Assembly: GCF_030705305.1 (NCBI RefSeq)
Contig: NZ_JAUZEE010000002.1
Span: 338,374 to 402,373 of the forward strand
From: Leptothrix discophora
Lineage (GTDB): Bacteria > Pseudomonadota > Gammaproteobacteria > Burkholderiales > Burkholderiaceae_C
Direction of reading: 5' to 3'
DNA length: 64,000 bases
This document shows positions 1-64,000 of this stretch, piece after piece (the stretch's first letter is position 1; every line of letters begins with the position of its first letter). The notes below the pieces were generated by a model. That model was not told where the DNA came from. It did not search any database and saw only the letters and a program-made list of their open reading frames with translations. A program made the translations under genes and the position numbers.

Positions 1-304
1 CCGGGGTGGCCAGGCTGGCGTCCTCGGCCAGCGTGCAGTTGCGGTTGCCGCTGCCGCCGTGGCCTGCTTGCACGAACCAGTCGAGGCCCCACGGCGTCTC
101 GTTCTTGTCGGTGGACTTCTTCACCAGCTTCTGCATCGAGATGGAGCCATCCGAGCAGGTGGTGTGGTTGTGGAAGTCGCCGGCCACGTAGGTGCCGGAG
201 GGCTTGCCGGCGGTCGCGCCGTCGGCGACGCCGCCGAGCGCGAGCACGCCGAGGGCGGCCACGGCCGCGCAGGCGATCGGGTGACGCTGGAAATCGAACT
301 TCAT
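1..304 (-). CDS. Secreted PHP-domain protein, N-terminal part only
   Basis: Only the first 101 codons lie in the window; the gene continues past base 1. Residues 1-32 form an export signal: a basic start (MKFDFQRHP), a long Ala/Leu/Gly hydrophobic stretch and a likely cleavage near ADGATA. The mature part begins YVAGDFHNHTTCSDG, the metal-binding opening of PHP (polymerase and histidinol phosphatase) phosphoesterase domains, whose His-x-His pair is visible. It is followed by a segment ending DWFVQAGHGG, as in secreted PHP proteins of Burkholderiales. The likely role is a periplasmic or extracellular metal-dependent phosphoesterase. The substrate cannot be told from the fragment. The class call is fairly secure; the function is inferred. 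Confidence 0.7.
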   Translation of the reverse strand, partial: MKFDFQRHPIACAAVAALGVLALGGVADGATAGKPSGTYVAGDFHNHTTCSDGSISMQKLVKKSTDKNETPWGLDWFVQAGHGGSGNRNCTLAEDASLATP

Positions 305-427
305 TGGGTGGCTCCTGGGAGTTCGTGTGAAGGGGACCGCCGCAGCGGACGGGACGGGATCACCCGTTGCCCGACGCGACCGTCGTGAAGGAAAACTGAT
401 TGTTGATTTCGGGCATGTCTGCGCCGT

Positions 428-451
428 GACCGGCCCGTGACGGGCCCGGTC
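428..451. terminator. GC-rich hairpin between two minus-strand genes
   Basis: An imperfect inverted repeat centred on GGCCCGTGACGGGCC lies just downstream of the stop of the PCuAC-like gene (minus strand). There is no T-run, so it is a weak terminator candidate or simply a stable hairpin. Confidence 0.25.
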
Positions 452-469
452 GGTCGGCGCATCGGCGCC

Positions 470-919
470 TCAACGGAAGCGCGGGTAGTCGACGTTCAGC
501 GTCGCCAGCACCATGCCGCCCTGCTCGAAGACCAGCCGCATCGGGTAGGTGCGGGCGATCTCCAGCGGATGGCGCAGCCCCAGCAGGCGCAGGCGGTGGC
601 TACCGCGCTCGTCCAGCACCGACACCTGGCCTTCGGGAATCTCGAAGGCCAGCGCACGGGCCTCGCCGTCGACCACCAGCTCGGCGCCTTCGGCCACCGG
701 GGTGATGACCTCGATCAGGCGGTCGGCCACCGTCACGTCGTCGAAGTTCATCGACACCAGCGTGGTGGTCGCGCCTTCGGGCGTGGCACGGGTCCAGGGG
801 TGGACCACGCGCAGGTTGGCGGAAAAGTATTCGCAGGCACGGGCCTGGGGCAGCAGCGTCGCGCCCGCCAGGGCGGCACCGGTGCCCAGCAGGCGGCGGC
901 GGGTGTAGGCAGCTTTCAT
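470..919 (-). CDS. Tat-exported PCuAC-like protein lacking the usual copper ligands
   Basis: 149 residues. The start shows a twin-arginine-type export signal: TRRRLLGTGAAL followed by a hydrophobic run and a cleavage-like ARA-CEY. The remainder follows the layout of PCu(A)C periplasmic copper chaperones (HPWTRATPEGATTT near residue 40, ADRLIEVITPVAEGAE near 65, GSHRLRLLGL near 115, then a C-terminal beta strand pair). The family binds Cu(I) through two His and two Met. Here the first His and the GVMxM segment are missing and the final HxM reads HRL, so three of four ligands appear lost. The likely role is a periplasmic protein of the PCuAC fold with a changed or no metal function. It stands alone and does not overlap its neighbours. 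Confidence 0.6.
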   Translation of the reverse strand: MKAAYTRRRLLGTGAALAGATLLPQARACEYFSANLRVVHPWTRATPEGATTTLVSMNFDDVTVADRLIEVITPVAEGAELVVDGEARALAFEIPEGQVSVLDERGSHRLRLLGLRHPLEIARTYPMRLVFEQGGMVLATLNVDYPRFR

Positions 920-1072
920 GAAGACTCCTCGAAGTCGAAAACTTGAGATGGGCTCGTAGAGGTCGTTTCGGTTTTGCCGGACCCTAGGTCGGGACCGTGA
1001 CGCTGACGTGACCAACCTTGTCGCGCGCCGGCCGCATGGACGCTGCGCGAGGTGCTCCGGACAATCCGTGGC

Positions 1073-1696
1073 ATGCAAGACGTGATCGGCCTCTTCCCCA
1101 CCCCGCTGCTGCGCATCCCGGATGCCATCGGACCGGCCCTCTGCCAGGGCCTCGTGACGCACTTCAGCGCCCAGGCCGACCGCGAGAACAACGCGTCGGC
1201 GAACCTGTCCCACACGGCGATGCTCAAGCCCTCGGACAGCCCCCTGCTGGTCGAGGTGGCGCAGGCGGTCACGCCGCACCTGAGCGAGTTCGGCGTGCTG
1301 CTGTTCGGCGAGCGGCTGGGCTGGTCGCTCAAGGAGATGTGGGTCAACGTGCTCGAACGCGGCGGTCGCCAGGCCATGCACAACCACGCCAACAGCTTCA
1401 TCTCCGGCGTGGTCTACCTGACGCCGACGCACCCCGACGCGCGCACCGTCTTCATGAAGTCGCCCGGCAGCACCGACTTCGCCTTCCGCAACGACCACGC
1501 CGGCACCGTGACCGGCCCGTACAACGCCGACAAGTGGATCAGCCCGCAGCCCGAGCCGGGCTCGATGGTGCTGTTCCCGAGCTACCTGATGCACGCGGTG
1601 CCGCCCAACCCGGGCGAGCGCCGCATCTCGCTGGCCTTCAACGCCATCCCGACGCGGCTGGATTCGTGGGGCTACACGGTGTCCTTCAGTGGCTGA
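1073..1696 (+). CDS. Putative 2-oxoglutarate/Fe(II) oxygenase (TIGR02466-like)
   Basis: 207 residues, beginning MQDVIGLFPTPLLRI, the usual opening of the TIGR02466 group. The central part WVNVLERGGRQAMHNHANSF followed by SGVVYL supplies the His-rich strand expected for the first iron ligand. MVLFPSYLMHAVPPN near residue 170 supplies the distal His, and GERRISLAFN the Arg that binds 2-oxoglutarate in such enzymes. Substrate is unknown. The family is cytoplasmic and is thought to hydroxylate a protein or small molecule. The stop codon overlaps the GTG start of the next gene by 8 bases, so the two are probably translated together. The first in-frame ATG giving the family N-terminus was chosen. 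Confidence 0.75.
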   Translation: MQDVIGLFPTPLLRIPDAIGPALCQGLVTHFSAQADRENNASANLSHTAMLKPSDSPLLVEVAQAVTPHLSEFGVLLFGERLGWSLKEMWVNVLERGGRQAMHNHANSFISGVVYLTPTHPDARTVFMKSPGSTDFAFRNDHAGTVTGPYNADKWISPQPEPGSMVLFPSYLMHAVPPNPGERRISLAFNAIPTRLDSWGYTVSFSG

Positions 1697-4367
1697 GGCC
1701 GGCCGGCTGCCGGACCGCCGGCTCGCGCTGGCGGTGCTGCTGACGACCCTGTCGGGCTGTGCCGCGCTCGGTGACCAGATCGTCTGGACCCGCCAGGGCA
1801 GCCTCTGGCTCGGCCAGGAGACCGCCGCGGTGCTGGCGGTGCTGGCGGCCTTCTTCGGCGGGCTGGCGCTGGGCGGGCTGGCGCTCGGCCCGAGGCTGGC
1901 CGGCAGCCGGCATCCGGCGCGCTGGTATGTCGGCCTGGAGCTGCTGATCGCGCTCTGGTGCGTCGCGCTGGCGCTGTGGCAGGCACCGGTCAGCCGCTGG
2001 ATGCTCGACCTGATCGGCGACCGGCCCGGCCCGCTGTGGCACGCGCTGGTCGCCTTCGTCGGCACCTTCGTGCTGCTGCTGCCGGCCACCGCCGCGATGG
2101 GCGCGACGCTGCCGGCGATGGAGCGCCTGCTGGGCCTGCACGACCCGGTCGACGGCCGCGCCCATCCTGGCCTGCCCGCGCTCTACGCCGGCAACACCCT
2201 CGGTGGCGTGCTCGGCGTGCTCGCCGCCGCCTTCTGGTGGGTGCCGGCCTGGGGCCTCGGCCGCAGCGCGCTGCTGTGTGCCGCGCTCAACGTGGTCTGC
2301 GCGGCCGGTGCCTGTTGGCTGGCCCGGACCGGGGCGACGGTGCATGGATTGAAACGCGCGGCCGCGCCCGTGGCCAGCGCTCCCGGCCGCGCGTCGCCCG
2401 GCACCTTCGGCCATCCGGCCGCCGTGCTCGCCTGGACCGGCCTGCTGGGCATCGGCCACGAGGTGCTGGTGGTGCGGGTGCTGACCCAGGTGACCGAGAA
2501 CACCGTCTACACCTACGCGCTGCTGCTGGCGGTCTACCTCGTCTGCACCGCCGCTGGCGCGGCCCTGTTGCAGCGGGTCCGTCCGCCCGAGGACGACACC
2601 GCCATGCAGCGCCGCTCGATGCAGCTGGCGCTGGCGCTGGCCTGGGCCTGCCTGCTGTCGGGACTGGCGCTGTGGGGGGCGGGCTGGATCCGCGCCCAGG
2701 CGGGCATCGCCTTCGGAGCCGGCCTCGGCGCGGCGCTGCGGGCCGAGGCGCTGCTGGCGCTGGCCGCCTTCGGCCTGCCGGCGCTGGCGATGGGCGCGCA
2801 GTTCGCGCACCTGGCGATGCAGGCGCGACGCCGCGGCCTGGACCTGGGCCGCGCCTTTGCCGCCAACACCGGCGCGGCCGCGCTGGCGCCGCTGGCGGTG
2901 GGCGTGGTCCTGATCCCGCTGCTGGGCAGCGCCTGGACCTGGCTGCTGATCGTCGCCGGCTACCTGCTGCTGGCCCAGCGCAGCGCGGCGGCCTTGCCGG
3001 GCCAGCGGCCCTGGCGCGGGATCGCCGTGCCGGCCGTCGCCTGGGCGCTGGTGGCCGTCTGGGCGCCGCCGCTGGCCCTTGTCGACGTCCCCGAAGGCGG
3101 CCAGCTGCTGAGCCACCGCGAAGGCCCGGCCGCCGCCGTCAGCGTGGTCGAGGACGCCGGTGGCGTGCGCACCCTGCGCATCGACAACCGCCAGCAGGAA
3201 GGCAGCAGCGCGACCCGGCTGGCCGACGGCCGCCAGGCCCTGCTGCCGCTGCTGCTGCACCCCGCACCGCGAACGGCGCTGTTCCTGGGCCTGGGCACCG
3301 GCGTGACCGCATCGACCGCCGCCAACGACCCGGCGCTGCAGGTCGACGTGGTCGAGCTGCTGCCGGAGGTGATCGAGGCCATGCCCTGGTTCGCGGCCCA
3401 CGACGGCAGTCCCGGTGCGGCCCGGCTGCGCGTGCAGGCGGCCGACGCGCGCCGCCATGTGCGGGTCTCGCGCCAGTCGCACGACGTCATCGTGGCCGAC
3501 AACTTCCACCCGGCCCGCAGCGGCTCGGGTGCGCTCTACACCGTCGAGCACTTCCAGTCGGTCGACCAGCGCCTCGCGCCCGGCGGCCTGTTCTGCCAGT
3601 GGCTGCCGCTGCACCAGCTCGACCTGGGCAGCCTGCGCAGCATCGTGCGCAGCTTCCTGACGGTCTGGCCCGAAGGCGTCGCGGTGATCGCCACCCACAG
3701 CCTGTCGACGCCGGTGCTGGGCCTGATCGGCCGGCGCGACGGCCTGCGGATCGACCCGGCCGCCTTGCACCAACGGCTGGCCGATGCGGCGGCCGGCCTG
3801 CAGCCCGCCCGCCACGGCTACGTCGATGAACTGGCCCTGCTGGGCAGCGTGGTGGCGACGCCCGACGCGCTGGCCGCCTGGTCACGCGATGCCGAGCCGA
3901 ACACCGACGACCACCCGGTCGTCGCCCACCTCGCGCCACGCATCACCTACGCACCCGATTCGCGCCCGGCCGACCGCCTGCTGGCGCTGCTGGGCGAGTG
4001 GCAGGTCAGCCCCGGCCGGCTGCTGGTGGACGGTGCCGACGCGGGCCTGACGTCGCGTCTCCTGGCCTACCGCCAGGCGCGTGACCGCTACCTGCAGATC
4101 GGCCGCGACGCCCGAGCGCTGGCCGACGTGCGCCGCATGCTGGCCCAGGTCGGCGAGCCCTTGCGCCAGGTGCTGGCCCTCAGCCCGGACTTCCGCCCGG
4201 CCTACGACCCGCTGCTGCGCATGGCCGACGCACTGGTTGCCGTCGACCCCGCGGCCGGCCGGGCGCTGCTGGCCGACCTGGTGCGGCTGCAGCCGGCCTG
4301 GCCGGAAGCGGGCGAGCGCCTGAAGGCGCTGGCGGCGATGCCCGCCGATCCGGTCGACGCCCGCTGA
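1689..4367 (+). CDS. Membrane-anchored spermidine-synthase-like protein
   Basis: 892 residues from a GTG inside the end of the preceding gene. The first 460 residues are mostly hydrophobic with ten or more predicted transmembrane stretches, for example TAAVLAVLAAFFGGLALGG and FVLLLPATAAMG. A soluble region from about residue 465 resembles spermidine/spermine synthase. It has a Rossmann SAM-type motif LFLGLGTGVTAS near 535, an acidic strand end VDVVELLPEV, and SHDVIVADNFHP near 600. The last 170 residues are an extra helical tail. Members of this fused family are widespread in proteobacteria. True polyamine synthesis is doubtful because the canonical active-site pattern is only partly kept. 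An integral-membrane aminopropyl- or methyltransferase-like role is the safest reading. It is coupled to the oxygenase upstream. Confidence 0.7.
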   Translation: MAEAGRLPDRRLALAVLLTTLSGCAALGDQIVWTRQGSLWLGQETAAVLAVLAAFFGGLALGGLALGPRLAGSRHPARWYVGLELLIALWCVALALWQAPVSRWMLDLIGDRPGPLWHALVAFVGTFVLLLPATAAMGATLPAMERLLGLHDPVDGRAHPGLPALYAGNTLGGVLGVLAAAFWWVPAWGLGRSALLCAALNVVCAAGACWLARTGATVHGLKRAAAPVASAPGRASPGTFGHPAAVLAWTGLLGIGHEVLVVRVLTQVTENTVYTYALLLAVYLVCTAAGAALLQRVRPPEDDTAMQRRSMQLALALAWACLLSGLALWGAGWIRAQAGIAFGAGLGAALRAEALLALAAFGLPALAMGAQFAHLAMQARRRGLDLGRAFAANTGAAALAPLAVGVVLIPLLGSAWTWLLIVAGYLLLAQRSAAALPGQRPWRGIAVPAVAWALVAVWAPPLALVDVPEGGQLLSHREGPAAAVSVVEDAGGVRTLRIDNRQQEGSSATRLADGRQALLPLLLHPAPRTALFLGLGTGVTASTAANDPALQVDVVELLPEVIEAMPWFAAHDGSPGAARLRVQAADARRHVRVSRQSHDVIVADNFHPARSGSGALYTVEHFQSVDQRLAPGGLFCQWLPLHQLDLGSLRSIVRSFLTVWPEGVAVIATHSLSTPVLGLIGRRDGLRIDPAALHQRLADAAAGLQPARHGYVDELALLGSVVATPDALAAWSRDAEPNTDDHPVVAHLAPRITYAPDSRPADRLLALLGEWQVSPGRLLVDGADAGLTSRLLAYRQARDRYLQIGRDARALADVRRMLAQVGEPLRQVLALSPDFRPAYDPLLRMADALVAVDPAAGRALLADLVRLQPAWPEAGERLKALAAMPADPVDAR

Positions 4368-4519
4368 CCTCGCGGGGTCATCCCGCCACCCTTGGAGCTG
4401 CCTTAACGGGATCGACTTTCCCGGGACTTGGCCTTGCTGGTCGTGGGTTGAAATGGGATGATTTCCCACATGCAGGGAGGCAAGTGCTTCTTTTGCCCCA
4501 ACCCCACCGGAGTCACACC

Positions 4520-5896
4520 ATGTCCCATGTCCCCCAGCTACCTGCCTCGCGCGGCCGATCCTTCGCGCTGACCGGCATCGCCGTGGCCACTTCCCTGGTC
4601 CTCGTGGCCTGCGGCGGCGGCGCGTCCAACGGCACCGGCGCGTCGGCCAGCGGCTCGACGGCGGCCGGCACGATCAGCGGCTTCGGCTCGGTGATCACCA
4701 ACGGCGTCCGCTACGAACTGAACGGCACCACCCTCGTCGACGAGAGCACCGGCACGACGACCACCTGCAGCGACAACCTCGGCAACTGCGGCCTGAAGAT
4801 GGGCATGGAGGTCGAGATCGAGGCCGACGACGTCCGCCGCAGCAGCGACGGTTCCACGCCGAGCGCCGATGCGAAGGCCATCCACGTCGGTTCCTCGATC
4901 CTCGGCCCGGTCACCTCGGTGGCCGCCGACGGCAATTCGATCGTCGTGCTGGGCCAGTCGATCGCCCTGACCACCAACACGCGCTTCGAGGGCGGCATCC
5001 AGCCCGTCGCGGGCCAGGTGGTCGAGGTCCATGGCCTGCTCGACCGGTCGGTCACGCCGGTGCGCTTGTCGGCCAGCCTGGTCGAGGTCAAGTCGGGCCC
5101 GGTCAGCAGCTACCGCCTGCGCGGTCGCTTCGACAAGGCGGCGGGCACCATCGGTGGCGAGCCGATGTCCTTCGCCACCCTGACCGGCGAGGACCTGGCG
5201 CGCTACGCGGCGGCGATCGATGGCCAGGTTGTCCGGGTCAAGCTGTCGACAACGGCGGCCACGGACGGTCGCTGGGTCGTCACCGCCTTCAAGTCCGGTG
5301 AACGCCGCTACGGCTCGGCCGACCATGGCAAGCATTCAGAACAGGAAGGCTTTGTCGAATCGGTCACCACCGCCACGCCGGCAGGCGCGACCGCGCCGGT
5401 GGTGACCGGTCTGGTCGTGAACGGCAACGCCATCACGGTGCCGGCCGGCTTCCTCGGCCTGGAGGGCGGCAGCCTGGACCAGCTGGTGGTCGGCGCCCGG
5501 GTCGAGGTCGAGGGCCAGGTCCTCGACGGCGCGCTGGTGGCCAGCAAGATCGAATTCAAGAAGGCCAGGAAGCGCTCCGAGCGCGGGGCCGACGATGCCT
5601 CCCAATCGCAGGAGTTTGAAATGCACGGCACGCTCGCCCTCGGCACCCAGCCGAACACCCTGGTCGTTCGTGGCCTGACCTTCGACCACAGCGACGAGGC
5701 GGCGATCCGCCTGCCCGCCGGGGTCACCCTGGCCGACGTCCTGACCTGGGCGGAGCAGGGCAAGTTCGTCGAGATCAAGGGCTACCTCATGGCCGATGGC
5801 TACACCTACAAGCTCAAGAGCATCAAGCTTGACAGCCGCCCGACGACGCCCGCCCAGGCGGCGTCGGGGGCCGCCGCGTCCGGATCGGCGACCTGA
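4520..5896 (+). CDS. DUF5666-type repeat lipoprotein
   Basis: 458 residues. The start is set by GGAG 7 bases upstream. The signal peptide ends in a lipobox-like LVLVACGGG, so it is probably anchored in the outer or inner membrane. The mature protein consists of five or so repeated beta-rich units, each with a pattern of the type GxVxxV...NGxxI...T, a short loop and VGxxVEVEG. Examples are GTISGFGSVITNG, GPVTSVAADGNSIVV and GFVESVTTATPAG. This matches DUF5666 repeats. A low-complexity Ala/Ser/Gly stretch surrounds the lipobox and another ends the protein. Function is not known for the family. No catalytic motif is visible. It converges with htrA, leaving 38 bases between the stops. Confidence 0.7.
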   Translation: MSHVPQLPASRGRSFALTGIAVATSLVLVACGGGASNGTGASASGSTAAGTISGFGSVITNGVRYELNGTTLVDESTGTTTTCSDNLGNCGLKMGMEVEIEADDVRRSSDGSTPSADAKAIHVGSSILGPVTSVAADGNSIVVLGQSIALTTNTRFEGGIQPVAGQVVEVHGLLDRSVTPVRLSASLVEVKSGPVSSYRLRGRFDKAAGTIGGEPMSFATLTGEDLARYAAAIDGQVVRVKLSTTAATDGRWVVTAFKSGERRYGSADHGKHSEQEGFVESVTTATPAGATAPVVTGLVVNGNAITVPAGFLGLEGGSLDQLVVGARVEVEGQVLDGALVASKIEFKKARKRSERGADDASQSQEFEMHGTLALGTQPNTLVVRGLTFDHSDEAAIRLPAGVTLADVLTWAEQGKFVEIKGYLMADGYTYKLKSIKLDSRPTTPAQAASGAAASGSAT

Positions 5897-5934
5897 GCCG
5901 AGGTCGACCCAGCGCCTGAACGGCAGCCTGTTCG

Positions 5935-7431
5935 TCAGCCCAGCTGCACCGGCACGAACAGCTGCTGACCGTCGCGCGAGACCAGCAGCGCGACCTGGCG
6001 CGGGTGCTTGGCGAGCACGTCCTTGACCTGCTCCAGCCGCTCGACCGGCTGGCCGTTGAGCGAGAGCAGCACGTCGCCCGGCTCGATGCCTGCGAGCTGC
6101 GACGGGCCCGAGACCTGCTCGACCAGCAGGCCGTGGTCCAGCCCGGCGCGCTTCAGTTCCTGCCGGTTCAGCGGCCGGATCGCCAGGCCCAGCGCGCCCT
6201 GTTCCGGCGCGGCCGAGGCGCTGTCCTGCGAAGGCTCGGCACGGCCCAGCGTCACGCGCAGGTCCTCGCCCGACCTGTCGCGCCAGATCGCCAGCTTCAT
6301 GCGTTCACCCGGCCGGGCCAGCCCGACCCGGCTGGACACGTCGCCGGCCACCTGCACGGGCTGGCCGTCGACCGCCGTGATCACGTCGCCCGACTTCAGC
6401 CCGGCCTTGGCGGCCGCGCTGCCCGGCATCACGCTGGCGACCAGCGCGCCGTCCGGCGCCTTCAGGCCGAAGGACGCGGCCAGCGGCGCCGACAGGTCCT
6501 GCAGCGTCACGCCCAGGCGGGCATGCTCGACCTTGCCGGACATCACGATCTGGTCCTTGACGTGCATCGCCACGTCGATCGGGATCGAGAAGGCCAGGCC
6601 CTGGAAGCCGCCGCTGCGCGAGTAGATCTGCGCGTTCACGCCGATCACGCGGCCTTCGGCATCGAACAACGGGCCGCCCGAATTGCCGGGGTTGATCGCC
6701 GCATCGGTCTGGATGAAGGGCACCACGTTCTCGCCCGGCAGCGAGCGGCCCTTGGCGCTGACGATGCCCTGCGAGGCCGTCTGCTCGAAGCCGTAGGGCG
6801 CGCCAATCGCCAGCACCCAGTCACCGACCTGGGCGCGCTGCACGTTGCCCAGCGTCACGACGGGCAGGCCGCTGGCGTCGATCTTCAGCACCGCGATGTC
6901 GGTGGCCGGATCGCTGCCCAGCACCTGGGCCGCGAACTCGCGCCGGTCCGACAGCTTGACGGTGACCTGCCGCGCGTCGCGCACCACGTGGGCATTGGTC
7001 AGCACCAGCCCGTCGGCGCTGACGATGAAGCCCGAGCCCTGGCCCCGGAACGGCTGCACACCCTGCGGCGGCAGGCGCAGGCCGGGAACGCCCCGGAAGA
7101 AGCGGAAGAACGGGTCGTCGGCCGACGGCGCGGCGTCGTTGCCGGCCTCCTCATCGCTCGCCTGCCGCAGCCCGGCGACGGTGACCCCGACGACCGCCGG
7201 TCCCTGCGTCTGCACGATCGCGCGGTAGTTCGGCACCTGCGCCGCCGGCAACGCGGCCATCGGCGCGGACGGGATCGCTGACGGGGTCGCTGACGTCGCC
7301 GCAACAGCGGTCGTCCTGTCCCGCTGCAACCAACCCGTCAACGACCACCCATCGGCCGCCCCGGCTGCCAGCGTGACAACCAACAGCATCGACGCCAGCG
7401 CGGTGGCGGTAAGTTTGCGGTTCGTGGACAT
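5935..7431 (-). CDS. Periplasmic serine protease, DegP/HtrA family
   Basis: 498 residues. The start is fixed by AGGAG 7 bases upstream. An N-terminal hydrophobic segment (residues 8-26) serves as signal peptide or anchor. The trypsin-like domain carries the full catalytic triad: His148 in LTNAHVV, Asp178 in DPATDIAVLK and Ser251 in INPGNSGGPL. Two PDZ domains follow, about 300-385 (HARLGVTLQDL...GLKSGDVITAVDGQPV) and 405-495 (LGLAIRPLNRQEL...GIEPGDVLLSLNGQPV). This is the standard DegP/DegQ architecture for degrading or refolding misfolded envelope proteins. The linker contains the loop FFRFFRGVPGLR typical of DegP LA loops. An IS5-like element ends about 125 bases upstream of the start, so its promoter may have been altered by the insertion. 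Confidence 0.92.
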   Translation of the reverse strand: MSTNRKLTATALASMLLVVTLAAGAADGWSLTGWLQRDRTTAVAATSATPSAIPSAPMAALPAAQVPNYRAIVQTQGPAVVGVTVAGLRQASDEEAGNDAAPSADDPFFRFFRGVPGLRLPPQGVQPFRGQGSGFIVSADGLVLTNAHVVRDARQVTVKLSDRREFAAQVLGSDPATDIAVLKIDASGLPVVTLGNVQRAQVGDWVLAIGAPYGFEQTASQGIVSAKGRSLPGENVVPFIQTDAAINPGNSGGPLFDAEGRVIGVNAQIYSRSGGFQGLAFSIPIDVAMHVKDQIVMSGKVEHARLGVTLQDLSAPLAASFGLKAPDGALVASVMPGSAAAKAGLKSGDVITAVDGQPVQVAGDVSSRVGLARPGERMKLAIWRDRSGEDLRVTLGRAEPSQDSASAAPEQGALGLAIRPLNRQELKRAGLDHGLLVEQVSGPSQLAGIEPGDVLLSLNGQPVERLEQVKDVLAKHPRQVALLVSRDGQQLFVPVQLG

Positions 7432-7555
7432 GCATGTGCTCCTGTTCCAGTCCTGCGCCGACGCGGGGATCGCGTCGTGCCTGGGGGGCAGTGTGGGGAG
7501 GGGAGGTGAGGGCGGGGTGAGGGGGAGGTGAGGCGGGGGTGAAGGTGAAGGCTCA

Positions 7556-7580
7556 GGGACACTTCCTGAAACCCGCTCCA
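7556..7580 (+). repeat. Left inverted repeat of the IS5-like element
   Basis: GGGACACTTCCTGAAACCCG pairs imperfectly with the right end. The two match in GGGA, ACTTC, GAAA and CCC blocks with one-base offsets. Confidence 0.5.
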
Positions 7581-7681
7581 CGTCGTTGATTGCGGCATGA
7601 GGACCGCCGGGTTCAAGCAGTCGGAGCGCAGGAGGCCGTCAACGGCCCCATTCAGGCCCCTCGCGGCGCGCCTTTTGGCCT

Positions 7682-8612
7682 TCAGGCAGGCCGTGCAGAC
7701 GCACCTGCGCTCATGACCAGCCACGCCAGTCTTCGCGCGTTGCAGGCCGCGCACTGCAGCGTGATGGCCAGCGCCTTGCGCGCCAGCGTCATCGCGCGCA
7801 CGCACTTGCCGCCCTGCTGGGCCAAGCGGGCGAAGACGTGTTCGACACGCGAGCGCATCCGGTTGATCGTGCGGTTGCGCTGCTTCAACCGGGTTTGGGC
7901 CGTCCGCCCGGGCATGGCCCGGCGCGCGATGCCATCGGCAAGCTCGTGTTGTTGCAGCGTCTGCCGGTTGGCCGCCCTGTCGTAGCCCCGGTCGGCCAGC
8001 AGGCGGTCTCGGGTGTTGGCCGCCTGCAGCACCTCGGGCAGTTGCTGGCCGTCGTCGGCGTTCGCCGGCGTGACCTTGAGCGTGCGGATGAGCTTGTAGC
8101 GCGCGTCCACGTTGCCGTGCAGCTTGTAGCCGTCGTAGCTCTTGCCGTGCTTCTGCGTCCAGCGGGCATCACGGTCGATGTGCGCCAGTCGCTTCTTGCT
8201 CCAGCCTTCAGGCGTCTGGCCCTTGTTGAGCGCTTCGCGTTCGGCGGTGTGGGCCTGCGTGATCGGTGCCTGCACGATGCTGGCGTCCACGATCTGCCCG
8301 CCGCGCGGGATGAAGCCGTGCGGCTGCAACTGCTGGCTCAGGGTCTCGAAGATCGCCCGTCCACCCAGCCCGCCTTGGGCCAGGCGCTGTCGGAAGCTCC
8401 ACAGCGTGCGCGCGTCCACCCTTCTTGCGATCGGCCCGAGGGCAAGCCGCATCCACCGCTGCGGCCAACGCGTTGAAGTCCACCAGCGCATTGATCGCCA
8501 CCAGCGTCTGCACGTAGCCCTCGACCTTGGCCTTGCGCTGGCGCGCCAGGGACAGGTCGTCGACCGCTTCTTCCGGGAAGATGCTCGAGGGCTTGATGCG
8601 CGGCGCGATCAT
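7682..8612 (-). pseudogene. IS5-family transposase, frameshifted by internal deletion
   Basis: Two parts of one transposase lie in different frames. The N-terminal part runs from ATG at 8612 and reads to KKGGRA near 8425. The C-terminal part picks up at VDARTLWSFRQRL near 8415 and runs to the stop at 7682. In intact IS5 proteins a GGRPPYP-type segment and about 45 residues containing YNLSDEQ separate these points. That block is absent here and the frame is shifted. The DDE residues survive: Asp in VDASIVQAP, Asp in LADRGYD and Glu in RSRVEHVFA. The junction lies in a GGACGCGCG stretch that could have served as microhomology. The transposase should therefore be inactive. Confidence 0.8.
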
Positions 8613-8648
8613 GCGCCGCGTGGTGCCGGCTCATGGGCCGAGCGAACA

Positions 8649-8669
8649 GGGGGTTTTCGAGAAGTTCCC
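8649..8669 (-). repeat. Right inverted repeat of the IS5-like element
   Basis: Read on the minus strand, GGGAACTTCTCGAAAACCCC mirrors the left end. It lies about 37 bases before the transposase start. Confidence 0.5.
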
Positions 8670-8681
8670 ACACGCAAGTCC

Positions 8682-8708
8682 TTGTCACACAACGCTTGGC
8701 CGTATAAA
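8682..8708 (+). promoter_or_regulatory. Candidate promoter of the nucleotidyltransferase gene
   Basis: TTGTCA (8682-8687) and TATAAA (8703-8708) are separated by 15 bases in a short AT-rich pocket just outside the IS right end. The gene starts 30 bases downstream. The spacing is slightly short, so this is tentative. Confidence 0.35.
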
Positions 8709-8737
8709 TTCGACTTCTGATTTCTCTACGGCCAACG

Positions 8738-9682
8738 ATGGACTACCTACCCCTGCCGGACAACGCCGCGCGACAGTTCATCGATGCGATGACGGTGTTC
8801 AATGAGCATCGACGCGCCCGGGCGGAGGCTACCAAGCACGCCGGCGGGATGTACTGGAAGCGCCAGGCGGGCTATGAGTACCTGGTCAAGACCTTGCCGG
8901 ACAACCGGCAGCGGCGCATCGGGCCTCGCAACGAGGAGACCGAGCGCACGCTGGAAGCCTTCACGCAGCGCAAGGCGGCATCCGAGTCCCGGCTTCGCTC
9001 GTTGCGCGAGGCCCTGAAGGAGGCCGAGCGGCTGAACAAGGCCCTGAAGGTCGGGCGCGTGCCTCAGCTGGTGGTGGATCTGTTGCGCACGCTCGATGAG
9101 GTCGGCCTGGGGCCGCACTTCGTCGTCGTCGGCACGCACGCGCTCTATGCCTACGAGGCTGCGGCCGGCGTCCGGATCGTGCAGGACGCGCTGGCGACGC
9201 AGGACGTGGACCTGTTGTGGGACGCCCGTCGCCGGGTCCAGTTCATCACCGATCTCGAACGCCTCGACTCGTCGATGCTGGGCATCCTGCAACGCGTCGA
9301 CGCGAGCTTCCGCCGCAAGGAACTGAACAACGAGACCGCCATCAACGATCGTGGCTTCGAGGTGGACTTCCTGCGGCGTGTGCCGGTCGAAGGTGATCCA
9401 CACCCCTTCCGCTTCTCGGACGACGAGGGCGATCTGTGGCCGGTGCAGGCCCTGCGCGCTTCCGTGCTGACCGATGCCCCGAAGTTCGAGCAGGTGGTGG
9501 TCTCGGCCACCGGGAAGATGGCGCTGATGCGCACCATCGATCCGACGACCTTCGTGGCTTTCAAGCGCTGGTTGAACGACGCCGCGCCGCAGCGCCCGCC
9601 GCTCAAGCGCCGACGCGATGCACGACAGGCGGACATCGTTCAAGCCCTCCTCGACGACGGCCAGCTGCTGCCTCAAGCCTGA
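8738..9682 (+). CDS. Nucleotidyltransferase-fold protein, GSU2403-like
   Basis: 314 residues. The first 110 residues are charged and helical (EATKHAGGMYWKRQAGYEYLV, then a Lys/Glu/Arg-rich coiled segment). From about residue 125 a nucleotidyltransferase core is visible: FVVVGTHALYAYE, then ATQDVDLLWDAR with the Asp-x-Asp metal pair at about 170, then FEVDFLRRV with a third acidic strand. This matches the NTP_transf_8/GSU2403 group of uncharacterised nucleotidyltransferases. The final residues are basic. The target of nucleotidyl transfer, and whether it is active, cannot be told. The gene stands alone just past the IS5-like element, which may have brought or disrupted its regulation. Confidence 0.7.
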   Translation: MDYLPLPDNAARQFIDAMTVFNEHRRARAEATKHAGGMYWKRQAGYEYLVKTLPDNRQRRIGPRNEETERTLEAFTQRKAASESRLRSLREALKEAERLNKALKVGRVPQLVVDLLRTLDEVGLGPHFVVVGTHALYAYEAAAGVRIVQDALATQDVDLLWDARRRVQFITDLERLDSSMLGILQRVDASFRRKELNNETAINDRGFEVDFLRRVPVEGDPHPFRFSDDEGDLWPVQALRASVLTDAPKFEQVVVSATGKMALMRTIDPTTFVAFKRWLNDAAPQRPPLKRRRDARQADIVQALLDDGQLLPQA

Positions 9683-9809
9683 CCACCGCACCCCGCGCGT
9701 GCGCTTTGGGACGCCAGCCCGCGCCCCACGCCCCCCCGCTCCGGGATACCCACACCCGCGTTCGCCCCGCATCCCCCTAGGATGAACGCGTCACCCCGGA
9801 GCCCTCCCG

Positions 9810-10205
9810 ATGCCTGCCCGCCGGTCCCTCGCCCTGATGCTGACGCTCGCCTGGCTGGCGACGGGGCTGCAGGCCGCACCCGCCGAGCTGACCTTGCCGA
9901 GTTGCGTCGCGGGCAGTCCGCCCATCCAGCTCCCCGTCTCCACCGAGCAAGCCCTGCTCACCCCCGCCGACCGCCAGCACTTCCAGACCGCCGCCGAGCA
10001 GCGCTATCCGCTCTACCAGCGCGGCGGGATGGTTCCGGCGCAGGTGCTGTTGCTGAAGCGGGAGGGGCGCTGGGTCTACGTGACGCTGTGGCGCCACGGG
10101 CATCGCGGGACCTGCGTCGCGGCGCTGTTCGCGGCCGAGCGCTTCGACTTCACGCCGGCCTGGCTGGCGAAGTACCGGCCAGCGCCGCTGGACGCGCTGG
10201 ATTGA
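9810..10205 (+). CDS. Small secreted protein of unknown function
   Basis: 131 residues with a clear signal peptide: basic MPARRS, a hydrophobic ALMLTLAWLATGLQ core and cleavage-like QAA-PAE. The mature part has two Cys (LPSCVAG near residue 30 and GTCVAALF near 104) that could form a disulphide in the periplasm. There are strand-rich segments such as VPAQVLLLKREGRWVYVTLW. I do not recognise the family. The start is supported by GGAG 8 bases upstream. GC-rich third codon positions are like those of its neighbours, so it is probably a real gene. Confidence 0.55.
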   Translation: MPARRSLALMLTLAWLATGLQAAPAELTLPSCVAGSPPIQLPVSTEQALLTPADRQHFQTAAEQRYPLYQRGGMVPAQVLLLKREGRWVYVTLWRHGHRGTCVAALFAAERFDFTPAWLAKYRPAPLDALD

Positions 10206-10325
10206 CCGGCGGGCGGTGCTGCGTCGCGTTCCCCGAAGGACGCAAGGGATTGCGCCATCCGCCGTTCAGCCTGCCCATTCCCGGGGTGGCGGCGGATGCC
10301 CCGGAGGGCATGATCGCGGCCCATC

Positions 10326-10751
10326 ATGTCCGACGACCTCCGCGCCCCTCCGACCCGTGCCTATGCCGGCGGCCCGACCCTGCCGGGCGAGCCGGTGCAG
10401 ATCTGGATCCGCTCCAACCACCCCAGTGACCGCAGCCAGGACGTCGTCGTGACCGTCCGGCCCGGCGAGTCGCACGAAGGGCTGAGCTACGCGCACATCG
10501 CCGCCTCGCTGCAATCGCACGGCTGGGTCGACCTGCCGCGCCGGACGGCGGCGGTGGCCGAGCCGGTCGCGGTGCTGCGCGAGGTGGCCGCGGCCTATGT
10601 CGCGCGCTTCCCCGGCGAGACCGTGCCGCAGCCCTTCGCCATCGCCGACGAGGAGGTCGCCCGGGTCCTGCAGGCGGCGATCGCGGCCGGTCGGCCGGTG
10701 CCGGAAGACCACGACTGGTGGTGGTTCGTGCCGGGCGACGCGGCGGGCTGA
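10326..10751 (+). CDS. Hypothetical protein
   Basis: 141 residues, soluble and acidic, with no signal peptide. Visible features are a beta-like opening (VQIWIRSNHPSD, DVVVTVRPGE), an Ala-rich helix (VAVLREVAAAYVARF) and a Trp-rich end (HDWWWFVPGD). I do not recognise a family and see no catalytic motif. The start lacks a strong ribosome-binding site, and other in-frame starts are absent nearby. It lies between a secreted protein gene and a methyltransferase gene, with 84 bases to the next start, so it may belong to the same transcript. Confidence 0.45.
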   Translation: MSDDLRAPPTRAYAGGPTLPGEPVQIWIRSNHPSDRSQDVVVTVRPGESHEGLSYAHIAASLQSHGWVDLPRRTAAVAEPVAVLREVAAAYVARFPGETVPQPFAIADEEVARVLQAAIAAGRPVPEDHDWWWFVPGDAAG

Positions 10752-10835
10752 GGCCGTCCGGGGCGAGTCGGCCACGCACCGGCAGGGCCCGGGCGGCCTG
10801 CCTAAACTCGCCGACCTCTCACGACCGATGCCCCC

Positions 10836-11774
10836 ATGCAAGCCCTGCTCGACGCCATCGCCACGATGGCTCTGCCCACCGATGCCGTGCGCGTCTTCCA
10901 CGGACGCGGGGGGCGGCATCCGGGCTGCGAGCACTGGACGCTCGACGCCTGGCCGCCGGTCTTCGTGCTGACGAGCTTCCAGCCGGTCGAGGCGTCCGAG
11001 CTGACCCGCGTCGGCGAGGCCCTCGCGCGGCGCTGGGCCGAGGTCGCGCCGACCGGCGAGACCCTGAACTGGGTCTTCCAGCAACGCCAGCCCGGAGGCC
11101 GCGTCGAGACCCGCCTGATGGCCGGCGCGGTGCCCGATCCGCATGTCGTGCACGAGGACGGCACGGCCTACCTGGTACACGTGCTCAAGGGCCAGAACCA
11201 CGGCCTGTTCCTGGACATGGCGGCCGGGCGGCGCTGGGTGCGCGAGCATGTGCGGCAGTGGCCGGGCCTGAAGGTGCTGAACCTGTTCGCCTACACCTGC
11301 GCCTTCTCGGTCGTGGCGATGCAGGCCGGCGCGCGTGGCGTCGTCAACCTGGACATGGCCGACGGCGCGCTGGCGATCGGGCGGCGCAACCACACGCTCA
11401 ATGGCCTGCCGGCCAGCGCGGCGGCGGGCGTCTCCTTCCTGGCCCACGACCTCTTCAATTCCTGGGGCAAGGTCGGCCGCGCCGGTCCCTACGACCTGGT
11501 CATCGTCGACCCGCCCAGCTACCAGAAGGGCAGCTTCGTCGCGACCAAGGACTACGCCCGCCTCATCCGCCGCCTGAGCGACCTGCTTGCGCCCGGCGGA
11601 CATGTGCTGCTGTGCCTGAACGCGCCCGAGCTGGGCACCGGCTTCCTGACCGCGCAGATGACCGAGCTGGCGCCGTCGCTGCGCTTCGTCGAGCGGGTGG
11701 CCAACCCGCCCGCCTTTGCCGACGTCGACGACGAGCGCGCGCTGAAGGTGCTGGTCTACGCGGCGCCGGACTGA
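10836..11774 (+). CDS. Class I SAM-dependent methyltransferase, RlmI/COG1092-like
   Basis: 312 residues. The C-terminal half is a Rossmann methyltransferase: motif I LNLFAYTCAFSVVAMQAGA near 150, VVNLDMADGAL as the acidic strand, a motif with HDLFNSW, and the catalytic VIVDPPSYQKGSF near 225. NGLP and FLDMAAGRRWVREH upstream are the features seen in RlmI/RlmK-type 23S rRNA cytosine methyltransferases. The N-terminal PUA domain of RlmI is not evident, so this is the shorter YccW-like branch. The probable substrate is RNA, which is an inference. It is followed after 39 bases by a glutathione transferase gene. Confidence 0.75.
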   Translation: MQALLDAIATMALPTDAVRVFHGRGGRHPGCEHWTLDAWPPVFVLTSFQPVEASELTRVGEALARRWAEVAPTGETLNWVFQQRQPGGRVETRLMAGAVPDPHVVHEDGTAYLVHVLKGQNHGLFLDMAAGRRWVREHVRQWPGLKVLNLFAYTCAFSVVAMQAGARGVVNLDMADGALAIGRRNHTLNGLPASAAAGVSFLAHDLFNSWGKVGRAGPYDLVIVDPPSYQKGSFVATKDYARLIRRLSDLLAPGGHVLLCLNAPELGTGFLTAQMTELAPSLRFVERVANPPAFADVDDERALKVLVYAAPD

Positions 11775-11813
11775 ATCCCGCCCCCCCCATCCACCCACCC
11801 ACGAGGACCTGCC

Positions 11814-12524
11814 ATGAGCATGCTGGACGACTTCCCCATCACCCGCCGCTGGCCGGCGCAGCACCCGGAGCGGCTGCAGCTGTACTCGCTGCCGACGCCC
11901 AACGGCGTCAAGGTCTCGATCGCGTTGGAGGAGAGCGGCCTGGCCTACGAGCCGCACCTGGTCCGCTTCGACACCAACGACCAGATGACGCCGGAGTTCC
12001 TGTCGCTCAACCCGAACAACAAGATCCCCGCCATCCTCGATCCGGACGGCCCGGGCGGGCGGCCGCTGGCGCTGTTCGAGTCCGGCGCGATCCTGGTCTA
12101 CCTGGCCGACAAGACCGGCCAGCTGATGCCGCTGGACCCGGCGCGGCGCTACGAGACGCTGCAGTGGCTGATGTTCCAGATGGGCGGCATCGGGCCGATG
12201 TTTGGCCAGCTCGGCTTCTTCCACAAGTTCGCCGGCAAGGACTACGAGGACAAGCGCCCGCGCGACCGCTACGTGGCCGAGTCGCGCCGCCTGCTGGGCG
12301 TGCTGGACCAGCGGCTGCGCGGCCGCGCCTGGGTCATGGGCGACGACTACACGGTGGCCGACATCGCCATCCTCCCGTGGGTCAACAACCTGGTCGGCTT
12401 CTACGGCGCGGGCGAACGGGTCGGCTGGGCCGACTTCCCCGAGGTGCAACGCGTGCTGGCCGCCTTCCTGGCCCGTCCGGCGGTGCAGCGTGGCCTGAAC
12501 ATCCCGGCCCGGCCGGCGGCCTGA
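11814..12524 (+). CDS. Glutathione S-transferase, nu class (YghU/YfcG-like)
   Basis: 236 residues. The N-terminal thioredoxin-like domain shows LYSLPTPNGVKVSIALEE, the Thr-x-Asn motif of nu-class transferases, and the cis-proline/glutathione site NKIPAILDPDG with LFESGAILVYLAD. The helical C-terminal domain includes MFQMGGIGPMFGQLGFF and the family N-cap box GDDYTVADIAILPW. Nu-class enzymes act mainly as glutathione-disulphide-linked peroxidases or disulphide-bond reductases in the cytoplasm. GAGGA 8 bases before the ATG supports the start. The same region encodes two other glutathione-dependent enzymes (fghA and adhC), but on the opposite strand. Confidence 0.88.
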   Translation: MSMLDDFPITRRWPAQHPERLQLYSLPTPNGVKVSIALEESGLAYEPHLVRFDTNDQMTPEFLSLNPNNKIPAILDPDGPGGRPLALFESGAILVYLADKTGQLMPLDPARRYETLQWLMFQMGGIGPMFGQLGFFHKFAGKDYEDKRPRDRYVAESRRLLGVLDQRLRGRAWVMGDDYTVADIAILPWVNNLVGFYGAGERVGWADFPEVQRVLAAFLARPAVQRGLNIPARPAA

Positions 12525-12536
12525 GCGTCGAACGGC

Positions 12537-12560
12537 GGCAACAAGATGAACTATGTTGCC
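12537..12560. promoter_or_regulatory. Perfect inverted repeat upstream of boxD (operator candidate)
   Basis: GGCAACA and TGTTGCC are separated by 10 bases, 62 bases before the boxD start and 13 bases after the glutathione transferase stop. No T-run follows, so an operator for a dimeric repressor is likelier than a terminator. A promoter-like TTGCCT (12556) with ATTAAA (12579) overlaps its right arm, the classic place for repression. Confidence 0.45.
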
Positions 12561-12621
12561 TAGTTGACGTAGTGATGCATTAAAGTTCCGGTCATCCGCC
12601 CACCGCATGCAAGGAACCGCG

Positions 12622-14193
12622 ATGACCGAACTCCTCCCCAACTTCGTCCACGGCGCCTGGGTCACCGGCACCGGCGCCGGCACCCCGCTGGTCGATCCCG
12701 TCACCGGCGCCGAGCTGGTGCGGGTCTCCAGCGCCGGGCTGGACCTGCCGCGCGCCTTCGCCTTCGCCCGTGAACAGGGCGGGGCGGCGCTGCGGGCCAT
12801 GACCTTCGGCCAGCGCGCCGAGCGGCTGGCGGCCATCGCCAAGCTGCTGCAGTCCCACCGCGAGGCCTACGGCGCGATCGCGCTGGCCGACTCAGGCACC
12901 ACGGCGGCCGACACGGCGGTCGATGTGGACGGCGGGATCTACACGCTGGGCCAGTACGCCCGCTGGGGCGCGAAGCTGGGCGACGCGAAGGCGCTGCTGG
13001 ACGGTGGCGCGACGCCGATGAGCAAGGACGGCGTGTTCCAGTCCCAGCACCTGCTGGTGCCCACGCGTGGCGTCGCGCTGTTCATCAACGCCTTCAACTT
13101 TCCGAGCTGGGGCCTGTGGGAGAAGGCCGCGCCGGCGCTGCTGGCCGGCGTGCCGGTGATCGTCAAGCCGGCCACCGCGACCGCCTGGCTGACCCAGCGC
13201 ATGGTCGCCGACGTGGTCGCCAGCGGCCTGCTGCCCGAGGGCGCGCTGTCGGTCATCTGCGGCAGCTCGGCCGGGCTGCTGGATCAGCTCCAGCCCTTCG
13301 ACGTGCTGAGCTTCACCGGCTCGGCGCAGACGGCCGAGCTGATCCGCTCGCATCCGGCGGTGGTCAGGCATTCGGTGCGCGTCAACATCGAGGCCGACAG
13401 CCTCAACTCGGCCCTGCTGATGCCCGGCGCGAGCGACGAGGCCCAGGCCCTGTTCGTGCGCGAGGTGGTGCGCGAGATGACGGTCAAGTCCGGCCAGAAG
13501 TGCACCGCGATCCGCCGTGCGCTGGTGCCGCAGGACCGCTACGAGTCGATCGGCGCGGCCATCGCCGCGAAGCTCGCCGGCATCACCACCGGCGACCCGC
13601 GCGACGCGTCGGTGCGCATGGGCGCGCTGGTCAGCCGCGAGCAGTTCGACGCCGTGCAGGCCGGCATCGTCGAACTGGCGACGCAGGCCCGCGTGCTGTT
13701 CGACGGCCGTCGCCAGCCCCTGGTCGGTGCCGACCCGGCCGTCTCGGCCTGCCTGGCGCCGACGCTGCTGGCCTGTGACGACCCGGACGGCTCGGACCTC
13801 GTCCACCGCGTCGAGGTCTTCGGCCCGGTGGCCACGCTGATGCCCTACCGCGACCTGGCCCACGCCCAGGCGCTGATCGCCCGCGGCGAAGGCTCGCTGG
13901 TGTGTTCGCTCTACGGTGACACGGACGGTGAACATGCCTCCGCACTGGCGGCCTGCGCAACCGAGCTGGCGGCCTGCCACGGCCGCGTCCACATCGTCAG
14001 CCCGTCGGTGGCGACGACCCAGACGGGGCACGGCAACGTCATGCCGCAGTCCCTGCACGGCGGCCCCGGCCGGGCCGGCGGTGGCGAGGAACTCGGCGGA
14101 CTTCGTGCGCTCGGCTTCTACCTGCGCCGCGCGGCGGTGCAGGCCGACGGCGCGGTCATCCAGTCGCTGGGCGCCTTGCCGCTGACGGTCTGA
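12622..14193 (+). CDS. boxD: 3,4-dehydroadipyl-CoA semialdehyde dehydrogenase-like (BoxD)
   Basis: 523 residues, aldehyde dehydrogenase fold. In the aerobic benzoyl-CoA (box) pathway BoxD oxidises 3,4-dehydroadipyl-CoA semialdehyde. The related domain of PaaZ does a similar job in phenylacetate breakdown. Evidence: catalytic Cys294 in KSGQKCTAIRR, general base Glu257 in VNIEADSLNS, NAD-site VPTRGVALFINAFNFPSWG and FTGSAQT. The C-terminal GHGNVMPQSLHGGPGRAGG is diagnostic of the BoxD/PaaZ group. The ATG with AAGGA 6 bases upstream was preferred over an ATG 15 bases earlier without one. No other box gene is in the window, so BoxD against a PaaZ-type dehydrogenase rests on sequence alone. Confidence 0.8.
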   Translation: MTELLPNFVHGAWVTGTGAGTPLVDPVTGAELVRVSSAGLDLPRAFAFAREQGGAALRAMTFGQRAERLAAIAKLLQSHREAYGAIALADSGTTAADTAVDVDGGIYTLGQYARWGAKLGDAKALLDGGATPMSKDGVFQSQHLLVPTRGVALFINAFNFPSWGLWEKAAPALLAGVPVIVKPATATAWLTQRMVADVVASGLLPEGALSVICGSSAGLLDQLQPFDVLSFTGSAQTAELIRSHPAVVRHSVRVNIEADSLNSALLMPGASDEAQALFVREVVREMTVKSGQKCTAIRRALVPQDRYESIGAAIAAKLAGITTGDPRDASVRMGALVSREQFDAVQAGIVELATQARVLFDGRRQPLVGADPAVSACLAPTLLACDDPDGSDLVHRVEVFGPVATLMPYRDLAHAQALIARGEGSLVCSLYGDTDGEHASALAACATELAACHGRVHIVSPSVATTQTGHGNVMPQSLHGGPGRAGGGEELGGLRALGFYLRRAAVQADGAVIQSLGALPLTV

Positions 14194-14513
14194 GCGCCGT
14201 CCGGCGGCCCGCGCCGCATCGCTTGCACGCGTCCAGCTCGAAGCGGTAGCCGACGCCGTCGATCACGAGCTGACCGGGAAGCTGCTGCGCGAGCGTGCCG
14301 ACCTCCAGGGCCTCGATGTCTCCGGCGGTGGCGTCCAGAGGACGCTGGCGATCTCCCACCCCTTCGACCGCCGGGCTGACGAGATCGTCGCGGCCACGCT
14401 GCATGCCCGCAAGGCCGCCACCGAGCCGGGCAGCCGAGCGGTGCAGGTGCCGTTCGAGCTCCACACGCGCGAGAACCTGTGATCGGCCGCGCCCTTGCGG
14501 CGCGGCCGGCGCC
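14194..14513. other. 320-base stretch with open frames on both strands, unresolved
   Basis: Between boxD and fghA no clear gene exists. The plus strand is open from the boxD stop to TGA at 14480-14482 with coding-like codon use (ISHPFDRRADEIVAATLHARK, then VPFELHTREN). It lacks an ATG, GTG or TTG near its beginning. The end faintly recalls the C-terminus of LacI-type effector domains, so it may be a decayed fragment. The minus strand is open from GTG at 14464 to 14156 (102 codons, containing LPGQLVIDGVGYRFELDACK) and overlaps the boxD end. Either could be real; neither can be proved by eye. Confidence 0.3.
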
Positions 14514-15380
14514 TCAACCCCGCAGCTGCTGCGCGTGGTGCCTCAGGTGGTCGTCGATGAAGCTGGCGATGAAGTAGTAGCCGTGGTCGTAGCCGGCCTG
14601 GCGGCGCAGCGTCAGCGGCTGGCCGACGGCGGCGCAGGCGGCCTCGAAGGCGTCCGGGTGCAGCTGCTCGGCCAGGAACTTGTCGGCCAGGCCCTGGTCG
14701 ATCAGGATGCCGCCAGGGTAGGGCGCGGCCTTCTGCGCGGCCATCAGCAGGCTCGCGTCATGAGCCACCCAGGCCGACTCGTCCTGGCCGAGGTAGCCGG
14801 TGAAGGCCTTGCGGCCCCAGGGGCAGCGGGTCGGCGCGCAGATCGGCGCGAAGGCCGAGACGCTGCGGAACATGCCCGGATGACGCAGTGCCAGCGTCAG
14901 TGCGCCGTGGCCGCCCATCGAGTGGCCGGTCAGCCCGAGCCGATCGCCATCGAGGCCGAACTCGGCCACCACCGCCGGGATCAGCTCCTGCAGCAGGTAG
15001 CTCTCCATGCGCCAGTGACCGGCCCAGGGCGCGTGTTCGGCATCGAGGTAGAAGCCCGCGCCGACGCCGAAGTCCCAGTGGTGGTCCTCGCCGTCGACAC
15101 CCGCCCCGCGCGGGCTGGTGTCGGGCATCAGCAGCGCCAGGCCCAGCTCGGCGGCCAGGCGCTGCGCGCCGGCCTTCATCGTCGCGGTCTCCTCGGTGCA
15201 GGTCAGGCCGGCGAGATAGGTCAGCAGCGGCACCTTCTGCCCCGCGACGGCCTGCGGCGGCAGGAACAGCGCGAACTTCATCGGCAGGCCGATGACGCCC
15301 GAGGCGTGCTTGAAGAAGCGCTGCACGCCGCCGAAGCAGCCGTGTTCGCTGACGGGTTCGAGGCGGTCGAAGCTCGCCAT
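14514..15380 (-). CDS. fghA: S-formylglutathione hydrolase
   Basis: 288 residues, alpha/beta hydrolase. It hydrolyses S-formylglutathione to formate and glutathione, the second step of glutathione-dependent formaldehyde detoxification in the cytoplasm. The catalytic triad is visible: Ser154 in GHSMGGHGA, Asp228 in LIDQGLADKF and His266 in GYDHGYYF. The family hallmark YLAGLTCTEETA is present near residue 55. Length equals that of esterase D/FghA enzymes. It starts 2 bases after the adhC stop on the same strand, so the pair forms one operon with the dehydrogenase first. Confidence 0.93.
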   Translation of the reverse strand: MASFDRLEPVSEHGCFGGVQRFFKHASGVIGLPMKFALFLPPQAVAGQKVPLLTYLAGLTCTEETATMKAGAQRLAAELGLALLMPDTSPRGAGVDGEDHHWDFGVGAGFYLDAEHAPWAGHWRMESYLLQELIPAVVAEFGLDGDRLGLTGHSMGGHGALTLALRHPGMFRSVSAFAPICAPTRCPWGRKAFTGYLGQDESAWVAHDASLLMAAQKAAPYPGGILIDQGLADKFLAEQLHPDAFEAACAAVGQPLTLRRQAGYDHGYYFIASFIDDHLRHHAQQLRG

Positions 15381-15382
15381 GT

Positions 15383-16501
<1,119 letters not shown>

Positions 16502-16639
16502 GGTGTCTTCCTCGTGGTGTTGGTGGGGATCGGGCCGGTCGTCCAGGCCGGTCGGGCGGGGCCTGCAGCGCGCGGGATTGTGCCCAAGCGATGCCCTGCG
16601 TGGCATGACAGGCGGTTGACCCCGCCGCCGCGTTGTCCG

Positions 16640-17467
16640 TCAGGCCAGCACCGCCAGGATCACGTCCGAAGCCTTGACCAGCGCGACCGCCGGGATGCCT
16701 TCGGCGAGGCCCAGGGTGTCGACGCTGGCGCTGGTCACGGTGGCGACGAGCTGGCCGCCGCCGGTGAGGGCCAGCACCACCTCGGCATTGACCGCGCCGG
16801 GGCGCACGGCCGCGACGGTGCCGGCAAGCTGGTTGCGGGCCGAGAGGCGCGCGCCGTCCAGGCCGGTGGCCAGCAGCACATGGGCCGAGGGCACCAGCAC
16901 GATCACCGCGAGCTGGGTGCGCAGGCCCAGCGATTCGGTGCCGTCGCGCGGGATGATGGCGACGACGCGGGTGCCGCCGGCCAGCGTCACCTCGACCTCG
17001 TCGTTGACGGCGCCGGAACGCACGGCGGTGACGGTGCCCAGGAACTGGTTGCGCGCGGTGGTCTTCATGTTCAGGGCCTGCAGCAGCGAGTAGTCCTGGT
17101 CGAGGTCGAAGGCCTGTTCGGCCAGCATGGCGACGAAGCGCTGGTGGACCGCGTCGAGCTGCGTGTAGCGCTGCACCAGCCGTTCGCCATGCGCGGTCAG
17201 CCGGGTCGATCCGCCGCCGCGACCGCCGGTGCTGCGCTCGACCACCGGCTCGCCCGAGACCCGGTTCATCGTGTCGATCGCGTCCCAGGCGGCCTTGTAG
17301 CTCATGCCGTAGGCCTTGGCCGCCTGCGTGATCGAGCCGTGTTCGGCGACGCTGCGCAGCAGCGCGATGCGGCCGTGGCCGCCCAGGCTCTCGTCGCCCG
17401 AGGTGATCCACAGCGAGCCCTTGACCGCCAGCGGCCGGGCCTTGCTGTCGCGTCGGCGTGTCGTCAT
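16640..17467 (-). CDS. modE: Molybdate-responsive transcriptional regulator ModE
   Basis: 275 residues. The N-terminal winged helix (about 20-125) includes GSITQAAKAYGMSYKAAWDAIDTMNR, the ModE recognition helix region, and the wing GGRGGGSTRLTAHGERLV. The C-terminal half has two tandem Mop (molybdopterin-binding-like) domains, each starting ARNQ: about 138-200 and 211-275. They bind molybdate and switch DNA binding. ModE normally represses the mod operon when molybdate is plentiful. It is the last gene of the modABC-modE operon, and its ATG overlaps the modC stop by 4 bases. Confidence 0.92.
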   Translation of the reverse strand: MTTRRRDSKARPLAVKGSLWITSGDESLGGHGRIALLRSVAEHGSITQAAKAYGMSYKAAWDAIDTMNRVSGEPVVERSTGGRGGGSTRLTAHGERLVQRYTQLDAVHQRFVAMLAEQAFDLDQDYSLLQALNMKTTARNQFLGTVTAVRSGAVNDEVEVTLAGGTRVVAIIPRDGTESLGLRTQLAVIVLVPSAHVLLATGLDGARLSARNQLAGTVAAVRPGAVNAEVVLALTGGGQLVATVTSASVDTLGLAEGIPAVALVKASDVILAVLA

Positions 17468-18204
17468 GCCGGCACCTCGTTGACCACCCGGCCGGCCTCG
17501 ATCTGGACGACGTGCTGGGCCAGCGCCTGCACGTCCTCCTCGTCGTGCGTGATCAGCAGCAGCGGCAGGTCCAGCTCGGTCTGCAAGGCCAGCAGCTCGG
17601 CCCGCAGGCTGCGGCGCAGGCCGCTGTCGAGCGCGGCGAAGGGCTCGTCGAGCAGCAGCGCACGGGGCCGGATCGCCAGCGCCCGCGCGAGCGCCGTGCG
17701 CTGGCGCTGGCCGCCCGACAGCTGGTGCGGCAGCTGGCCGGCCAGCGAGCGCAGGCCGAAGGCGTCGATCCAGCGTTCGACCTCGGCATCGGCGGCCTCG
17801 CGGCCGGGGTTGAGCCAGCCGGTGCGGCGGCCGAAGGCGATGTTCTGGCGCACGCTCAGGTGCGGGAACAGCGCGTAGTCCTGGAACATCAGCCCGAAGG
17901 ACCGCGCCTGCGGGCTGAGCGAGCGGCCGGCGGCGGTGTCGCAGATCTCGCGTCCGGCCACGGCGATGCGGCCGGCGTCGGGCCGGTCGATGCCGGCGAT
18001 CAGGCGCAGCGTCTGCGACTTGCCGGCGCCGGACGGCCCGTGCAGCACGACCCGCCGGGCCGTGCTGCGCCACTGCACGTCGAGCGTGAAGCGGGCCTCG
18101 CCCTGGCGCAGCCGGCGTTGCAGGGCGATGTCCCAGGTCCAGGGTGATCCGGCATGAGGGGCGGGATCGGGTGTGGGATCGCGTGCGGGATGAGGTGCGT
18201 TCAT
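17464..18204 (-). CDS. modC: Molybdate ABC transporter ATPase ModC (short form)
   Basis: 246 residues. It drives molybdate import with ModB in the inner membrane. Walker A GPSGAGKS near 57, Q-loop FQDYALFPHLSV near 110, signature LSGGQRQR near 163, Walker B LLLDEPFAALD near 187 and switch His in ITHDEEDV are all present. Canonical ModC has about 350 residues with a C-terminal Mop domain. That domain is lacking here and the protein ends soon after the nucleotide domain. The operon's ModE supplies Mop domains instead. The start lies 10 bases after the modB stop. Confidence 0.9.
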   Translation of the reverse strand: MNAPHPARDPTPDPAPHAGSPWTWDIALQRRLRQGEARFTLDVQWRSTARRVVLHGPSGAGKSQTLRLIAGIDRPDAGRIAVAGREICDTAAGRSLSPQARSFGLMFQDYALFPHLSVRQNIAFGRRTGWLNPGREAADAEVERWIDAFGLRSLAGQLPHQLSGGQRQRTALARALAIRPRALLLDEPFAALDSGLRRSLRAELLALQTELDLPLLLITHDEEDVQALAQHVVQIEAGRVVNEVPA

Positions 18205-18214
18205 GTCGGGTTCC

Positions 18215-18889
18215 TCAGCCCCGTGCCGCGACGCGGCCGGGCAGCAGGCGGCCGACGCTCAGCAGCACCGCCAGGCAGACCACCGAGGTGACGGCGACGA
18301 GGAAGTCGGCCGTGGCGTCCTGCCCGGCCTGGACCGCCTCGTAGACCGCCATCGACAGCGTCTGTGTCTTGCCGACGATGCTGCCGGCCACCATCAGCGT
18401 GGCACCGAACTCGCCCATCGCGCGGGCGAATGCGAGCAGCAGCCCGGCCAGGATGCCGCGCCAGGCCAGCGGCAGCGAGACGCGCAGGAAGACCGCCCAC
18501 TCGCCCAGGCCGAGCGAGCGGGCGGCGTCCTCCAGCTGCGGCTCGACGGTCTCGAAGGCGGCCCGCGCGGCCTTGAAGACCAGCGGGAAGGACACCACCG
18601 CGGCGGCCAGCACGGCGGCCTGCCAGGTGAAGACCAGCCGCAGCCCGAACTGCTGCAACAACCAGCCGCCGAGCGCGCCCTGGCTGCCGATGACGACCAG
18701 CAGGTAGTAGCCCAGCACGGTCGGCGGCATGACCATGGGCAGGGTCAGCACGGCGTCGATCAGGTCACGACCGGGCAGGCGCCGGTGCGCCATCAGCCAG
18801 CCCAGGCCGACGCCCAGCAGCAGGTTCAGGGCGGTGGCCCAGCCGGCCACCTTGAGCGTCAGCGCGAGCGCGGTCCAGGCGGTGTCCAT
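18215..18889 (-). CDS. modB: Molybdate ABC transporter permease ModB
   Basis: 224 residues with five to six transmembrane segments (for example ALALTLKVAGWATALNLLLG and LTLPMVMPPTVLGYYLLVVI). The cytoplasmic coupling loop EDAARSLGLGEWAVFLRVSLP near 140 is the EAA motif that docks onto ModC. LAFARAMGEFGATLMVAGS is highly typical of ModB. It forms the inner-membrane channel for molybdate. It sits 57 bases after modA and 10 bases before modC in the same operon. Confidence 0.93.
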   Translation of the reverse strand: MDTAWTALALTLKVAGWATALNLLLGVGLGWLMAHRRLPGRDLIDAVLTLPMVMPPTVLGYYLLVVIGSQGALGGWLLQQFGLRLVFTWQAAVLAAAVVSFPLVFKAARAAFETVEPQLEDAARSLGLGEWAVFLRVSLPLAWRGILAGLLLAFARAMGEFGATLMVAGSIVGKTQTLSMAVYEAVQAGQDATADFLVAVTSVVCLAVLLSVGRLLPGRVAARG

Positions 18890-18946
18890 GTCGACGGGTC
18901 GGGGCTGATCGTTTCGGGCTGTTCGTTCCGGGCTGAACGGTGCCGC

Positions 18947-19711
18947 TCAGGGCCGGCCGAAGCCGTGCCGCGCGAACACCGCCTGCGCGGCGGGCGAGCC
19001 GAGGAAGTCGACGAAGCGGGCCGCGTCGACCGGGTTGGGCGCGCCGACCAGCGGCGCGGCCGGGTAGCGCACGGGGCTGCGGGTGGGCACGGTCAGCGCG
19101 ACCTTGACCTTGTCGGGCATCAGCGCGGCATCGGTGGCGTAGACGAAGCCGGCGTCGACCTCGGCCCGCGCGACGTAGTCCAGCGCCTGGCGCACGCTGC
19201 TCGCGCCGATCATCTTGGGCTCGACGGCGCGCCACAGGCCGGCCGCCTCCAGCACGCCCTGGGTGTAGCGCCCGACCGGCACGCTGGCCGGCAGGCCGAT
19301 GGCGATGCGCCCGTAGTCCGGCTGCGCCAGGTCGCCGATGGCCGCCGGCATGCGCGCCGCCCGGGCCGGCACGATGACGACCAGCGCATTGCGCACGATG
19401 TCGCGCCGCTGGGCCGCCAGCACCAGGCCGCGGGCCTGCGCCTGGTCCATCGTTTCCTGGTCGGCGCTGGCGAACACGTCGACCGGCGCACCCTTGGCGA
19501 TCTGCTGCAACAGCGCCCCCGAGGCCCCGAAGTTCAGCTGCACCTGGGCACCGGGATATGCCACCTCATACAACGGTGCCACCTCGCGCAGCGCGTTCGT
19601 CAGGCTGGCGGCGGCGGAGACGGTCACCTCGGCGGCGAGTGCCTGCATGGCGATGACGAGACTGGCAAGTGTCAGGGCGGCGTGGCGCAGGCGAGGGAGC
19701 AGGGGCAGCAT
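18947..19711 (-). CDS. modA: Molybdate-binding periplasmic protein ModA
   Basis: 254 residues. The signal peptide covers residues 1-26 (basic start, ALTLASLVIAMQ core, cleavage at ALA-AEV). The mature protein has the ModA opening VTVSAAASLTNALREVAP, in which the Ser of AAASL binds the oxyanion, then NFGASGALLQQI with the second Ser, GAPVDVFASAD, and RVD-like AEVDAGFVYATDA near 195. It captures molybdate for ModBC. First gene of the operon modABC-modE. A weak Shine-Dalgarno sequence and an operator-like palindrome precede it. Confidence 0.93.
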   Translation of the reverse strand: MLPLLPRLRHAALTLASLVIAMQALAAEVTVSAAASLTNALREVAPLYEVAYPGAQVQLNFGASGALLQQIAKGAPVDVFASADQETMDQAQARGLVLAAQRRDIVRNALVVIVPARAARMPAAIGDLAQPDYGRIAIGLPASVPVGRYTQGVLEAAGLWRAVEPKMIGASSVRQALDYVARAEVDAGFVYATDAALMPDKVKVALTVPTRSPVRYPAAPLVGAPNPVDAARFVDFLGSPAAQAVFARHGFGRP

Positions 19712-19729
19712 GACGAGGGGCGGGAGGGG

Positions 19730-19754
19730 CCGTGATGTCCATCAGGATACAGCG
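19730..19754 (-). promoter_or_regulatory. Candidate ModE-binding site upstream of modA
   Basis: On the minus strand CGCTGTATCC and an imperfect inverted half CCGTGATGTCC (read from the other strand) flank TGAT, 19 to 43 bases before the modA start. The left half resembles the TCGCTATAT half-site known for ModE operators with one or two differences. Since modE closes this same operon, autoregulation here is expected. The assignment is by eye. Confidence 0.4.
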
Positions 19755-19780
19755 AACGACGGTCCCCCACGACCGGGGCT

Positions 19781-20758
19781 TCACCTCACCGACGTGTCCA
19801 GCGCGTGCGCGCCGCGCTGCAGGCGCTCGATCAGGAACTGCGTGCACAGGCGCAGGCGCACGGTCTGGTCGAGGCGGGCGGCGGTGACGGCCCAGACGTC
19901 GGCGCCCTGGTGGTAGCCGGGCAGGACGCGGACCAGCTCGCCGCGGCGCAGCTGCTCGGCGACGTCCCAGCTGGCCAGCAGGATGATTCCGCGGCCGTCC
20001 AGCGCCCAGTTGCGCACGATGTCGCTGTGGTTGGAGCCCATCGGGCCGGTGACGCGCACGGAGGCCGGGCCGTCCGGGCCGCTCAGGCGCCAGACGCCGA
20101 AGGTCTGGTGGCGCTCGCGGTAGAGCAGGCAGTCGTGGCCGGCCAGTTCGGCGAGGTTCTGCGGCAGGCCGCGCCGGGCGACGTAGGACGGCGCGGCGCA
20201 GAGCACGCGGGCGTTGCGGGCGACCGGGTGGGCGATCAGGTGCGGCTCGGCGACCTCGCCCATGCGGATGTCGATGTCGAAGCCCTCGGCCAGCAGGTCG
20301 ACGCGGCGGTCGAGCAGCTCCAGCCAGATCTCCAGCCCCGGATGACGCGCCTGCAGCTCGGCCAGGATGGGCGAGACATGGTGGCGGCCCAGCCGCAGGC
20401 TGGTGCTGATGCGCAGCGGGCCGCTCAGCGTGACCGGCTCGCCGGCCGCCTCGGGCGTCATCGCCACGCTGTCCTGCAGCCGGTCGGCCGCCTCCAGCAC
20501 GCGCAGCGTCCAGGCCAGTGCGGCGTCGCCGGCCTCGCTGATCAGCACCCGCCGGGTGGTGCGGTGGAACAGCGCCACGCCGAGCGCCCGCTCCAGCTCG
20601 GCCACCCGCTTGCTGACGTAGGCCGGCGACATGCCCAGCTCGGTCGCGGCGGCAACGAAGCTGGCGCGGCGCGCCACCAGCGCGAAGACGCGCAGGTGGT
20701 CGAGGTCCCAGCCCTTGGCGGGCGGCTTGGGGATCGGTGCGGGGGCGGGACGGGCCAT
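19781..20758 (-). CDS. LysR-family transcriptional regulator
   Basis: 325 residues. The N-terminal helix-turn-helix (about 18-77) reads LDHLRVFALVARRASFVAAATELGMSP then YVSKRVAELERALGVALFHRTTRRV, the classic LysR DNA-binding domain. The effector domain follows, with GPLRISTSLRLGRHHV near 120, and FDIDIRMGEV, near 190, both of the CrgA-like branch. It is divergent from a Gfo/Idh/MocA dehydrogenase gene with 110 bases between, which suggests it controls that gene. The inducer is unknown. Confidence 0.88.
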   Translation of the reverse strand: MARPAPAPIPKPPAKGWDLDHLRVFALVARRASFVAAATELGMSPAYVSKRVAELERALGVALFHRTTRRVLISEAGDAALAWTLRVLEAADRLQDSVAMTPEAAGEPVTLSGPLRISTSLRLGRHHVSPILAELQARHPGLEIWLELLDRRVDLLAEGFDIDIRMGEVAEPHLIAHPVARNARVLCAAPSYVARRGLPQNLAELAGHDCLLYRERHQTFGVWRLSGPDGPASVRVTGPMGSNHSDIVRNWALDGRGIILLASWDVAEQLRRGELVRVLPGYHQGADVWAVTAARLDQTVRLRLCTQFLIERLQRGAHALDTSVR

Positions 20759-20800
20759 TGGTGACGGTTCGTGAATTGAGTCGCGACGCAGATCCGGATT

Positions 20801-20827
20801 ACAAACCGGAACGTCAGCATTAACGTT
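20801..20827. promoter_or_regulatory. Operator-like inverted repeat between the LysR and Gfo/Idh genes
   Basis: AACGT and ACGTT are separated by 8 bases in the divergent intergenic region, next to CCGG-N8-CCGG. The location and the dyad suit a LysR binding site, but no certain T-N11-A box was recognised. Confidence 0.3.
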
Positions 20828-20868
20828 GCGGCTCCGACCCCTCACTTCCGGTTTCTCCAGGATCCCCC

Positions 20869-21915
20869 ATGAGCAAGACCCGCATGGCCGTTGCCGGCGC
20901 CGGCTACATCGGCCAGGCCCACATCGAGGCCATCGTGCAGGGCGACGGCACGGCGCTGGCCGCCATCGTCGACCCGTCGCCGGCCGCGCACGCGTTGGCC
21001 GAGGCGCACGGCGTGCCGCTGCATGCGACGCTGGACGCGCTGATCGCGCACGACCGGCCCGACGGCATCGTGCTGGCCACGCCCAATGCGCTGCATGTGC
21101 CGCAGACGCTGGCCTGCATCGCCGCCGGTCTGCCGGTGCTGCTGGAAAAACCCGTGGCACCGACCGTGGCCGAAGCCGCCGAGCTGGTCCGGGAGGTCGA
21201 GGCGCGCGGCGCGCGGGTGCTGGTCGGCCACCACCGCGCCCACAGCCCCATCATGGCCAAGGCCCGCGAGGTGATCGCCGGCGGACGGCTCGGGCGGCTG
21301 GTCGGCGTGATGGGCAGCGCCACCTTCTACAAGCCGACCGAGTACTTCGAGGCCGGCCCGTGGCGGCGCGAGAAGGGCGGCGGTCCGATCCTGCTGAACC
21401 TGATCCACGAGGTCCACAACCTGCGCATGCTGTGCGGCGAGATCGCCGCGGTGCAGGCCTTCTCGTCGAACGCGGTGCGCGGCCATGCGGTCGAGGACAC
21501 GGTGGCGATCAACCTGCGCTTCGCCAGCGGCGCGCTGGGCACCTTCCTGCTGAGCGACACCGCCGCCTGCGCGCGCAGCTGGGAGCAGACCAGCTGCGAG
21601 AACCCGGCCTATCCGAGCTACGACGACGAGGACTGCTACGTCGTCACCGGCACGAACGGCAGCCTGTCGGTGCCGACGATGCGCCTGAAGACCTACCCGC
21701 GCCCGGAGGACCGGTCGTGGTGGAAGCCGTTTGACGTCGACCGCGTCGACCTGGTGCGCGACGACCCGATCCGCCACCAGATGGCCCACTTCGCCGCCGT
21801 CGTGCGTGGCGAGGCCGCCCCCCTGGTCAGCGCCCGCGACGGCCTGAACAACCTGCGCATCACCGAGGCGGTGGTCGAGGCGGCGGCGTCGGGGCGGGTG
21901 GTGGAGGTGGGGTGA
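20869..21915 (+). CDS. Gfo/Idh/MocA-family oxidoreductase
   Basis: 348 residues. An NAD(P)-binding Rossmann domain opens with MAVAGAGYIGQAHIEAI. The family marker LLEKPVAPTVAEAAELV is present near 95 (EKP contacts the cofactor and substrate). The C-terminal catalytic sheet includes GGPILLNLIHEVHNLRMLCG near 175, where GGP...D/N..H..D usually holds the catalytic residues. It probably oxidises a sugar, inositol or related polyol; the substrate is not deducible. It is divergent from a LysR gene that may regulate it. The last codons run into a pentanucleotide tandem repeat that begins at the stop. Confidence 0.82.
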   Translation: MSKTRMAVAGAGYIGQAHIEAIVQGDGTALAAIVDPSPAAHALAEAHGVPLHATLDALIAHDRPDGIVLATPNALHVPQTLACIAAGLPVLLEKPVAPTVAEAAELVREVEARGARVLVGHHRAHSPIMAKAREVIAGGRLGRLVGVMGSATFYKPTEYFEAGPWRREKGGGPILLNLIHEVHNLRMLCGEIAAVQAFSSNAVRGHAVEDTVAINLRFASGALGTFLLSDTAACARSWEQTSCENPAYPSYDDEDCYVVTGTNGSLSVPTMRLKTYPRPEDRSWWKPFDVDRVDLVRDDPIRHQMAHFAAVVRGEAAPLVSARDGLNNLRITEAVVEAAASGRVVEVG

Positions 21916-21955
21916 GGTGAGGTGAGGTGAGGTCAGGTCAGGTCAGGTCAGGTCA
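21911..21955. repeat. Pentanucleotide tandem repeats (GGTGA)x4 and (GGTCA)x5
   Basis: Four GGTGA units are followed directly by five GGTCA units. The first unit contains the stop codon of the Gfo/Idh gene. It lies between two converging genes. The two unit types differ at one base, so the array probably grew by slippage after a substitution. Confidence 0.9.
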
Positions 21956-21992
21956 GGCGCGGGCCGGCGGCGAGACTAGCCTGGGTGCCGCT

Positions 21993-22739
21993 TCAGCCCT
22001 GGAACGCTGAACCGAAGAACCCGATCGCCTGAGCCCACGCCGCGTCGGCGCAGGCCGGGTCGAAGCGGGGCCCCTCGTCGCGCATGAAGGCGTGTTCGGC
22101 CGGGTGCAGGCGCTGCTCGACGCGCACGCCGGCCGCGCGCAGGCCGGCCTCGACGGTGGCGCGGCCTTCGGGCGGGATGTGCGGGTCGTGTTCGCCCCAG
22201 ACCAGCAGCAGCCGGCCGCCGATGCGCGGCAGGGCGGCGAGCGTGCCGGCATCGGCGTCCTGGCCCAGCTTGCCGTTGTGGACGCCGGTGGCGTAGAAGC
22301 AGACGGTGGCCTGCACGTCGGCCTGCAGCGCGGCGCGCAGCGCCAGGTGGCCGCCGATGCAGAAGCCGGCGGCGCCGATCCGGCCGGGCGTGACGGCGGG
22401 GTGGCGGCCGAGCCAGTCCAGCGCGTCGCGGCAGTCGGCGTCGAAGGCGGCGACCGGCGTGCGCAGCGCGTTGTCCAGCCCGCGCGTGCGGCCGGCGTCG
22501 TCGAAGGGGATGGCGGTGCCGGGCGCTTCGAGCCGGCGGTAGATGTCCGGCGCCAGCACGGTGTAGCCATGGCCGGCCAGGCGGACGCAGGCGCGCTGCA
22601 TCGGGCCGGTGACCTGGAAGATGTCCGAGTAGAAGACGATGCCCGGCCAACGGCCCGGCGCGTTCGGGCGCGTCAGCAGGCAGCGCATCGTGGCGCCGTC
22701 GGCGGTCGGGATGTCGACCGGTTCGGTGGTGACGATCAT
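21993..22739 (-). CDS. Dienelactone hydrolase family protein
   Basis: 248 residues, alpha/beta hydrolase. Dienelactone hydrolases open lactones of chlorocatechol breakdown, and many homologues have other ester substrates. The Cys-type nucleophile Cys127 sits in GFCIGGHLA as in the true family. Asp185 is in WGEHDPHIP and His216 in HPAEHAFM, completing the Cys-Asp-His triad. DIFQVTGPMQRACVRLAGHGY near 40 is typical of bacterial homologues. It is cytoplasmic with no signal peptide. It diverges from a two-component regulator gene and converges with the Gfo/Idh gene. The exact substrate is unknown. Confidence 0.85.
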   Translation of the reverse strand: MIVTTEPVDIPTADGATMRCLLTRPNAPGRWPGIVFYSDIFQVTGPMQRACVRLAGHGYTVLAPDIYRRLEAPGTAIPFDDAGRTRGLDNALRTPVAAFDADCRDALDWLGRHPAVTPGRIGAAGFCIGGHLALRAALQADVQATVCFYATGVHNGKLGQDADAGTLAALPRIGGRLLLVWGEHDPHIPPEGRATVEAGLRAAGVRVEQRLHPAEHAFMRDEGPRFDPACADAAWAQAIGFFGSAFQG

Positions 22740-22857
22740 GGGCGGAGGTCCTGTCGGGCGTGAGGTGAGGCGGGCGTGAAGGTCGCGAGTTTGCCGTCTG
22801 GACGGGTACACGCCACTGCCAGAATGAAGCGTCCCTTGCCTGATGGAGCCCCGTCCC

Positions 22858-23535
22858 ATGCGCGTCCTGCTGGTCGAAGACGACACCATGATCGGCGAGA
22901 GCCTGCGCGAGGCGCTGCGCCGTCAGGGCATGGCCGCCGACTGGGTGCGCGACGGCGACGCGGCCGATGCGGCACTCGCCACCGAACGCTTCGACGCCGT
23001 GCTGCTGGACCTGGGCCTGCCGCGCCGCGACGGCCTGAGCGTGTTGCGTGCGCTGCGCGAGCGCGGCGACACCACCCCGGTGATCGTGCTGACCGCCCGC
23101 GACGCGCTGCCCGACAAGGTCGCCGGCCTCGATGCCGGTGCCGACGACTACCTCCCCAAGCCCTTTGAACTGGACGAGCTGCTGGCCCGCCTGCGCGCGC
23201 TGCGGCGCCGCCACGAGGGCCGCGCCCTGTCGGTGCTGCAGGTGGCCGACCTGCGGCTCGATCCGGCCACCCACGAGGTCAGCCGCGCCGGCCGGCCGGT
23301 GCTGCTGTCGGCGCGCGAGTTCTCGCTGCTGCAGCTGCTGCTCGAACGCCCCGGCGCGATCGTCTCGCGCGCCCAGCTCGAAGACCGCCTCTACGGCTGG
23401 GGCGAGGAGGTCGAGAGCAACGCCATCAGCGTCTACATGCACCAGCTGCGCAAGAAGCTCGGCGACGACCTGCTGCACACGGTGCGGGGTCTGGGTTACT
23501 ACGCCGGCCCCGCCAAGGACGGCCGCTCGACATGA
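22858..23535 (+). CDS. OmpR-family response regulator (QseB/PmrA-like)
   Basis: 225 residues. The receiver domain opens MRVLLVEDDTMIGESL (acidic pair). Asp51 in LLDLGLPRRDG is the phosphate acceptor. Thr in VLTARD and Lys in LPKPFELDELLARL complete the site. The C-terminal winged helix (about 130-220) includes LSAREFSLLQLLLERPGAIVSRAQLEDRLYGW and the recognition part SNAISVYMHQLRKKLG. It activates or represses genes when phosphorylated by the kinase encoded next, whose ATG overlaps its stop by 4 bases. Confidence 0.92.
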   Translation: MRVLLVEDDTMIGESLREALRRQGMAADWVRDGDAADAALATERFDAVLLDLGLPRRDGLSVLRALRERGDTTPVIVLTARDALPDKVAGLDAGADDYLPKPFELDELLARLRALRRRHEGRALSVLQVADLRLDPATHEVSRAGRPVLLSAREFSLLQLLLERPGAIVSRAQLEDRLYGWGEEVESNAISVYMHQLRKKLGDDLLHTVRGLGYYAGPAKDGRST

Positions 23536-24845
23536 GCCTGCTCGACACGCTGCGCGGGCGGCTGTTCGCCTTCCTGCTGATGCTGGCGGGCATGACCGCA
23601 GTCGGCGTGGGCGGCGGCACCTGGCTGAGCGTGCGGGCCGAGGCCGACGGCCTGTTCGACTACCAGCTGCAGCAGATGGCGCTGTCGCTGCGCGACCAGG
23701 GCGGCGTGACCGATGCGGAGTCGGCGGCCCTGTCCAACCCGGACCTCGACTACCTCGTGCAGGTCTGGTCGGTCGAAGGCCTGTCGCTCTACAGCAGCCG
23801 CCGTCCCGGCGTGACCGAGGCCCTGCCGCCGCGCGCGGTGCTGGGCTTCAGCGACCAGCGCATCGGTGACGAGGACTGGCGCGTCTACGGCGCGGCCACG
23901 CCGCTGCGCGTCATCCAGGTGGCGCAGCCGCTGTCGGTGCGACGCCGTCTGGCGACCTCCGCCGCGTTGCGCAGCATGCTGCCGATCGCGCTGGCCGCGC
24001 CGCTGGCGGCCGGGCTGATGTGGTGGCTGATCGGCGTCTCGCTGGCGCCGCTGCAACGGGTCGTGCAGGCGGCCCGGTCGCGCGACGCCGCCAGCCTCGA
24101 CGCCTTGCCGACCACCGGCCTGCCGGGCGAACTCCAGCCGCTGGTCGGGGCCTTCAACGGCCTGCTGGCGCGGCTGTCGACCGCCTTCGAGCAGCAGCGC
24201 ACCTTCGTCGCCGACGCGGCCCACGAGCTGCGCACGCCGCTGACGGCGCTGAAGCTCCAGCTCGGCCTGCTGCAGGGCGCCGCGCCCGGCCCCGAGCACG
24301 ATGCCGCCGTGCAGCGCCTGGGCGCCGGCATCGACCGCGCGGCCCACCTCGTCGAGCAGCTCCTGGCGCTGGCCCGGGCCGAGCCGGGCGCGGCCTCGGC
24401 ACCGATGCAGCCGGTCGACCTGGCCGACATCGCCCGCCTCGCCCATGCCGATGCGGCCTTGCTGGCCGAGCGCCGCGGCGTGGTCATCCACTGCGAGGCC
24501 GAGCAGCCCGTGCCGATGCAGGGCGATGCCGCGGCGCTGCGCAGCGCCATCCGCAACCTGCTGGACAACGCGGCCAGGTACGGCGCCCGGACCGTCCGCC
24601 TGCGCGTGACGACCGAGTCCGGCCAGCCGCTCCTGCAGGTCGACGATGACGGCCCCGGCATCCCTCCCGAGCTGCGCGAGCGCGTCTTCGACCGTTTCCA
24701 GCGCGGCGAGGCCCAGACCGGCCAGGTCGACGGCAGCGGCCTCGGCCTGGCCATCGTGCAGGCGGTGGCACGGCGGCATGGGGCGAGGGTGGGGCTGGGG
24801 GTGTCGGAGATGGGGGGGGTGAGGGTGGAGATGGGGTGCGGATAG
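23532..24845 (+). CDS. Sensor histidine kinase (QseC-like)
   Basis: 437 residues. TM1 about 10-33, periplasmic sensor about 34-150, TM2 about 150-172, then a HAMP-like linker (LAPLQRVVQAARSRD). His231 in FVADAAHELRTPLTALKLQ is the phosphorylation site. The ATP-binding domain shows N box RNLLDNAARYG, G1 VDDDGPGIPPELRERVFDRF and G2 GSGLGLAIV. Overall architecture matches QseC/PmrB kinases. It acts at the inner membrane and phosphorylates the regulator encoded just upstream. The stimulus is unknown. The C-terminal tail is Gly/Met/Val-rich and slightly long. Confidence 0.92.
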   Translation: MSLLDTLRGRLFAFLLMLAGMTAVGVGGGTWLSVRAEADGLFDYQLQQMALSLRDQGGVTDAESAALSNPDLDYLVQVWSVEGLSLYSSRRPGVTEALPPRAVLGFSDQRIGDEDWRVYGAATPLRVIQVAQPLSVRRRLATSAALRSMLPIALAAPLAAGLMWWLIGVSLAPLQRVVQAARSRDAASLDALPTTGLPGELQPLVGAFNGLLARLSTAFEQQRTFVADAAHELRTPLTALKLQLGLLQGAAPGPEHDAAVQRLGAGIDRAAHLVEQLLALARAEPGAASAPMQPVDLADIARLAHADAALLAERRGVVIHCEAEQPVPMQGDAAALRSAIRNLLDNAARYGARTVRLRVTTESGQPLLQVDDDGPGIPPELRERVFDRFQRGEAQTGQVDGSGLGLAIVQAVARRHGARVGLGVSEMGGVRVEMGCG

Positions 24846-24972
24846 TGCTGAAAGGTCGGGCGATTGCGGCGCAGGCGAGGCACTTTTGCGCGAATCGTGG
24901 ACGTTGGTGCGGGAGTGGCCTTGCTGGGCAGCAAGAATCGCGACGGTCGATTTTTCGAGTTCAGGGAGAACC

Positions 24973-25857
24973 ATGTCGCGTCGTCGTCGTTCCAGCCCCG
25001 CCGAGAGGCTGCTTGACCTGGTGTCCCGCTTGCCCTGGTGGGCCGATGTATTGCTGGCACTGCTCAGCCACGTCTGGCTGCATCGGCTGGCCGGTCGGCC
25101 GATGACCGCCATGGCGCAGCCGGGGCAGCTGGGCGAGCTGCTCACGCAGACCCTTGCCACCACCCTCGCGAGCTGGGGCCAGTACATCGTGCCCTCGCTG
25201 TGCCTGGCGGGTGCCGGACTGTCCGCCTGGCGACGCCGAGAACGTCGGCAATTGATGGCGGACGTCGTGCAGGCCCGCTCAGCCGACGCCGTGGACGGCC
25301 TGAGCTGGCAGCAGTTCGAGCAACTCGTCGGCGAGGGCTTCCGCCAGCAGGGTTACCGCGTGACCGAGACAGGCGGCGGCGGCGCGGACGGCGGGGTGGA
25401 CCTGGTGCTGACGAAGGGCACGGAGAAGTTCCTGGTCCAGTGCAAGCGATGGCGGGCACAGCGGGTCGGCGTCGACGTGGTGCGCGAGCTGTACGGCGTC
25501 ATGGCCGCCCGGGGCGCGACCGGCGGATACGTGGTGAGTTCAGGGCGCTACACCGACGATGCCCTGGCGTTCGCCCAGGGTCGCAACGTTCGTCTGATCG
25601 ACGGCCCGCGACTGCAGGCCTTGCTCCGCCAGGGCCGCCGCGCTTCGCCCGATTCGCCCAATGGTCGGAGCGCACCTCCCGCGAACCCGCGCTCCCGTCC
25701 TCCGGAGGTCGTCGACTTCCCGGCCAGCGCGCCTTCCTGCCCGCTCTGCGGCAAGGCCATGACCCGCCGCACCGCCCGCCGCGGCACCCACGCGGGCACG
25801 GCGTTCTGGGGGTGCACGGGGTATCCGGCTTGCAAGGGGACGAGGGCGATGGGGTGA
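24973..25857 (+). CDS. Mrr-type restriction endonuclease with membrane segments and zinc ribbon
   Basis: 294 residues. After a basic start come two hydrophobic stretches, about 24-40 (WWADVLLALLSHVWL) and 55-85 (TLATTLASWGQYIVPSLCLAGAG), so it probably sits in the membrane. From residue 110 is a Mrr-cat domain: LSWQQFEQLVGEGFRQQGY, GGGGADGGVDLVL (catalytic Asp), FLVQCKRW (Gln-x-Lys) and ELYGVMAARGATGGYVVS. The end is a topoisomerase-type zinc ribbon: CPLC, then CTGYPAC. GGGAG 6 bases upstream supports the ATG. Related proteins are counted among Mrr-like nucleases that may restrict foreign DNA. It leads into a defence region but is on the other strand from the main operon. Confidence 0.78.
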   Translation: MSRRRRSSPAERLLDLVSRLPWWADVLLALLSHVWLHRLAGRPMTAMAQPGQLGELLTQTLATTLASWGQYIVPSLCLAGAGLSAWRRRERRQLMADVVQARSADAVDGLSWQQFEQLVGEGFRQQGYRVTETGGGGADGGVDLVLTKGTEKFLVQCKRWRAQRVGVDVVRELYGVMAARGATGGYVVSSGRYTDDALAFAQGRNVRLIDGPRLQALLRQGRRASPDSPNGRSAPPANPRSRPPEVVDFPASAPSCPLCGKAMTRRTARRGTHAGTAFWGCTGYPACKGTRAMG

Positions 25858-26028
25858 GGCGAGATCGCTTCGGCTCATCAAGCTGCGCGATCGCAGCTTC
25901 GCACCGGCCGCGCACGCCGTTCTCGACGCCTTGCGTGAACTGGCGCTGCCCCTGCGCACCGCAGTTGCCGCTGCGGGACCTGGCGGTCGCTGACCGCGTG
26001 GATGTTGGGCGAGCAGGGCGGGCCAGGG

Positions 26029-26920
26029 TCAGCAGCGGGGCGGTCCCGGGCCCTGCACCCAAACCCCCGCCTCCCTCAACCACCGCATCCCCTGCCGCAG
26101 GCTGTCGAACTGCGTGAGCACCACGCGCACGAAGCTGGCCGGGTCGTCGAAGACCTCGCGGCCGAGCAGGCCCAATTCGAGCTGGGCGCGGGCGACGGTG
26201 TTGGCGTCGAGGTGGTAGGTGACATCCGGCAGCCTCGGGCCGCCGAAGTCCAGGGGCTCGAACAGCAGGTGCAGCGAGCGGTCGGCGCGCATCGTCACCG
26301 TCACCCGTGACTGCTCGGCGCCGTTGCCGTCGACGAGCTGGTGCATGGCGCTGACCTTTTCCGGGGATGACGCCGTGTCGGCCTGCGTCAGCTGGCGCAG
26401 GAAGGCATAGAAGGCCGGGTCCTGATTGCCGTAGAGCCGCAGTTGCAGCGCCCGTTCGGCGAGGCGTTCCTCGTCGCGTCGGCGGCGCAGCAGGTCGACC
26501 TGCCAGTCGGCCCAGTGGCCGCAGTTGAGCAGCAGGTCTAGCCATAGCGACCAGGCGCACTGCGTCGGGTCCAGCGCCTGTCAAGCGACACCCAAACCCA
26601 TCCCCAGGGGGGTAGTTTTGCGTGGCGGCTGACAGCGCCGCCCATCCTGCCGTGCCGGCGGTGGCGCTGACGAGGGCGCTCGGGTCGTCCTGAACCAGTC
26701 CCCAGCCATCCGGCCAGATCGACGGCCCTGGCCGGCCGGACGGCTGCCACATGACGTAGACCCACTGGGCCGGGTAGCGGTCGACGTGGTCATCGGACTC
26801 GACCCGCCGGGCCTCGTCCAGCCGCAGGACGGCGGCGCTCCAGCGGCCCGATGGATCCAGCGCGGGCGCGGGGCCGGGACGGGGGCGGAAGGGCGGGAAA
26901 TCGTTGACGGCGGTCCACAT
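26029..26920 (-). pseudogene. Unknown gene broken by a single-base frameshift
   Basis: A reading frame from ATG at 26920 (AGGAG 6 bases upstream) codes MWTAVNDFPPFRPRPGPAPA, continues through YVMWQPSGRPGPSIWPDGWG and TQNYPPGDGFGCRLT, then loses coherence near 26580. A second frame continues the protein: LDPTQCAWSLWLDLLLNCG, WADWQVDLLRRRRDEERLAE, then VDGNGAEQSRVTVTMRADRS and a C-terminus ending GVWVQGPGPPRC at 26029. The total length, 892 bases, is one more than a multiple of three, as expected for one inserted base near CTTGACAGG. The product would be about 296 residues, soluble and Trp-rich. I do not recognise the family. A sequencing error cannot be excluded. Confidence 0.55.
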
Positions 26921-27079
26921 CGGCGGCTCCTGGGATGACCTGCCGATGATGGGGAGGGGGCGGGCTCAGTTCGTGAGCCAGTCAGGATTTGGGCGGATCG
27001 CGCTGGCCCAACCAGCGGTTTACCTCGGCGGCTGATCTGGAAATCAAAACGAAATCTGGTGCAGTCGACCCGCCATCTA

Positions 27080-28390
27080 TTAATGGATTTCGGTTGGGTT
27101 GATTGAATCTGATGAATCATCTGACCATAAGGGCACCAGCTTCACTGTGATTGTGATGTCGCCTTCCAGCTCCGCTGTCATGAGCTTGAACACCGGAGAT
27201 CGCCGGAGGTTTACGAGTTCGGAAGGTCGTGGGTAAGCCAGTTCCAGCGAGGTACAGCCATATCGCAATGCATATGCGAGCAGTTGGTACGCATCGGCCT
27301 CTTCCACGCCGAAGTTGGCCGCCAATGGATTCAATCGTTTCCACTTCGCATCGACGATGCGGTCAATGCCTGAGGCTCCACCGTCTTCGCCGACGTGCCA
27401 GACCGTGATATCCGGCTTCAGCATGAACGCTTCGAGCGGGCCGTGAGTTGCCAGCGGCAGCGGGGGGCCTTGCGTGTGTACGACGCGACTGGAACCTGAA
27501 TCGGCTTCCTCCAGCTTGGCTGTGTGGGCCTCGAACAGCTTGTTCATGTCAAACAGCAAACCCGGGGCTTGCGATGTTCCCGCGCTCATGGCTGGGCTGG
27601 CCATGGCCAGCAGCCATTCGCACCATGTCAGCAACTGGCCATAGCGATGGGTCGTGCGGTCACGGGGCAGGCGCGCCACGTCTGCCGACGAGATCCTCGT
27701 AGCCGACACGCTGGCATACCGGGTGTACGTCTCAAACCACATCCGCTGCGTACTGGCTCTGCTTGGCCATGTTCGGCACGCTTCCAGCGTCGCCTTGACG
27801 GCGCGGTTGTAGGCGTTGTCAACGGTGAACTCGTCATACTCGCAATGAAGCAAATGGGGCCGCGCCAGATTGCGGCGAACGTGTCCGTGTGCCTGGAAGC
27901 GCCCTTTGATGACAACCAGGTCTTCAGCCGTCCCCACATACCGACTCAACTGGCCGCGCCTAGCTTGTTCCAGCGCGCATTTGAGGAATGCCTCAATGAA
28001 GACGTCCAGAAGCGGGGCGTGGGCAGCCTGCTGCGGAACCGGTCCGATCTTGGTGAGGGTCACCAATCGGGCACTGTGCAACATGGCCATGAGGGCGCCC
28101 CGGGCTTGCTTCAACTCGTCGGGTGTCCGGAGGTCTGACATGCCGACCTTGGGCAAGACTTCCACGACGCAGTTTGGCAGTCGAACGATGCCGCAGTGTT
28201 GGGCGAGCTTGATGCCACCTGAGTGCCGCTGGCAGAACCCTCGACGCAGTTCATTGAGTCGAAGAAGCGCCTGCGCCTCAGTCTCCGAAAATACTGGGAA
28301 GTTGTCCGCCGATGTGCCAGGTTCATCACCATGCTCGACGATGGGGATGACCTCGTGCTCCAGAACTGTGATGGTGCGCAGGCCTCCCAT
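27080..28390 (-). CDS. McrC-type nuclease subunit of a McrBC-like system
   Basis: 436 residues. McrC proteins bring the nuclease to the McrB motor, which in McrBC cuts modified DNA. The N-terminal half shows the McrC pattern IVRLPNCVVEVLPKVG, then SRYVGTAEDLVVIKGRF and HCEYDEFTVDNAYNRAVKAT. The C-terminal part carries the PD-(D/E)xK nuclease: Asp337 in LKPDITVW and Asp357/Lys359 in IDRIVDAKWKRL, then ADAYQLLAYALRYG. Its start lies 4 bases after the mcrB-like stop, so it is the last gene of the five-gene defence operon. Codon use is less GC-rich than that of the flanks. Specificity is not deducible. Confidence 0.87.
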   Translation of the reverse strand: MGGLRTITVLEHEVIPIVEHGDEPGTSADNFPVFSETEAQALLRLNELRRGFCQRHSGGIKLAQHCGIVRLPNCVVEVLPKVGMSDLRTPDELKQARGALMAMLHSARLVTLTKIGPVPQQAAHAPLLDVFIEAFLKCALEQARRGQLSRYVGTAEDLVVIKGRFQAHGHVRRNLARPHLLHCEYDEFTVDNAYNRAVKATLEACRTWPSRASTQRMWFETYTRYASVSATRISSADVARLPRDRTTHRYGQLLTWCEWLLAMASPAMSAGTSQAPGLLFDMNKLFEAHTAKLEEADSGSSRVVHTQGPPLPLATHGPLEAFMLKPDITVWHVGEDGGASGIDRIVDAKWKRLNPLAANFGVEEADAYQLLAYALRYGCTSLELAYPRPSELVNLRRSPVFKLMTAELEGDITITVKLVPLWSDDSSDSINPTEIH

Positions 28391-28394
28391 TGCA

Positions 28395-30329
28395 TCAACC
28401 CCCGTTCTGCGCGGGGCCTGGACCTTCTTCAGGTTGAATCACGGCTTCGACCGTTGGTGCCTCGTGGATGTATTTCCCCCCGTAAAGCGACATCACTTGA
28501 GCTTCGCTCCAGGTGCCAGGATCTCCTACCGAGAAGGTCGGCCGCGCTTCCGTGCCGACATCCTGCTTGGCACCAGGGAACAGCTCTGACGGCGACAGAG
28601 ACCTGGACCTGAAGAACACGCTTTCCTTGCTGTTTCCAGTCAAGACGAGACGCACCTTTTCCATATCTTCGAAGAAGTACTCCTGGAGCAAGGGGATCAC
28701 GCGCTGCGCCAGTACCTGTTGCAACTCGGCGAGGGAAGTGATGCCCATGAAGACCGCATGTCCGATGGCATGGTCTCGGTCCAGGAGGTATTCAAGTCGG
28801 TCATTCAATCGCTGGAGCAAGGCCCGCAGGTCAACTGCTCCCACCATCGCTGGCTCGATGAGGTCGGGCTCGGGCGGGCACTCCTGGAAGCGGAAGCGTC
28901 GTCGAAGGGCGATGTCCATCATTGCAATGGAACGGTCCGCCGTGTTCATGGTTGCCACCAGGTTCAGGTTGTCGGGGACACCAAAAGGCGCCGACAGCCC
29001 TGGCAGCGTCACCCAAGTGCCCGCGTCATTCGGCGTGCTGCCTGCAATCACTCGCTTGCTCGGCTCGATCAATGTGATCAACTCGCCGAAGACCTTGGCG
29101 ACGTTCGCTCGGTTGATCTCGTCGATGAACAGGGTGAATTGCTGTGTCGGGTTGGCATGTGCCTTCTCACAAAGCATCAGGAACGGACCTTTGTGAAAGG
29201 CAACCCCAATGCCCGAGCCATTCTCGGAAGGCACTGGTCTCAGGCCTCCAATGAAATCTTCGTAGGAGTAGCTGGGATGGAAAGCCACGAAAGCAAAGTC
29301 TTCGCCTTCGTCAAAGGCGGCCTTCATCCGCGCCTGCATGTCATGCGTCTTGCCAGTGCCGGGCGGTCCGTACAGGATCAAGTTATCGGCAAGACGCAGC
29401 GTGGGTTTCGCGTTCGTTGCGGCCTCAACATCGTACTCCGGGTCAGGCTCATGCGCGGACAACGGTACAAGATTCGCCACTGGGCCGTATCCACTGCCAG
29501 TCACGGCCGATACTTTGCCTGCGGGCGCTACCGGCTTCTTGATCAGCGTGCCGACAGGCAATACGTAGTAGTCAACGGCGCCGGGGTGCTGCACCTCCAG
29601 GCGTCTGCGCAGGTCTTCCAGGGCGGCATCCATGGCCGGACGGCTTTCGCCCAGGGCTCGCGTCCATATCTTGTGTGCTCTGGCCACCTGAAACTTGTTT
29701 CCTTGACTGAAAATTCTTTCAAAAGTGTCCGGAAAAAGAACATGGCACAGCGTGTGATAGAGCTGCCTCCCCTTGCCTGACGGTATTCCATCCAGCCATT
29801 GCGCGAAGCCGTGAGCATCCTTCAGCAGTGCCTCTCGATCGCTGCGGGGCTTGTTGATGAATGCTGAAAACGCCTCGACGGCGAATGCAATTTCCATCCA
29901 AAGGTAGTTGTTGTAGCCCGGTCCTGCGCTGCCCAAACCTGACAGCACCGGCATCGTCAAGAAAGCTGACATTGAAGGAAATGGTGCCGCTGGGTTCATG
30001 TTCCAGATGCGCTCCAGCGTCCTCACCTTTGTTGGCGCTCGCAGGTTGGTTGGGCCAAGTTGCACGATCCAAAAGACCTCTGTCATCAGTGCGACATCAA
30101 GCGCTTGACAGGTGGACAACTGGCTGGCGAGTTTTTCGTAGAAGCGGCCATCACCCACGTCGGGCTGCTTGACGTAGTTGTCTATCAGGGCTTGGAAGTG
30201 GCCGTTTGTCCAAAGGGGCAGGGAGTCCAGGAACAATGACTCCTGGTCAAGCAGGCAGCGTTGCTTGAACCTGTCGGCTGCTTCGAAGATCTGAGCAGCG
30301 AGGGGGTGATTGGGGTTGTAGCGGCTCAT
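28395..30329 (-). CDS. McrB-type AAA+ motor subunit
   Basis: 644 residues. The AAA+ domain of about 300-590 has Walker A GPPGTGKTHD (about 321), Walker B TLFIDEINRANVAKVFGE (about 400) and the McrB hallmark MNTADRSIAMMDIALRRRF (about 461). It would hydrolyse a nucleotide (GTP in E. coli McrB) and drive the McrC nuclease. The first 290 residues are not the DUF3578-like methyl-DNA reader of E. coli McrB. They contain YHTLCHVLFPDTFERIFSQG near 190, a motif seen before many McrB-like AAA domains. So the DNA or modification recognised may differ. The gene starts 19 bases after the OLD gene stop and ends 4 bases before mcrC. Confidence 0.87.
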   Translation of the reverse strand: MSRYNPNHPLAAQIFEAADRFKQRCLLDQESLFLDSLPLWTNGHFQALIDNYVKQPDVGDGRFYEKLASQLSTCQALDVALMTEVFWIVQLGPTNLRAPTKVRTLERIWNMNPAAPFPSMSAFLTMPVLSGLGSAGPGYNNYLWMEIAFAVEAFSAFINKPRSDREALLKDAHGFAQWLDGIPSGKGRQLYHTLCHVLFPDTFERIFSQGNKFQVARAHKIWTRALGESRPAMDAALEDLRRRLEVQHPGAVDYYVLPVGTLIKKPVAPAGKVSAVTGSGYGPVANLVPLSAHEPDPEYDVEAATNAKPTLRLADNLILYGPPGTGKTHDMQARMKAAFDEGEDFAFVAFHPSYSYEDFIGGLRPVPSENGSGIGVAFHKGPFLMLCEKAHANPTQQFTLFIDEINRANVAKVFGELITLIEPSKRVIAGSTPNDAGTWVTLPGLSAPFGVPDNLNLVATMNTADRSIAMMDIALRRRFRFQECPPEPDLIEPAMVGAVDLRALLQRLNDRLEYLLDRDHAIGHAVFMGITSLAELQQVLAQRVIPLLQEYFFEDMEKVRLVLTGNSKESVFFRSRSLSPSELFPGAKQDVGTEARPTFSVGDPGTWSEAQVMSLYGGKYIHEAPTVEAVIQPEEGPGPAQNGG

Positions 30330-30348
30330 GCTGATTTCAAGTTTGGTG

Positions 30349-32073
30349 TCAGGCTATGGCCAAGGCTGCGCAAAAGTGGTCACGTAGGGCTTTCAGGCTG
30401 GAAGGTTGAATCTTCCCTCCAGTGATCGCCTTCATGATTTCAAGCGGCTTCTTGTCGTTGCCTTTAGGCACAGACAGGTCAAGAAATTCCTCCAGGCATC
30501 CTGTGAACTTCACCGGCGGCGCCAGCGTCATCGGATTGGCGCATGTATCGATCAAGTCGTTGACGGCACCATGAAGGTTCTGTCCGTGGTCGTCGTCCAA
30601 CATGATTCCATGTGGAATGCCATAGGCCTCCAGCAGCGCCATGTATCGATGCAGGTTGAATTTACCAAGGGCATCGATGACACAGATGCGATGCCGCGCC
30701 AAATCGTGCCACTCGTTCGCGAGTAGATAGTTGAAAAGGGCCCGCTCAGTCGCGCCTTCGACCAATAGCACTCGGTCAGCAAAGAACAGCGAGGCCCGCT
30801 CGCCGTCCAGCCAAAGCTGGAATCGAAACCGTTCCTCCTGCTCGGCGATGTGCGCCTCCGGTGGGGCGGCCATCATGTCTCTGGCCCGTTTTTTGGTGTT
30901 GTCGGGAATTTTCGGGTCGTCGATGAAGGCCTGCAAGGCGACCATCAACTCTCCACCTCGGTCAAATAGATCCTTGATCTGTCCGCCCCGGGGTTGGAAT
31001 GCCTGACTCGAACCGTTGCTACGCTGAATCCGAACCAACTGGCCGATGTGCTCAGCCGCCTTGCCGGCAAATGTTGTCGAGTGGGTCGTGATGATCACCT
31101 GCTGGCCGGGTTCAGCGCCAAGGCGGCGCAGGTGATAGGCCATGCTCTCCTGCTGGCTGGGATGCAGGAAAGCCTCCGGCTCCTCAAACAAGACCAGCGA
31201 GAACGTCGGATTGAATTCTTTCTTGTCTGCCTTCTTCTCGTCCTTGAACGTCGGTGCGAGTCGGATCAGTTCATAGATGACAGATCGTTGGAAGCCATGT
31301 CCATAGCGATCGAGATCAAACCCAAATTCGCCATTGGCCGAATCGACGAATTCAAATCTCACGAGCGACTTCGAAATGTCCTCGGGCGCTACGGCGCCGA
31401 CCGACAAGTCGATCTTGATGTTCCAAGATGCGATCGCGTTGTTCAGTGGCGCCGAAATCTCACTCAGGAATCCACTGTTCTGGCGAGCCTCATTGTTCAA
31501 TTTCTCGAATGCCGCCGAGACTTCCTTGAAGGCCTCGCTCTTGGCGACGACTTTCTTCAGCAGAAAGTTCAACATGTTTCGCAGCGGAGATGGTCCCGAC
31601 ATCTTTGTCTGCTCTGCGGGCGTGGTCAGTGCTGGTACAAAGACGATTTGACCAACCTTGGCAGCGCCGACGTTCTTGGCGCCGTAGAACAATTCCGTGT
31701 CGAGGGCTCCGCTTATCAGCCCGAAGATGTTGCTCTGACCAGATTGGACCCTTGTCTTGTCGTCAGACTTGAAATAGCGTCGAACCGTCAGTTGCTGGTT
31801 GTTTGCGCCGGACTTGTATTTCTCGGCCAGGCCGCTCCATTCGTCGTCATCCAGGGCGAATGTCAGTTGTACCCATGACTCTTGATCCACAGTGCTGGCC
31901 CTGGGGAAGTCATCCGACGACCACTTCAGGTCGTCATAGAACGCCCTGAGTGCATTCATGACGGTACTTTTGCCCGCATTGTTTGCGCCGACGAGCAATG
32001 TGTAGTCGTGAACCTCGATGCAGAGGTCGATGATGGACCGATAGTTGTGGATTCTGAGTTCTTGAATCTTCAT
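30349..32073 (-). CDS. OLD-family ATPase with TOPRIM nuclease domain
   Basis: 574 residues. The N-terminal ABC/SMC-type ATPase has Walker A VGANNAGKSTVMNALR (about 29-36), the signature-region GFQRSVIYELIRLAP, Walker B LVLFEEPEAFLHPSQQ (about 295) and switch His in IITTHSTTF. The C-terminal TOPRIM domain shows VLLVEGATERALFNYL (Glu439) and GIMLDDDHGQNL (about 490-500). Such OLD nucleases include P2 Old and GajA of Gabija and act against phage or foreign DNA. GajA normally pairs with a UvrD-like helicase, and none is here. Instead it lies between mod and mcrB in one operon, with gaps of 42 and 19 bases. Confidence 0.87.
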   Translation of the reverse strand: MKIQELRIHNYRSIIDLCIEVHDYTLLVGANNAGKSTVMNALRAFYDDLKWSSDDFPRASTVDQESWVQLTFALDDDEWSGLAEKYKSGANNQQLTVRRYFKSDDKTRVQSGQSNIFGLISGALDTELFYGAKNVGAAKVGQIVFVPALTTPAEQTKMSGPSPLRNMLNFLLKKVVAKSEAFKEVSAAFEKLNNEARQNSGFLSEISAPLNNAIASWNIKIDLSVGAVAPEDISKSLVRFEFVDSANGEFGFDLDRYGHGFQRSVIYELIRLAPTFKDEKKADKKEFNPTFSLVLFEEPEAFLHPSQQESMAYHLRRLGAEPGQQVIITTHSTTFAGKAAEHIGQLVRIQRSNGSSQAFQPRGGQIKDLFDRGGELMVALQAFIDDPKIPDNTKKRARDMMAAPPEAHIAEQEERFRFQLWLDGERASLFFADRVLLVEGATERALFNYLLANEWHDLARHRICVIDALGKFNLHRYMALLEAYGIPHGIMLDDDHGQNLHGAVNDLIDTCANPMTLAPPVKFTGCLEEFLDLSVPKGNDKKPLEIMKAITGGKIQPSSLKALRDHFCAALAIA

Positions 32074-32115
32074 TTTGTGGCTCCCTGAACGATTCTTTCG
32101 AAGGGTAGAGTCGGT

Positions 32116-34152
32116 TTAGTCGATTGCTTTGGTCACAATCACTTCTTCCCCCAGCATGTCGATGATCTTGACGGCTACCGTCGAGCCGGCGGGCTGTGCA
32201 GGCATTTCATATCGCCCGTTCACCAGGTCTTGCTTGCGTTCCGGCACGTCGGCCAGCGCCACGTTGAAAACTTGGCCGTCGTACTGTGGGTCGATCAAGA
32301 TGCAATCGACCACGGCGCGCCAATCGGTGATCTGGGCACGGAACACGCCTTGCTCCAGGTTCAGGCGCTGCATGATGGTGGGCGATACCACATCCTGCAC
32401 CTCGACCACCAGCTTGGCGCTGGCCCCGTCGCCCATGCGTTCGGCGTTGACCTGGGCGGTCAATGGCTCGTGCTTGATGATGCCGCCGAGCTTGCGATCG
32501 GTTCGCAACTCAACCACATGCAGCTTGTTGACCGGTCGGTTGCGGTTGTAGGTTTCCACCCAAGCCCGCGCGTCATGTTGCCAGCCGAGGCAGACCACCA
32601 TCACGTCGCGCTCTTCGGTCGGCCGTGTCTTCAGTTCATTGCGGACCGCCTCCAGGTCCAGTGGCGTCAGCGGATGATTGAACGGCACGATCTTGACCAG
32701 GCGGCCTCCTTGAGTGCCTTCGAAGAATGAGTCGGTACGCGTACGCGTGACACCCAGATGTTGACAGGCCAATTCGACAACTTCATTGTGTTGGATTTGG
32801 AGGTCGTAGTCGTTGACTCTGTAGGTGGCGAAGCCGAGCTGGCTTGGCTTCTGGCAAGTCTGCGCTATTCCGATCAGGTCGCCTTGCTGAGGTACGCAAG
32901 CATCAGCTGCCTGGGTTTTCATTAGGTCCTGGATGCGTTTGGCCGTCGTTTGAATTGCTCCTTTGTTGATGTCACAGCCGATCCAGCGTCGGCCGAGTCT
33001 TTGCGCACTGACTGCGGTAGTTCCAGAGCCTAGGAAGCAGTCGAACACGATGTCTCCGGGGTTCGAAGAAGCCGAAATCACGCGGTCGATCAATGCCTCA
33101 GGCTTCTGCGTTGGGTATCCGAGAAGTTCCTGGGACTGGTTGTGAATTGGTTTGATATCAGACCAGATGTCCTGGGCCGTTCCACCTTGCTCAATCGCCT
33201 CATCCATGTAGCGCTTGAGGCGAGGCATGCCACCCTCGCTCTTTGGCCAATGAATTCGACCTTCTACCTCCCATTGCTCCAGCTGCGAAACGCCCACCTT
33301 CCAGTGGTTGCCCTTCTCGGCTGGCTGAATGCCCCGCCAAGACTTGCCGGTTTCACCTTTGCGAAGCCCTCTTGCGGTCAGATCCGACCGCGCGTAGCGA
33401 CGCCCCGTTCCCTCCTCCGTCTGATCGAAAAACTGCTCCAGATAGGTCTCCCGAAGTTCAGTCCGCTGTGGATTCCAAACTCGATCGGGGGCGCCGTAGT
33501 AGTAGATGGTGTCGTGAATAATCCCAAATCTTCCTGAGTCGTTGTGCGCGCTTAGTCGTTGCCAAATAATCTCATTGACAAACGAGTCGGCACCAAATAC
33601 CTCGTCAAGAACCAAACGGAGGTAGCTGTTTCGAGAAGGGTCGCAGTGCAGATAAATTGCGCCGTCCGGTGCTAGAAGCATCTTCAACATAAGCAGACGC
33701 TCGTACATGAACTGCAGATAATTGTCGTTTGCCCAGATGTCGCTGTACTGCACTTGCTCGCCCAGCGTGTAGTCCTCGCCATCGATCTTTACCGTGCCCT
33801 TGGCGCCGCGCAGTTGCACCTTGCGCACATAGTCCGCACCGCTGTCGAACGGCGGGTCGATGTAGATCAGCTTGACCTTGCCTCGAAAGCCATTGGCCAG
33901 AAGATGTGCGAGCACGTCCTTGTTATCGCCGTGATACAGCAATCCCCCCTTTGGCAAGTCCTTGGGCCAATCGCTCCAATCGGCTTCTTGGAGGGCCACG
34001 GGCTGGCCGCCCGTCGCATCGAATCGCTCGATGGCCTGGGCCGGGTAGGAGCGGACCCTGGAAAGAGGTTTCTTCCCCACCCAAGTGAGCATGGGGCGGC
34101 CTTTCGCTTTGGCGACGGTCACGTCCTTCGACTTCTTGATGCTTTCATTCAT
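32116..34152 (-). CDS. mod: Type III restriction-modification DNA methyltransferase (Mod)
   Basis: 678 residues. A beta-class N6-adenine methyltransferase: catalytic DPPF (99-102) in LIYIDPPFDSGADYV, then the target-recognition region of about 180-330, then the SAM motif FLGSGTT (373-379) in DIVFDCFLGSGTTAVSAQRLG. A long C-terminal extension of some 270 residues follows, as in type III Mod subunits. It marks host DNA and gives sequence specificity to Res. The chosen ATG (MNESIKKSK) opens with a basic stretch. It starts 35 bases after the res stop. In most type III systems mod precedes res; here the order is reversed. Confidence 0.88.
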   Translation of the reverse strand: MNESIKKSKDVTVAKAKGRPMLTWVGKKPLSRVRSYPAQAIERFDATGGQPVALQEADWSDWPKDLPKGGLLYHGDNKDVLAHLLANGFRGKVKLIYIDPPFDSGADYVRKVQLRGAKGTVKIDGEDYTLGEQVQYSDIWANDNYLQFMYERLLMLKMLLAPDGAIYLHCDPSRNSYLRLVLDEVFGADSFVNEIIWQRLSAHNDSGRFGIIHDTIYYYGAPDRVWNPQRTELRETYLEQFFDQTEEGTGRRYARSDLTARGLRKGETGKSWRGIQPAEKGNHWKVGVSQLEQWEVEGRIHWPKSEGGMPRLKRYMDEAIEQGGTAQDIWSDIKPIHNQSQELLGYPTQKPEALIDRVISASSNPGDIVFDCFLGSGTTAVSAQRLGRRWIGCDINKGAIQTTAKRIQDLMKTQAADACVPQQGDLIGIAQTCQKPSQLGFATYRVNDYDLQIQHNEVVELACQHLGVTRTRTDSFFEGTQGGRLVKIVPFNHPLTPLDLEAVRNELKTRPTEERDVMVVCLGWQHDARAWVETYNRNRPVNKLHVVELRTDRKLGGIIKHEPLTAQVNAERMGDGASAKLVVEVQDVVSPTIMQRLNLEQGVFRAQITDWRAVVDCILIDPQYDGQVFNVALADVPERKQDLVNGRYEMPAQPAGSTVAVKIIDMLGEEVIVTKAID

Positions 34153-34187
34153 GGCTTGTCTGTGTTCCAGGTGTCGTCGTTGGCGAA

Positions 34188-36941
34188 TCAAGCGCCGCGA
34201 ATGAAGTCGCGGACCTGCGCGTAACCCTCGGCCTTGAGAGCGGTGTCGGCAAACATCACGTGGTAGGCCAGCTTGTCGGGGTTCAAGCCCTCCCACTGCT
34301 TCAGCGCCACGGCCTTCTTGCCTTCCAAGGTCTGCGCGGCTTCTCCGCGACCCAGCCGCGCCAAGTCGCCCTTGATGTCCGGGCTGTAGCTGTCGCGCTT
34401 GATCTCAATCACGAGGTGCTTGCCATCCGCGCGGCGCAACACAAAGTCAGGCGTGTACCGGTGCCAGCGGCCGTCGTCGCCCAGGTACTCCGCGTAGAGA
34501 TCGGTCTTGGCCGGGTCGGTGATGCCGCCCGTGAACCAAACCCCTTCGATCTGATGAGGCTGCGTCTGCAACTGGGTCAGTGCCCAGTGCAGAAACTCGG
34601 CCTCCGGGCCGGAATCGAAGTTGTAGCCCTCGTAGTGGAAGCTGCTGGCAAGTGCGTGTGCGGTGTCATGCGTGTCTCGTGCCGTCAGGTACAGCGCTTC
34701 GCGTTCCTTGGCAAAGTTGATACGTGCCGTGTAGACCGGGTGACCCGCACGCTCGGATAGTTCGAAGCCGTCGGCCTTGACCAACGCAATGGCCACATCG
34801 ATTTCTTCGAAGTGCTCTTCATAGTCCGAGCTCTGGGCTTCGATCTGCCGGCCCAGCGCGACCAGGTGGTGATCCGGGATGTCGGTGCCTGTGCCATAGG
34901 CGCTGCGCAAGGCCGCCAGCACGTCGCCGGCGGACAAGTGGTAGTTGGCAGCGAGTTCGGCGGCGGCCGCGTAGCTGTCCAGTACCGGGGGCGGTGCCGG
35001 CAACACATCGTCGCCGCCATCGACCTTCTGAAGGGCGGTCATGCCCGAGGCTGCCTGCACCGGCGTCAATGTCTCCACCGTCACGCCTGCCGGCGCAGCC
35101 ACGTCCGGTACCGTCAGCTGCAGCGGTGCGGCTGCGCCGCTGTCGGCCTTGCGGCGGTAGCGCAGCACGCGCTTCTTGATCAGCAGCGGCGGCAGGTGTG
35201 GGCGATGCAGAGTGATTTCGCGCTCGACGCGTTCGGCCTGCTGCGCGTCCAGGTCCTTCAGGGACGTGCCATAGGTTTCGGCCAGTTGCGACTCCAACGT
35301 CTTGCGATTGCTGTCCGTCAGATAAACCCGAGCCGGGTGCTTGTTGCCAGGCACTTGGCGTAGACATCGGGTGGCTGCCTGAAGCACGAAGTTGTTGCTG
35401 TTGACCAGCTTTCGGACCAGCGCCGTGGCGAACAGGCTGGGGCAGTTCCAGCCTTCGGTACCCATGTTGACCAACAGCAGCACACGCTCAGGCGCTTCGG
35501 GGTTTCGGGCAACTGCTTCGAACTTGCGACGTGTCGCTTCACTGCTCTTGCCATCGACGGCCAGGATGGTGTCCGCGCCGATGCCGCGTTGGGCGATTGC
35601 TGACTCGACCGACCCACGGAGTTCATCCCGGGCTTCAATGCTGGGGAAATACAGTGCCAAACGAGCAGGTGCACCGTTGGGAAGGGTGACGGCCCAATAG
35701 TCGCGCACGAAGTCCTCGATGACATTGGAGACCAACGTGTCCGCCTCGCCGTCGCCCAGATCGAACACCTTGATGTTTTTGGCGAGTTCCTTCAACACGC
35801 CATCGCGGATGCCTTCGCCCAGGCCGTACCAGACCACCACATCCCGCAGAGGCTGTCGCTCGAAGTAGGGTGTGCCGGTGGCATTGATCACGACGATCAG
35901 ATTCGTTTCCTCGGCGAGGTAGTCGATGGTGCGGCGGACCTTCTTGATGCCGTCATCCTTGAACACGAGTTCGCCGCTCTCCTTGTCCTTCTCCCACTTG
36001 CCCAGCAGCTTCTGCCCGTAGGTGTGGTGGGCTTCGTCTGAAAAAACGGCGAGGTGCGGCAGCGATGCCACGGCTTGCAGGCGAAGGTTGGCAAGCTCGG
36101 TCTGCTCCTCTGCTTTCGTGCCAGCGAACAGCTGCGCTTGCGGGCCGATGCCGCGCATATTGGGCCTCTGGATGCGGATCTTCTCTGTGTTGGTGACGAT
36201 GACGTTGAAATTGCTGCCCCATACGATGGGGATCTGCTTGTCGCCATCACGTGTGAACGTCAACTTCAAGCTGGCTGCGAACGGCCTGTACATGCGCGGA
36301 GGCAACAGCTTCTCGTACGGCACGTCGGACAGTTCGCGCAGTGCGCTGAGGATGGTCTTGCCCGGGGCAAAGAGCAGTGCGTTCTGTACGAAGGGCCCGT
36401 CCGGATACTCCATGGCCAAGGCGAACTCGGTGGCCACGATGGAGCCCATGAGGATCGTCTTGCCTGCGCCCATGGCCAAGGCCAAGATATAGCTGGCGTA
36501 GTCCAGTGTCAGAGACTCCCGCAAGCTCTCCAAGGCGTACTTGCGGACGAAGGCGTTGTCGGTCTTGACTCGTTCCAGGCAGCCTTCCAACCCCTCATCA
36601 GCAATGAAGCTGACGATGTCGGGATGTGTCAGTCCCATGGCCTCACGCCGGTCTTTGGGCTTCGGAAACAGCTTGGCGTAGAGGTCGGGAATTCTGGGCG
36701 TCTCAAGCACGAGACGGAGAAGCCAATAGGTCTCCAGCGCTCTGAACTGTGCTCGTCGAAGGTAGCGAAGCTGGCCGGTTTCGTTGTCCTCGGTGGCGAA
36801 TTCCAGAATCTCGCGGATCGCGGGAAACTGATCGCAGGGATAGTTCGCGTCGCGCCATTCGTCCACTCGTTGTGCAAGTGCTTGATAGAGATAGGGCATA
36901 TGCGCTGGTTGCTTGTTCAGGCTGGACTTTCCGCGCTTCAA
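34188..36941 (-). CDS. res: Type III restriction helicase-nuclease (Res)
   Basis: 917 residues if started at TTG 36941; an ATG at 36899 would give 903. SF2 helicase motifs: I ALAMGAGKTILMG (about 156), II FSDEAHHTYG (about 301), III VVINATGTPYFERQ (about 350), and later LLLVNMGTEGWNCPS and VLQAATRCLRQVPG (motif VI). The C-terminal PD-ExK nuclease reads TPDFVLRRADGKHLVIEIKRD near 835. Res moves along DNA and cleaves when unmodified sites meet. First gene of the operon. Neither start has a good ribosome-binding site. The TTG overlaps the stop of a small upstream frame (TTGA), so translational coupling is possible. Confidence 0.85.
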   Translation of the reverse strand: MKRGKSSLNKQPAHMPYLYQALAQRVDEWRDANYPCDQFPAIREILEFATEDNETGQLRYLRRAQFRALETYWLLRLVLETPRIPDLYAKLFPKPKDRREAMGLTHPDIVSFIADEGLEGCLERVKTDNAFVRKYALESLRESLTLDYASYILALAMGAGKTILMGSIVATEFALAMEYPDGPFVQNALLFAPGKTILSALRELSDVPYEKLLPPRMYRPFAASLKLTFTRDGDKQIPIVWGSNFNVIVTNTEKIRIQRPNMRGIGPQAQLFAGTKAEEQTELANLRLQAVASLPHLAVFSDEAHHTYGQKLLGKWEKDKESGELVFKDDGIKKVRRTIDYLAEETNLIVVINATGTPYFERQPLRDVVVWYGLGEGIRDGVLKELAKNIKVFDLGDGEADTLVSNVIEDFVRDYWAVTLPNGAPARLALYFPSIEARDELRGSVESAIAQRGIGADTILAVDGKSSEATRRKFEAVARNPEAPERVLLLVNMGTEGWNCPSLFATALVRKLVNSNNFVLQAATRCLRQVPGNKHPARVYLTDSNRKTLESQLAETYGTSLKDLDAQQAERVEREITLHRPHLPPLLIKKRVLRYRRKADSGAAAPLQLTVPDVAAPAGVTVETLTPVQAASGMTALQKVDGGDDVLPAPPPVLDSYAAAAELAANYHLSAGDVLAALRSAYGTGTDIPDHHLVALGRQIEAQSSDYEEHFEEIDVAIALVKADGFELSERAGHPVYTARINFAKEREALYLTARDTHDTAHALASSFHYEGYNFDSGPEAEFLHWALTQLQTQPHQIEGVWFTGGITDPAKTDLYAEYLGDDGRWHRYTPDFVLRRADGKHLVIEIKRDSYSPDIKGDLARLGRGEAAQTLEGKKAVALKQWEGLNPDKLAYHVMFADTALKAEGYAQVRDFIRGA

Positions 36942-37150
36942 GCGAGCGAATCCAGATGCTGAATACTGTTAAAGATGTTGGACTTGGCCGGCCAATCTTG
37001 AACCGATGTATGGAATACGAGCATCGTTGTGAGACGCCTCCTTCGGAGGGCTGAGGTTGTCTGCCACCAAGCTGATGACTCGAACTCAAGGCCGTCGATA
37101 TTCATGTTCATCTGACTTCTGAGCACATAGCTGGTCGGTTCGTTGGACAT
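36938..37150 (-). CDS. Possible small gene just upstream of res
   Basis: 70 codons from ATG (MSNEPTSYVLRSQMNMNIDG) to a TGA that overlaps the TTG candidate start of res. I do not recognise the product. Its AT content is like that of the defence operon. It might be a leader or regulator, or an accidental open frame. The rest of the stretch up to the NYN gene (37151-37283) shows no gene, and a small hairpin CCTCCGAAGGAGG (about 37040) lies inside. Confidence 0.25.
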   Translation of the reverse strand: MSNEPTSYVLRSQMNMNIDGLEFESSAWWQTTSALRRRRLTTMLVFHTSVQDWPAKSNIFNSIQHLDSLA

Positions 37151-37283
37151 GGAGACCTACAGCATCAGGTCCGGTCGGTGCAAGGTCGTGATGAGCAGCC
37201 TGACTCAGCATGAGCGCTCAGCGGATGGTGCCGGTACAGAAGGCTTGCCTCGGAACAGGCGAAGGTGGCGAGGGCTTGGCTGT
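36942..37283. other. 342 bases between res and the NYN gene
   Basis: This is the upstream side of the five-gene defence operon, so it should hold the operon promoter. Apart from a possible 70-codon frame there is no convincing gene. I could not pick out -35 and -10 boxes with confidence. The base composition changes within it from AT-richer (defence side) to GC-rich (NYN side), so the island edge probably lies here. Confidence 0.4.
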
Positions 37284-38051
37284 TCATGGGTTGGTGGTAG
37301 ATCCTGTGACATCGACCGGCGAGGCCAGCGCGACGGTCCAATGGCTGCCAGCTTCCTGCCGCGTGTCCAGCAGGTCGTAGGTTTTGAGCATGCCGACCAG
37401 CCCGGAGTGGCCATACGTCTGTGGAGAGAACGAGGGGTCGGTGCGGCGCAGGTAGGAGCCCAGTTCGCTGACGGTGATGCGGCCGGTCGCCGAGTCCGCC
37501 GCAAGCAGCTTGACGGCGCTGACGACCGACCGTGGCCGCTGCTTCGGCTTGGGCGCGGCAGGGGCCTTGACCACGGGCACCGCAGGCACGCCCGGCGGCG
37601 TGGCGACCACCGCCTCCGGTGCGACCCATTGGAAGAACTGGTCACTGGCGTTGCGCAGGTCCTCGGGCGTCTTGGCCTCGCCGATCACGTGCACGGTGGC
37701 GCCACGCTCGCGCAGCTTGCGGCACAGGCCGGCGAAGTCCGAGTCGCTGGTAACCAGGCAGAACGTCGTGGCGCGCTGGTCGAACAGGGCCTCGATCGCG
37801 TCCATCGCCAGCGCGATGTCGGAGGTGTTCTTGCCGGCGGCGTAGGCGTACTGAAGGCAGGGCGTGAATGCCTGCTGCACCAGCACCGTCTGCCACTTGT
37901 TGGCCAGCGCCGTATGGCTGCCAAAGCCGCGCCGCAGGACCACCCGGCCGAACTGAGCGGCGACCCGCAATGCGTAGTCGAGGATGGCCGGATCTGCGTT
38001 CTCGCAATCGACCAGCACGGCCACTTTGGCTTCCGGTTCTCCGGCTGACAT
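37284..38051 (-). CDS. NYN-domain (LabA-like) protein with C-terminal LOTUS/OST-HTH
   Basis: 255 residues. The NYN domain (about 8-145) is a PIN-like ribonuclease fold: KVAVLVDCENADPAI (Asp15), GKNTSDIALAMDAIEALF (Asp78) and LVTSDSDFAGLCRKLRE (about 100), giving the acidic cluster. A Pro/Ala/Lys linker follows, then a winged LOTUS/OST-HTH domain, about 185-250 (RSVVSAVKLLAADSATGRIT, ELGSYLRRTDPSFSP). Such proteins are thought to bind and cut RNA. GGAG lies 8 bases before the ATG. GC content matches the host, unlike the defence operon next door. It has no operon partner and ends beside the island edge. Confidence 0.82.
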   Translation of the reverse strand: MSAGEPEAKVAVLVDCENADPAILDYALRVAAQFGRVVLRRGFGSHTALANKWQTVLVQQAFTPCLQYAYAAGKNTSDIALAMDAIEALFDQRATTFCLVTSDSDFAGLCRKLRERGATVHVIGEAKTPEDLRNASDQFFQWVAPEAVVATPPGVPAVPVVKAPAAPKPKQRPRSVVSAVKLLAADSATGRITVSELGSYLRRTDPSFSPQTYGHSGLVGMLKTYDLLDTRQEAGSHWTVALASPVDVTGSTTNP

Positions 38052-38205
38052 GGCAAGTTCTCCCTGACAGCTTGCTGCCACCTGCCGTCCGCCGGTGGGC
38101 AAGAGGTTCGTTCTCGATGGATCCGTCCATGGTAGCCAACGAGGGTCCGAGCCGAGGGCAGGGCGTGGCTGCCGAGGCCTGACCAGGGATCGGTCCTACG
38201 CCCCC

Positions 38206-38238
38206 AAAGCAAAGGGCCCTGCATCGCTGCAGGGCCCT
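38206..38238 (-). terminator. Terminator downstream of tRNA-Ala
   Basis: An 11-base perfect stem (AGGGCCCTGCA/TGCAGGGCCCT, 38213-38238) with a 4-base loop is followed on the minus strand by TTGCTTT. It lies 17 bases after the tRNA 3' end. Confidence 0.8.
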
Positions 38239-38254
38239 GGCTGTTTCATTCGTG

Positions 38255-38330
<76 letters not shown>

Positions 38331-38425
38331 ACGAATGACGCGGAGTGTAGCAGGGCGCTATCGGGGGCTGGTGTGGCCTTGGTGTAGAAATCGGGCACTT
38401 GTGGTCCAGTGATGGGGGATGGGGG

Positions 38426-39292
38426 ATGGAGATGGCTGGGGACGGGATCAACCAGGCGGCGCTGGATGCGCTCTATGACAACCGCGCGCGGGTGCCCGAG
38501 CATGGGCAGATCTTCGAGCGCTGGGCAGGCGCGTCGGCGCGGGCGAGGGAGCGTCTGCCGGGCGTGCAGGTGGACCTGGCCTATGGACCGACAGCCGGGC
38601 AGCGGCTCGACGTGTTTCCTTGTGACGAGGACGGCGCGCCGGTGCTGTTCTTCATCCACGGCGGCTGGTGGCGCTCGCTGGACAAGTCGCAGCATGGCTT
38701 CGTCGCGCCGGCCTTCGTGCAGGGCGGCGCGACGGTGGTGGTGCCGAACTACGACCTGTGCCCGGCCGTGTCGATTGGCGAGATCGCGCAGCAGATGACC
38801 CGGGCGCTGGCCTGGACCTGGCGCGAGATCGGCCGGTTCGGTGCGGACCGGCGCCGGCTGCTGGTCGTCGGGCATTCGGCCGGGGCGCACCTGGCGGCCA
38901 TGATGCTGGCGTGTGACTGGGCGCATGTCGGTGCCGACCTGCCGACCGACCTGGTGCGGCGTTCGGTCGGGCTGTCCGGGGTCTACGACCTGGAACCGGT
39001 CTCGCGCGTGGGTTTCCTGCGCGATGACCTGCGGCTGGCCGCGGCCGACGTGCCGCGCTGGAGCCCCGCATCGTTTCCGGCGCCCAGGGGACGCCACGCG
39101 GCCTTCGTCGGTGGCGACGAGAGCACGGCCTTTCTGGCCCAGAACGCCGCGCTGGCGCGGGCCTGGGGGCCGCGCGCGGTGCCGGTCTGCGAGACCTTGC
39201 CCGGCCTGAACCACTTCACCATCGTCGACGAACTGGCCGAGCCCGGTACGCGCGCGCAGTCGCTGGTGTTCGAGTGGCTGGACGAGGTCTGA
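38426..39292 (+). CDS. Alpha/beta hydrolase, kynurenine formamidase/carboxylesterase-like
   Basis: 288 residues from the ATG after a G-rich Shine-Dalgarno-like run; a TTG 27 bases earlier is less likely. The oxyanion-hole motif HGGWW (about 78) and nucleophile GHSAGAHLAA (Ser151) are clear. LSGVYDLEPVSRVGF near 190 and the His in GLNHFTIVDEL near 265 fit the catalytic Asp/His region. This pattern is that of the bacterial esterase branch with HGGxW, which includes aryl formamidases of tryptophan breakdown. No other kynurenine gene is nearby, so the substrate stays open. It converges with the rsxB gene. Confidence 0.8.
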   Translation: MEMAGDGINQAALDALYDNRARVPEHGQIFERWAGASARARERLPGVQVDLAYGPTAGQRLDVFPCDEDGAPVLFFIHGGWWRSLDKSQHGFVAPAFVQGGATVVVPNYDLCPAVSIGEIAQQMTRALAWTWREIGRFGADRRRLLVVGHSAGAHLAAMMLACDWAHVGADLPTDLVRRSVGLSGVYDLEPVSRVGFLRDDLRLAAADVPRWSPASFPAPRGRHAAFVGGDESTAFLAQNAALARAWGPRAVPVCETLPGLNHFTIVDELAEPGTRAQSLVFEWLDEV

Positions 39293-39964
39293 TCAGCCTG
39301 CGTCCGGCTTGCGCTGCGAGCGCGCCCGCGCCAGCGCGGCCTGGATGACGGCGCGCTTGCGGGCGAGTTCCTCGCCGTGGGCGTCGCGGGTCAGGGTCTC
39401 GAGGTTCGCGAGCTTGTGCTCGGCCTTGCCCTGCAGCGTGCGGGCGTGGCGTTCGCGCAGCCGCTCGCGGCGGGCCTGGCGTTCGCGGTAGAGCCGGCGG
39501 GCCTCGTCGGCCTGCGCCACGCTCCAGGCCGACCAGCCGCTGCGGCCTGGCGTGACGACCTCCAGCGCGATGCAGTCGACCGGGCAGGCGGGGATGCACA
39601 GCTCGCAGCCGGTGCAGTCGGCCTCGACGACGGTGTGCATGCGCTTGTGGCTGCCGACGATGCAGTCGACCGGGCAGGCCTTGATGCACAGGGTGCAGCC
39701 GATGCACCAGTCCTCGTCGATCCAGGCGATGGTGCGCGGGCCTTCATGGCCGCAGGCCGGATCGAGCGCCTGCACGGCCTGGCCGGTGATGTCGGCCAGG
39801 CGCTGGACACCCTCGGTGCCGCCGGGCGGGCAGCGGTTGATCGGCGCCCGGCCGGCCACGATCGCCTCGGCATAGCCGTGGCAGTCCGGCTCGCCGCAGC
39901 GGGTGCACTGGGTCTGCGGCAGCGCCGCGTCGACCTGTGCGATCGTGTGGACCGGCCGTGCCAG
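39293..39964 (-). CDS. rsxB: RsxB/RnfB-like iron-sulfur electron carrier
   Basis: About 223 residues. Near the start is the four-Cys Fes motif (CTRCGEPDCHGYAEAI with Cys in NRCPPGG). Two ferredoxin-type 4Fe-4S clusters follow: CIGCTLCIKACPVDC near 115 and CTGCELCIPACPVDC near 145. The C-terminal 70 residues are a charged helix. It passes electrons, in Rnf/Rsx systems to a membrane complex, but no rsx partners are here and the TM anchor of RnfB is absent. No ATG, GTG or TTG precedes the Fes motif closely. CTG at 39964, 5 bases after the phaZ stop, is the best guess, implying coupling. Confidence 0.78.
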   Translation of the reverse strand: MARPVHTIAQVDAALPQTQCTRCGEPDCHGYAEAIVAGRAPINRCPPGGTEGVQRLADITGQAVQALDPACGHEGPRTIAWIDEDWCIGCTLCIKACPVDCIVGSHKRMHTVVEADCTGCELCIPACPVDCIALEVVTPGRSGWSAWSVAQADEARRLYRERQARRERLRERHARTLQGKAEHKLANLETLTRDAHGEELARKRAVIQAALARARSQRKPDAG

Positions 39965-39968
39965 ACGG

Positions 39969-41210
39969 TCAGCCCTGGTGCTTGAGGATGAAGGAACGGA
40001 TCTCGGGATAGGCCATCTCGCGCCAGCGGCGGCCCGAGAAGATGCCGTAGTGGCCGGCGCCCTGGACGATGTAGTGGCGCTTGCTGGCCTCGTCGATGCC
40101 GCTGCACAGGCCTTGCGCGGCCTCGGTCTGGCCGGCACCGGAGATGTCGTCCAGCTCGCCTTCGACCGTCAGCAGCGCGGTCTTGGTGATGTCCTGCGGA
40201 CGCACCGCCTGGCCGCGCACCTTCCACGTGCCGTAGACCAGCGCGAAGTCCTGGAACACCGTCTTGATGGTGTCGAGGTAGTACTCGGCCGGCATGTCCA
40301 GCACGGCGTTGTACTCGTCGTAGAACTTGCGGTGCGCGTCGACGCTGTCGTCATCGCCGCGGATCAGGTCGAGGAAGTAGTCCCAGTGCGAGTTGACGTG
40401 GCGATCGGGGTTCATCGCCACGAAGCCGGTGTGCTGCATGAAGCCCGGGTAGACGCGCCGGCCGACGCCGGGGAAGTTCTGCGGCACGCGGTAGATGACG
40501 TTGCTCTCGAACCACTCGTGGCTGCGGTTCATCGCCAGGTTGTTGACCGCGGTGGGGCTCTTGCGGGCGTCGATCGGGCCGCCCATCATGGTCATCGTGC
40601 GTGGCGTGGCCTCGCCGTTGCTGGCCAGCAGCGAGATCGCGGCCAGCACCGGCACGGTGGGCTGGCAGACCGAGATCACGTTGACCTCGGGGCCGATCTG
40701 GCGGATGAAGTCCTGCACGTAGGCGACGTAGTCGTCGAGGTGGAAGGCGCCGTCCGACAGCGGCACCATGCGGGCGTCGACCCAGTCGGTGATGTAGACC
40801 TTGTGGTCCTGCAGCAGCGTGCGCACGGTGTCGCGCAGCAGCGTGCTGTGGTGGCCCGACAGCGGCGCGACGACCAGCACGGCCGGCTGGGCGCGCATGC
40901 GCTCGAGCAGCTGGGCGTTGTCGGTGTAGCGCTTGAAGCGCAGCAGGCGGCAGAAGGGACGCGCCTCGACGGTCTGCTCCTGCACCGCGACGTCCACGCC
41001 ACCGACCTTGACCGAGGTGATCTCGAAAGCCGGCTTCTCGTATTCCTTGGTCAGCCGGTGCAGCAGGTCGAAGCCGGCGGCCATGCGCTGGGAACCTGGC
41101 GCATTGGCGAACGGCGACATCGGATGGCTGTACAGCTTGGCCGACGCGCTGGCGAATTCGGCGAACGGGCTCAGCAGGGCACGCTGGGTTTCATAGAGCT
41201 GGTAGAGCAT
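39969..41210 (-). CDS. phaZ: Intracellular polyhydroxybutyrate depolymerase
   Basis: 413 residues. It degrades stored PHB granules in the cytoplasm. The start MLYQLYETQRALLSP and the signature region are those of the Ralstonia PhaZa1 family. The nucleophile is Cys (Cys182 in VISVCQPTVPVLAA) instead of Ser, as known for that family. HHSTLLRDTVRTLL, DARMVP and GGPIDARKSPTAVN are further family blocks. GELDDISGAGQTEAA near 350 supplies the Asp, and VQGAGHYGIFSGRRW near 390 the His. It is followed closely by an rsxB-like gene on the same strand. Confidence 0.93.
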   Translation of the reverse strand: MLYQLYETQRALLSPFAEFASASAKLYSHPMSPFANAPGSQRMAAGFDLLHRLTKEYEKPAFEITSVKVGGVDVAVQEQTVEARPFCRLLRFKRYTDNAQLLERMRAQPAVLVVAPLSGHHSTLLRDTVRTLLQDHKVYITDWVDARMVPLSDGAFHLDDYVAYVQDFIRQIGPEVNVISVCQPTVPVLAAISLLASNGEATPRTMTMMGGPIDARKSPTAVNNLAMNRSHEWFESNVIYRVPQNFPGVGRRVYPGFMQHTGFVAMNPDRHVNSHWDYFLDLIRGDDDSVDAHRKFYDEYNAVLDMPAEYYLDTIKTVFQDFALVYGTWKVRGQAVRPQDITKTALLTVEGELDDISGAGQTEAAQGLCSGIDEASKRHYIVQGAGHYGIFSGRRWREMAYPEIRSFILKHQG

Positions 41211-41476
41211 CGCGCATCCTTTTGGGGCAATCGGGGCCGATCGGGTCACGGCAGACAGCATGAGGGTTGCATGCTGCACCGCAACATTCTATCCGGGACA
41301 CCCCGAAGCCGGAGCTTCCCGAAGGCTTTGACCGGCATCAAGTCGGCAAAAGTGCGAGCTTGCGGGGCGGCGCTGAAAGGGTGCTGACAGCGTGCTGGAC
41401 AGGACCACGAAGGACGCCTGGACAGCCGTTCGACGCCGGGTGGGACCGCCACGCCGCCGTCCCCCAGGGTGAGGGA

Positions 41477-42340
41477 TCAGGCCGGCTGCAGGTGATCGAA
41501 GACCGGCAGCAGGGCGTCCTGCCAGTGGGTCAGCTCGTGCTCGTGGATCTGCAGATGGCGCAGGCAGTCGCCGCCACGCTGGATCCACTCGGGCGCGTCG
41601 GGCTGGCCCTCGTGGCTGTGCACCAGGTGCTCGGCGACGACGGTGGCGGCCAGCAGCACGCGCACCGGCTCGGCGATGCTGCGGTCCTGCATCGCCTCGA
41701 CCTCGTGGTGCAGGCGGATGGCGGTCTTCAGGTCCTCGGGCAGGCCCCAGGTGCGGGCGACCAGCGCGCCGACGATGGTGTGGTCGGTCTTGTGGTTGAG
41801 CTGCTCGGTCAGCGTGTGGGTGCGGTCGATGCGCGCGCGCGCCTCGACCAGCGTGGCGGCATAGCCCGGCAGGCCCTGCAGCATCACCGGGATGCCGACA
41901 TCGCAGAACAGCCCCAGCGTGTGGGCCAGGTCCGGCGAGGTGCCATAGAGCTGGCGGCCGATGTAGCCCATGGCCAGCGCGCGGCGCGAGGAGCCGAGCC
42001 AGAAGGTCTCCAGCAGCGGGTGGTTCAGCGGCAGCGCGCGGGCGGTCAGGAACTGGGTCAGCAGCACGGCCGTCTGGCGCAGGCCCAGCAGCGACATCGC
42101 CTGCGGCACGTTGTCGACGCCGCGGCCGCGGCTGTAGACGGGGCTGTTGGCCGCGCGCACGAGCGAGGCGGCCATGGCGACGTCGGCCGAGGCGATCGCG
42201 GCGACGGCGTCCCAGTCGGGATCGGCTTCGGCCATCACCGCCTGCAGCCGCGTCAGCAGCTCGGGGCAGGGCGGGATGGTCAACGTCCGCACGGGGCCCG
42301 AGCTTCGGGCATGGTCGAGTTCTTGATCGATGGAGGACAT
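41477..42340 (-). CDS. HDOD-domain signalling protein
   Basis: 287 residues. An HDOD domain (about 15-215) covers TLTIPPCPELLTRLQAVMAE, DVAMAASLVRAANSPVYS, VDNVPQAMSLLGLRQTAVLL and later HKTDHTIVGALVARTWGLPE. HDOD domains are HD-like helical domains usually without phosphodiesterase residues. Such proteins link to c-di-GMP signalling, chemotaxis or competence control. No output domain is present. The C-terminal part has RLHHEVEAMQDRS and an extra helix pair. The ATG is preceded by GGAGG-like AAGAACTC only weakly. It lies 140 bases downstream of the hppA stop. Confidence 0.82.
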   Translation of the reverse strand: MSSIDQELDHARSSGPVRTLTIPPCPELLTRLQAVMAEADPDWDAVAAIASADVAMAASLVRAANSPVYSRGRGVDNVPQAMSLLGLRQTAVLLTQFLTARALPLNHPLLETFWLGSSRRALAMGYIGRQLYGTSPDLAHTLGLFCDVGIPVMLQGLPGYAATLVEARARIDRTHTLTEQLNHKTDHTIVGALVARTWGLPEDLKTAIRLHHEVEAMQDRSIAEPVRVLLAATVVAEHLVHSHEGQPDAPEWIQRGGDCLRHLQIHEHELTHWQDALLPVFDHLQPA

Positions 42341-42404
42341 GGCCGGACGTGGAGCGGACTGAGCGCCCACTCTAGGTTGCCCTCGGCGGCCCTGAAAAGG
42401 AGAA

Positions 42405-42439
42405 CAGCGCGGACGAAGCCGCGCTGTTCGCACTGGACA
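42405..42439 (-). terminator. Terminator downstream of hppA
   Basis: An 11-base perfect stem (GAACAGCGCGG/CCGCGCTGTTC, 42412-42439) with a 6-base loop is followed on the minus strand by CTCCTTTTC. It lies about 43 bases after the hppA stop. Confidence 0.75.
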
Positions 42440-42481
42440 TCGACCGGGCGGAACGGGCCGCCGGGTCGATCGGGCCGCGCC

Positions 42482-44647
42482 CTACTGGCTGGCCGCCGGA
42501 GCGGCAACCGGTGCGGAGGCCGCGGCCGACTGGACCTGCGCGGCCGGCTCGGCATGCGCGGCCCTGGGGGTCTGGGCCGCACCGGCCGGCAGCAGCGGCA
42601 CGATCAGCAGCGCCACGATGTTGATGATCTTGATCAGCGGGTTGACGGCCGGGCCGGCGGTGTCCTTGTACGGATCGCCGACGGTGTCGCCGGTGACGGC
42701 CGCCTTGTGCGCCTCGCTGCCCTTCTTGTGCAGCGTGCCGTCGGTGTCCTTGAAGCCTTCCTCGATCAGCTTCTTGGCGTTGTCCCAGGCGCCACCGCCG
42801 GTGCACATGGAGATGCCGACGAACAGGCCGGTGACGATGGTGCCCATCAGCAGGCCGCCGAGTGCGGCCGGGCCCAGCAGCAGGCCGACCAGGATGGGCG
42901 CGACCACCGGCAGCAGCGAGGGCACGATCATTTCCTTGATCGCCGCCGTGGTCAGCATGTCGACCGCCGCGCTGTAGTCCGGCTTGCGCTTGCCGGCCAT
43001 GATCTGGCCGTCGGCGAACTGCTTGCGCACCTCGACGACCACCGCACCGGCCGCGCGGCCGACCGCCTCCATCGCCATCGCGCCGAACAGGTAGGGGATC
43101 AGGCCGCCGATGAACAGGCCGACGATCACCTTGTGGTCCGACAGGTCGAAGGTCAGCGCCATGCCGCGCGCCTCCAGCGCGTGGGTGTAGTCGGCGAACA
43201 GCACCAGCGCGGCCAGGCCGGCCGAGCCGATCGCATAGCCCTTGGTGACGGCCTTGGTCGTGTTGCCCACGGCGTCCAGCGGGTCGGTGATGTCGCGCAC
43301 GCTGGCGGGCAGCTCGGCCATCTCGGCGATGCCGCCGGCGTTGTCGGTGATCGGGCCGTAGGCGTCCAGCGCGACGACGATGCCGGCCATCGACAGCATC
43401 GAGGTCGCCGCGATCGCGATGCCGTACAGGCCGGCCAGCGCATGCGCCGCATAGATCGCCACGCAGATGAAGGCGACCGGCCAGGCGGTCGACTTCATGC
43501 TCACGCCCAGGCCCGCGATGATGTTGGTGCCGTGGCCGGTCGTGGAAGCCTGCGCGATGTGCTGCACCGGGCTGAACTGCGTGCCGGTGTAGAACTCGGT
43601 GATCCAGACCATCGCGGCGGTCAGCAGCAGGCCGACCACGCAGGCGCCGAACAGGCTGGTCGCGCTGGCGCTGGCGCCGCCGGCCATCTGCACCGGCTGC
43701 GGGAACATCGCGTGGGTCACGAAGTAGAAGGCCACCAGCGACAACAGGCCCGCGACGACGAGGCCCTTGTAGAGCGCCGGCATCACGTTCTTCATGCCGG
43801 GGCTGGCCTTGACGAACTGGCAGCCGATGATGGAGGCGATGATGGACACGCCACCCAGCGCCAGCGGGTAGACCACCGCGGTCAGCGCCGCGCCGGTCAC
43901 CATCAGCGCGCCCAGCGCCATCGCGGCGATCAGCGTGACGGCGTAGGTCTCGAACAGGTCGGCGGCCATGCCGGCGCAGTCGCCGACGTTGTCGCCCACG
44001 TTGTCGGCGATCACGGCTGGGTTGCGCGGGTCGTCCTCGGGGATGCCGGCCTCGACCTTGCCGACGAGGTCGGCGCCGACGTCCGCGCCCTTGGTGAAGA
44101 TGCCGCCGCCCAGGCGCGCGAAGATCGAGATCAACGAGGAACCGAAGGCCAGGCCGAGCAGCGGCTTGAGCGTCTCGCTGGCCACGTTGGTGCCGCCGGT
44201 GATGGCGTAGAAGAAACCGGTCACGCCCAGCAGGCCCAGGCCGACCACCAGCATGCCGGTGATGGCGCCGCCGCGGAAGGCGACGTCCAGCGCCGGGCCG
44301 ATGCCGCGCGTTGCCGCCTGCGCGGTGCGCACGTTCGCGCGCACCGACACGTTCATGCCGATGAAGCCGCAGGCACCCGACAGCACCGCGCCGAGCACGA
44401 AGCCGGCCGCCGTCAGGCCACCCAGGAACAGCGCGATCGGGATCGCCAGCACCACGCCGACGACGGCGATGGTGCGGTACTGCCGTGCCAGGTAGGCGGC
44501 CGCACCCTGCTGGACCGCCGCGGAGATCTCCTGCATGCGGGCGTTGCCCGCGTCCTGGCCCAGGATCCAGCTGCGGGTGACGAAGCCGTAGATGACGGCT
44601 GCCACGCCACAGAGCAGCGCCAGCATCAGCGCCGTGGATGACGACAT
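42482..44647 (-). CDS. hppA: Membrane-bound H+-translocating pyrophosphatase
   Basis: 721 residues, about 16 transmembrane helices. It couples PPi hydrolysis to proton export across the inner membrane. The PPi-binding blocks are [20 protein letters not shown] followed by [19 protein letters not shown], and the C-terminal [14 protein letters not shown] then [20 protein letters not shown]. The stretch [19 protein letters not shown] carries Lys where K+-dependent enzymes have Ala, which marks the K+-independent type. The C-terminal 40 residues are Ala/Pro-rich beyond the usual end. AGGAAGG precedes the ATG. It is divergent from the soluble pyrophosphatase gene ppa. Confidence 0.95.
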
Positions 44648-44953
44648 GGGGTTTCCTTCCTCATCGATTGATCATCGGGAGCGTCGGGGGCGCAGACCGC
44701 CCGTCCAGCGCATCGTGCCTGCGGTGCCTCCTGGGAGGCCGGGCCATGCTAGGGGAAGGGTTTCAGCGCCCCGACCCGTGTTTTCCAGCACGTTCCATCG
44801 CAGGACCGGGCCGGCTGATCTGGGTCAGCCGCGCAAGGCCGCCGCAAGCCCCGACCGTAGAATCCGGGCGATTCCCGGTTGACGGCAACCCGGCTTTCGC
44901 AGCCGGAAGCACGCCTCGCCGACCCCGTCCTACCCACCACCTGGCCGATCCCC
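44648..44953. other. 306-base divergent region between hppA and ppa
   Basis: No gene is seen. This stretch must hold both promoters. TAGAAT at 44858-44863 on the plus strand is a fair -10 box for ppa, with no clear -35. Near the hppA side, CATCGATTGATCATCG is a loosely palindromic stretch just upstream of its ribosome-binding site. Short GC-rich inverted repeats such as CCTCCTGGGAGG also occur. None can be given a firm function. Confidence 0.4.
44858..44863 (+). promoter_or_regulatory. Candidate -10 box of ppa
   Basis: TAGAAT lies 91 bases before the ppa start in the divergent region. A convincing -35 is missing, so this is tentative. Confidence 0.3.
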
Positions 44954-45496
44954 ATGAGCCTGCACAACGTCACCCCCGGCAACAAGGCACCCGAGCAGTT
45001 CAACGTGATCATCGAGATCCCGATGAACGCCGACCCGATCAAGTACGAGGTCGACAAGGAAACCGGCGCAATCTTCGTCGACCGCTTCATGACCACGGCC
45101 ATGCACTACCCGTGCAACTACGGCTACATCCCGCAGACCCTGGCCGATGACGGCGATCCGGTCGACGTGCTGGTCATCACGCCCTATCCGCTGACCCCCG
45201 GCGTGGTCGTGACCTGCCGCCCGATCGGCGTGCTGAAGATGGACGACGAGGCCGGTGGCGATGCCAAGCTGCTCGCCGTGCCGATCGACAAGATCCTGCC
45301 GATCTACACCCACTGGCAGAAGCCCGAGGACATGAACCAGATGCGCCTGAAGGCGATCCAGCATTTCTTCGAGCACTACAAGGATCTGGAAGTCGGCAAG
45401 TGGGTCAAGGTCCAGGGCTGGGAAGGCCCCGAGTCGGCCAAGGCCGAGGTCACGACCGGCATGGAGAACTACGCCAAGGCCGAACAGAAGGCCTGA
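44954..45496 (+). CDS. ppa: Soluble inorganic pyrophosphatase
   Basis: 180 residues, family I. It hydrolyses cytoplasmic PPi and so pulls biosynthetic reactions forward. Active-site blocks: [36 protein letters not shown] and the signature [10 protein letters not shown] with three Asp metal ligands near residue 66-71. [14 protein letters not shown] and FFEHYKDLE complete the fold. The ATG at MSLHNVTPG gives the usual length; an upstream ATG would add a basic, non-family stretch. It is divergent from hppA and followed by a strong terminator. Confidence 0.95.
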
Positions 45497-45537
45497 CCGG
45501 CGCGAGCCTCGCGCTCGACCGCTTCCGCACCCGCGCA

Positions 45538-45566
45538 GAGGGCCCCGAGGGGCCCTCTTCTTTTTC
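45538..45566 (+). terminator. Rho-independent terminator after ppa
   Basis: A 9-base GC stem (GAGGGCCCC/GGGGCCCTC) is followed by TTCTTTTT. It lies 42 bases downstream of the ppa stop. Confidence 0.88.
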
Positions 45567-45639
45567 CGCCACCGATTGATTTAGTCTCGCGGCTTCGTGC
45601 CCGCGGGGCGGGCGTCATCGATGGCTTGCACGAGGTGTC

Positions 45640-47457
45640 ATGAACTGGAATCAGGAGTTGCTCAACAGCGCGCTGTGGCTGCTGCGGACCTATGCGGTCA
45701 CGCTGGTGGCCTTCGTGGCCGTGATGGCCCTGCTGGCGCGCACGACGGCCTGGGGTCGGCAGTTCTGGGCCCTGAGCGGATCGTGGTTCTGGCCGACGGC
45801 CGCCGAGCGCGGGGGACGGCCACGCACCTGGCGCGACTGGAAGCCGCTGATGGGCGTGGCGCTGATCCTGTTCTTCGTGCTGCTGACGGTGCGGATGAAC
45901 GTGCTGTTTTCCTTCTGGTACAACGGTTTCTACACGGCGCTGCAGGGGCTGGACCAGCCGGCCTTCTGGACCCACATGAACCTGTTCGCGCTGCTGGCCG
46001 CGTTGCACGTGACGCGCGCACTGGTCAACGCCTACATCCGCTCGTCGTTCTCGATCCACTGGCGCGAGTGGATGAACGACCGGCTGCTGACCCGCTGGCT
46101 CGACGGCCGCGCCTACCACCTCGGTCGCTACGCCAGTCCGGAGGTCGACAACCCCGAGCAGCGCATCCAGCAGGACGCCACCAGCCTGGTCAGCGACACG
46201 CTGGGCCTGTCGATGGGCCTGGTCGGCGCGGTGGTCTCGGTGGTCGAGTTCACTGGCATCCTCTGGGGCCTGTCCGGCCCGCTGGCCGTGGCCGGCACCG
46301 AGGTGCCGCGGGCGATGGTCTTCCTGGTCTATGTCTACGTGCTCGTGGCGACCTTCTTCGCGGTGCGCATCGGCCGTCCGTTGATCGGGCTGAACTTCCT
46401 CAACGAGAAGCTGTCGGCCACCTACCGCTACCTGCTGATGCGCCTGCGCGAATACGGCGAGAGCGTGGCGATGTACCGCGGCGAGGCGGCCGAGCGCGTC
46501 ACGCTCGAGCGAGGCTTCATGGCCGTCATCGGCAATGCCTGGGCAACGCTGTGGCGCTCGCTGAAGTTCGACGGCTACAACCTGTCGATCAGCCAGGTCG
46601 CGGTCGTCTTCCCCTTCCTGATCCAGGCCCCGCGCCTGTTCGCCGGCACCATCAAGCTCGGTGACGTGATGCAGACCGCGCAGGCCTTCGGCCAGGTCGA
46701 GGAGGCGCTGAGCTTCTTCCGCACCTCCTACGACTCCTTCGCCAGCTACCGCGCGGTGCTGGACCGCCTGACCGGCTTCACCGGCAACACCGACGCCGCC
46801 CGCGCGCTCCGGATGCCCGCCATCGCGCACCGGCCGCAGGGCCTGATGCTGGACCACCTGACCGTGCGCCGCCCCGATGGCCAGGTGCTAACCGAAGGCC
46901 TGAGCCTCCAGATCGACCCTGGCCAGGCGCTGCTGATCCGGGGCCCGTCCGGTGCCGGCAAGACCACGCTGCTGCGCAGCCTCGCCGGCCTGTGGCCGCA
47001 TGCCGAGGGCAACGCCGCGCGGCCCGACGATGCCGACTGCCTGTTCCTGTCGCAGAAGCCCTACCTGCCGCTGGGCACGCTGCGCCACGCGCTGGCCTAC
47101 CCGCGCGCCACGCTGGGCGACGCCCAGGCGCGGGCCATCCTCGAACAGGTCCAGCTGGGCCACCTGGTCGACCAGCTGGAGGTCGACCGCGACTGGTCGC
47201 AGGTCCTGTCCCCCGGCGAGCAGCAACGCCTGGCCTTCGGCCGCGTGCTGGCCACGCGCCCGGCGCTGGTCTTCCTCGACGAAGCCACCTCGGCCACCGA
47301 CACCGGCCTCGAACACGGCCTCTACACCCTGATCCGCCGCGAGCTGCCGCAAGCCGTGCTGGTCAGCGTCGGCCACCGCGAGACGCTGGCGCCGCTGCAT
47401 GACCGGGTGCTGCAGATCCGCAAGGGCGGGGGGTGGGAGCTGGGGGCGGTGGGCTGA
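45640..47457 (+). CDS. SbmA/BacA-type ABC transporter, fused permease-ATPase
   Basis: 605 residues. The N-terminal part (1-390) has about six transmembrane helices with the SbmA/BacA-like region FSFWYNGFYTALQGLDQPAF near 90 and FSIHWREWMNDRLLTRWL near 130. NPEQRIQQDATSLVSDTLGL near 170 is the hallmark of the ABC_membrane_2 (YddA/VitB12-transport) group. The ATPase domain (420-600) shows Walker A RGPSGAGKTTLLRSLAGLWP, signature LSPGEQQRLAFGRVLA and Walker B ALVFLDEATSATD, ending with switch His in SVGHRE. Relatives move peptides or vitamin B12 and similar compounds; the substrate here is unknown. An in-line monomer that would dimerise. Confidence 0.87.
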   Translation: MNWNQELLNSALWLLRTYAVTLVAFVAVMALLARTTAWGRQFWALSGSWFWPTAAERGGRPRTWRDWKPLMGVALILFFVLLTVRMNVLFSFWYNGFYTALQGLDQPAFWTHMNLFALLAALHVTRALVNAYIRSSFSIHWREWMNDRLLTRWLDGRAYHLGRYASPEVDNPEQRIQQDATSLVSDTLGLSMGLVGAVVSVVEFTGILWGLSGPLAVAGTEVPRAMVFLVYVYVLVATFFAVRIGRPLIGLNFLNEKLSATYRYLLMRLREYGESVAMYRGEAAERVTLERGFMAVIGNAWATLWRSLKFDGYNLSISQVAVVFPFLIQAPRLFAGTIKLGDVMQTAQAFGQVEEALSFFRTSYDSFASYRAVLDRLTGFTGNTDAARALRMPAIAHRPQGLMLDHLTVRRPDGQVLTEGLSLQIDPGQALLIRGPSGAGKTTLLRSLAGLWPHAEGNAARPDDADCLFLSQKPYLPLGTLRHALAYPRATLGDAQARAILEQVQLGHLVDQLEVDRDWSQVLSPGEQQRLAFGRVLATRPALVFLDEATSATDTGLEHGLYTLIRRELPQAVLVSVGHRETLAPLHDRVLQIRKGGGWELGAVG

Positions 47458-47782
47458 TCAGCTGCCGCTGGTGCGCGTCCGGCGGGTCGGGCACTGGGTG
47501 TCCGACCCGCCGCCACACAGCGTCGCCGGTTGGCGACGGGCCATGGCGCGTTGAGCACGGCGTACACGCATCGCGGCACCGATCCTCGTCGCCATCGGGC
47601 GACGCGGGCCAACGGTAGGTCGGACACCCCGTGTTCGACGCGGTGGTGCCCATGCGCGCGGAACCGAAACCGTGTTCACCGCGCCCGGAGGTGCCGCTCG
47701 GCATCGCATTCAAAACCCCGTTGAACCAGGTTTTGGAACGGTGGCCCATCGGCGCCAGCCCGTCGGACACGGCGTGTCCGAC
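47458..47782. repeat. Non-coding block with REP-like hairpins
   Basis: 325 bases between converging genes hold no gene. Three related palindromes share the core GTCGGACAC...GTGTCCGAC: 47481-47511 (GGCGGGTCGGGCAC then GTGTCCGACCCGCC), 47615-47641 (GTCGGACAC then GTGTTCGAC) and 47762-47782 (perfect 9-base arms around GGC). Two carry a flanking GGTAGG or CTACC. A fourth hairpin with AAAACC and GGTTTT arms lies at about 47711-47736. They look like bacterial interspersed palindromic repeats. They may also end transcription from both sides. Confidence 0.7.
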
Positions 47783-49108
47783 CTACCGGGTTCGATCTGG
47801 CGCCGGTTGTTCAGGCGTCGTGCCGTCGAGCGCTCCGGCCTTGAACGGGTTGTGCTCCCCCAGCTCATCCACATACGCCGCCATGCCCTCGCCCTCGCGC
47901 GCGAGGTGGCGGGCCACCGCATCGTGGAAGCCGGGGTCGGACAGGACGTGGGCCGACCAGGTCGTGACCGGGAGGAGGCCGCGGGCCATCTTGTGCTCGC
48001 CTTGCGCGCCGCCTTCGAAGCGTTGCCAGCCGTGGGTGATGCACCACTCCAGCGGGGTGTGGTAACAGGCCTCGAAGTGCAGGCAGCGCACCGGCTCGGT
48101 CGCGCCCCAGTAGCGGCCCCAGGCGACGCGGCGGTCGGGGTCCAGCGCGATCAGGGATCGGGCGATCGGCACGCCCTCGCGTGAGCCGGTCACCATCAGC
48201 CAGTGTTCGGGCAGCTCGCGCGCCATGCGGGTGAAGAAGTCGCGGCTCAGGTAGGGCGTGCTGTGGTGGGCCCGGTAGGTCAGCGTGTAGCAGTGGTGGA
48301 AGTGGTCCCAGTCGGCCTCGGTGATCTCGCGGCCGACGAGGGTGTGCATCGTCACGCCGGCCTCGCGCACGTAGCGCCGTTCCTGCTGGACCTTCTTGCG
48401 CTTGTCGCGCTGCAGGCTGGCGAGGAAATCGGCCATGTCGGCATAGGGCTGCGGCTGGCGGTTCTCCCAGTGGAACTGGACCGTGCGGCGCAGCAGCCAG
48501 CCGGCCGATGCGGCGCAGCGGCGGTCGGCCTCGTCCATGAACAGGATGTGGGCCGAGGACAGGCCCATCGCCTGCATCTGCTGCTGCATCACCCGCAGCA
48601 GCCGCAGCCGACCGGCGTCGTCGCGCGCCAGCAGCCGCGTGCCGGGCACCGGCGTGAAGGGCACCGCGCCGAGCAGCTTGGGGTAGTAGCGGCCGCCGGC
48701 GCGCTCCCAGGCATCGGCCCAGGCCCAGTCGAACACGTACTCGCCGTAGGAATGGCGCTTGATCCACAGCATCGCCGCAGCCTGCAGCGCGCCGGACGGT
48801 TCGCGCGCGGCCAGCACCAGCGGCTGCCAGCCGGTCTCGGCGCAGGCGCTGGCGCTGTCGACCAGCGCGGCCAGGAAGGCGTGGCGCAGGAAGGGCGTAG
48901 GCTGGCCGGTGTCGGCCAGCAGGGCGTCCCAGTCGGCTGCGTCGACCTCGTCCAGGCCGGCATGCAGGCGCCATTGCCAGGCGTCGATGTCGGGCCGGGG
49001 CGACCCGACCGGGGCTGCGCGCGGGTGTCCTTCACCGGCGCCGTCCGGGGGCTCGCCGCTACCATGCCAAGCAACCCTGCTGCCGCGATCTTCCGCACCG
49101 CTTTCCAT
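47783..49108 (-). CDS. FemAB/GNAT-like acyltransferase (PF04339-type)
   Basis: 441 residues. The pattern belongs to the peptidogalycan/FemAB_like group of GNAT-fold proteins: DEVDAADWDALLADTGQPTP then FLRHAFLAALVDSASACAET, WADAWERAGGRYYPKLLGAV, and LLRRTVQFHWENRQPQPYAD. RDKRKKVQQERRYVREAGV near 265 and LEWCITHGWQRFEGGAQGEH near 380 are further conserved blocks. The biochemical reaction is not established for the family. GGAGG and GAGGA lie before the ATG. That ATG overlaps the nadE ATG on the other strand within one CATG. The first 50 residues are poorly conserved, so a later start is possible. Confidence 0.78.
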   Translation of the reverse strand: MESGAEDRGSRVAWHGSGEPPDGAGEGHPRAAPVGSPRPDIDAWQWRLHAGLDEVDAADWDALLADTGQPTPFLRHAFLAALVDSASACAETGWQPLVLAAREPSGALQAAAMLWIKRHSYGEYVFDWAWADAWERAGGRYYPKLLGAVPFTPVPGTRLLARDDAGRLRLLRVMQQQMQAMGLSSAHILFMDEADRRCAASAGWLLRRTVQFHWENRQPQPYADMADFLASLQRDKRKKVQQERRYVREAGVTMHTLVGREITEADWDHFHHCYTLTYRAHHSTPYLSRDFFTRMARELPEHWLMVTGSREGVPIARSLIALDPDRRVAWGRYWGATEPVRCLHFEACYHTPLEWCITHGWQRFEGGAQGEHKMARGLLPVTTWSAHVLSDPGFHDAVARHLAREGEGMAAYVDELGEHNPFKAGALDGTTPEQPAPDRTR

Positions 49109-50819
49109 GTCCTCACCGACCTCCGTGTCGTCCGCCGCCGGCCTGGCGGTGGCGCTGTTGCAACTCAATCCGACCGTGGGCGACCTGGCCGGCAACGTGC
49201 GCCACATCGCCGCCGCCGCGCGGTCCGCGCATGCGGCCGGTGCCCGCGTCGCCGTGGCGCCGGAGCTGGCGCTGTGCGGCTATCCGCCCGAGGACCTGCT
49301 GCTGCGCCCGGCCTTCCTCGACGCCTGCGAAGCCGCGCTCGCCGAGCTGGCCAGCCAGCTCGCCGACCTGGCCGACCTGTTCGTGGTGATCGGCCATCCG
49401 CGCGACCTCAAGCGTGAACTGGCCGGCCATGCGGGGCATGTTCGCACGCGCTCCTGGGCGCTGCAGGGCTGCCTGAACATGGCCTCCGTGCTGCACGGCG
49501 GGGCGGTGGTGGCCAGCTACGCCAAGCGCGAGCTGCCCAACTACCAGGTCTTCGACGAGCGGCGCTACTTCGTCAGCGGTCGTGATGCCGGCCTGGCCCC
49601 GGTCGTGATCGAGGTCGACGGCCGCCGGCTGGGCCTGCTGATCTGCGAGGACGCCTGGTTCGACGAGCCGGCCGAGGCCGCCCGCGCGGCCGGCGCGGAC
49701 GCGCTGCTGGTGCTCAATGCCTCGCCCTTCCACCTCGGCAAGCCGGCCGAACGCGAATCCCGCATGGCGGCGCTGGCGCAGCGCATCGGGCTGCCGCTGC
49801 TGTATGCGCACCTGGTGGGCGCGCAGGACGAGGTGGCCTTCGACGGCGCATCCTTCGCGGTCGATGCGCAGGGCCGGCTGGCCGCCCGCGCGCCGATGTT
49901 CGAGGAAGCCACGCTGGTGGTCGACCTGCTGCCCGGCGGCGCGCTGCGCGGCCCGGTCGCCGAACTGCCCGAACTGGAGGCGCAGGCCTGGGGCGCGCTG
50001 GTGACCGGCGTGCGCGACTACATCGGCAAGAACGGCTTCCCGGGCGCGCTGATCGGCCTGTCCGGCGGCATCGACTCGGCGCTGGTGCTGGCCATTGCGG
50101 TCGACGCGATCGGCGCGGCGCGGGTCCGCACGGTCATGATGCCCAGCCCCTACACCGCCGAGATCTCGTGGATCGACGCGCGCGACATGGCCGAGCGCCT
50201 GAAGGTGCGCTACGACGAGGTCAGCATCGTGCCGATGTTCGACGCCTTCCGCGCCACGCTGACGCCGCTGTTCGAGGGCCGTCCGGAGGATGCGACCGAG
50301 GAGAACATCCAGGCCCGCATCCGTGGCACGCTGCTGATGGCGCTGTCCAACAAGTCCGGCTCGATCGTGCTCACGACCGGCAACAAGAGCGAGATGGCGA
50401 CCGGCTACTGCACGCTCTACGGCGACATGGCCGGCGGCTACGCGGTCATCAAGGACGTCGCCAAGACGCTGGTCTACCGCCTGGCCTCATGGCGCAACCG
50501 GCAGGCCGACGGCCCGGTCATCCCCGAACGCATCATCACCCGGCCGCCGTCGGCCGAGCTGCGGCCCGACCAGACCGACCAGGACAGCCTGCCGCCCTAC
50601 GAGGTGCTGGACGCGATCCTGGCGATGTACATGGAAGAGGACCGCTCGCTCGACGAGATCGTCGCCGCCGGCTACGCCCCGGCCGACGTCGAGCGCGTGA
50701 CCCGGCTGATCAAGTTCAACGAGTACAAGCGCCGCCAGGCACCGATCGGCCTGCGCATCACGCACCGCGGCTTCGGCCGCGACTGGCGCTACCCGATCAC
50801 CTCGAAGTTCCGCGCCTGA
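49107..50819 (+). CDS. nadE: NAD+ synthase, glutamine-hydrolysing
   Basis: 570 residues. It amidates nicotinic acid adenine dinucleotide to NAD+ in the cytoplasm. The N-terminal nitrilase-like glutaminase domain has the catalytic Glu in VAPELALCGYPPEDLLL (about 53), Lys in AKRELPNYQVFDERRYF (about 120) and Cys in LLICEDAWF (about 178). The C-terminal synthetase shows the P-loop LIGLSGGIDSALVLAIAVDA near 315 and LTTGNKSEMATGYCTLYGD near 430. Length is that of two-domain NadE. The ATG overlaps the start of the divergent acyltransferase gene, and no ribosome-binding site is obvious. A GTG at 49149 is an alternative. Confidence 0.95.
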   Translation: MSSPTSVSSAAGLAVALLQLNPTVGDLAGNVRHIAAAARSAHAAGARVAVAPELALCGYPPEDLLLRPAFLDACEAALAELASQLADLADLFVVIGHPRDLKRELAGHAGHVRTRSWALQGCLNMASVLHGGAVVASYAKRELPNYQVFDERRYFVSGRDAGLAPVVIEVDGRRLGLLICEDAWFDEPAEAARAAGADALLVLNASPFHLGKPAERESRMAALAQRIGLPLLYAHLVGAQDEVAFDGASFAVDAQGRLAARAPMFEEATLVVDLLPGGALRGPVAELPELEAQAWGALVTGVRDYIGKNGFPGALIGLSGGIDSALVLAIAVDAIGAARVRTVMMPSPYTAEISWIDARDMAERLKVRYDEVSIVPMFDAFRATLTPLFEGRPEDATEENIQARIRGTLLMALSNKSGSIVLTTGNKSEMATGYCTLYGDMAGGYAVIKDVAKTLVYRLASWRNRQADGPVIPERIITRPPSAELRPDQTDQDSLPPYEVLDAILAMYMEEDRSLDEIVAAGYAPADVERVTRLIKFNEYKRRQAPIGLRITHRGFGRDWRYPITSKFRA

Positions 50820-50888
50820 GCGGGTCGGGCCGAGTCGTCCGCCCCGCTCCGATCGAGCCTCCCACCAAGCCCCGAGACACGAGCCCCG

Positions 50889-53789
50889 ATGCCGCCACGC
50901 CCGAACGCCGCACCCGTCCGCCTGTCCCTGTCCCTGTCCTTGCCCCTGTCCCTGTCCTTGCTGACGCTGCTGGCGGCCTGTGCGCAGACCGGCGGCACGG
51001 TCGAGCCGGGCCCGGCCGCTGCCCCGGCTCCGGCCGCCGCCGCGACGGCCAGCGCCGCACCCGCGCCGTCCCGCGCGGCACCGGGCGCCGGGCCGGCTTC
51101 CGCAGCGACGGCGACGCAGGCGACCCCGGCCGCCCCGCCCGCGCCGGGCCAGCCGCCGGCCTTCGCCACCGTCATCAAGGACGCCCGCCGCAGCGAGGGC
51201 CTGCTGCCGGTCTGGCAGCGCGAGGACAAGGTCTGGTTCGAGCTGGCCGAGTCCGACTTCAACCAGCCCTTCTTCCTGTCGCCGAAGATCGCCGGCGGCA
51301 TCGGCGAGGGCCGGCTGAGTGGCGGCCTGATGCTGGGCGGCGGTGCCTGGGTCGAGTTCCGGCGCGTGCACAACCAGGTCCAGCTGATCGAGCGCAACGC
51401 CGACTACATCGCCCGGGCCGGCACGCCCGAGGCCCGCGCGGTGGCTGCGGCCTACTCGCCCAGCCTGGTCGCCAGCACGCCGCTGGCCAGCGCGCCGCAC
51501 CCGGAGCGCAAGACCGTGCTGATCGATGCCGCCGCGCTGCTGATGGGCGACTGGCCCGGCCTGGCCAGCGCGTTGCAGCGCAGCTACCGCCAGAACTACG
51601 GCTACGACGGCCGCAACTCGGCCATCACCTCGGTGCGGGTGCAGCCCGAGCTGATCGTGTTCGAGCTGCAGAACCACTATGCCGCGCCCAACCTGAGCTT
51701 CCCGCAGCCCGGCGCGACACCGCCCGGCGCGCCGCAGCCGTCCTTCCCGAGCACGCTGCCCGACCCGCGCAGCCTGTTCCTGCGGCTGCACTACTCGCTG
51801 ACGCGCTTGCCGGCCGAGCCGATGCGCCCGCGTCCGGCCGACCCGCGCATCGGCCACTTCACCACCGTCATCCAGGACTACAGCGACGACCTGGCGCGCA
51901 ACGCCAAGGTGCGGCACGTCAACCGCTGGCGGCTCGAGAAGAAGGACCCGTCGGCGGCGCTGTCCGAGCCGGTCAAGCCGATCACCTACTGGATCGACCG
52001 CAACGTGCCGCTGAAGTACCGCTCGGTCATCAGCGACGGCATCCTCGAATGGAACACCGCCTTCGAGAAGATCGGCTGGCGCCAAGCGATCGAGGTCCGC
52101 ATCCAGCCTGACGATGCCAGCTTCGACACGCTCGACACCGGCGTCGCGTCGGTGCGCTGGATGCTCAGCGCCCAGCCCGGCCTGGCTGGCATCGGCCCGA
52201 GCCACGTCGACCCGCGCAGCGGCGAGATCCTCGACGCCGACATCGCCTTCGAAGGCAACTCGCTGCGCTTCCAGCGCCTGCTGCGACGCCAGATCCTGGC
52301 CGAGGGCGGGCAGACGGACTGGTCGTCGGTGCTGCAGGTCGGCTCGGCCGGCAGCCAACCGGCCAGCAGCGGACTGGCCAGCAGCGGACCGCTCGCCCCG
52401 GCGGCCGCGCTGCGCGCCGCGCTGACCGGTGCGGATGCGCGCTGCCAGGCCGCCGAGCAAGGCGCGTCGCAGCTGGGCTATGCGCTCGAACGGCTGGCGG
52501 CCGATGCCGGCACGCCCGGGGTCGACGAGGAGGCCACCGAGGCGGCGGCCGAGGCGCTGGTGCGCGTCTACCTGAAGAACCTCGTGATGCACGAGGTCGG
52601 CCACACGCTGGGGCTGCGGCACAACTTCCGCGCCTCGCATGCGGTCGACAGCGCCCGGCTGGACGATGCCGAATGGACCCGCGACCACCCGATGTCCGGT
52701 TCGGTGATGGACTACGTGCCGGCCAACCTGCCGCGGCCCGGCGCACCGGCACCGGTGGCCTACCAGCAGCAGCTGGGGCCTTACGACTTCTGGGCCATCG
52801 AGTACGCCTACCGCAGCCTCGGCCCGGCCGACGAGCGTACCGAACTGGCCCGCATCGCCGCGCGCAGCGCCGAACCCGAACTTGCCTTCGGCACCGACGA
52901 GGACGCCGGCCTGGGCCTGGATCCCGAGACGCTGCAGTTCGACCTCGGCAACGATCCGGTCGCGCACGCCGCCCGGCGCATCGAGATCGCCCGTGACCTG
53001 ATCGCGCGGGCCGAGCGCCAGAGCCTGGCCGACGGCGATGAATACGCCCGGCTGCGTCGCCGCGTCGCCTACGCGCTGCTCGACACCGGCAGCGCGGCCG
53101 GCGTCGCGCTGCGCCAGATCGGCGGCGTGCGCACGCTGCGCGACCGGGCCGGCAGCGGCCGCGATCCGCTGCAGCCGGTGCCGGCGGCGCGGCAGCGTGC
53201 AGCGCTCGACCTGATCGCCCGTCAGGTCCTGTCGGCCGACGGGCTGGTGGTCTCGCCGACGCTGCAGCGCAAGCTCGCGCCCGACTTCTTCGACCGGGCC
53301 GAGAACCTCGGCCTGGGCGGCCCGACGCCGACCGAGTTCATCCCCGACCTCGTGCTGGGCGGCCTGCAGCGCAGCGTGCTGGCCCAGCTGATGAGCGACA
53401 CGCTGGGCCAGCGCCTGCTGGACCACCAGGGCAAGGCCAGCGGCCCGGACGACGCGCTGACGCTGGCCGAGCTGCTCGACCGGGTCCGCGCCGAGGTCTG
53501 GAGCGAGCTGGCCCGGCCCGCCGCCGGTCGCATCGAGCCGCTGCGCCGCGACCTGCAGCGCGACCACGCCACCCGCCTGTCCGGCGCGCTGATGCGGCCG
53601 TCACCCGGCCAGCGCGCGGAGCTGCGCAGCCAGCTGCGTGCCCAGGCCCGCGAGCTGCACGCCAGCCTGCGTCGCAGCGTCGCGGCGCGGGTCTGGGACG
53701 CGCCCTCACGTCGCCACCTGCAGGACCTGCTCGACGATCTGGGCGAGGCGCTGGACGCCAAGGTGGTGCGCTCGGTCAGCGGCGGCTGA
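50889..53789 (+). CDS. Zinc metalloprotease lipoprotein, DUF5117/DUF5118 family
   Basis: 966 residues. The signal peptide is unusual: a run of Leu-Ser repeats (SLSLSLPLSLSLL) coded by hexamer repeats, ending in the lipobox LLAACAQ. After an Ala/Pro linker the DUF5118/DUF5117 region starts near 95 (FATVIKDARRSEGLLPVW). The zinc site is HEVGHTLGLRHNF (about 568), the HExxHxxGxxH pattern of metzincin-like proteases. The DUF5117 part before it includes PITYWIDRNVPLKYRSVISD. The C-terminal half is a helical domain. The protein is probably periplasmic or surface-exposed. Substrate is unknown. It follows nadE after 69 bases but looks functionally unrelated. Confidence 0.85.
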   Translation: MPPRPNAAPVRLSLSLSLPLSLSLLTLLAACAQTGGTVEPGPAAAPAPAAAATASAAPAPSRAAPGAGPASAATATQATPAAPPAPGQPPAFATVIKDARRSEGLLPVWQREDKVWFELAESDFNQPFFLSPKIAGGIGEGRLSGGLMLGGGAWVEFRRVHNQVQLIERNADYIARAGTPEARAVAAAYSPSLVASTPLASAPHPERKTVLIDAAALLMGDWPGLASALQRSYRQNYGYDGRNSAITSVRVQPELIVFELQNHYAAPNLSFPQPGATPPGAPQPSFPSTLPDPRSLFLRLHYSLTRLPAEPMRPRPADPRIGHFTTVIQDYSDDLARNAKVRHVNRWRLEKKDPSAALSEPVKPITYWIDRNVPLKYRSVISDGILEWNTAFEKIGWRQAIEVRIQPDDASFDTLDTGVASVRWMLSAQPGLAGIGPSHVDPRSGEILDADIAFEGNSLRFQRLLRRQILAEGGQTDWSSVLQVGSAGSQPASSGLASSGPLAPAAALRAALTGADARCQAAEQGASQLGYALERLAADAGTPGVDEEATEAAAEALVRVYLKNLVMHEVGHTLGLRHNFRASHAVDSARLDDAEWTRDHPMSGSVMDYVPANLPRPGAPAPVAYQQQLGPYDFWAIEYAYRSLGPADERTELARIAARSAEPELAFGTDEDAGLGLDPETLQFDLGNDPVAHAARRIEIARDLIARAERQSLADGDEYARLRRRVAYALLDTGSAAGVALRQIGGVRTLRDRAGSGRDPLQPVPAARQRAALDLIARQVLSADGLVVSPTLQRKLAPDFFDRAENLGLGGPTPTEFIPDLVLGGLQRSVLAQLMSDTLGQRLLDHQGKASGPDDALTLAELLDRVRAEVWSELARPAAGRIEPLRRDLQRDHATRLSGALMRPSPGQRAELRSQLRAQARELHASLRRSVAARVWDAPSRRHLQDLLDDLGEALDAKVVRSVSGG
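50922..50962 (+). repeat. Hexamer repeat (CTGTCC-type) in a signal peptide
   Basis: Units CTGTCC, with TTGCCC and TTG variants, repeat about seven times in frame and encode alternating Leu-Ser in the lipoprotein signal core. In-frame slippage would change the hydrophobic length in steps of two residues. Confidence 0.75.
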
Positions 53790-53867
53790 CCGTCGTGGCT
53801 GAGGTCGGCGGTCGGTGAGCAACTACCGGTCGTGCGCAGCCGCTTGGATTTTTTGATCGCCGTCCGC

Positions 53868-53894
53868 TGCGTGGATGGCATCCTGATCCACGCA
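53868..53894. other. Perfect 9-base inverted repeat in the intergenic region
   Basis: TGCGTGGAT and ATCCACGCA are separated by 9 bases, about 190 bases before the chemoreceptor start. No T-run follows in either direction; it may be an operator or mRNA hairpin. The remainder of 53790-54084 holds no clear gene. Confidence 0.4.
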
Positions 53895-54084
53895 GGCGTG
53901 GCGCGACACGCGGGCCGGACGCTTCGAATGGGGGCGGAAGGCTTGCGTGTTCTGCGCCTTCTTCGCGGTCTGCGTGGTCTGCGCGTTTGCCGGTGCGGCA
54001 TCCCGCAACTCGTGGCTTGCCGGTGAGGCCGGTGCGCGAAGAATGGCGGACATCCGCCACACCTGCGCCTTCGTCGCCATCGCC

Positions 54085-55836
54085 ATGCCCACCATCGCCC
54101 CGTCGTTCCTCCAGCGCCTGACGCTGAACGTCGCGCACCGCCTGGCGCTCGGCTTTGCCGCGCTGCTGCTGGCGATCGTTGGCGTGGGCGGCGTGGCGCT
54201 CTACCAGCTCGACCGCCTGCAGCGCGAGTCCGAGGCTGCCGAGGCGCGCCTGGCCAGCCGGCTTGAACTGACGCTCACGCTGCAATCCGGCATCGACCGC
54301 GTCGCGCTGCATGCCCGCAACCTCGCACTGGCCGAGGACACGCTGGCCCGGACCCAGGAGGCGCGGCTGCTGAACCAGGCGCTGGCCCGCGTCGATGCGC
54401 TCGAACGGCGCCTGCGCACGCTCGACTGGGACGGCGCCAGCCTCGGCCTGCTCGACGGCTGGAGCGCGGCAGCCGGCACGGTGCGGCCACGCCTGGACGC
54501 GCTGACCCGCGCGGGTCGCGCCGCCAGCCCTGCCGGCGCGGATGGCTTGCCTGCCGCGCTGGCCCAGCTGCGTCCGGTCGAAGCCGCCTGGCAGGAGCAG
54601 ACCCAGGTCCTGATCGACCACGTCGGCGCCCAGGCCCAGGCCGCCGCGACGGCGCGGCGCGTCGAACACCCGCAGGTCCGCGAGCAGCTGGCGACGCTGC
54701 TGATCGTCTGCCTGCTGGCCGGTGGCTGCATGGCCTGGATGCTGGTGCGCCCGCTGGGCCAGGTGCTCGGGGTGCGCGAGATGCGCGAGATGCGCCAGCC
54801 GGCCCGGACAGACCGACGCGGGGCGCAGGCCATGCCGGCCCAGCCCGAACGTGCGGCCCCGACGGACGCCGCGGCGATCGACCTGACGCAGCCGGCTGCG
54901 CCGGCCACGCCGGCCGTGTCCCCCGCGCCGACGGCGCCCGAGCCGCCGATGCCCGCGCCCGTCGAGGTCATGCAGGAGCTGCTCCAGCGTGTCCAGTCGA
55001 ACCCGGCGCAGCCGGTCTCGCCGGCGCGTGAAGCGGCCACGGCCCTGGGCGCGGCGGATGCCGCGCCTGCCGTCCTGGCCGATCCCGACCGGCTGGTCGC
55101 CAACGCCGTGCAGGTCGCCGAGCGCGGCAGCGAGGTCGTCACGCAGGTGGTCTCCAACATGGAGGACATCTCCGCGTCGAGCCAGAAGATCAACGAGATC
55201 CTGGCCACCATCGACGGCATCGCCTTCCAGACCAACTTGCTGGCGCTGAACGCCGCCGTGCAGGCGGCACGGGCCGGTCACGACGGCCACGGCAGCCACG
55301 GTGCGGTGGCCGGCGAGGTGCGCGGCCTGGCGCAGCGCGCGGCCAGTGCGGCGCGCGAGATCAAGGGCCTGATCAATGCCTCGCTCGACAAGGCCGAGGC
55401 CGGTGGCCGGCTGGTGCGCGATGCCGGCGCGACGATGGATGCGATCGTCTCGTCGGTCCAGAGCGTCACCGAACTGGTCGGCCAGATCGGCAACCAGGCC
55501 GAGAGCCAGACGCCCGAAACCCTGCAGCAGGCCGACCGCTCGGTCCGCCACCTGGACCAGCTGACGCGCCAGAACGCCGCGCTGGTCGAACAGAGCGCCA
55601 GCGCCGCCGATGCGCTGCGCGACCAGGCCGAGCGGCTGCAGAAGGTCGTCGCCGCCTTCCGGCTGCTGCAGCAGACCCAGGAAGCGGCCTGGACCGCCCA
55701 CACCGCCATCCACAGCGCCCGCACGACCTCGCGCGGCGACACGCTGCCCGGCGGCCTCGATGACCTGCCGCCGGCCGCCCGCCCGCGAGGCAAGGACGGG
55801 GAGCCGCCGGCGGGCGGGGACTGGAAGAACTTCTGA
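54085..55836 (+). CDS. Methyl-accepting chemotaxis protein
   Basis: 583 residues. TM1 about 18-40 (LALGFAALLLAIVGVGGVAL). A periplasmic helical sensor of about 165 residues follows. TM2 is near 205-228 (ATLLIVCLLAGGCMAWMLV). There is no clear HAMP; a Pro/Ala-rich linker runs to about 340. The signalling domain includes ISASSQKINEILATIDGIAF, the hairpin tip QTNLLALNAAVQAARAG and GEVRGLAQRAASAAREIKGL, then TRQNAALVEQSASAADALRD. The protein ends DWKNF, a WxxF pentapeptide like the CheR tether. It would sense a ligand and steer CheA. An ATG 42 bases upstream would add a short non-family stretch. Confidence 0.85.
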   Translation: MPTIAPSFLQRLTLNVAHRLALGFAALLLAIVGVGGVALYQLDRLQRESEAAEARLASRLELTLTLQSGIDRVALHARNLALAEDTLARTQEARLLNQALARVDALERRLRTLDWDGASLGLLDGWSAAAGTVRPRLDALTRAGRAASPAGADGLPAALAQLRPVEAAWQEQTQVLIDHVGAQAQAAATARRVEHPQVREQLATLLIVCLLAGGCMAWMLVRPLGQVLGVREMREMRQPARTDRRGAQAMPAQPERAAPTDAAAIDLTQPAAPATPAVSPAPTAPEPPMPAPVEVMQELLQRVQSNPAQPVSPAREAATALGAADAAPAVLADPDRLVANAVQVAERGSEVVTQVVSNMEDISASSQKINEILATIDGIAFQTNLLALNAAVQAARAGHDGHGSHGAVAGEVRGLAQRAASAAREIKGLINASLDKAEAGGRLVRDAGATMDAIVSSVQSVTELVGQIGNQAESQTPETLQQADRSVRHLDQLTRQNAALVEQSASAADALRDQAERLQKVVAAFRLLQQTQEAAWTAHTAIHSARTTSRGDTLPGGLDDLPPAARPRGKDGEPPAGGDWKNF

Positions 55837-55841
55837 CGACA

Positions 55842-55863
55842 GGCCGGGTCGTCGGACCCGGCC
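55842..55863. terminator. Hairpin between converging genes
   Basis: A 9-base perfect stem GGCCGGGTC/GACCCGGCC with a GTCG loop lies between the chemoreceptor and aminopeptidase stops. No T-run exists on either side, so it is a weak bidirectional terminator candidate. Confidence 0.4.
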
Positions 55864-55869
55864 GCGCGC

Positions 55870-57693
55870 TCAGATCGGCTCGGTCCGCCGCAGCAGCCAG
55901 TCCAGCGCGTCGCCGGTCACCCGTGGCGACAGGCGCTGGCGGACCTCGGCGTGGTAGGCGTTGAGCCAGGCGCGCTCGTCCGGGCGCAGCAAGGCCGGGT
56001 CGATGCAGCGGGTGTCGATCGGGCACAGCGTCAGGGTCTCGAACTCGAGGAAGTCGCCGAAGCCCTCGTTGACCGCTGCCGGCACGTTGAGCACCAGGTT
56101 CTCGATCCGCACGCCCCACTGGCCGGCACGGTAGAGACCCGGCTCGATCGAGGTGATCATGCCCGGCTGCATCGCCATCTGTGGCTCGGGAATGGCCGGG
56201 GAGATGCTCTGCGGTCCCTCGTGCACGTTGAGGAAGTAGCCCACGCCGTGGCCGGTGCCGTGGCCGTAGTTCAAGCCGGCTTCCCACAGCGGCGCGCGTG
56301 CGATCGCGTCCAGCATCGGCGAGAGCGTGCCCAGCGGGTAACGGGTGCGTGACAGCGCGATCGTGCCCTTGAGCACGCGCGTGTAGTCGGCCTTCTGGGC
56401 CGCGCTGGCCAGGCCGATCGGCCAGACCCGCGTGATGTCGGTGGTGCCGCCCAGGTACTGCGCGCCCGAATCGATCAGCAGCAGGCCCTCGGCGACCAGG
56501 CCGTCCGGCGTCGAGATCGGCGCATGTGATTCGGGCGTGGCACGGTAGTGCGGCATCGCGCCGTTGGCGTTGAAGCCGGCGATGGTCGGGAAGCTCAGGC
56601 TGACGAAGCCGGGCTGCCTGGCGCGCTCGGCGCTGAGCCATTCGTCGACCGTCAGCTCGGTGATCGCCTCGCGGCCCAGTGCGGCCTCGAAGCGGGCGTA
56701 GAAGGCGCACATCGCGGCACCGTCGACCTCCATCGCCGTGCGGATGTGGGCGGCCTCGGCGGCGGTCTTGCGGCTCTTGGCCAGCGTGCTGGGGTTGATC
56801 GCCTCGATCACCTGCACGCCCGCACAGACCGCCTCGCGAAAGCCCAGCGTGATGCGGCGCGGGTCCAGCAGCAGCTTCGCGCCGTCGGGCAGCGCGGCCA
56901 GCGCGGCGGCGGCGCCGTCGTAGGGCGCCAGCACCAGGCCGTCGCTGGCCAGCGTGGCGGCCAGGGCCGCATCGACCTTGCCGGCACCGACGAACAGGGT
57001 CGCCGCGCCGCCGGCCGGGATCAGCAGGTGGGCCAGGAAGACCGGGTTGTAGTCGACGTCCGCGCCGCGCAGGTTGGTGATCCAGGCGATGTCGTCGACG
57101 GTCGAGACGAAGTGGTGGCTCGCCCCCTGGGCCTGCATCGCCGCACGGACCTGGGCCAGCTTGTCGGCCCGGCCGACGGCGGCCTCGGGCGGGCGGTGCT
57201 CGTAGACGGCGGCCGCCGGCAGCGCCGGGCGGTCGGACCAGACCTCGGCCAGCAGGTCGACATCGGTGCGCAGCGCGATGCCGTTCGGTGCCAGCGCCTC
57301 GGCCAGCGCCTTGGCACTGGCCAGGCCCATCACGGTGCCGTCGACCGCCAGGGCCTGCCCGTGGGCGACCAGCGGCGCCAGCCAGCCGACCAGGTGGCCG
57401 ACCGCGCCGTTGGGCACCTTGACCAGCTCGACGCCGGTGCCGGCGAGTTCGAGCTCGGCCTGGACCCAGTAGCGGCTGTCGGCGAACACCGCCGCGCGTT
57501 CGGCGGTGACGATCAGCGTGCCCATCGACCCGGTGAAGCCGCTGTAGCGCACCCGGCCCTGCCAGCGCTCGGGCAGGTATTCGGACAGGTGCGGGTCGGA
57601 CGAGGGCACCAGCACCGCCGCCAGGCCGTGGCGGTGCAGCGCGAGGCGCAGTTCGGTCAGACGCTGGCGGATCGGGTCGGTGCGGGTGTCCAT
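55870..57693 (-). CDS. Aminopeptidase P (Xaa-Pro aminopeptidase), M24B
   Basis: 607 residues. It removes the N-terminal residue before proline. Two creatinase-like N-terminal domains (PSSDPHLSEYLPERWQGRVR; then VDDIAWITNLRGADVDYNPV) precede the pita-bread catalytic domain of about 330-560. Metal ligands are in LLLIDSGAQYLGGTTDITR (two Asp), HGTGHGVGYFLNVHEGP (His), TSIEPGLYRAGQWGVRIENL (Glu, Glu). The three-domain length matches eukaryote-like/long bacterial aminopeptidase P, not the shorter PepP. The protein is cytoplasmic. Divergent from a hypothetical gene. Confidence 0.92.
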   Translation of the reverse strand: MDTRTDPIRQRLTELRLALHRHGLAAVLVPSSDPHLSEYLPERWQGRVRYSGFTGSMGTLIVTAERAAVFADSRYWVQAELELAGTGVELVKVPNGAVGHLVGWLAPLVAHGQALAVDGTVMGLASAKALAEALAPNGIALRTDVDLLAEVWSDRPALPAAAVYEHRPPEAAVGRADKLAQVRAAMQAQGASHHFVSTVDDIAWITNLRGADVDYNPVFLAHLLIPAGGAATLFVGAGKVDAALAATLASDGLVLAPYDGAAAALAALPDGAKLLLDPRRITLGFREAVCAGVQVIEAINPSTLAKSRKTAAEAAHIRTAMEVDGAAMCAFYARFEAALGREAITELTVDEWLSAERARQPGFVSLSFPTIAGFNANGAMPHYRATPESHAPISTPDGLVAEGLLLIDSGAQYLGGTTDITRVWPIGLASAAQKADYTRVLKGTIALSRTRYPLGTLSPMLDAIARAPLWEAGLNYGHGTGHGVGYFLNVHEGPQSISPAIPEPQMAMQPGMITSIEPGLYRAGQWGVRIENLVLNVPAAVNEGFGDFLEFETLTLCPIDTRCIDPALLRPDERAWLNAYHAEVRQRLSPRVTGDALDWLLRRTEPI

Positions 57694-57951
57694 GGGCGGG
57701 GCGTCTTTCAGGAAGAGGTGACCGGTCGATTGTGGCAAGCGCCCGGGGCGATCCCGCCGCCCTGGCACGCAAGTCCTTTGGCGCCCGGGCGGAAGGCACA
57801 TCCTGTGACGTTGGACACGTTTGTCGACGCCTTGTCACGCGTCGTCGCTAGTGTGCGGTCGACTCCGGCACCGCCGACGCCGACGCCGACCGCATGCCGG
57901 AGCGGAGCGGCCGCCTGTCGTCCTGGGCTGCCACCATCCGATCCTCACACC

Positions 57952-58479
57952 ATGTCCGCTTCACCCGTCCTGTTCAAGACCGACCTGGGCCGCGCGGTGT
58001 TGCGCGACCGGGCCTTGCCACAGGCCCAGGGGCTGAACCGGGCGCGGCGCTCCCTGCTGATCATGGTGGACGGCCGCCGCACGCTGCGCGAGCTGGGCCC
58101 GGCGATCGACGCGCTCGGGCTGGTCCGCGAGGACCTGCAGTGGCTGGTCGACCGACGCCTGATGCGCTGGGGCGACGCCACCGGCTCGCCGGTCCTGGCC
58201 GGCGAGGCCGGGCCGACCCGTCCGGCCGGCAACCGCTCCGTGGCGGGCGCGAAGCTCTATGCGCTGGACCTGCTCGGTCGCTTGCTCGCGCAGGAGGACG
58301 CACCCTTGCGCGAGGCGGCCCGCGCGGTGACCCATGACGCACACCTGATGCCCTGGCTGCGGCAGTGCGCCGTCGACATCGCCCGCCGCAGCACCGAGGA
58401 CCGGGCCGCGCTGTTCCTGGTCAAGGTGCAGTCGATGGTGCCCGAACACCTGCTCGACCCGATCGGCGATCCGGCCTGA
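57952..58479 (+). CDS. Hypothetical protein, helical, no known domain
   Basis: 175 residues, soluble, no signal peptide. Features are basic helices (LGRAVLRDRALPQAQGLNRA), a segment LLIMVDGRRTLRELGPAIDA, a helical LVREDLQWLVDRRLMRWGD and a C-terminal Glu/His-rich LFLVKVQSMVPEHLLD. This layout (VDG-RTxxEL then LxxLxxRxL) recalls small winged-helix-like unknown proteins of Burkholderiales, but I cannot name a family. The ATG gives a codon pattern like its neighbours. It sits between a divergent aminopeptidase and a convergent PdeM gene. Confidence 0.5.
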   Translation: MSASPVLFKTDLGRAVLRDRALPQAQGLNRARRSLLIMVDGRRTLRELGPAIDALGLVREDLQWLVDRRLMRWGDATGSPVLAGEAGPTRPAGNRSVAGAKLYALDLLGRLLAQEDAPLREAARAVTHDAHLMPWLRQCAVDIARRSTEDRAALFLVKVQSMVPEHLLDPIGDPA

Positions 58480-58491
58480 GCGGCGCGGCCC

Positions 58492-59160
58492 TCAGGGCAG
58501 CCGCCACACCCGTCCGTCCGCCACCGCGACCAGCGTCACGCCGGCCGTGCGGTGCACGACATGGCCGCCGGTGAACTCGCCGAAGGCCGGCAGCACCAGC
58601 GCACGCGGACCGGCCTGGAAGCAGGGCAGGCGCACGCTGTCCAGTCCACGCCCGATGCGCACGACCGGGTGGACGTGGCCGGCGATGACGTAGGCCGGCG
58701 CGGCCGTCGCCGGGTCGTGGCACAGGGCCAGGCCGGCGCAGGCCAGCGGCTCGTCGACGACCTCGATGGCCAGCTCGGGCGGTGGATCGCCGGCATGGTC
58801 GTCGTGGTTGCCGCGCACCAGCGTGATCGCCAGCCCGGCATGCCGTGACCGCCAGCCGGCCAGCGCGGCCAGCGTCGCCGGCGCCCGGCCGCTGGCCGCG
58901 TGCAGCAGGTCGCCCAGCACCACCAGACGGCGCACCGGCCAGCGCGCCAGCAGGGCGTCCAGCCGGGCCAGGTTGGCCTCGGTCGTGCCGGCCGGCACCG
59001 GCACCCCCAGGCGGCGGAAGCTCGCGGCCTTGCCGATGTGCACGTCGGCCACCAGCAGCAGGCCGGCATCGGCCAGCCAGGCGGCTCGCTCGGGCAGCAG
59101 CGTCAGCGGGCGGCCGTCGGGCAGCGGGTGGTCCAGATGCGGGGTCCAGGCGGGCGGCAT
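58492..59160 (-). CDS. pdeM: Ligase-associated metallophosphoesterase PdeM
   Basis: 222 residues. Metal-dependent phosphoesterase with the motifs LLVADVHIGKAASFRRLG (Asp-x-His), VVLGDLLHA (GD), LVRGNHDDHAGD (GNHD) and VIAGHVHPVVRIG (GHxH). The family occurs with a ligase, an exonuclease and a DEXH helicase as a DNA-damage cassette in many proteobacteria. Here the helicase gene is directly upstream, 8 bases apart, on the same strand. It would process DNA or nucleotide ends. No ligase or exonuclease gene lies beside it in this window. Confidence 0.9.
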   Translation of the reverse strand: MPPAWTPHLDHPLPDGRPLTLLPERAAWLADAGLLLVADVHIGKAASFRRLGVPVPAGTTEANLARLDALLARWPVRRLVVLGDLLHAASGRAPATLAALAGWRSRHAGLAITLVRGNHDDHAGDPPPELAIEVVDEPLACAGLALCHDPATAAPAYVIAGHVHPVVRIGRGLDSVRLPCFQAGPRALVLPAFGEFTGGHVVHRTAGVTLVAVADGRVWRLP

Positions 59161-59168
59161 GGCAGATG

Positions 59169-61919
59169 TCAGGGCTTGCGTTCCCGCCGCCGACGCGGCG
59201 ACTTCACGGCGGCCGGATCGGCTGGCGCGGGCTGGCCCTGGGCGGCGGCTTCCAGCTCGGCCAGCAGGCGCTGCACGCGCTGGTTCAGCGGCTCGTTGCT
59301 GATGCGTTCGCGCAGCCGCTCGACCATCAGCGGGAAGCCGAAGGGCGTGATGCGCGCCGGCCGGGTCATCACGACCTCGCCGGCGGCCATGCGGGCCAGG
59401 CAGCGCTGCAGCCGCTCGACGTCCAGCTCCTGGGCCAGCGTCTCCGCCTCGGCCTGCGCGAGCAGCAGGTTGCCGGGGTCGAACTTGCGGAACACGTCGA
59501 AGAACAGGCTGGACGAGGCCTGCACCTGGCGCGTGCTGCGCGGCGCGCCGGGGTAGCCGGTGAAGACCAGCCCGGCGACCCGGACGATCTCGCGGAAGCG
59601 GCGCTGCGACAGCTCGGTCGCGTTGAGGGCCTGCTGCAGGTCGGGCATCAGCCGCTCGGCCGTCAGCAGCCCGCGCCCGGCCGAGCCGGGGCCTTCGGGC
59701 AGCAGCAGCGCCGGCCAGTCGAAGGGCGTGCGCGACAGCAGCTCGAAGCCGTGGTCGTTCATCGACAGGCTGAAGGTGCCGGGCCGGTCACGCGCGGCCC
59801 GCCAGGCCAGCAAGGCGCCCAGTCCGATGTGGACCATGCGCCCGGCCAGCGGGTAGCAGAACAGGTGGTGGCCCTCGTCGGATTGCAGCAGTTCGAAGAC
59901 CAGCCGGCCGGTACGCGGCAGGGCCGACTGGCGCGCCTGCAGCGCCAGCAGCGGGGCGAGGGTGCGCAGCTCGGGCGGGGTGTCGTCCGGCAGGTCGGCG
60001 TGTGGGGTGGAGGGCCGCTCGGCCGCAGCCGCCTCCAGCGCCGGCAGCAGCGGCTCGGCCCGTGCGAGCAGGGCCAGCACGCTGTCGGCCAGCTCGCTGG
60101 ACAGCGGCATCTTGCCGCCCTGCCAGGTCGGCACCGCGCCCTGGTTCTTCGGTGCCGGCTTGACGTAGGCGGTCAGGTCGCGCACCCGCACCAGCTGCAG
60201 CACCCGGCCGCTGAAGATGAAGCAGTCGCCCTCGCGCAGGCTGGCCAGGAAGCCTTCCTCGATCGAGCCGAGCCGGCCACCGTTGAGCCACTGCACGCTC
60301 ATCGACGCGTCCGACACGATGGTGCCGATGGCCATGCGGTGGCGCCGCGCGACATCGCGCCGCATCACGCGGTGGCGGCCGTCGGCCGGGTCGCGCTCGA
60401 TGCGGTGGTGTTCCGGATAGGCCGCCAGCGCGTCGCCGCCATGCACCGTGAAGCCCAGGCACCAGTCGAAGGTCTCGCGGTCCAGGTCGCGGTAGGGCCA
60501 GGCCAGCCGGACCTCGTCGAACAGCGCATCGGGCTCGAAGCCTTCGCCGACGGCCAGCGTCAGCAGGTGCTGGATCAGCACGTCGATCGGCCACGGCGGC
60601 GGCTCGCGCGACTCGATGCGGCGGGCCAGCGCGGCCTCGCGCGCGGCGGCGCCTTCCAGGATCTCCAGCGCATGCGTGGGCACGACCGTGATGCGCGAGG
60701 GCCGCCCCGGCGCATGACCCGACCGCCCGGCGCGCTGCAACAGCCGCGCAATGCCCTTGGGCGAGCCGATCTGCAGCACCCGTTCAACCGGCAGGAAGTC
60801 CACCCCCAGGTCCAGGCTGCTGGTGCAGACCACCGCCTTGAGCGCGCCGTTCTTCAGCCCGGCCTCGACCCACTGGCGCACGGCGGGATCGAGCGAGCCG
60901 TGGTGCAGCGCGATCAGCCCGGCCCAGTCCGGCCGCGCTTCCAGCAGCGACTGGTACCAGACCTCGGCCTGCGAGCGGGTGTTGGTGAAGACCAGGCAGG
61001 ACGCGGCGGCGTCGATCTCGCGCACCACCTCGTCGCGCAGGCGCAGGCCGAGGTGGCCGCCCCAGGGGAAGCGCTCCAGCGTCTCGGGCAGCAGGGTGTC
61101 GACCGTCAGCGCCTTGGGCAGCGAGCCCTGCACCCGCACGGCGTCTGGGCCGGCCAGCGCCTCGGCCGCCAGCGCCAGGTTGCCCAGCGTGGCCGACAGG
61201 CCCCAGACCCGCAGCGCCGGGTTGAGCCGGCGCATCCGGGCCAGCGCCAGCATCACCTGGGTGCCGCGCTTGTTGCCGAGCAGCTCGTGCCACTCGTCGA
61301 CGATCAGCACCTCGGCATCGGCCAGCACCGCCGAGCCGTCGGCCAGCGCCAGCATGAGGCTCAGGCTTTCCGGCGTCGTGACCAGCGCGGGCGGCCAACG
61401 GTGGCGCTGGCGCGCCTTCTCGGCCGCGGCGGTGTCGCCGGTGCGCATGGCCACCGTCCAGCCCATGCCGATGCCGTCGCAGGCGGCCTGCAGCGCCTGG
61501 GTGGTGTCGGCCGCCAGCGCCCGCATCGGCGTGATCCACAGCACCCGCGGACCGGTGCGCGCGGGCGGTTCCGGCCGCGCCCGGCAGACCGCCAGCGCAC
61601 CGAACCAGGCCGCCAGCGTCTTGCCCGCGCCGGTGGTGGCGTGCAGCAGGCCACTGCGGCCGTCGCGCATGTGAGCCCACACCTCGCGCTGGAAGTCGAA
61701 GGGCTGCCAGCCGCGCCGGGCGAACCAGTCCTCGGCATCGGCGGCGACCGGTCCGGCCGGCCGACGTGGCGTGGACGGGCCCGGCGAGCGAGCGGGCGCT
61801 GACGTCGCCCGCTCGCGCCGCGCCTGGGCCCGCCGCAAGGCGCTCAGCTGCGTGCCCACGTTGGGGCCCGGCGGCAGGCCGCCACGCCAGGGCGGGTCGT
61901 CGGGTGGGTGGGCACTCAC
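59169..61919 (-). CDS. Ligase-associated DEXH-box helicase (Lhr-like)
   Basis: 916 residues. SF2 helicase: Q-motif FDFQREVWAHM, motif I ATTGAGKTLAAWFG (about 94), II VDEWHELLGNKRG (about 195), III LSATLGN (about 225), IV-VI CLVFTNTRSQAEVWYQSLLE, TSSLDLGVDFLPVE and LQRAGRSGHAPGRPS (about 395). The Lhr-type winged helix and C-terminal DUF region follow. In the family this helicase serves DNA repair together with PdeM. The first 60 residues are a Pro/Arg-rich, poorly conserved extension, so a later start cannot be excluded. It probably forms a two-gene operon with pdeM. Confidence 0.92.
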   Translation of the reverse strand: MSAHPPDDPPWRGGLPPGPNVGTQLSALRRAQARRERATSAPARSPGPSTPRRPAGPVAADAEDWFARRGWQPFDFQREVWAHMRDGRSGLLHATTGAGKTLAAWFGALAVCRARPEPPARTGPRVLWITPMRALAADTTQALQAACDGIGMGWTVAMRTGDTAAAEKARQRHRWPPALVTTPESLSLMLALADGSAVLADAEVLIVDEWHELLGNKRGTQVMLALARMRRLNPALRVWGLSATLGNLALAAEALAGPDAVRVQGSLPKALTVDTLLPETLERFPWGGHLGLRLRDEVVREIDAAASCLVFTNTRSQAEVWYQSLLEARPDWAGLIALHHGSLDPAVRQWVEAGLKNGALKAVVCTSSLDLGVDFLPVERVLQIGSPKGIARLLQRAGRSGHAPGRPSRITVVPTHALEILEGAAAREAALARRIESREPPPWPIDVLIQHLLTLAVGEGFEPDALFDEVRLAWPYRDLDRETFDWCLGFTVHGGDALAAYPEHHRIERDPADGRHRVMRRDVARRHRMAIGTIVSDASMSVQWLNGGRLGSIEEGFLASLREGDCFIFSGRVLQLVRVRDLTAYVKPAPKNQGAVPTWQGGKMPLSSELADSVLALLARAEPLLPALEAAAAERPSTPHADLPDDTPPELRTLAPLLALQARQSALPRTGRLVFELLQSDEGHHLFCYPLAGRMVHIGLGALLAWRAARDRPGTFSLSMNDHGFELLSRTPFDWPALLLPEGPGSAGRGLLTAERLMPDLQQALNATELSQRRFREIVRVAGLVFTGYPGAPRSTRQVQASSSLFFDVFRKFDPGNLLLAQAEAETLAQELDVERLQRCLARMAAGEVVMTRPARITPFGFPLMVERLRERISNEPLNQRVQRLLAELEAAAQGQPAPADPAAVKSPRRRRERKP

Positions 61920-62080
61920 GGTCGGGAAGGTCGGGTGGCGTCGGCGGTTGGAAGGCGGGCTGGTCAGGGGCAGGACGTGCCGCTTGGGGTCAACCTTCTG
62001 GGGGAATCAGCCGCAACAGCTTAGCGCGCACCGCTGCCTAGACTGGCCCGCGCCCCATCCAGCCCTGAAGCGAGACCCCG

Positions 62081-62881
62081 ATGCGCCTGCCCGCCCTGAC
62101 GATCTGCCTGATCCTGATGACGCTTGGCGCCTGCGGCGGCGGCGGTGCCGATGCCGGCAAGAGCGTCTTCGACCCTTCTGGCGACAACGCCGGCGCGCAC
62201 CGCGTCGTGCCGCTGAACCACGGCGCCTACCAGCTCGACTACGACTGCGACGACCGGCTCGCCGTGCGCTACGCCTACACGCTGACGACCGACACCGGCC
62301 ACGCCGTCCGGCCAGACGTCTACACCCAGGTCGATCCCCTGCTGCCAGCGGGCTGCCCGGCGCAGCTGAGCGCGAATGCGTACGCCGCACCGGGCTGGGC
62401 GCGCGGCCACCTCGTCGCCGCCAACCACATGGACGCCAGCGACGCGCTGATTGCCCAGACCTTCCTGATGAGCAACATCGTCCCGCAGCGGGCGGCCTTC
62501 AACCAGGGCATCTGGGCCGAGGCCGAGGCCATCGCCGAATGCTGGCGCGACGTCGCGCCGGTCCAGGTGATCGGCGGCGTGCTGGCCAACGACAGCGCCA
62601 ACGACCTGTTCCGGACCTCGCACGGCGTCGCCACGCCGGACGTGTTCTGGATGATCCTGGTCAGCGCCGACCCGGCCCGCCCGGGCCAGCAGCGTGCGCT
62701 GGCCTGGTGGATCCCCAACATCGATGCCACCGGCACGCTGGAGAGCCGCCGCGTCAGCATCGCGACGATCGAGGCCAGGGTCGGCGCCAGCCGGGTCGGC
62801 CTGCCGGCGCTGGCGGCGGCGCTCAAGACATCGGTCGGCGCGGCCTGGGGCGTGCCGGCGGGAGGGTGTCTGGCGGGGTGA
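62081..62881 (+). CDS. Secreted DNA/RNA non-specific endonuclease, lipoprotein
   Basis: 266 residues. Signal peptide ends in a lipobox-like TLGACGGG, so it is probably exported and membrane-anchored. The nuclease domain holds the NUC1-type catalytic segment WARGHLVAANHMDASDALIA (RGH with the general-base His at about 110), followed by TFLMSNIVPQRAAFNQGIWA. The Asn of NQGIWAEAE, about 22 residues on, is the metal ligand in this beta-beta-alpha-Me family. Extracellular nucleases of this type degrade any DNA or RNA, for feeding or biofilm control. Cys pairs at 55 and 95 might bridge. It is followed by a YefM/YoeB toxin-antitoxin pair. Confidence 0.85.
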   Translation: MRLPALTICLILMTLGACGGGGADAGKSVFDPSGDNAGAHRVVPLNHGAYQLDYDCDDRLAVRYAYTLTTDTGHAVRPDVYTQVDPLLPAGCPAQLSANAYAAPGWARGHLVAANHMDASDALIAQTFLMSNIVPQRAAFNQGIWAEAEAIAECWRDVAPVQVIGGVLANDSANDLFRTSHGVATPDVFWMILVSADPARPGQQRALAWWIPNIDATGTLESRRVSIATIEARVGASRVGLPALAAALKTSVGAAWGVPAGGCLAG

Positions 62882-62898
62882 CGTGTGGGAGTGGACTT

Positions 62899-62918
62899 GT
62901 CGTACGAAAAGTCGTACG
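62899..62918 (+). promoter_or_regulatory. Tandem GTCGTACG operator before the toxin-antitoxin genes
   Basis: Two copies of GTCGTACG, each containing the CGTACG palindrome, are separated by AAAA, 21 bases before the antitoxin start. Such paired palindromes are typical binding sites for autoregulating Phd/YefM antitoxins. Confidence 0.55.
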
Positions 62919-62938
62919 CTCTTCGGGAGGAGACCACC

Positions 62939-63181
62939 ATGACTGTCCTGTCCGCCAGTGAAGCCCGCGCCAAGCTCTATCGACTCATCGATGAGGCGGC
63001 CGAATCCCATCAGCCGGTCCTCATCGCCGGCAAGCGGGCGAGCGCCGTGCTGGTGTCGGCCGAAGACTGGTCAGCGATCCAGGAAACCCTCCACCTGCTG
63101 TCGGTGCCGGGCATGCGCGAGTCGATCAGGGAGGGCATGGCCGAACCTCTCGACACGAGCGTTTCGACGCTCGACTGGTGA
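62939..63181 (+). CDS. yefM: Antitoxin, YefM/Phd family
   Basis: 80 residues. It binds and neutralises the YoeB-like toxin encoded next and represses the operon. The N-terminal Phd/YefM DNA-binding part reads MTVLSASEARAKLYRLIDEA and the middle VLIAGKRASAVLVSAEDWSA, a family signature. The C-terminal end (SIREGMAEPLDTSVSTLDW) is the toxin-binding tail. GGGAGG lies 8 bases before the ATG. The toxin start follows after 4 bases. Two GTCGTACG boxes in front suggest autoregulation. Confidence 0.9.
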   Translation: MTVLSASEARAKLYRLIDEAAESHQPVLIAGKRASAVLVSAEDWSAIQETLHLLSVPGMRESIREGMAEPLDTSVSTLDW

Positions 63182-63185
63182 CCGG

Positions 63186-63449
63186 GTGGCTTGGCAACTG
63201 CTGTTCGCCCGCCATGCGCAGAAGGACGCGCTGAAGCTGGCGGCTGCAGGCTTGAAATCCAAGGCGCAGGCCTTGCTCGATGTGCTGGCCGAAGACCCTT
63301 TCCGCAACCCGCCTCCCTACGAGAAACTGGTCGGTGACCTGGCTGGCGCCTATTCGCGACGCATCAACATCCAGCACCGTCTCGTCTACGAAGTCATGGT
63401 GGAGCAACGCGTGGTTCGGGTCCTGCGCATGTGGACGCACTACGAATGA
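63186..63449 (+). CDS. yoeB: Toxin YoeB (Txe family mRNA interferase)
   Basis: 87 residues from a GTG 4 bases after the antitoxin stop. Txe/YoeB toxins cleave mRNA in the ribosome A site. Family blocks: WQLLFARHAQKDALKLAAAG, DPFRNPPPYEKLVGDLAGAY and SRRINIQHRLVYEVMV, then the C-terminal VLRMWTHYE with the terminal His and Tyr near the catalytic site (E. coli YoeB ends RYHY). Arg66-type SRRI and HRLVYE (Glu) are retained, so it should be active. It is one transcript with yefM. Confidence 0.88.
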   Translation: MAWQLLFARHAQKDALKLAAAGLKSKAQALLDVLAEDPFRNPPPYEKLVGDLAGAYSRRINIQHRLVYEVMVEQRVVRVLRMWTHYE

Positions 63450-63529
63450 CGCGGGACCGGGTCTTGCCGCCCTGCGACCGCTGCGGCCCGACGCTCCGCC
63501 CCATCACCCCACCCAATCACCCCGCCCCA

Positions 63530-64000
63530 TCACCCCGCCTGCAACCGCCGCCGCACCAGCTGGATGTGGCTGCGCAGCGCGTACAGCTCCTCGGCATGCG
63601 ACAGGGGCACCGGCAGGCGTTCGACGCGGGCGTCCAGGGCCTTGAGCTCGTCTTCCAGGCCGGTGACGGCCTCGGGCGTCAGGGCGGCGTCGCTGGCGCG
63701 TTCCTCGATGTCGCGCAGCGTGCCGTACCAGCGGAAGATGCGCGAGCGGATCCGCATCGTGTAGAGCGGCGGGACGATGCGCGACAGCGGGATCACCACC
63801 GCGACGATCGACACCAGCACCACCCACATCCGGTCGATCAGGTTGGCCAGCCAGAACGGCAGGTAGCGCTGCAGCAGCGGCGTGCCGCTCTCGTAGTAGC
63901 GCTGGGCCTCGGTGGCGAGCGCGTAGTCGCTCGCGCCGGCCTGCGGGAACTCGCCCTTGCGCTGGAACCAGTTGCCCTCGCCGTGGATGCGCCCCGCCGC
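63530..64000 (-). CDS. TAXI-family TRAP transporter solute receptor, C-terminal part
   Basis: The visible 157 codons are the C-terminal end; the gene begins beyond base 64000. The visible part starts near HGEGNWFQRKGEFPQA, then ASDYALATEAQRYYESGTPL and LLQRYLPFWLANLIDRMWVV, the region just before the single C-terminal transmembrane helix (WVVLVSIVAVVIPLSRIVPP). A coiled charged tail follows (LEDELKALDARVERLPVPL). This layout is that of TAXI solute-binding proteins with a membrane-anchored tail, which serve uptake of organic acids or osmolytes. Substrate is not deducible from the fragment. Confidence 0.8.
   Translation of the reverse strand, partial: AAGRIHGEGNWFQRKGEFPQAGASDYALATEAQRYYESGTPLLQRYLPFWLANLIDRMWVVLVSIVAVVIPLSRIVPPLYTMRIRSRIFRWYGTLRDIEERASDAALTPEAVTGLEDELKALDARVERLPVPLSHAEELYALRSHIQLVRRRLQAG

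Follow-up and report, generated by a model that had tools for sequence, protein, structure and literature searches.

A probable composite defence operon in Leptothrix discophora: a type III-like restriction-modification pair followed by an OLD nuclease and McrBC

A 64,000-nucleotide stretch of the Leptothrix discophora genome (the window) carries five potential defence genes in a row, and we asked whether they work as one integrated system or as separate modules that have been placed head to tail. The five genes, Res, Mod, OLD, McrB and McrC, are co-directional open reading frames (ORFs) on the minus strand running from 36899 to 27080, with intergenic gaps of 35, 42, 19 and 4 bases. These ORFs and gaps, which a sequence-only reading had reported, were found again, and the motif strings that it considered intact were located in each protein. 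The same reading had started Res at TTG 36941; the gene itself stands, and its start is most likely ATG 36899, because DNA similarity to the Ideonella Res homologue begins exactly at 36899 and the annotated start of that homologue agrees. No terminator-like site was found in the operon gaps on the operon strand, and promoter-like sites numbered 1 against 2.7 expected by chance. The five genes are presumably read as one transcript.

The locus lies near a conserved border of a variable region, tRNA-Ala(CGC) at 38255..38330 on the minus strand. Long synteny with two congeners (L085, L087) stops at or just beyond the 3' end of this tRNA, and on the left flank of the locus the contigs or positions of the best congener matches have no relation to the tRNA. 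The window was searched for a repeat of the tRNA end that could serve as an attachment site, and none was found. The GC content of the five operon genes is 0.55-0.62, compared with 0.70-0.75 in three nearby genes. An NYN-LOTUS gene (37284..38048, minus strand, start picked by eye; Pfam NYN and OST-HTH) separates the tRNA from the operon and is outside the proposed composite.

Res (34188..36899, minus strand) is predicted to be a type III-like restriction subunit with an SF2 helicase (GAGKT, SDEAHH) and a C-terminal PD-(D/E)XK (TnsA-like) nuclease (PDF..EIKRD). The Pfam ResIII match of the window protein is above the cut-off (4.9e-5, 23.7 bits versus 22.5) and the TnsA-like match is below it (0.0014); in alignment A3 at E <= 0.01, ResIII was found in 9 of 9 members and TnsA-like in 8 of 9. 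Mod (32116..34152, minus strand) starts at ATG 34152 within a longer listed ORF from 34296, and has DPPF before FLGSGTT. It matches Pfam N6_N4_Mtase (1.8e-43) and the EcoP15I Mod structure 4zcf (2.5e-19). The middle of Mod, its presumed target-recognition region, is exchanged while the adjoining Res stays constant: compared with the Ideonella Mod it is 22% identical between flanks of 85-87%, and the DNA similarity between the two loci stops 28 bases before the Mod stop. Judged by motif order, the EcoP15I match and this exchange, Mod would be a beta-class N6-adenine-type methyltransferase with an internal target region, as in type III restriction-modification (R-M). In such enzymes Res works only together with Mod, and cleavage occurs between two asymmetric unmethylated sites. 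The pair resembles EcoP15I-like enzymes in Mod and in the helicase plus C-terminal nuclease of Res, but Res is too divergent for any match among PDB chains, either as a single sequence or as a Res-family profile, and the gene order is Res-Mod, whereas the 29% relatives (L021, L047, L048, L050, L101) have Mod-Res.

OLD (30349..32073, minus strand) combines an ABC ATPase (NNAGKST, LFEEPEAFLHP) with a TOPRIM nuclease domain (LLVEGATE, LDDD), as indicated by Pfam AAA_15 and OLD-like_TOPRIM (2.9e-18). Its best matches are PADLOC Old (1.9e-57) and, among solved structures, TsOLD (6p74, 9.9e-11); like P2 Old and TsOLD, it is a single gene of the class 1 type. The part of PMC10568477 available to us defines class 1 OLD proteins as single genes away from other candidate defence genes. 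The domains of the window OLD, and seven relatives with neither an R-M nor a helicase partner, agree with the single-gene type; the window OLD differs in being flanked by Mod and McrB, as do four relatives (L003, L007, L008, L046) in following methyltransferase genes, R-M genes or a leftover of such a gene. Gabija (class 2) was rejected, as it needs a UvrD-like GajB helicase and the OLD neighbours here are Mod and McrB. A retron (class 3) was also rejected: no reverse transcriptase was detected in the eight window proteins scanned with Pfam, and Rfam at gathering scores found the tRNA alone in 26000-38500. As for Hma (helicase-methylase-ATPase), Res matched no PADLOC model, and the name was absent among the best 25 of 67 matches for Mod and the best 25 of 122 for OLD.

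McrB (28395..30329, minus strand) and McrC (27080..28390, minus strand) form a tandem pair of an AAA+ GTPase motor (GPPGTGKT, LFIDEINRA, MNTADRS; Pfam AAA_5) and a PD-(D/E)XK nuclease (PDI..DAKWK; Pfam McrBC, 7.8e-63; 1.2e-6 to the McrC of 6ut5), as in McrBC type IV restriction. The McrB matches to 6ut3 (2.5e-51) and 6hz4 (1.4e-34) cover the motor part only, and among the best 60 of 116 PDB matches of the McrB profile the top stretches lie at profile positions >= 245 (linker and motor) rather than in the N-domain. The window McrB differs from the known type in this N-terminal domain (about residues 1-260), which had no Pfam match; no Pfam reader domain for modified bases was detected in the McrB proteins of the window, L045 or L020. 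A relative (L094) has an EVE domain (PF01878, 1.5e-8) between the shared N-domain and the motor, which the window McrB does not have. A structure prediction of the N-domain (pLDDT 39) and a second prediction (pLDDT 45) were too poor for use. Cleavage of modified DNA by this McrBC is an unproven premise, since a recognised reader is missing from its McrB.

We examined how these parts occur elsewhere. Besides the window there are six Res-Mod loci (Res 69-92%), one of them interrupted by a contig end. Four (L044, L109, L111, L112) have neither OLD nor McrBC and are followed by unrelated or opposite-strand genes, with just 2.6 kb visible past Mod before the contig end in L112; the Res frame of L044 is split near the N-terminus, and this copy may not be intact. 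In Ideonella, the same R-M pair is followed by a two-gene ABC-ATPase module, PADLOC HEC-01A/B (ABC ATPase and DUF4276), and by Mrr, in place of the OLD and McrBC of the window. Of 11 other loci with an OLD relative (55-83%), four have it downstream of another methyltransferase or R-M gene, and seven (L002, L004, L005, L006, L018, L051, L100) have no adjoining R-M. Counting the window, OLD (>= 55% identity) thus follows a same-strand methyltransferase or R-M gene in 5 of 12 loci. In L008 two genes intervene; in L003, L007, L046 and the window OLD comes immediately after that gene (L003, L008 and L046 have other R-M or methyltransferase genes). L007 retains the last 42 Mod residues beside OLD, a hint of an earlier Mod-OLD unit. 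Its contig stops some 100 bases past OLD and that of L008 within OLD, so that downstream McrBC could not be assessed in either. McrB and McrC (80 and 72%) stand in L045 behind HsdR-HsdM-HsdS and a Septu-like PtuA/PtuB-like pair.

A second copy of the Res-Mod-OLD-McrB-McrC order was not found in the genomes examined. In the order samples (E <= 1e-20), Res, OLD and McrB were matched together only in G000 among 399 genomes of the order; a family sample was searched at E <= 1e-40, and in both cases the best one to three first-look candidates were scored per genome. Scanning IMG/VR with OLD, Res and McrB gave no confirmed relatives, and phage records gave six OLD matches, all below 60% identity. 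Among E. coli genomes, OLD had a match in 1 of 5,426, and McrBC and the Res-Mod stretch given had none. An order seen in no further genome among those examined, with independent Res-Mod pairs (L044, L109, L111, L112) and McrBC beside other R-M (L045), is largely the pattern that the sequence-only reading had named as evidence against its own proposal of one integrated system.

We concluded that the locus is probably (about 0.8) a composite defence operon of three separable modules, near the tRNA-Ala border and transcribed in one direction, that act in parallel as a layered defence. Res-Mod, the first module, would methylate host sites and cut unmethylated incoming DNA. OLD is a probable second-line effector, which blocked restriction or the appearance of phage DNA ends might trigger; the backup role proposed earlier is possible. 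McrB-McrC would act as an NTP-driven translocating nuclease. Co-regulation would fit the short gaps and the single strand, and the modules may be functionally coupled.

It is very unlikely that the five genes form one system whose Res, OLD and McrBC components all rely on a mark that Mod places on host DNA. The tight spacing, the single direction and a McrB without a known modified-base reader agree with it, as does LlaJI, a McrBC relative that pairs with methyltransferases and reads unmodified DNA (in the portion of PMC12707154 available). We set it aside because the parts occur separately or with different partners: a Mod whose middle is 91% identical occurs in G626, where the 11.5 kb of sequence read past it contains no OLD or McrBC match, and the five-gene order was not seen a second time. 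The McrB N-domain, moreover, is 68-84% identical per 50-residue block over residues 1-250 in G054, where the partner is a type I R-M. The earlier suggestion that Mod protects host DNA from both Res and McrBC is unlikely because the Mod middle varies next to an unchanged Res, and the McrB N-domain is retained where the R-M is an unrelated one.

Two further explanations deserve more weight. OLD might guard the R-M pair, silent while Res-Mod works and firing once the pair is inhibited by an anti-restriction protein of a phage, with McrBC as a separate layer; analogues are PrrC with EcoPrrI (PrrC is treated in the accessible text of PMC12707154) and PARIS with Ocr, and an excerpt of PMC12839542 describes OLD-ABC backup effectors in BREX operons and the sensing of Ocr by PARIS. 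Such a guard is favoured by the 5 of 12 loci where OLD follows a methyltransferase or R-M gene and by the ABC ATPase and DUF4276 in the same slot in Ideonella, but OLD does not require R-M, since 7 of 12 loci have none beside it, Res-Mod lacks OLD in four loci, and the R-M-associated OLD loci are not drawn as one group in a tree whose support is low in places; we regard it as tentative, at less than even odds. Accidental grouping within a defence island, without common regulation or function, is unlikely. It would account for separable modules of low GC at a tRNA border and for promoter-like sites that do not exceed the chance number, and no R-M gene is annotated in the displayed stretches of the seven plasmid McrB loci opened; against it stand five co-directional genes with gaps of at most 42 bases and similar layouts built from other parts. 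An R-M, ATPase effector and nuclease layout occurs in L017, L045 and L046 and in 0 of the 7 plasmid loci, and its recurrence, counted without a control set, is suggestive. Less probable still is a general three-slot architecture assembled from unrelated parts, where the middle slot would sense R-M inhibition and the third would catch escaping DNA, here with an McrB bearing a new N-terminal reader. The parts concerned are any R-M, an ABC-ATPase effector with a TOPRIM or HNH partner, and McrBC, Mrr or PDC-S11.

For the layered composite, published precedents of stacked defence modules exist: the sections available of PMC11411939 and PMC12255303 describe TgvAB embedded in a Vibrio cholerae type I R-M operon and DarTG2 in an E. 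coli one, respectively. These operons likewise hold a separate defence cassette, but the window R-M is type III-like and two modules are appended behind it instead of one embedded. The locus also flags an McrB N-domain of unassigned specificity. Bare Res-Mod, Res-Mod with HEC-01 and Mrr, and Res-Mod with OLD and McrBC form a natural series on one R-M pair, which allows a test of whether the added effectors act as guards of the R-M enzyme or are just carried along with it.

The predicted five-gene operon was borne out: Res, Mod, OLD, McrB and McrC follow one another on the minus strand (36899-27080) with gaps of 35, 42, 19 and 4 bases, all five proteins could be assigned to families and their key motifs are intact. 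The most likely Res start, from comparison with the Ideonella homologue, is 36899. GC and GC3 are 0.55-0.62 and 0.69-0.78 in the operon genes, vs. 0.70-0.75 and 0.83-0.95 in three nearby genes. A tRNA-Ala(CGC) gene lies at 38255-38330, and the flank beyond it is syntenic with two congeners: locus L085 matches at 89% over 9.3 kb from position 38203, and locus L087 in three longer pieces (73-87%) plus an 81-base stretch that is identical across the tRNA. On the operon side, the L085 match is limited to 102 bases inside the NYN gene described below and L087 gave none; the operon thus sits in a variable region adjoining the tRNA gene. No integrase was found among eight window proteins scanned, nor a second copy of the tRNA end within the window. 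Between tRNA-Ala and the operon lies an NYN-LOTUS gene (37284-38048), of which congener G007 keeps only a short piece at the same place. On the other strand, some 1.2 kb away from the operon, an Mrr-type nuclease gene with a topoisomerase-like zinc ribbon (24886-25857) has its closest congener copy (G007, 66%) at another place and a partial relative in L008, one of the OLD loci described below. Downstream of McrC (26030-26920), minus-strand frames resemble, by eye, a single gene interrupted by a frame change.

The sequence-only reading had suggested that the five genes might be one system, in which case their order should recur. Among 399 genomes of the order (E <= 1e-20), Res was found in 5, OLD in 2 and McrB in 27, and all three together only in the window's own genome. 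Among 399 family genomes (E <= 1e-40), Res was present in 9, five of them window-like at 69-81% (G352, G482, G602, G626, and G749) besides the window's own kind of copy. An OLD scan of 84,980 species genomes, which relies on exact short peptides and so misses more distant relatives, returned 7 relatives, one with a Mod remnant; tblastn detected no Res, McrB or McrC match in these 7, two of whose contigs end at OLD.

Judged from its homologues, Res-Mod forms an independent unit. Res at 69-92% identity occurs in six other loci, namely the Ideonella dechloratans plasmid L017 (3 of the 22 Res-matching plasmid records were opened) and the five window-like genomes. In four of the six, the sequence read beyond Mod gives no match to OLD, McrB or McrC, and the gene after Res-Mod is on the other strand: a HAD-type hydrolase and then elongation factor G in L044 (6.7 kb read; its Res frame is split near the N-terminus), an unassigned gene in L109 (11.5 kb), a PhoD phosphatase in L111 (11.6 kb) and an ABC transporter ATPase in L112 (2.6 kb, to the contig end). 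In L110 the contig end falls inside Mod. In L017, the genes after Res-Mod are an ABC ATPase and a DUF4276 gene (PADLOC HEC-01A, 1.3e-131, and HEC-01B, 4.1e-70) and then an Mrr enzyme, and DNA similarity to the window ceases 28 bases short of the Mod stop. The Mod of a type III-like pair that works would be expected to swap its presumed target-recognition region while Res stays constant, and this is the pattern seen. Window and Ideonella Res are 92% identical, and their Mod proteins share 85 and 87% at the ends and 22% in the middle; the end/middle/end values are 74/40/67% against G352 Mod and 92/91/81% against G626 Mod.

Distant Res relatives occur in a three-gene set of UvrD helicase, Mod and Res (L021, 3071-10487; L047, 6545-13951; L048, 6671-14290; L049, 8000-15430; L050, 668-8206; L101, 1957-9481), hosted by one alphaproteobacterium, one Bacteroidota member and four members of the window's order. 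The four UvrD helicases scanned with Pfam (L021, L048, L049, and L050) carry a C-terminal PDDEXK_1 nuclease, and a large divergent gene adjoins the set in L047-L049. This set may constitute a defence system in its own right.

OLD, by the same kind of comparison, is a separate module. At >=55% identity it was found in twelve loci (window, L002-L008, L018, L046, L051, and L100; L018 and L100 are near copies), and 4 of the 54 OLD-matching plasmid records were opened. A methyltransferase or R-M gene precedes OLD on the same strand in five of the twelve: it does so directly in the window and in three others, of which L007 keeps only the last 42 Mod residues (9827-11740), L003 has an N6_N4-type methyltransferase, 111 bases away, and L046 has HsdR, HsdM and HsdS (with a PADLOC PDC-S11 gene after OLD). 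In L008, FRG and GmrSD-like genes come between OLD and a preceding C5 methylase and Eco29kI-type endonuclease. The L007 contig stops ~100 bases after OLD and that of L008 inside it. The L007 remnant may have been left by a Res-Mod-OLD unit since lost, or by recombination at the end of Mod. In the other seven loci no R-M gene was seen beside OLD, whose neighbours serve as resolvases, in conjugation or as toxin-antitoxin pairs, or give no R-M match in Pfam. An OLD tree of 12 rows (ten of the loci, leaving out L004 and L100, with L019 and L022 added at 47-48%) does not draw the R-M-linked rows as one group, and four of its nine inner branches are open. The L018 plasmid also holds, besides the whole OLD gene, a second OLD C-terminus piece (12270-12485, 73 residues, 62%).

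McrBC makes up the third module. Its closest copy, in G054 (locus L045; McrB 80%, McrC 72%), comes after HsdR-HsdM-HsdS and two PtuA/PtuB-like genes, of which PtuB is weakly matched (1.9e-9); this region and the window's own were the ones opened among the 27 McrB-matching genomes of the order. The stretches shown of seven opened plasmid McrB loci (of 334 records with a match) contain no annotated R-M gene, which argues against a general R-M-McrBC pairing. Among these seven, the copy in Ketogulonicigenium (37%) precedes an ATP-dependent endonuclease gene, weakly similar to OLD, and a UvrD-type gene. The proposal that Mod shields host DNA from McrBC as well as Res is unlikely: between window and G054 the McrB N-domain (residues 1-250) is kept at 68-84% in blocks and the motor (300-600) at 78-96%, despite unrelated R-M partners, so the window Mod is unlikely to determine what McrB targets. 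The N-domain of window McrB (28395-30329; residues 1-260) has no Pfam family match, and a single-sequence model predicts it, at very low confidence, to be mostly helical. An McrB relative in L094 (7091-9247) carries an EVE domain (1.5e-8) between N-domain and motor, and one in L097 a weak EVE match (0.0035); Pfam found no EVE domain in McrB of the window, L045 or L020. This N-domain is present in relatives with or without an added EVE domain.

Four loci (window, L017, L045, and L046) share a layout in which R-M is followed by an ABC-ATPase-type effector and this by another nuclease, the families differing between loci; L008 combines R-M with a GmrSD-like gene and OLD but orders them differently. 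The four are a selected sample, searched outward from the operon proteins without a control, and neither the seven opened plasmid McrB loci nor the seven OLD loci without R-M follow the layout, which we regard as a lead and not a rule. No description of the Res-Mod, OLD and McrBC combination was found by title or abstract start in the literature searched, which mostly excluded subscription journals and bioRxiv preprints. Related papers describe the type IV system TgvAB inside a type I R-M, the two being proposed to have complementary targets (PMC11411939), DarTG2 embedded in type I R-M, with the phrase "guilt-by-embedding" (PMC12255303), OLD-ABC modules acting as backup effectors in BREX (PMC12839542), and McrBC-related CoCoNuTs that share predicted superoperons with type I R-M (PMC11090510). 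With its parts found apart or with other partners, the window locus is best explained not as one system but as layered modules that would work separately.
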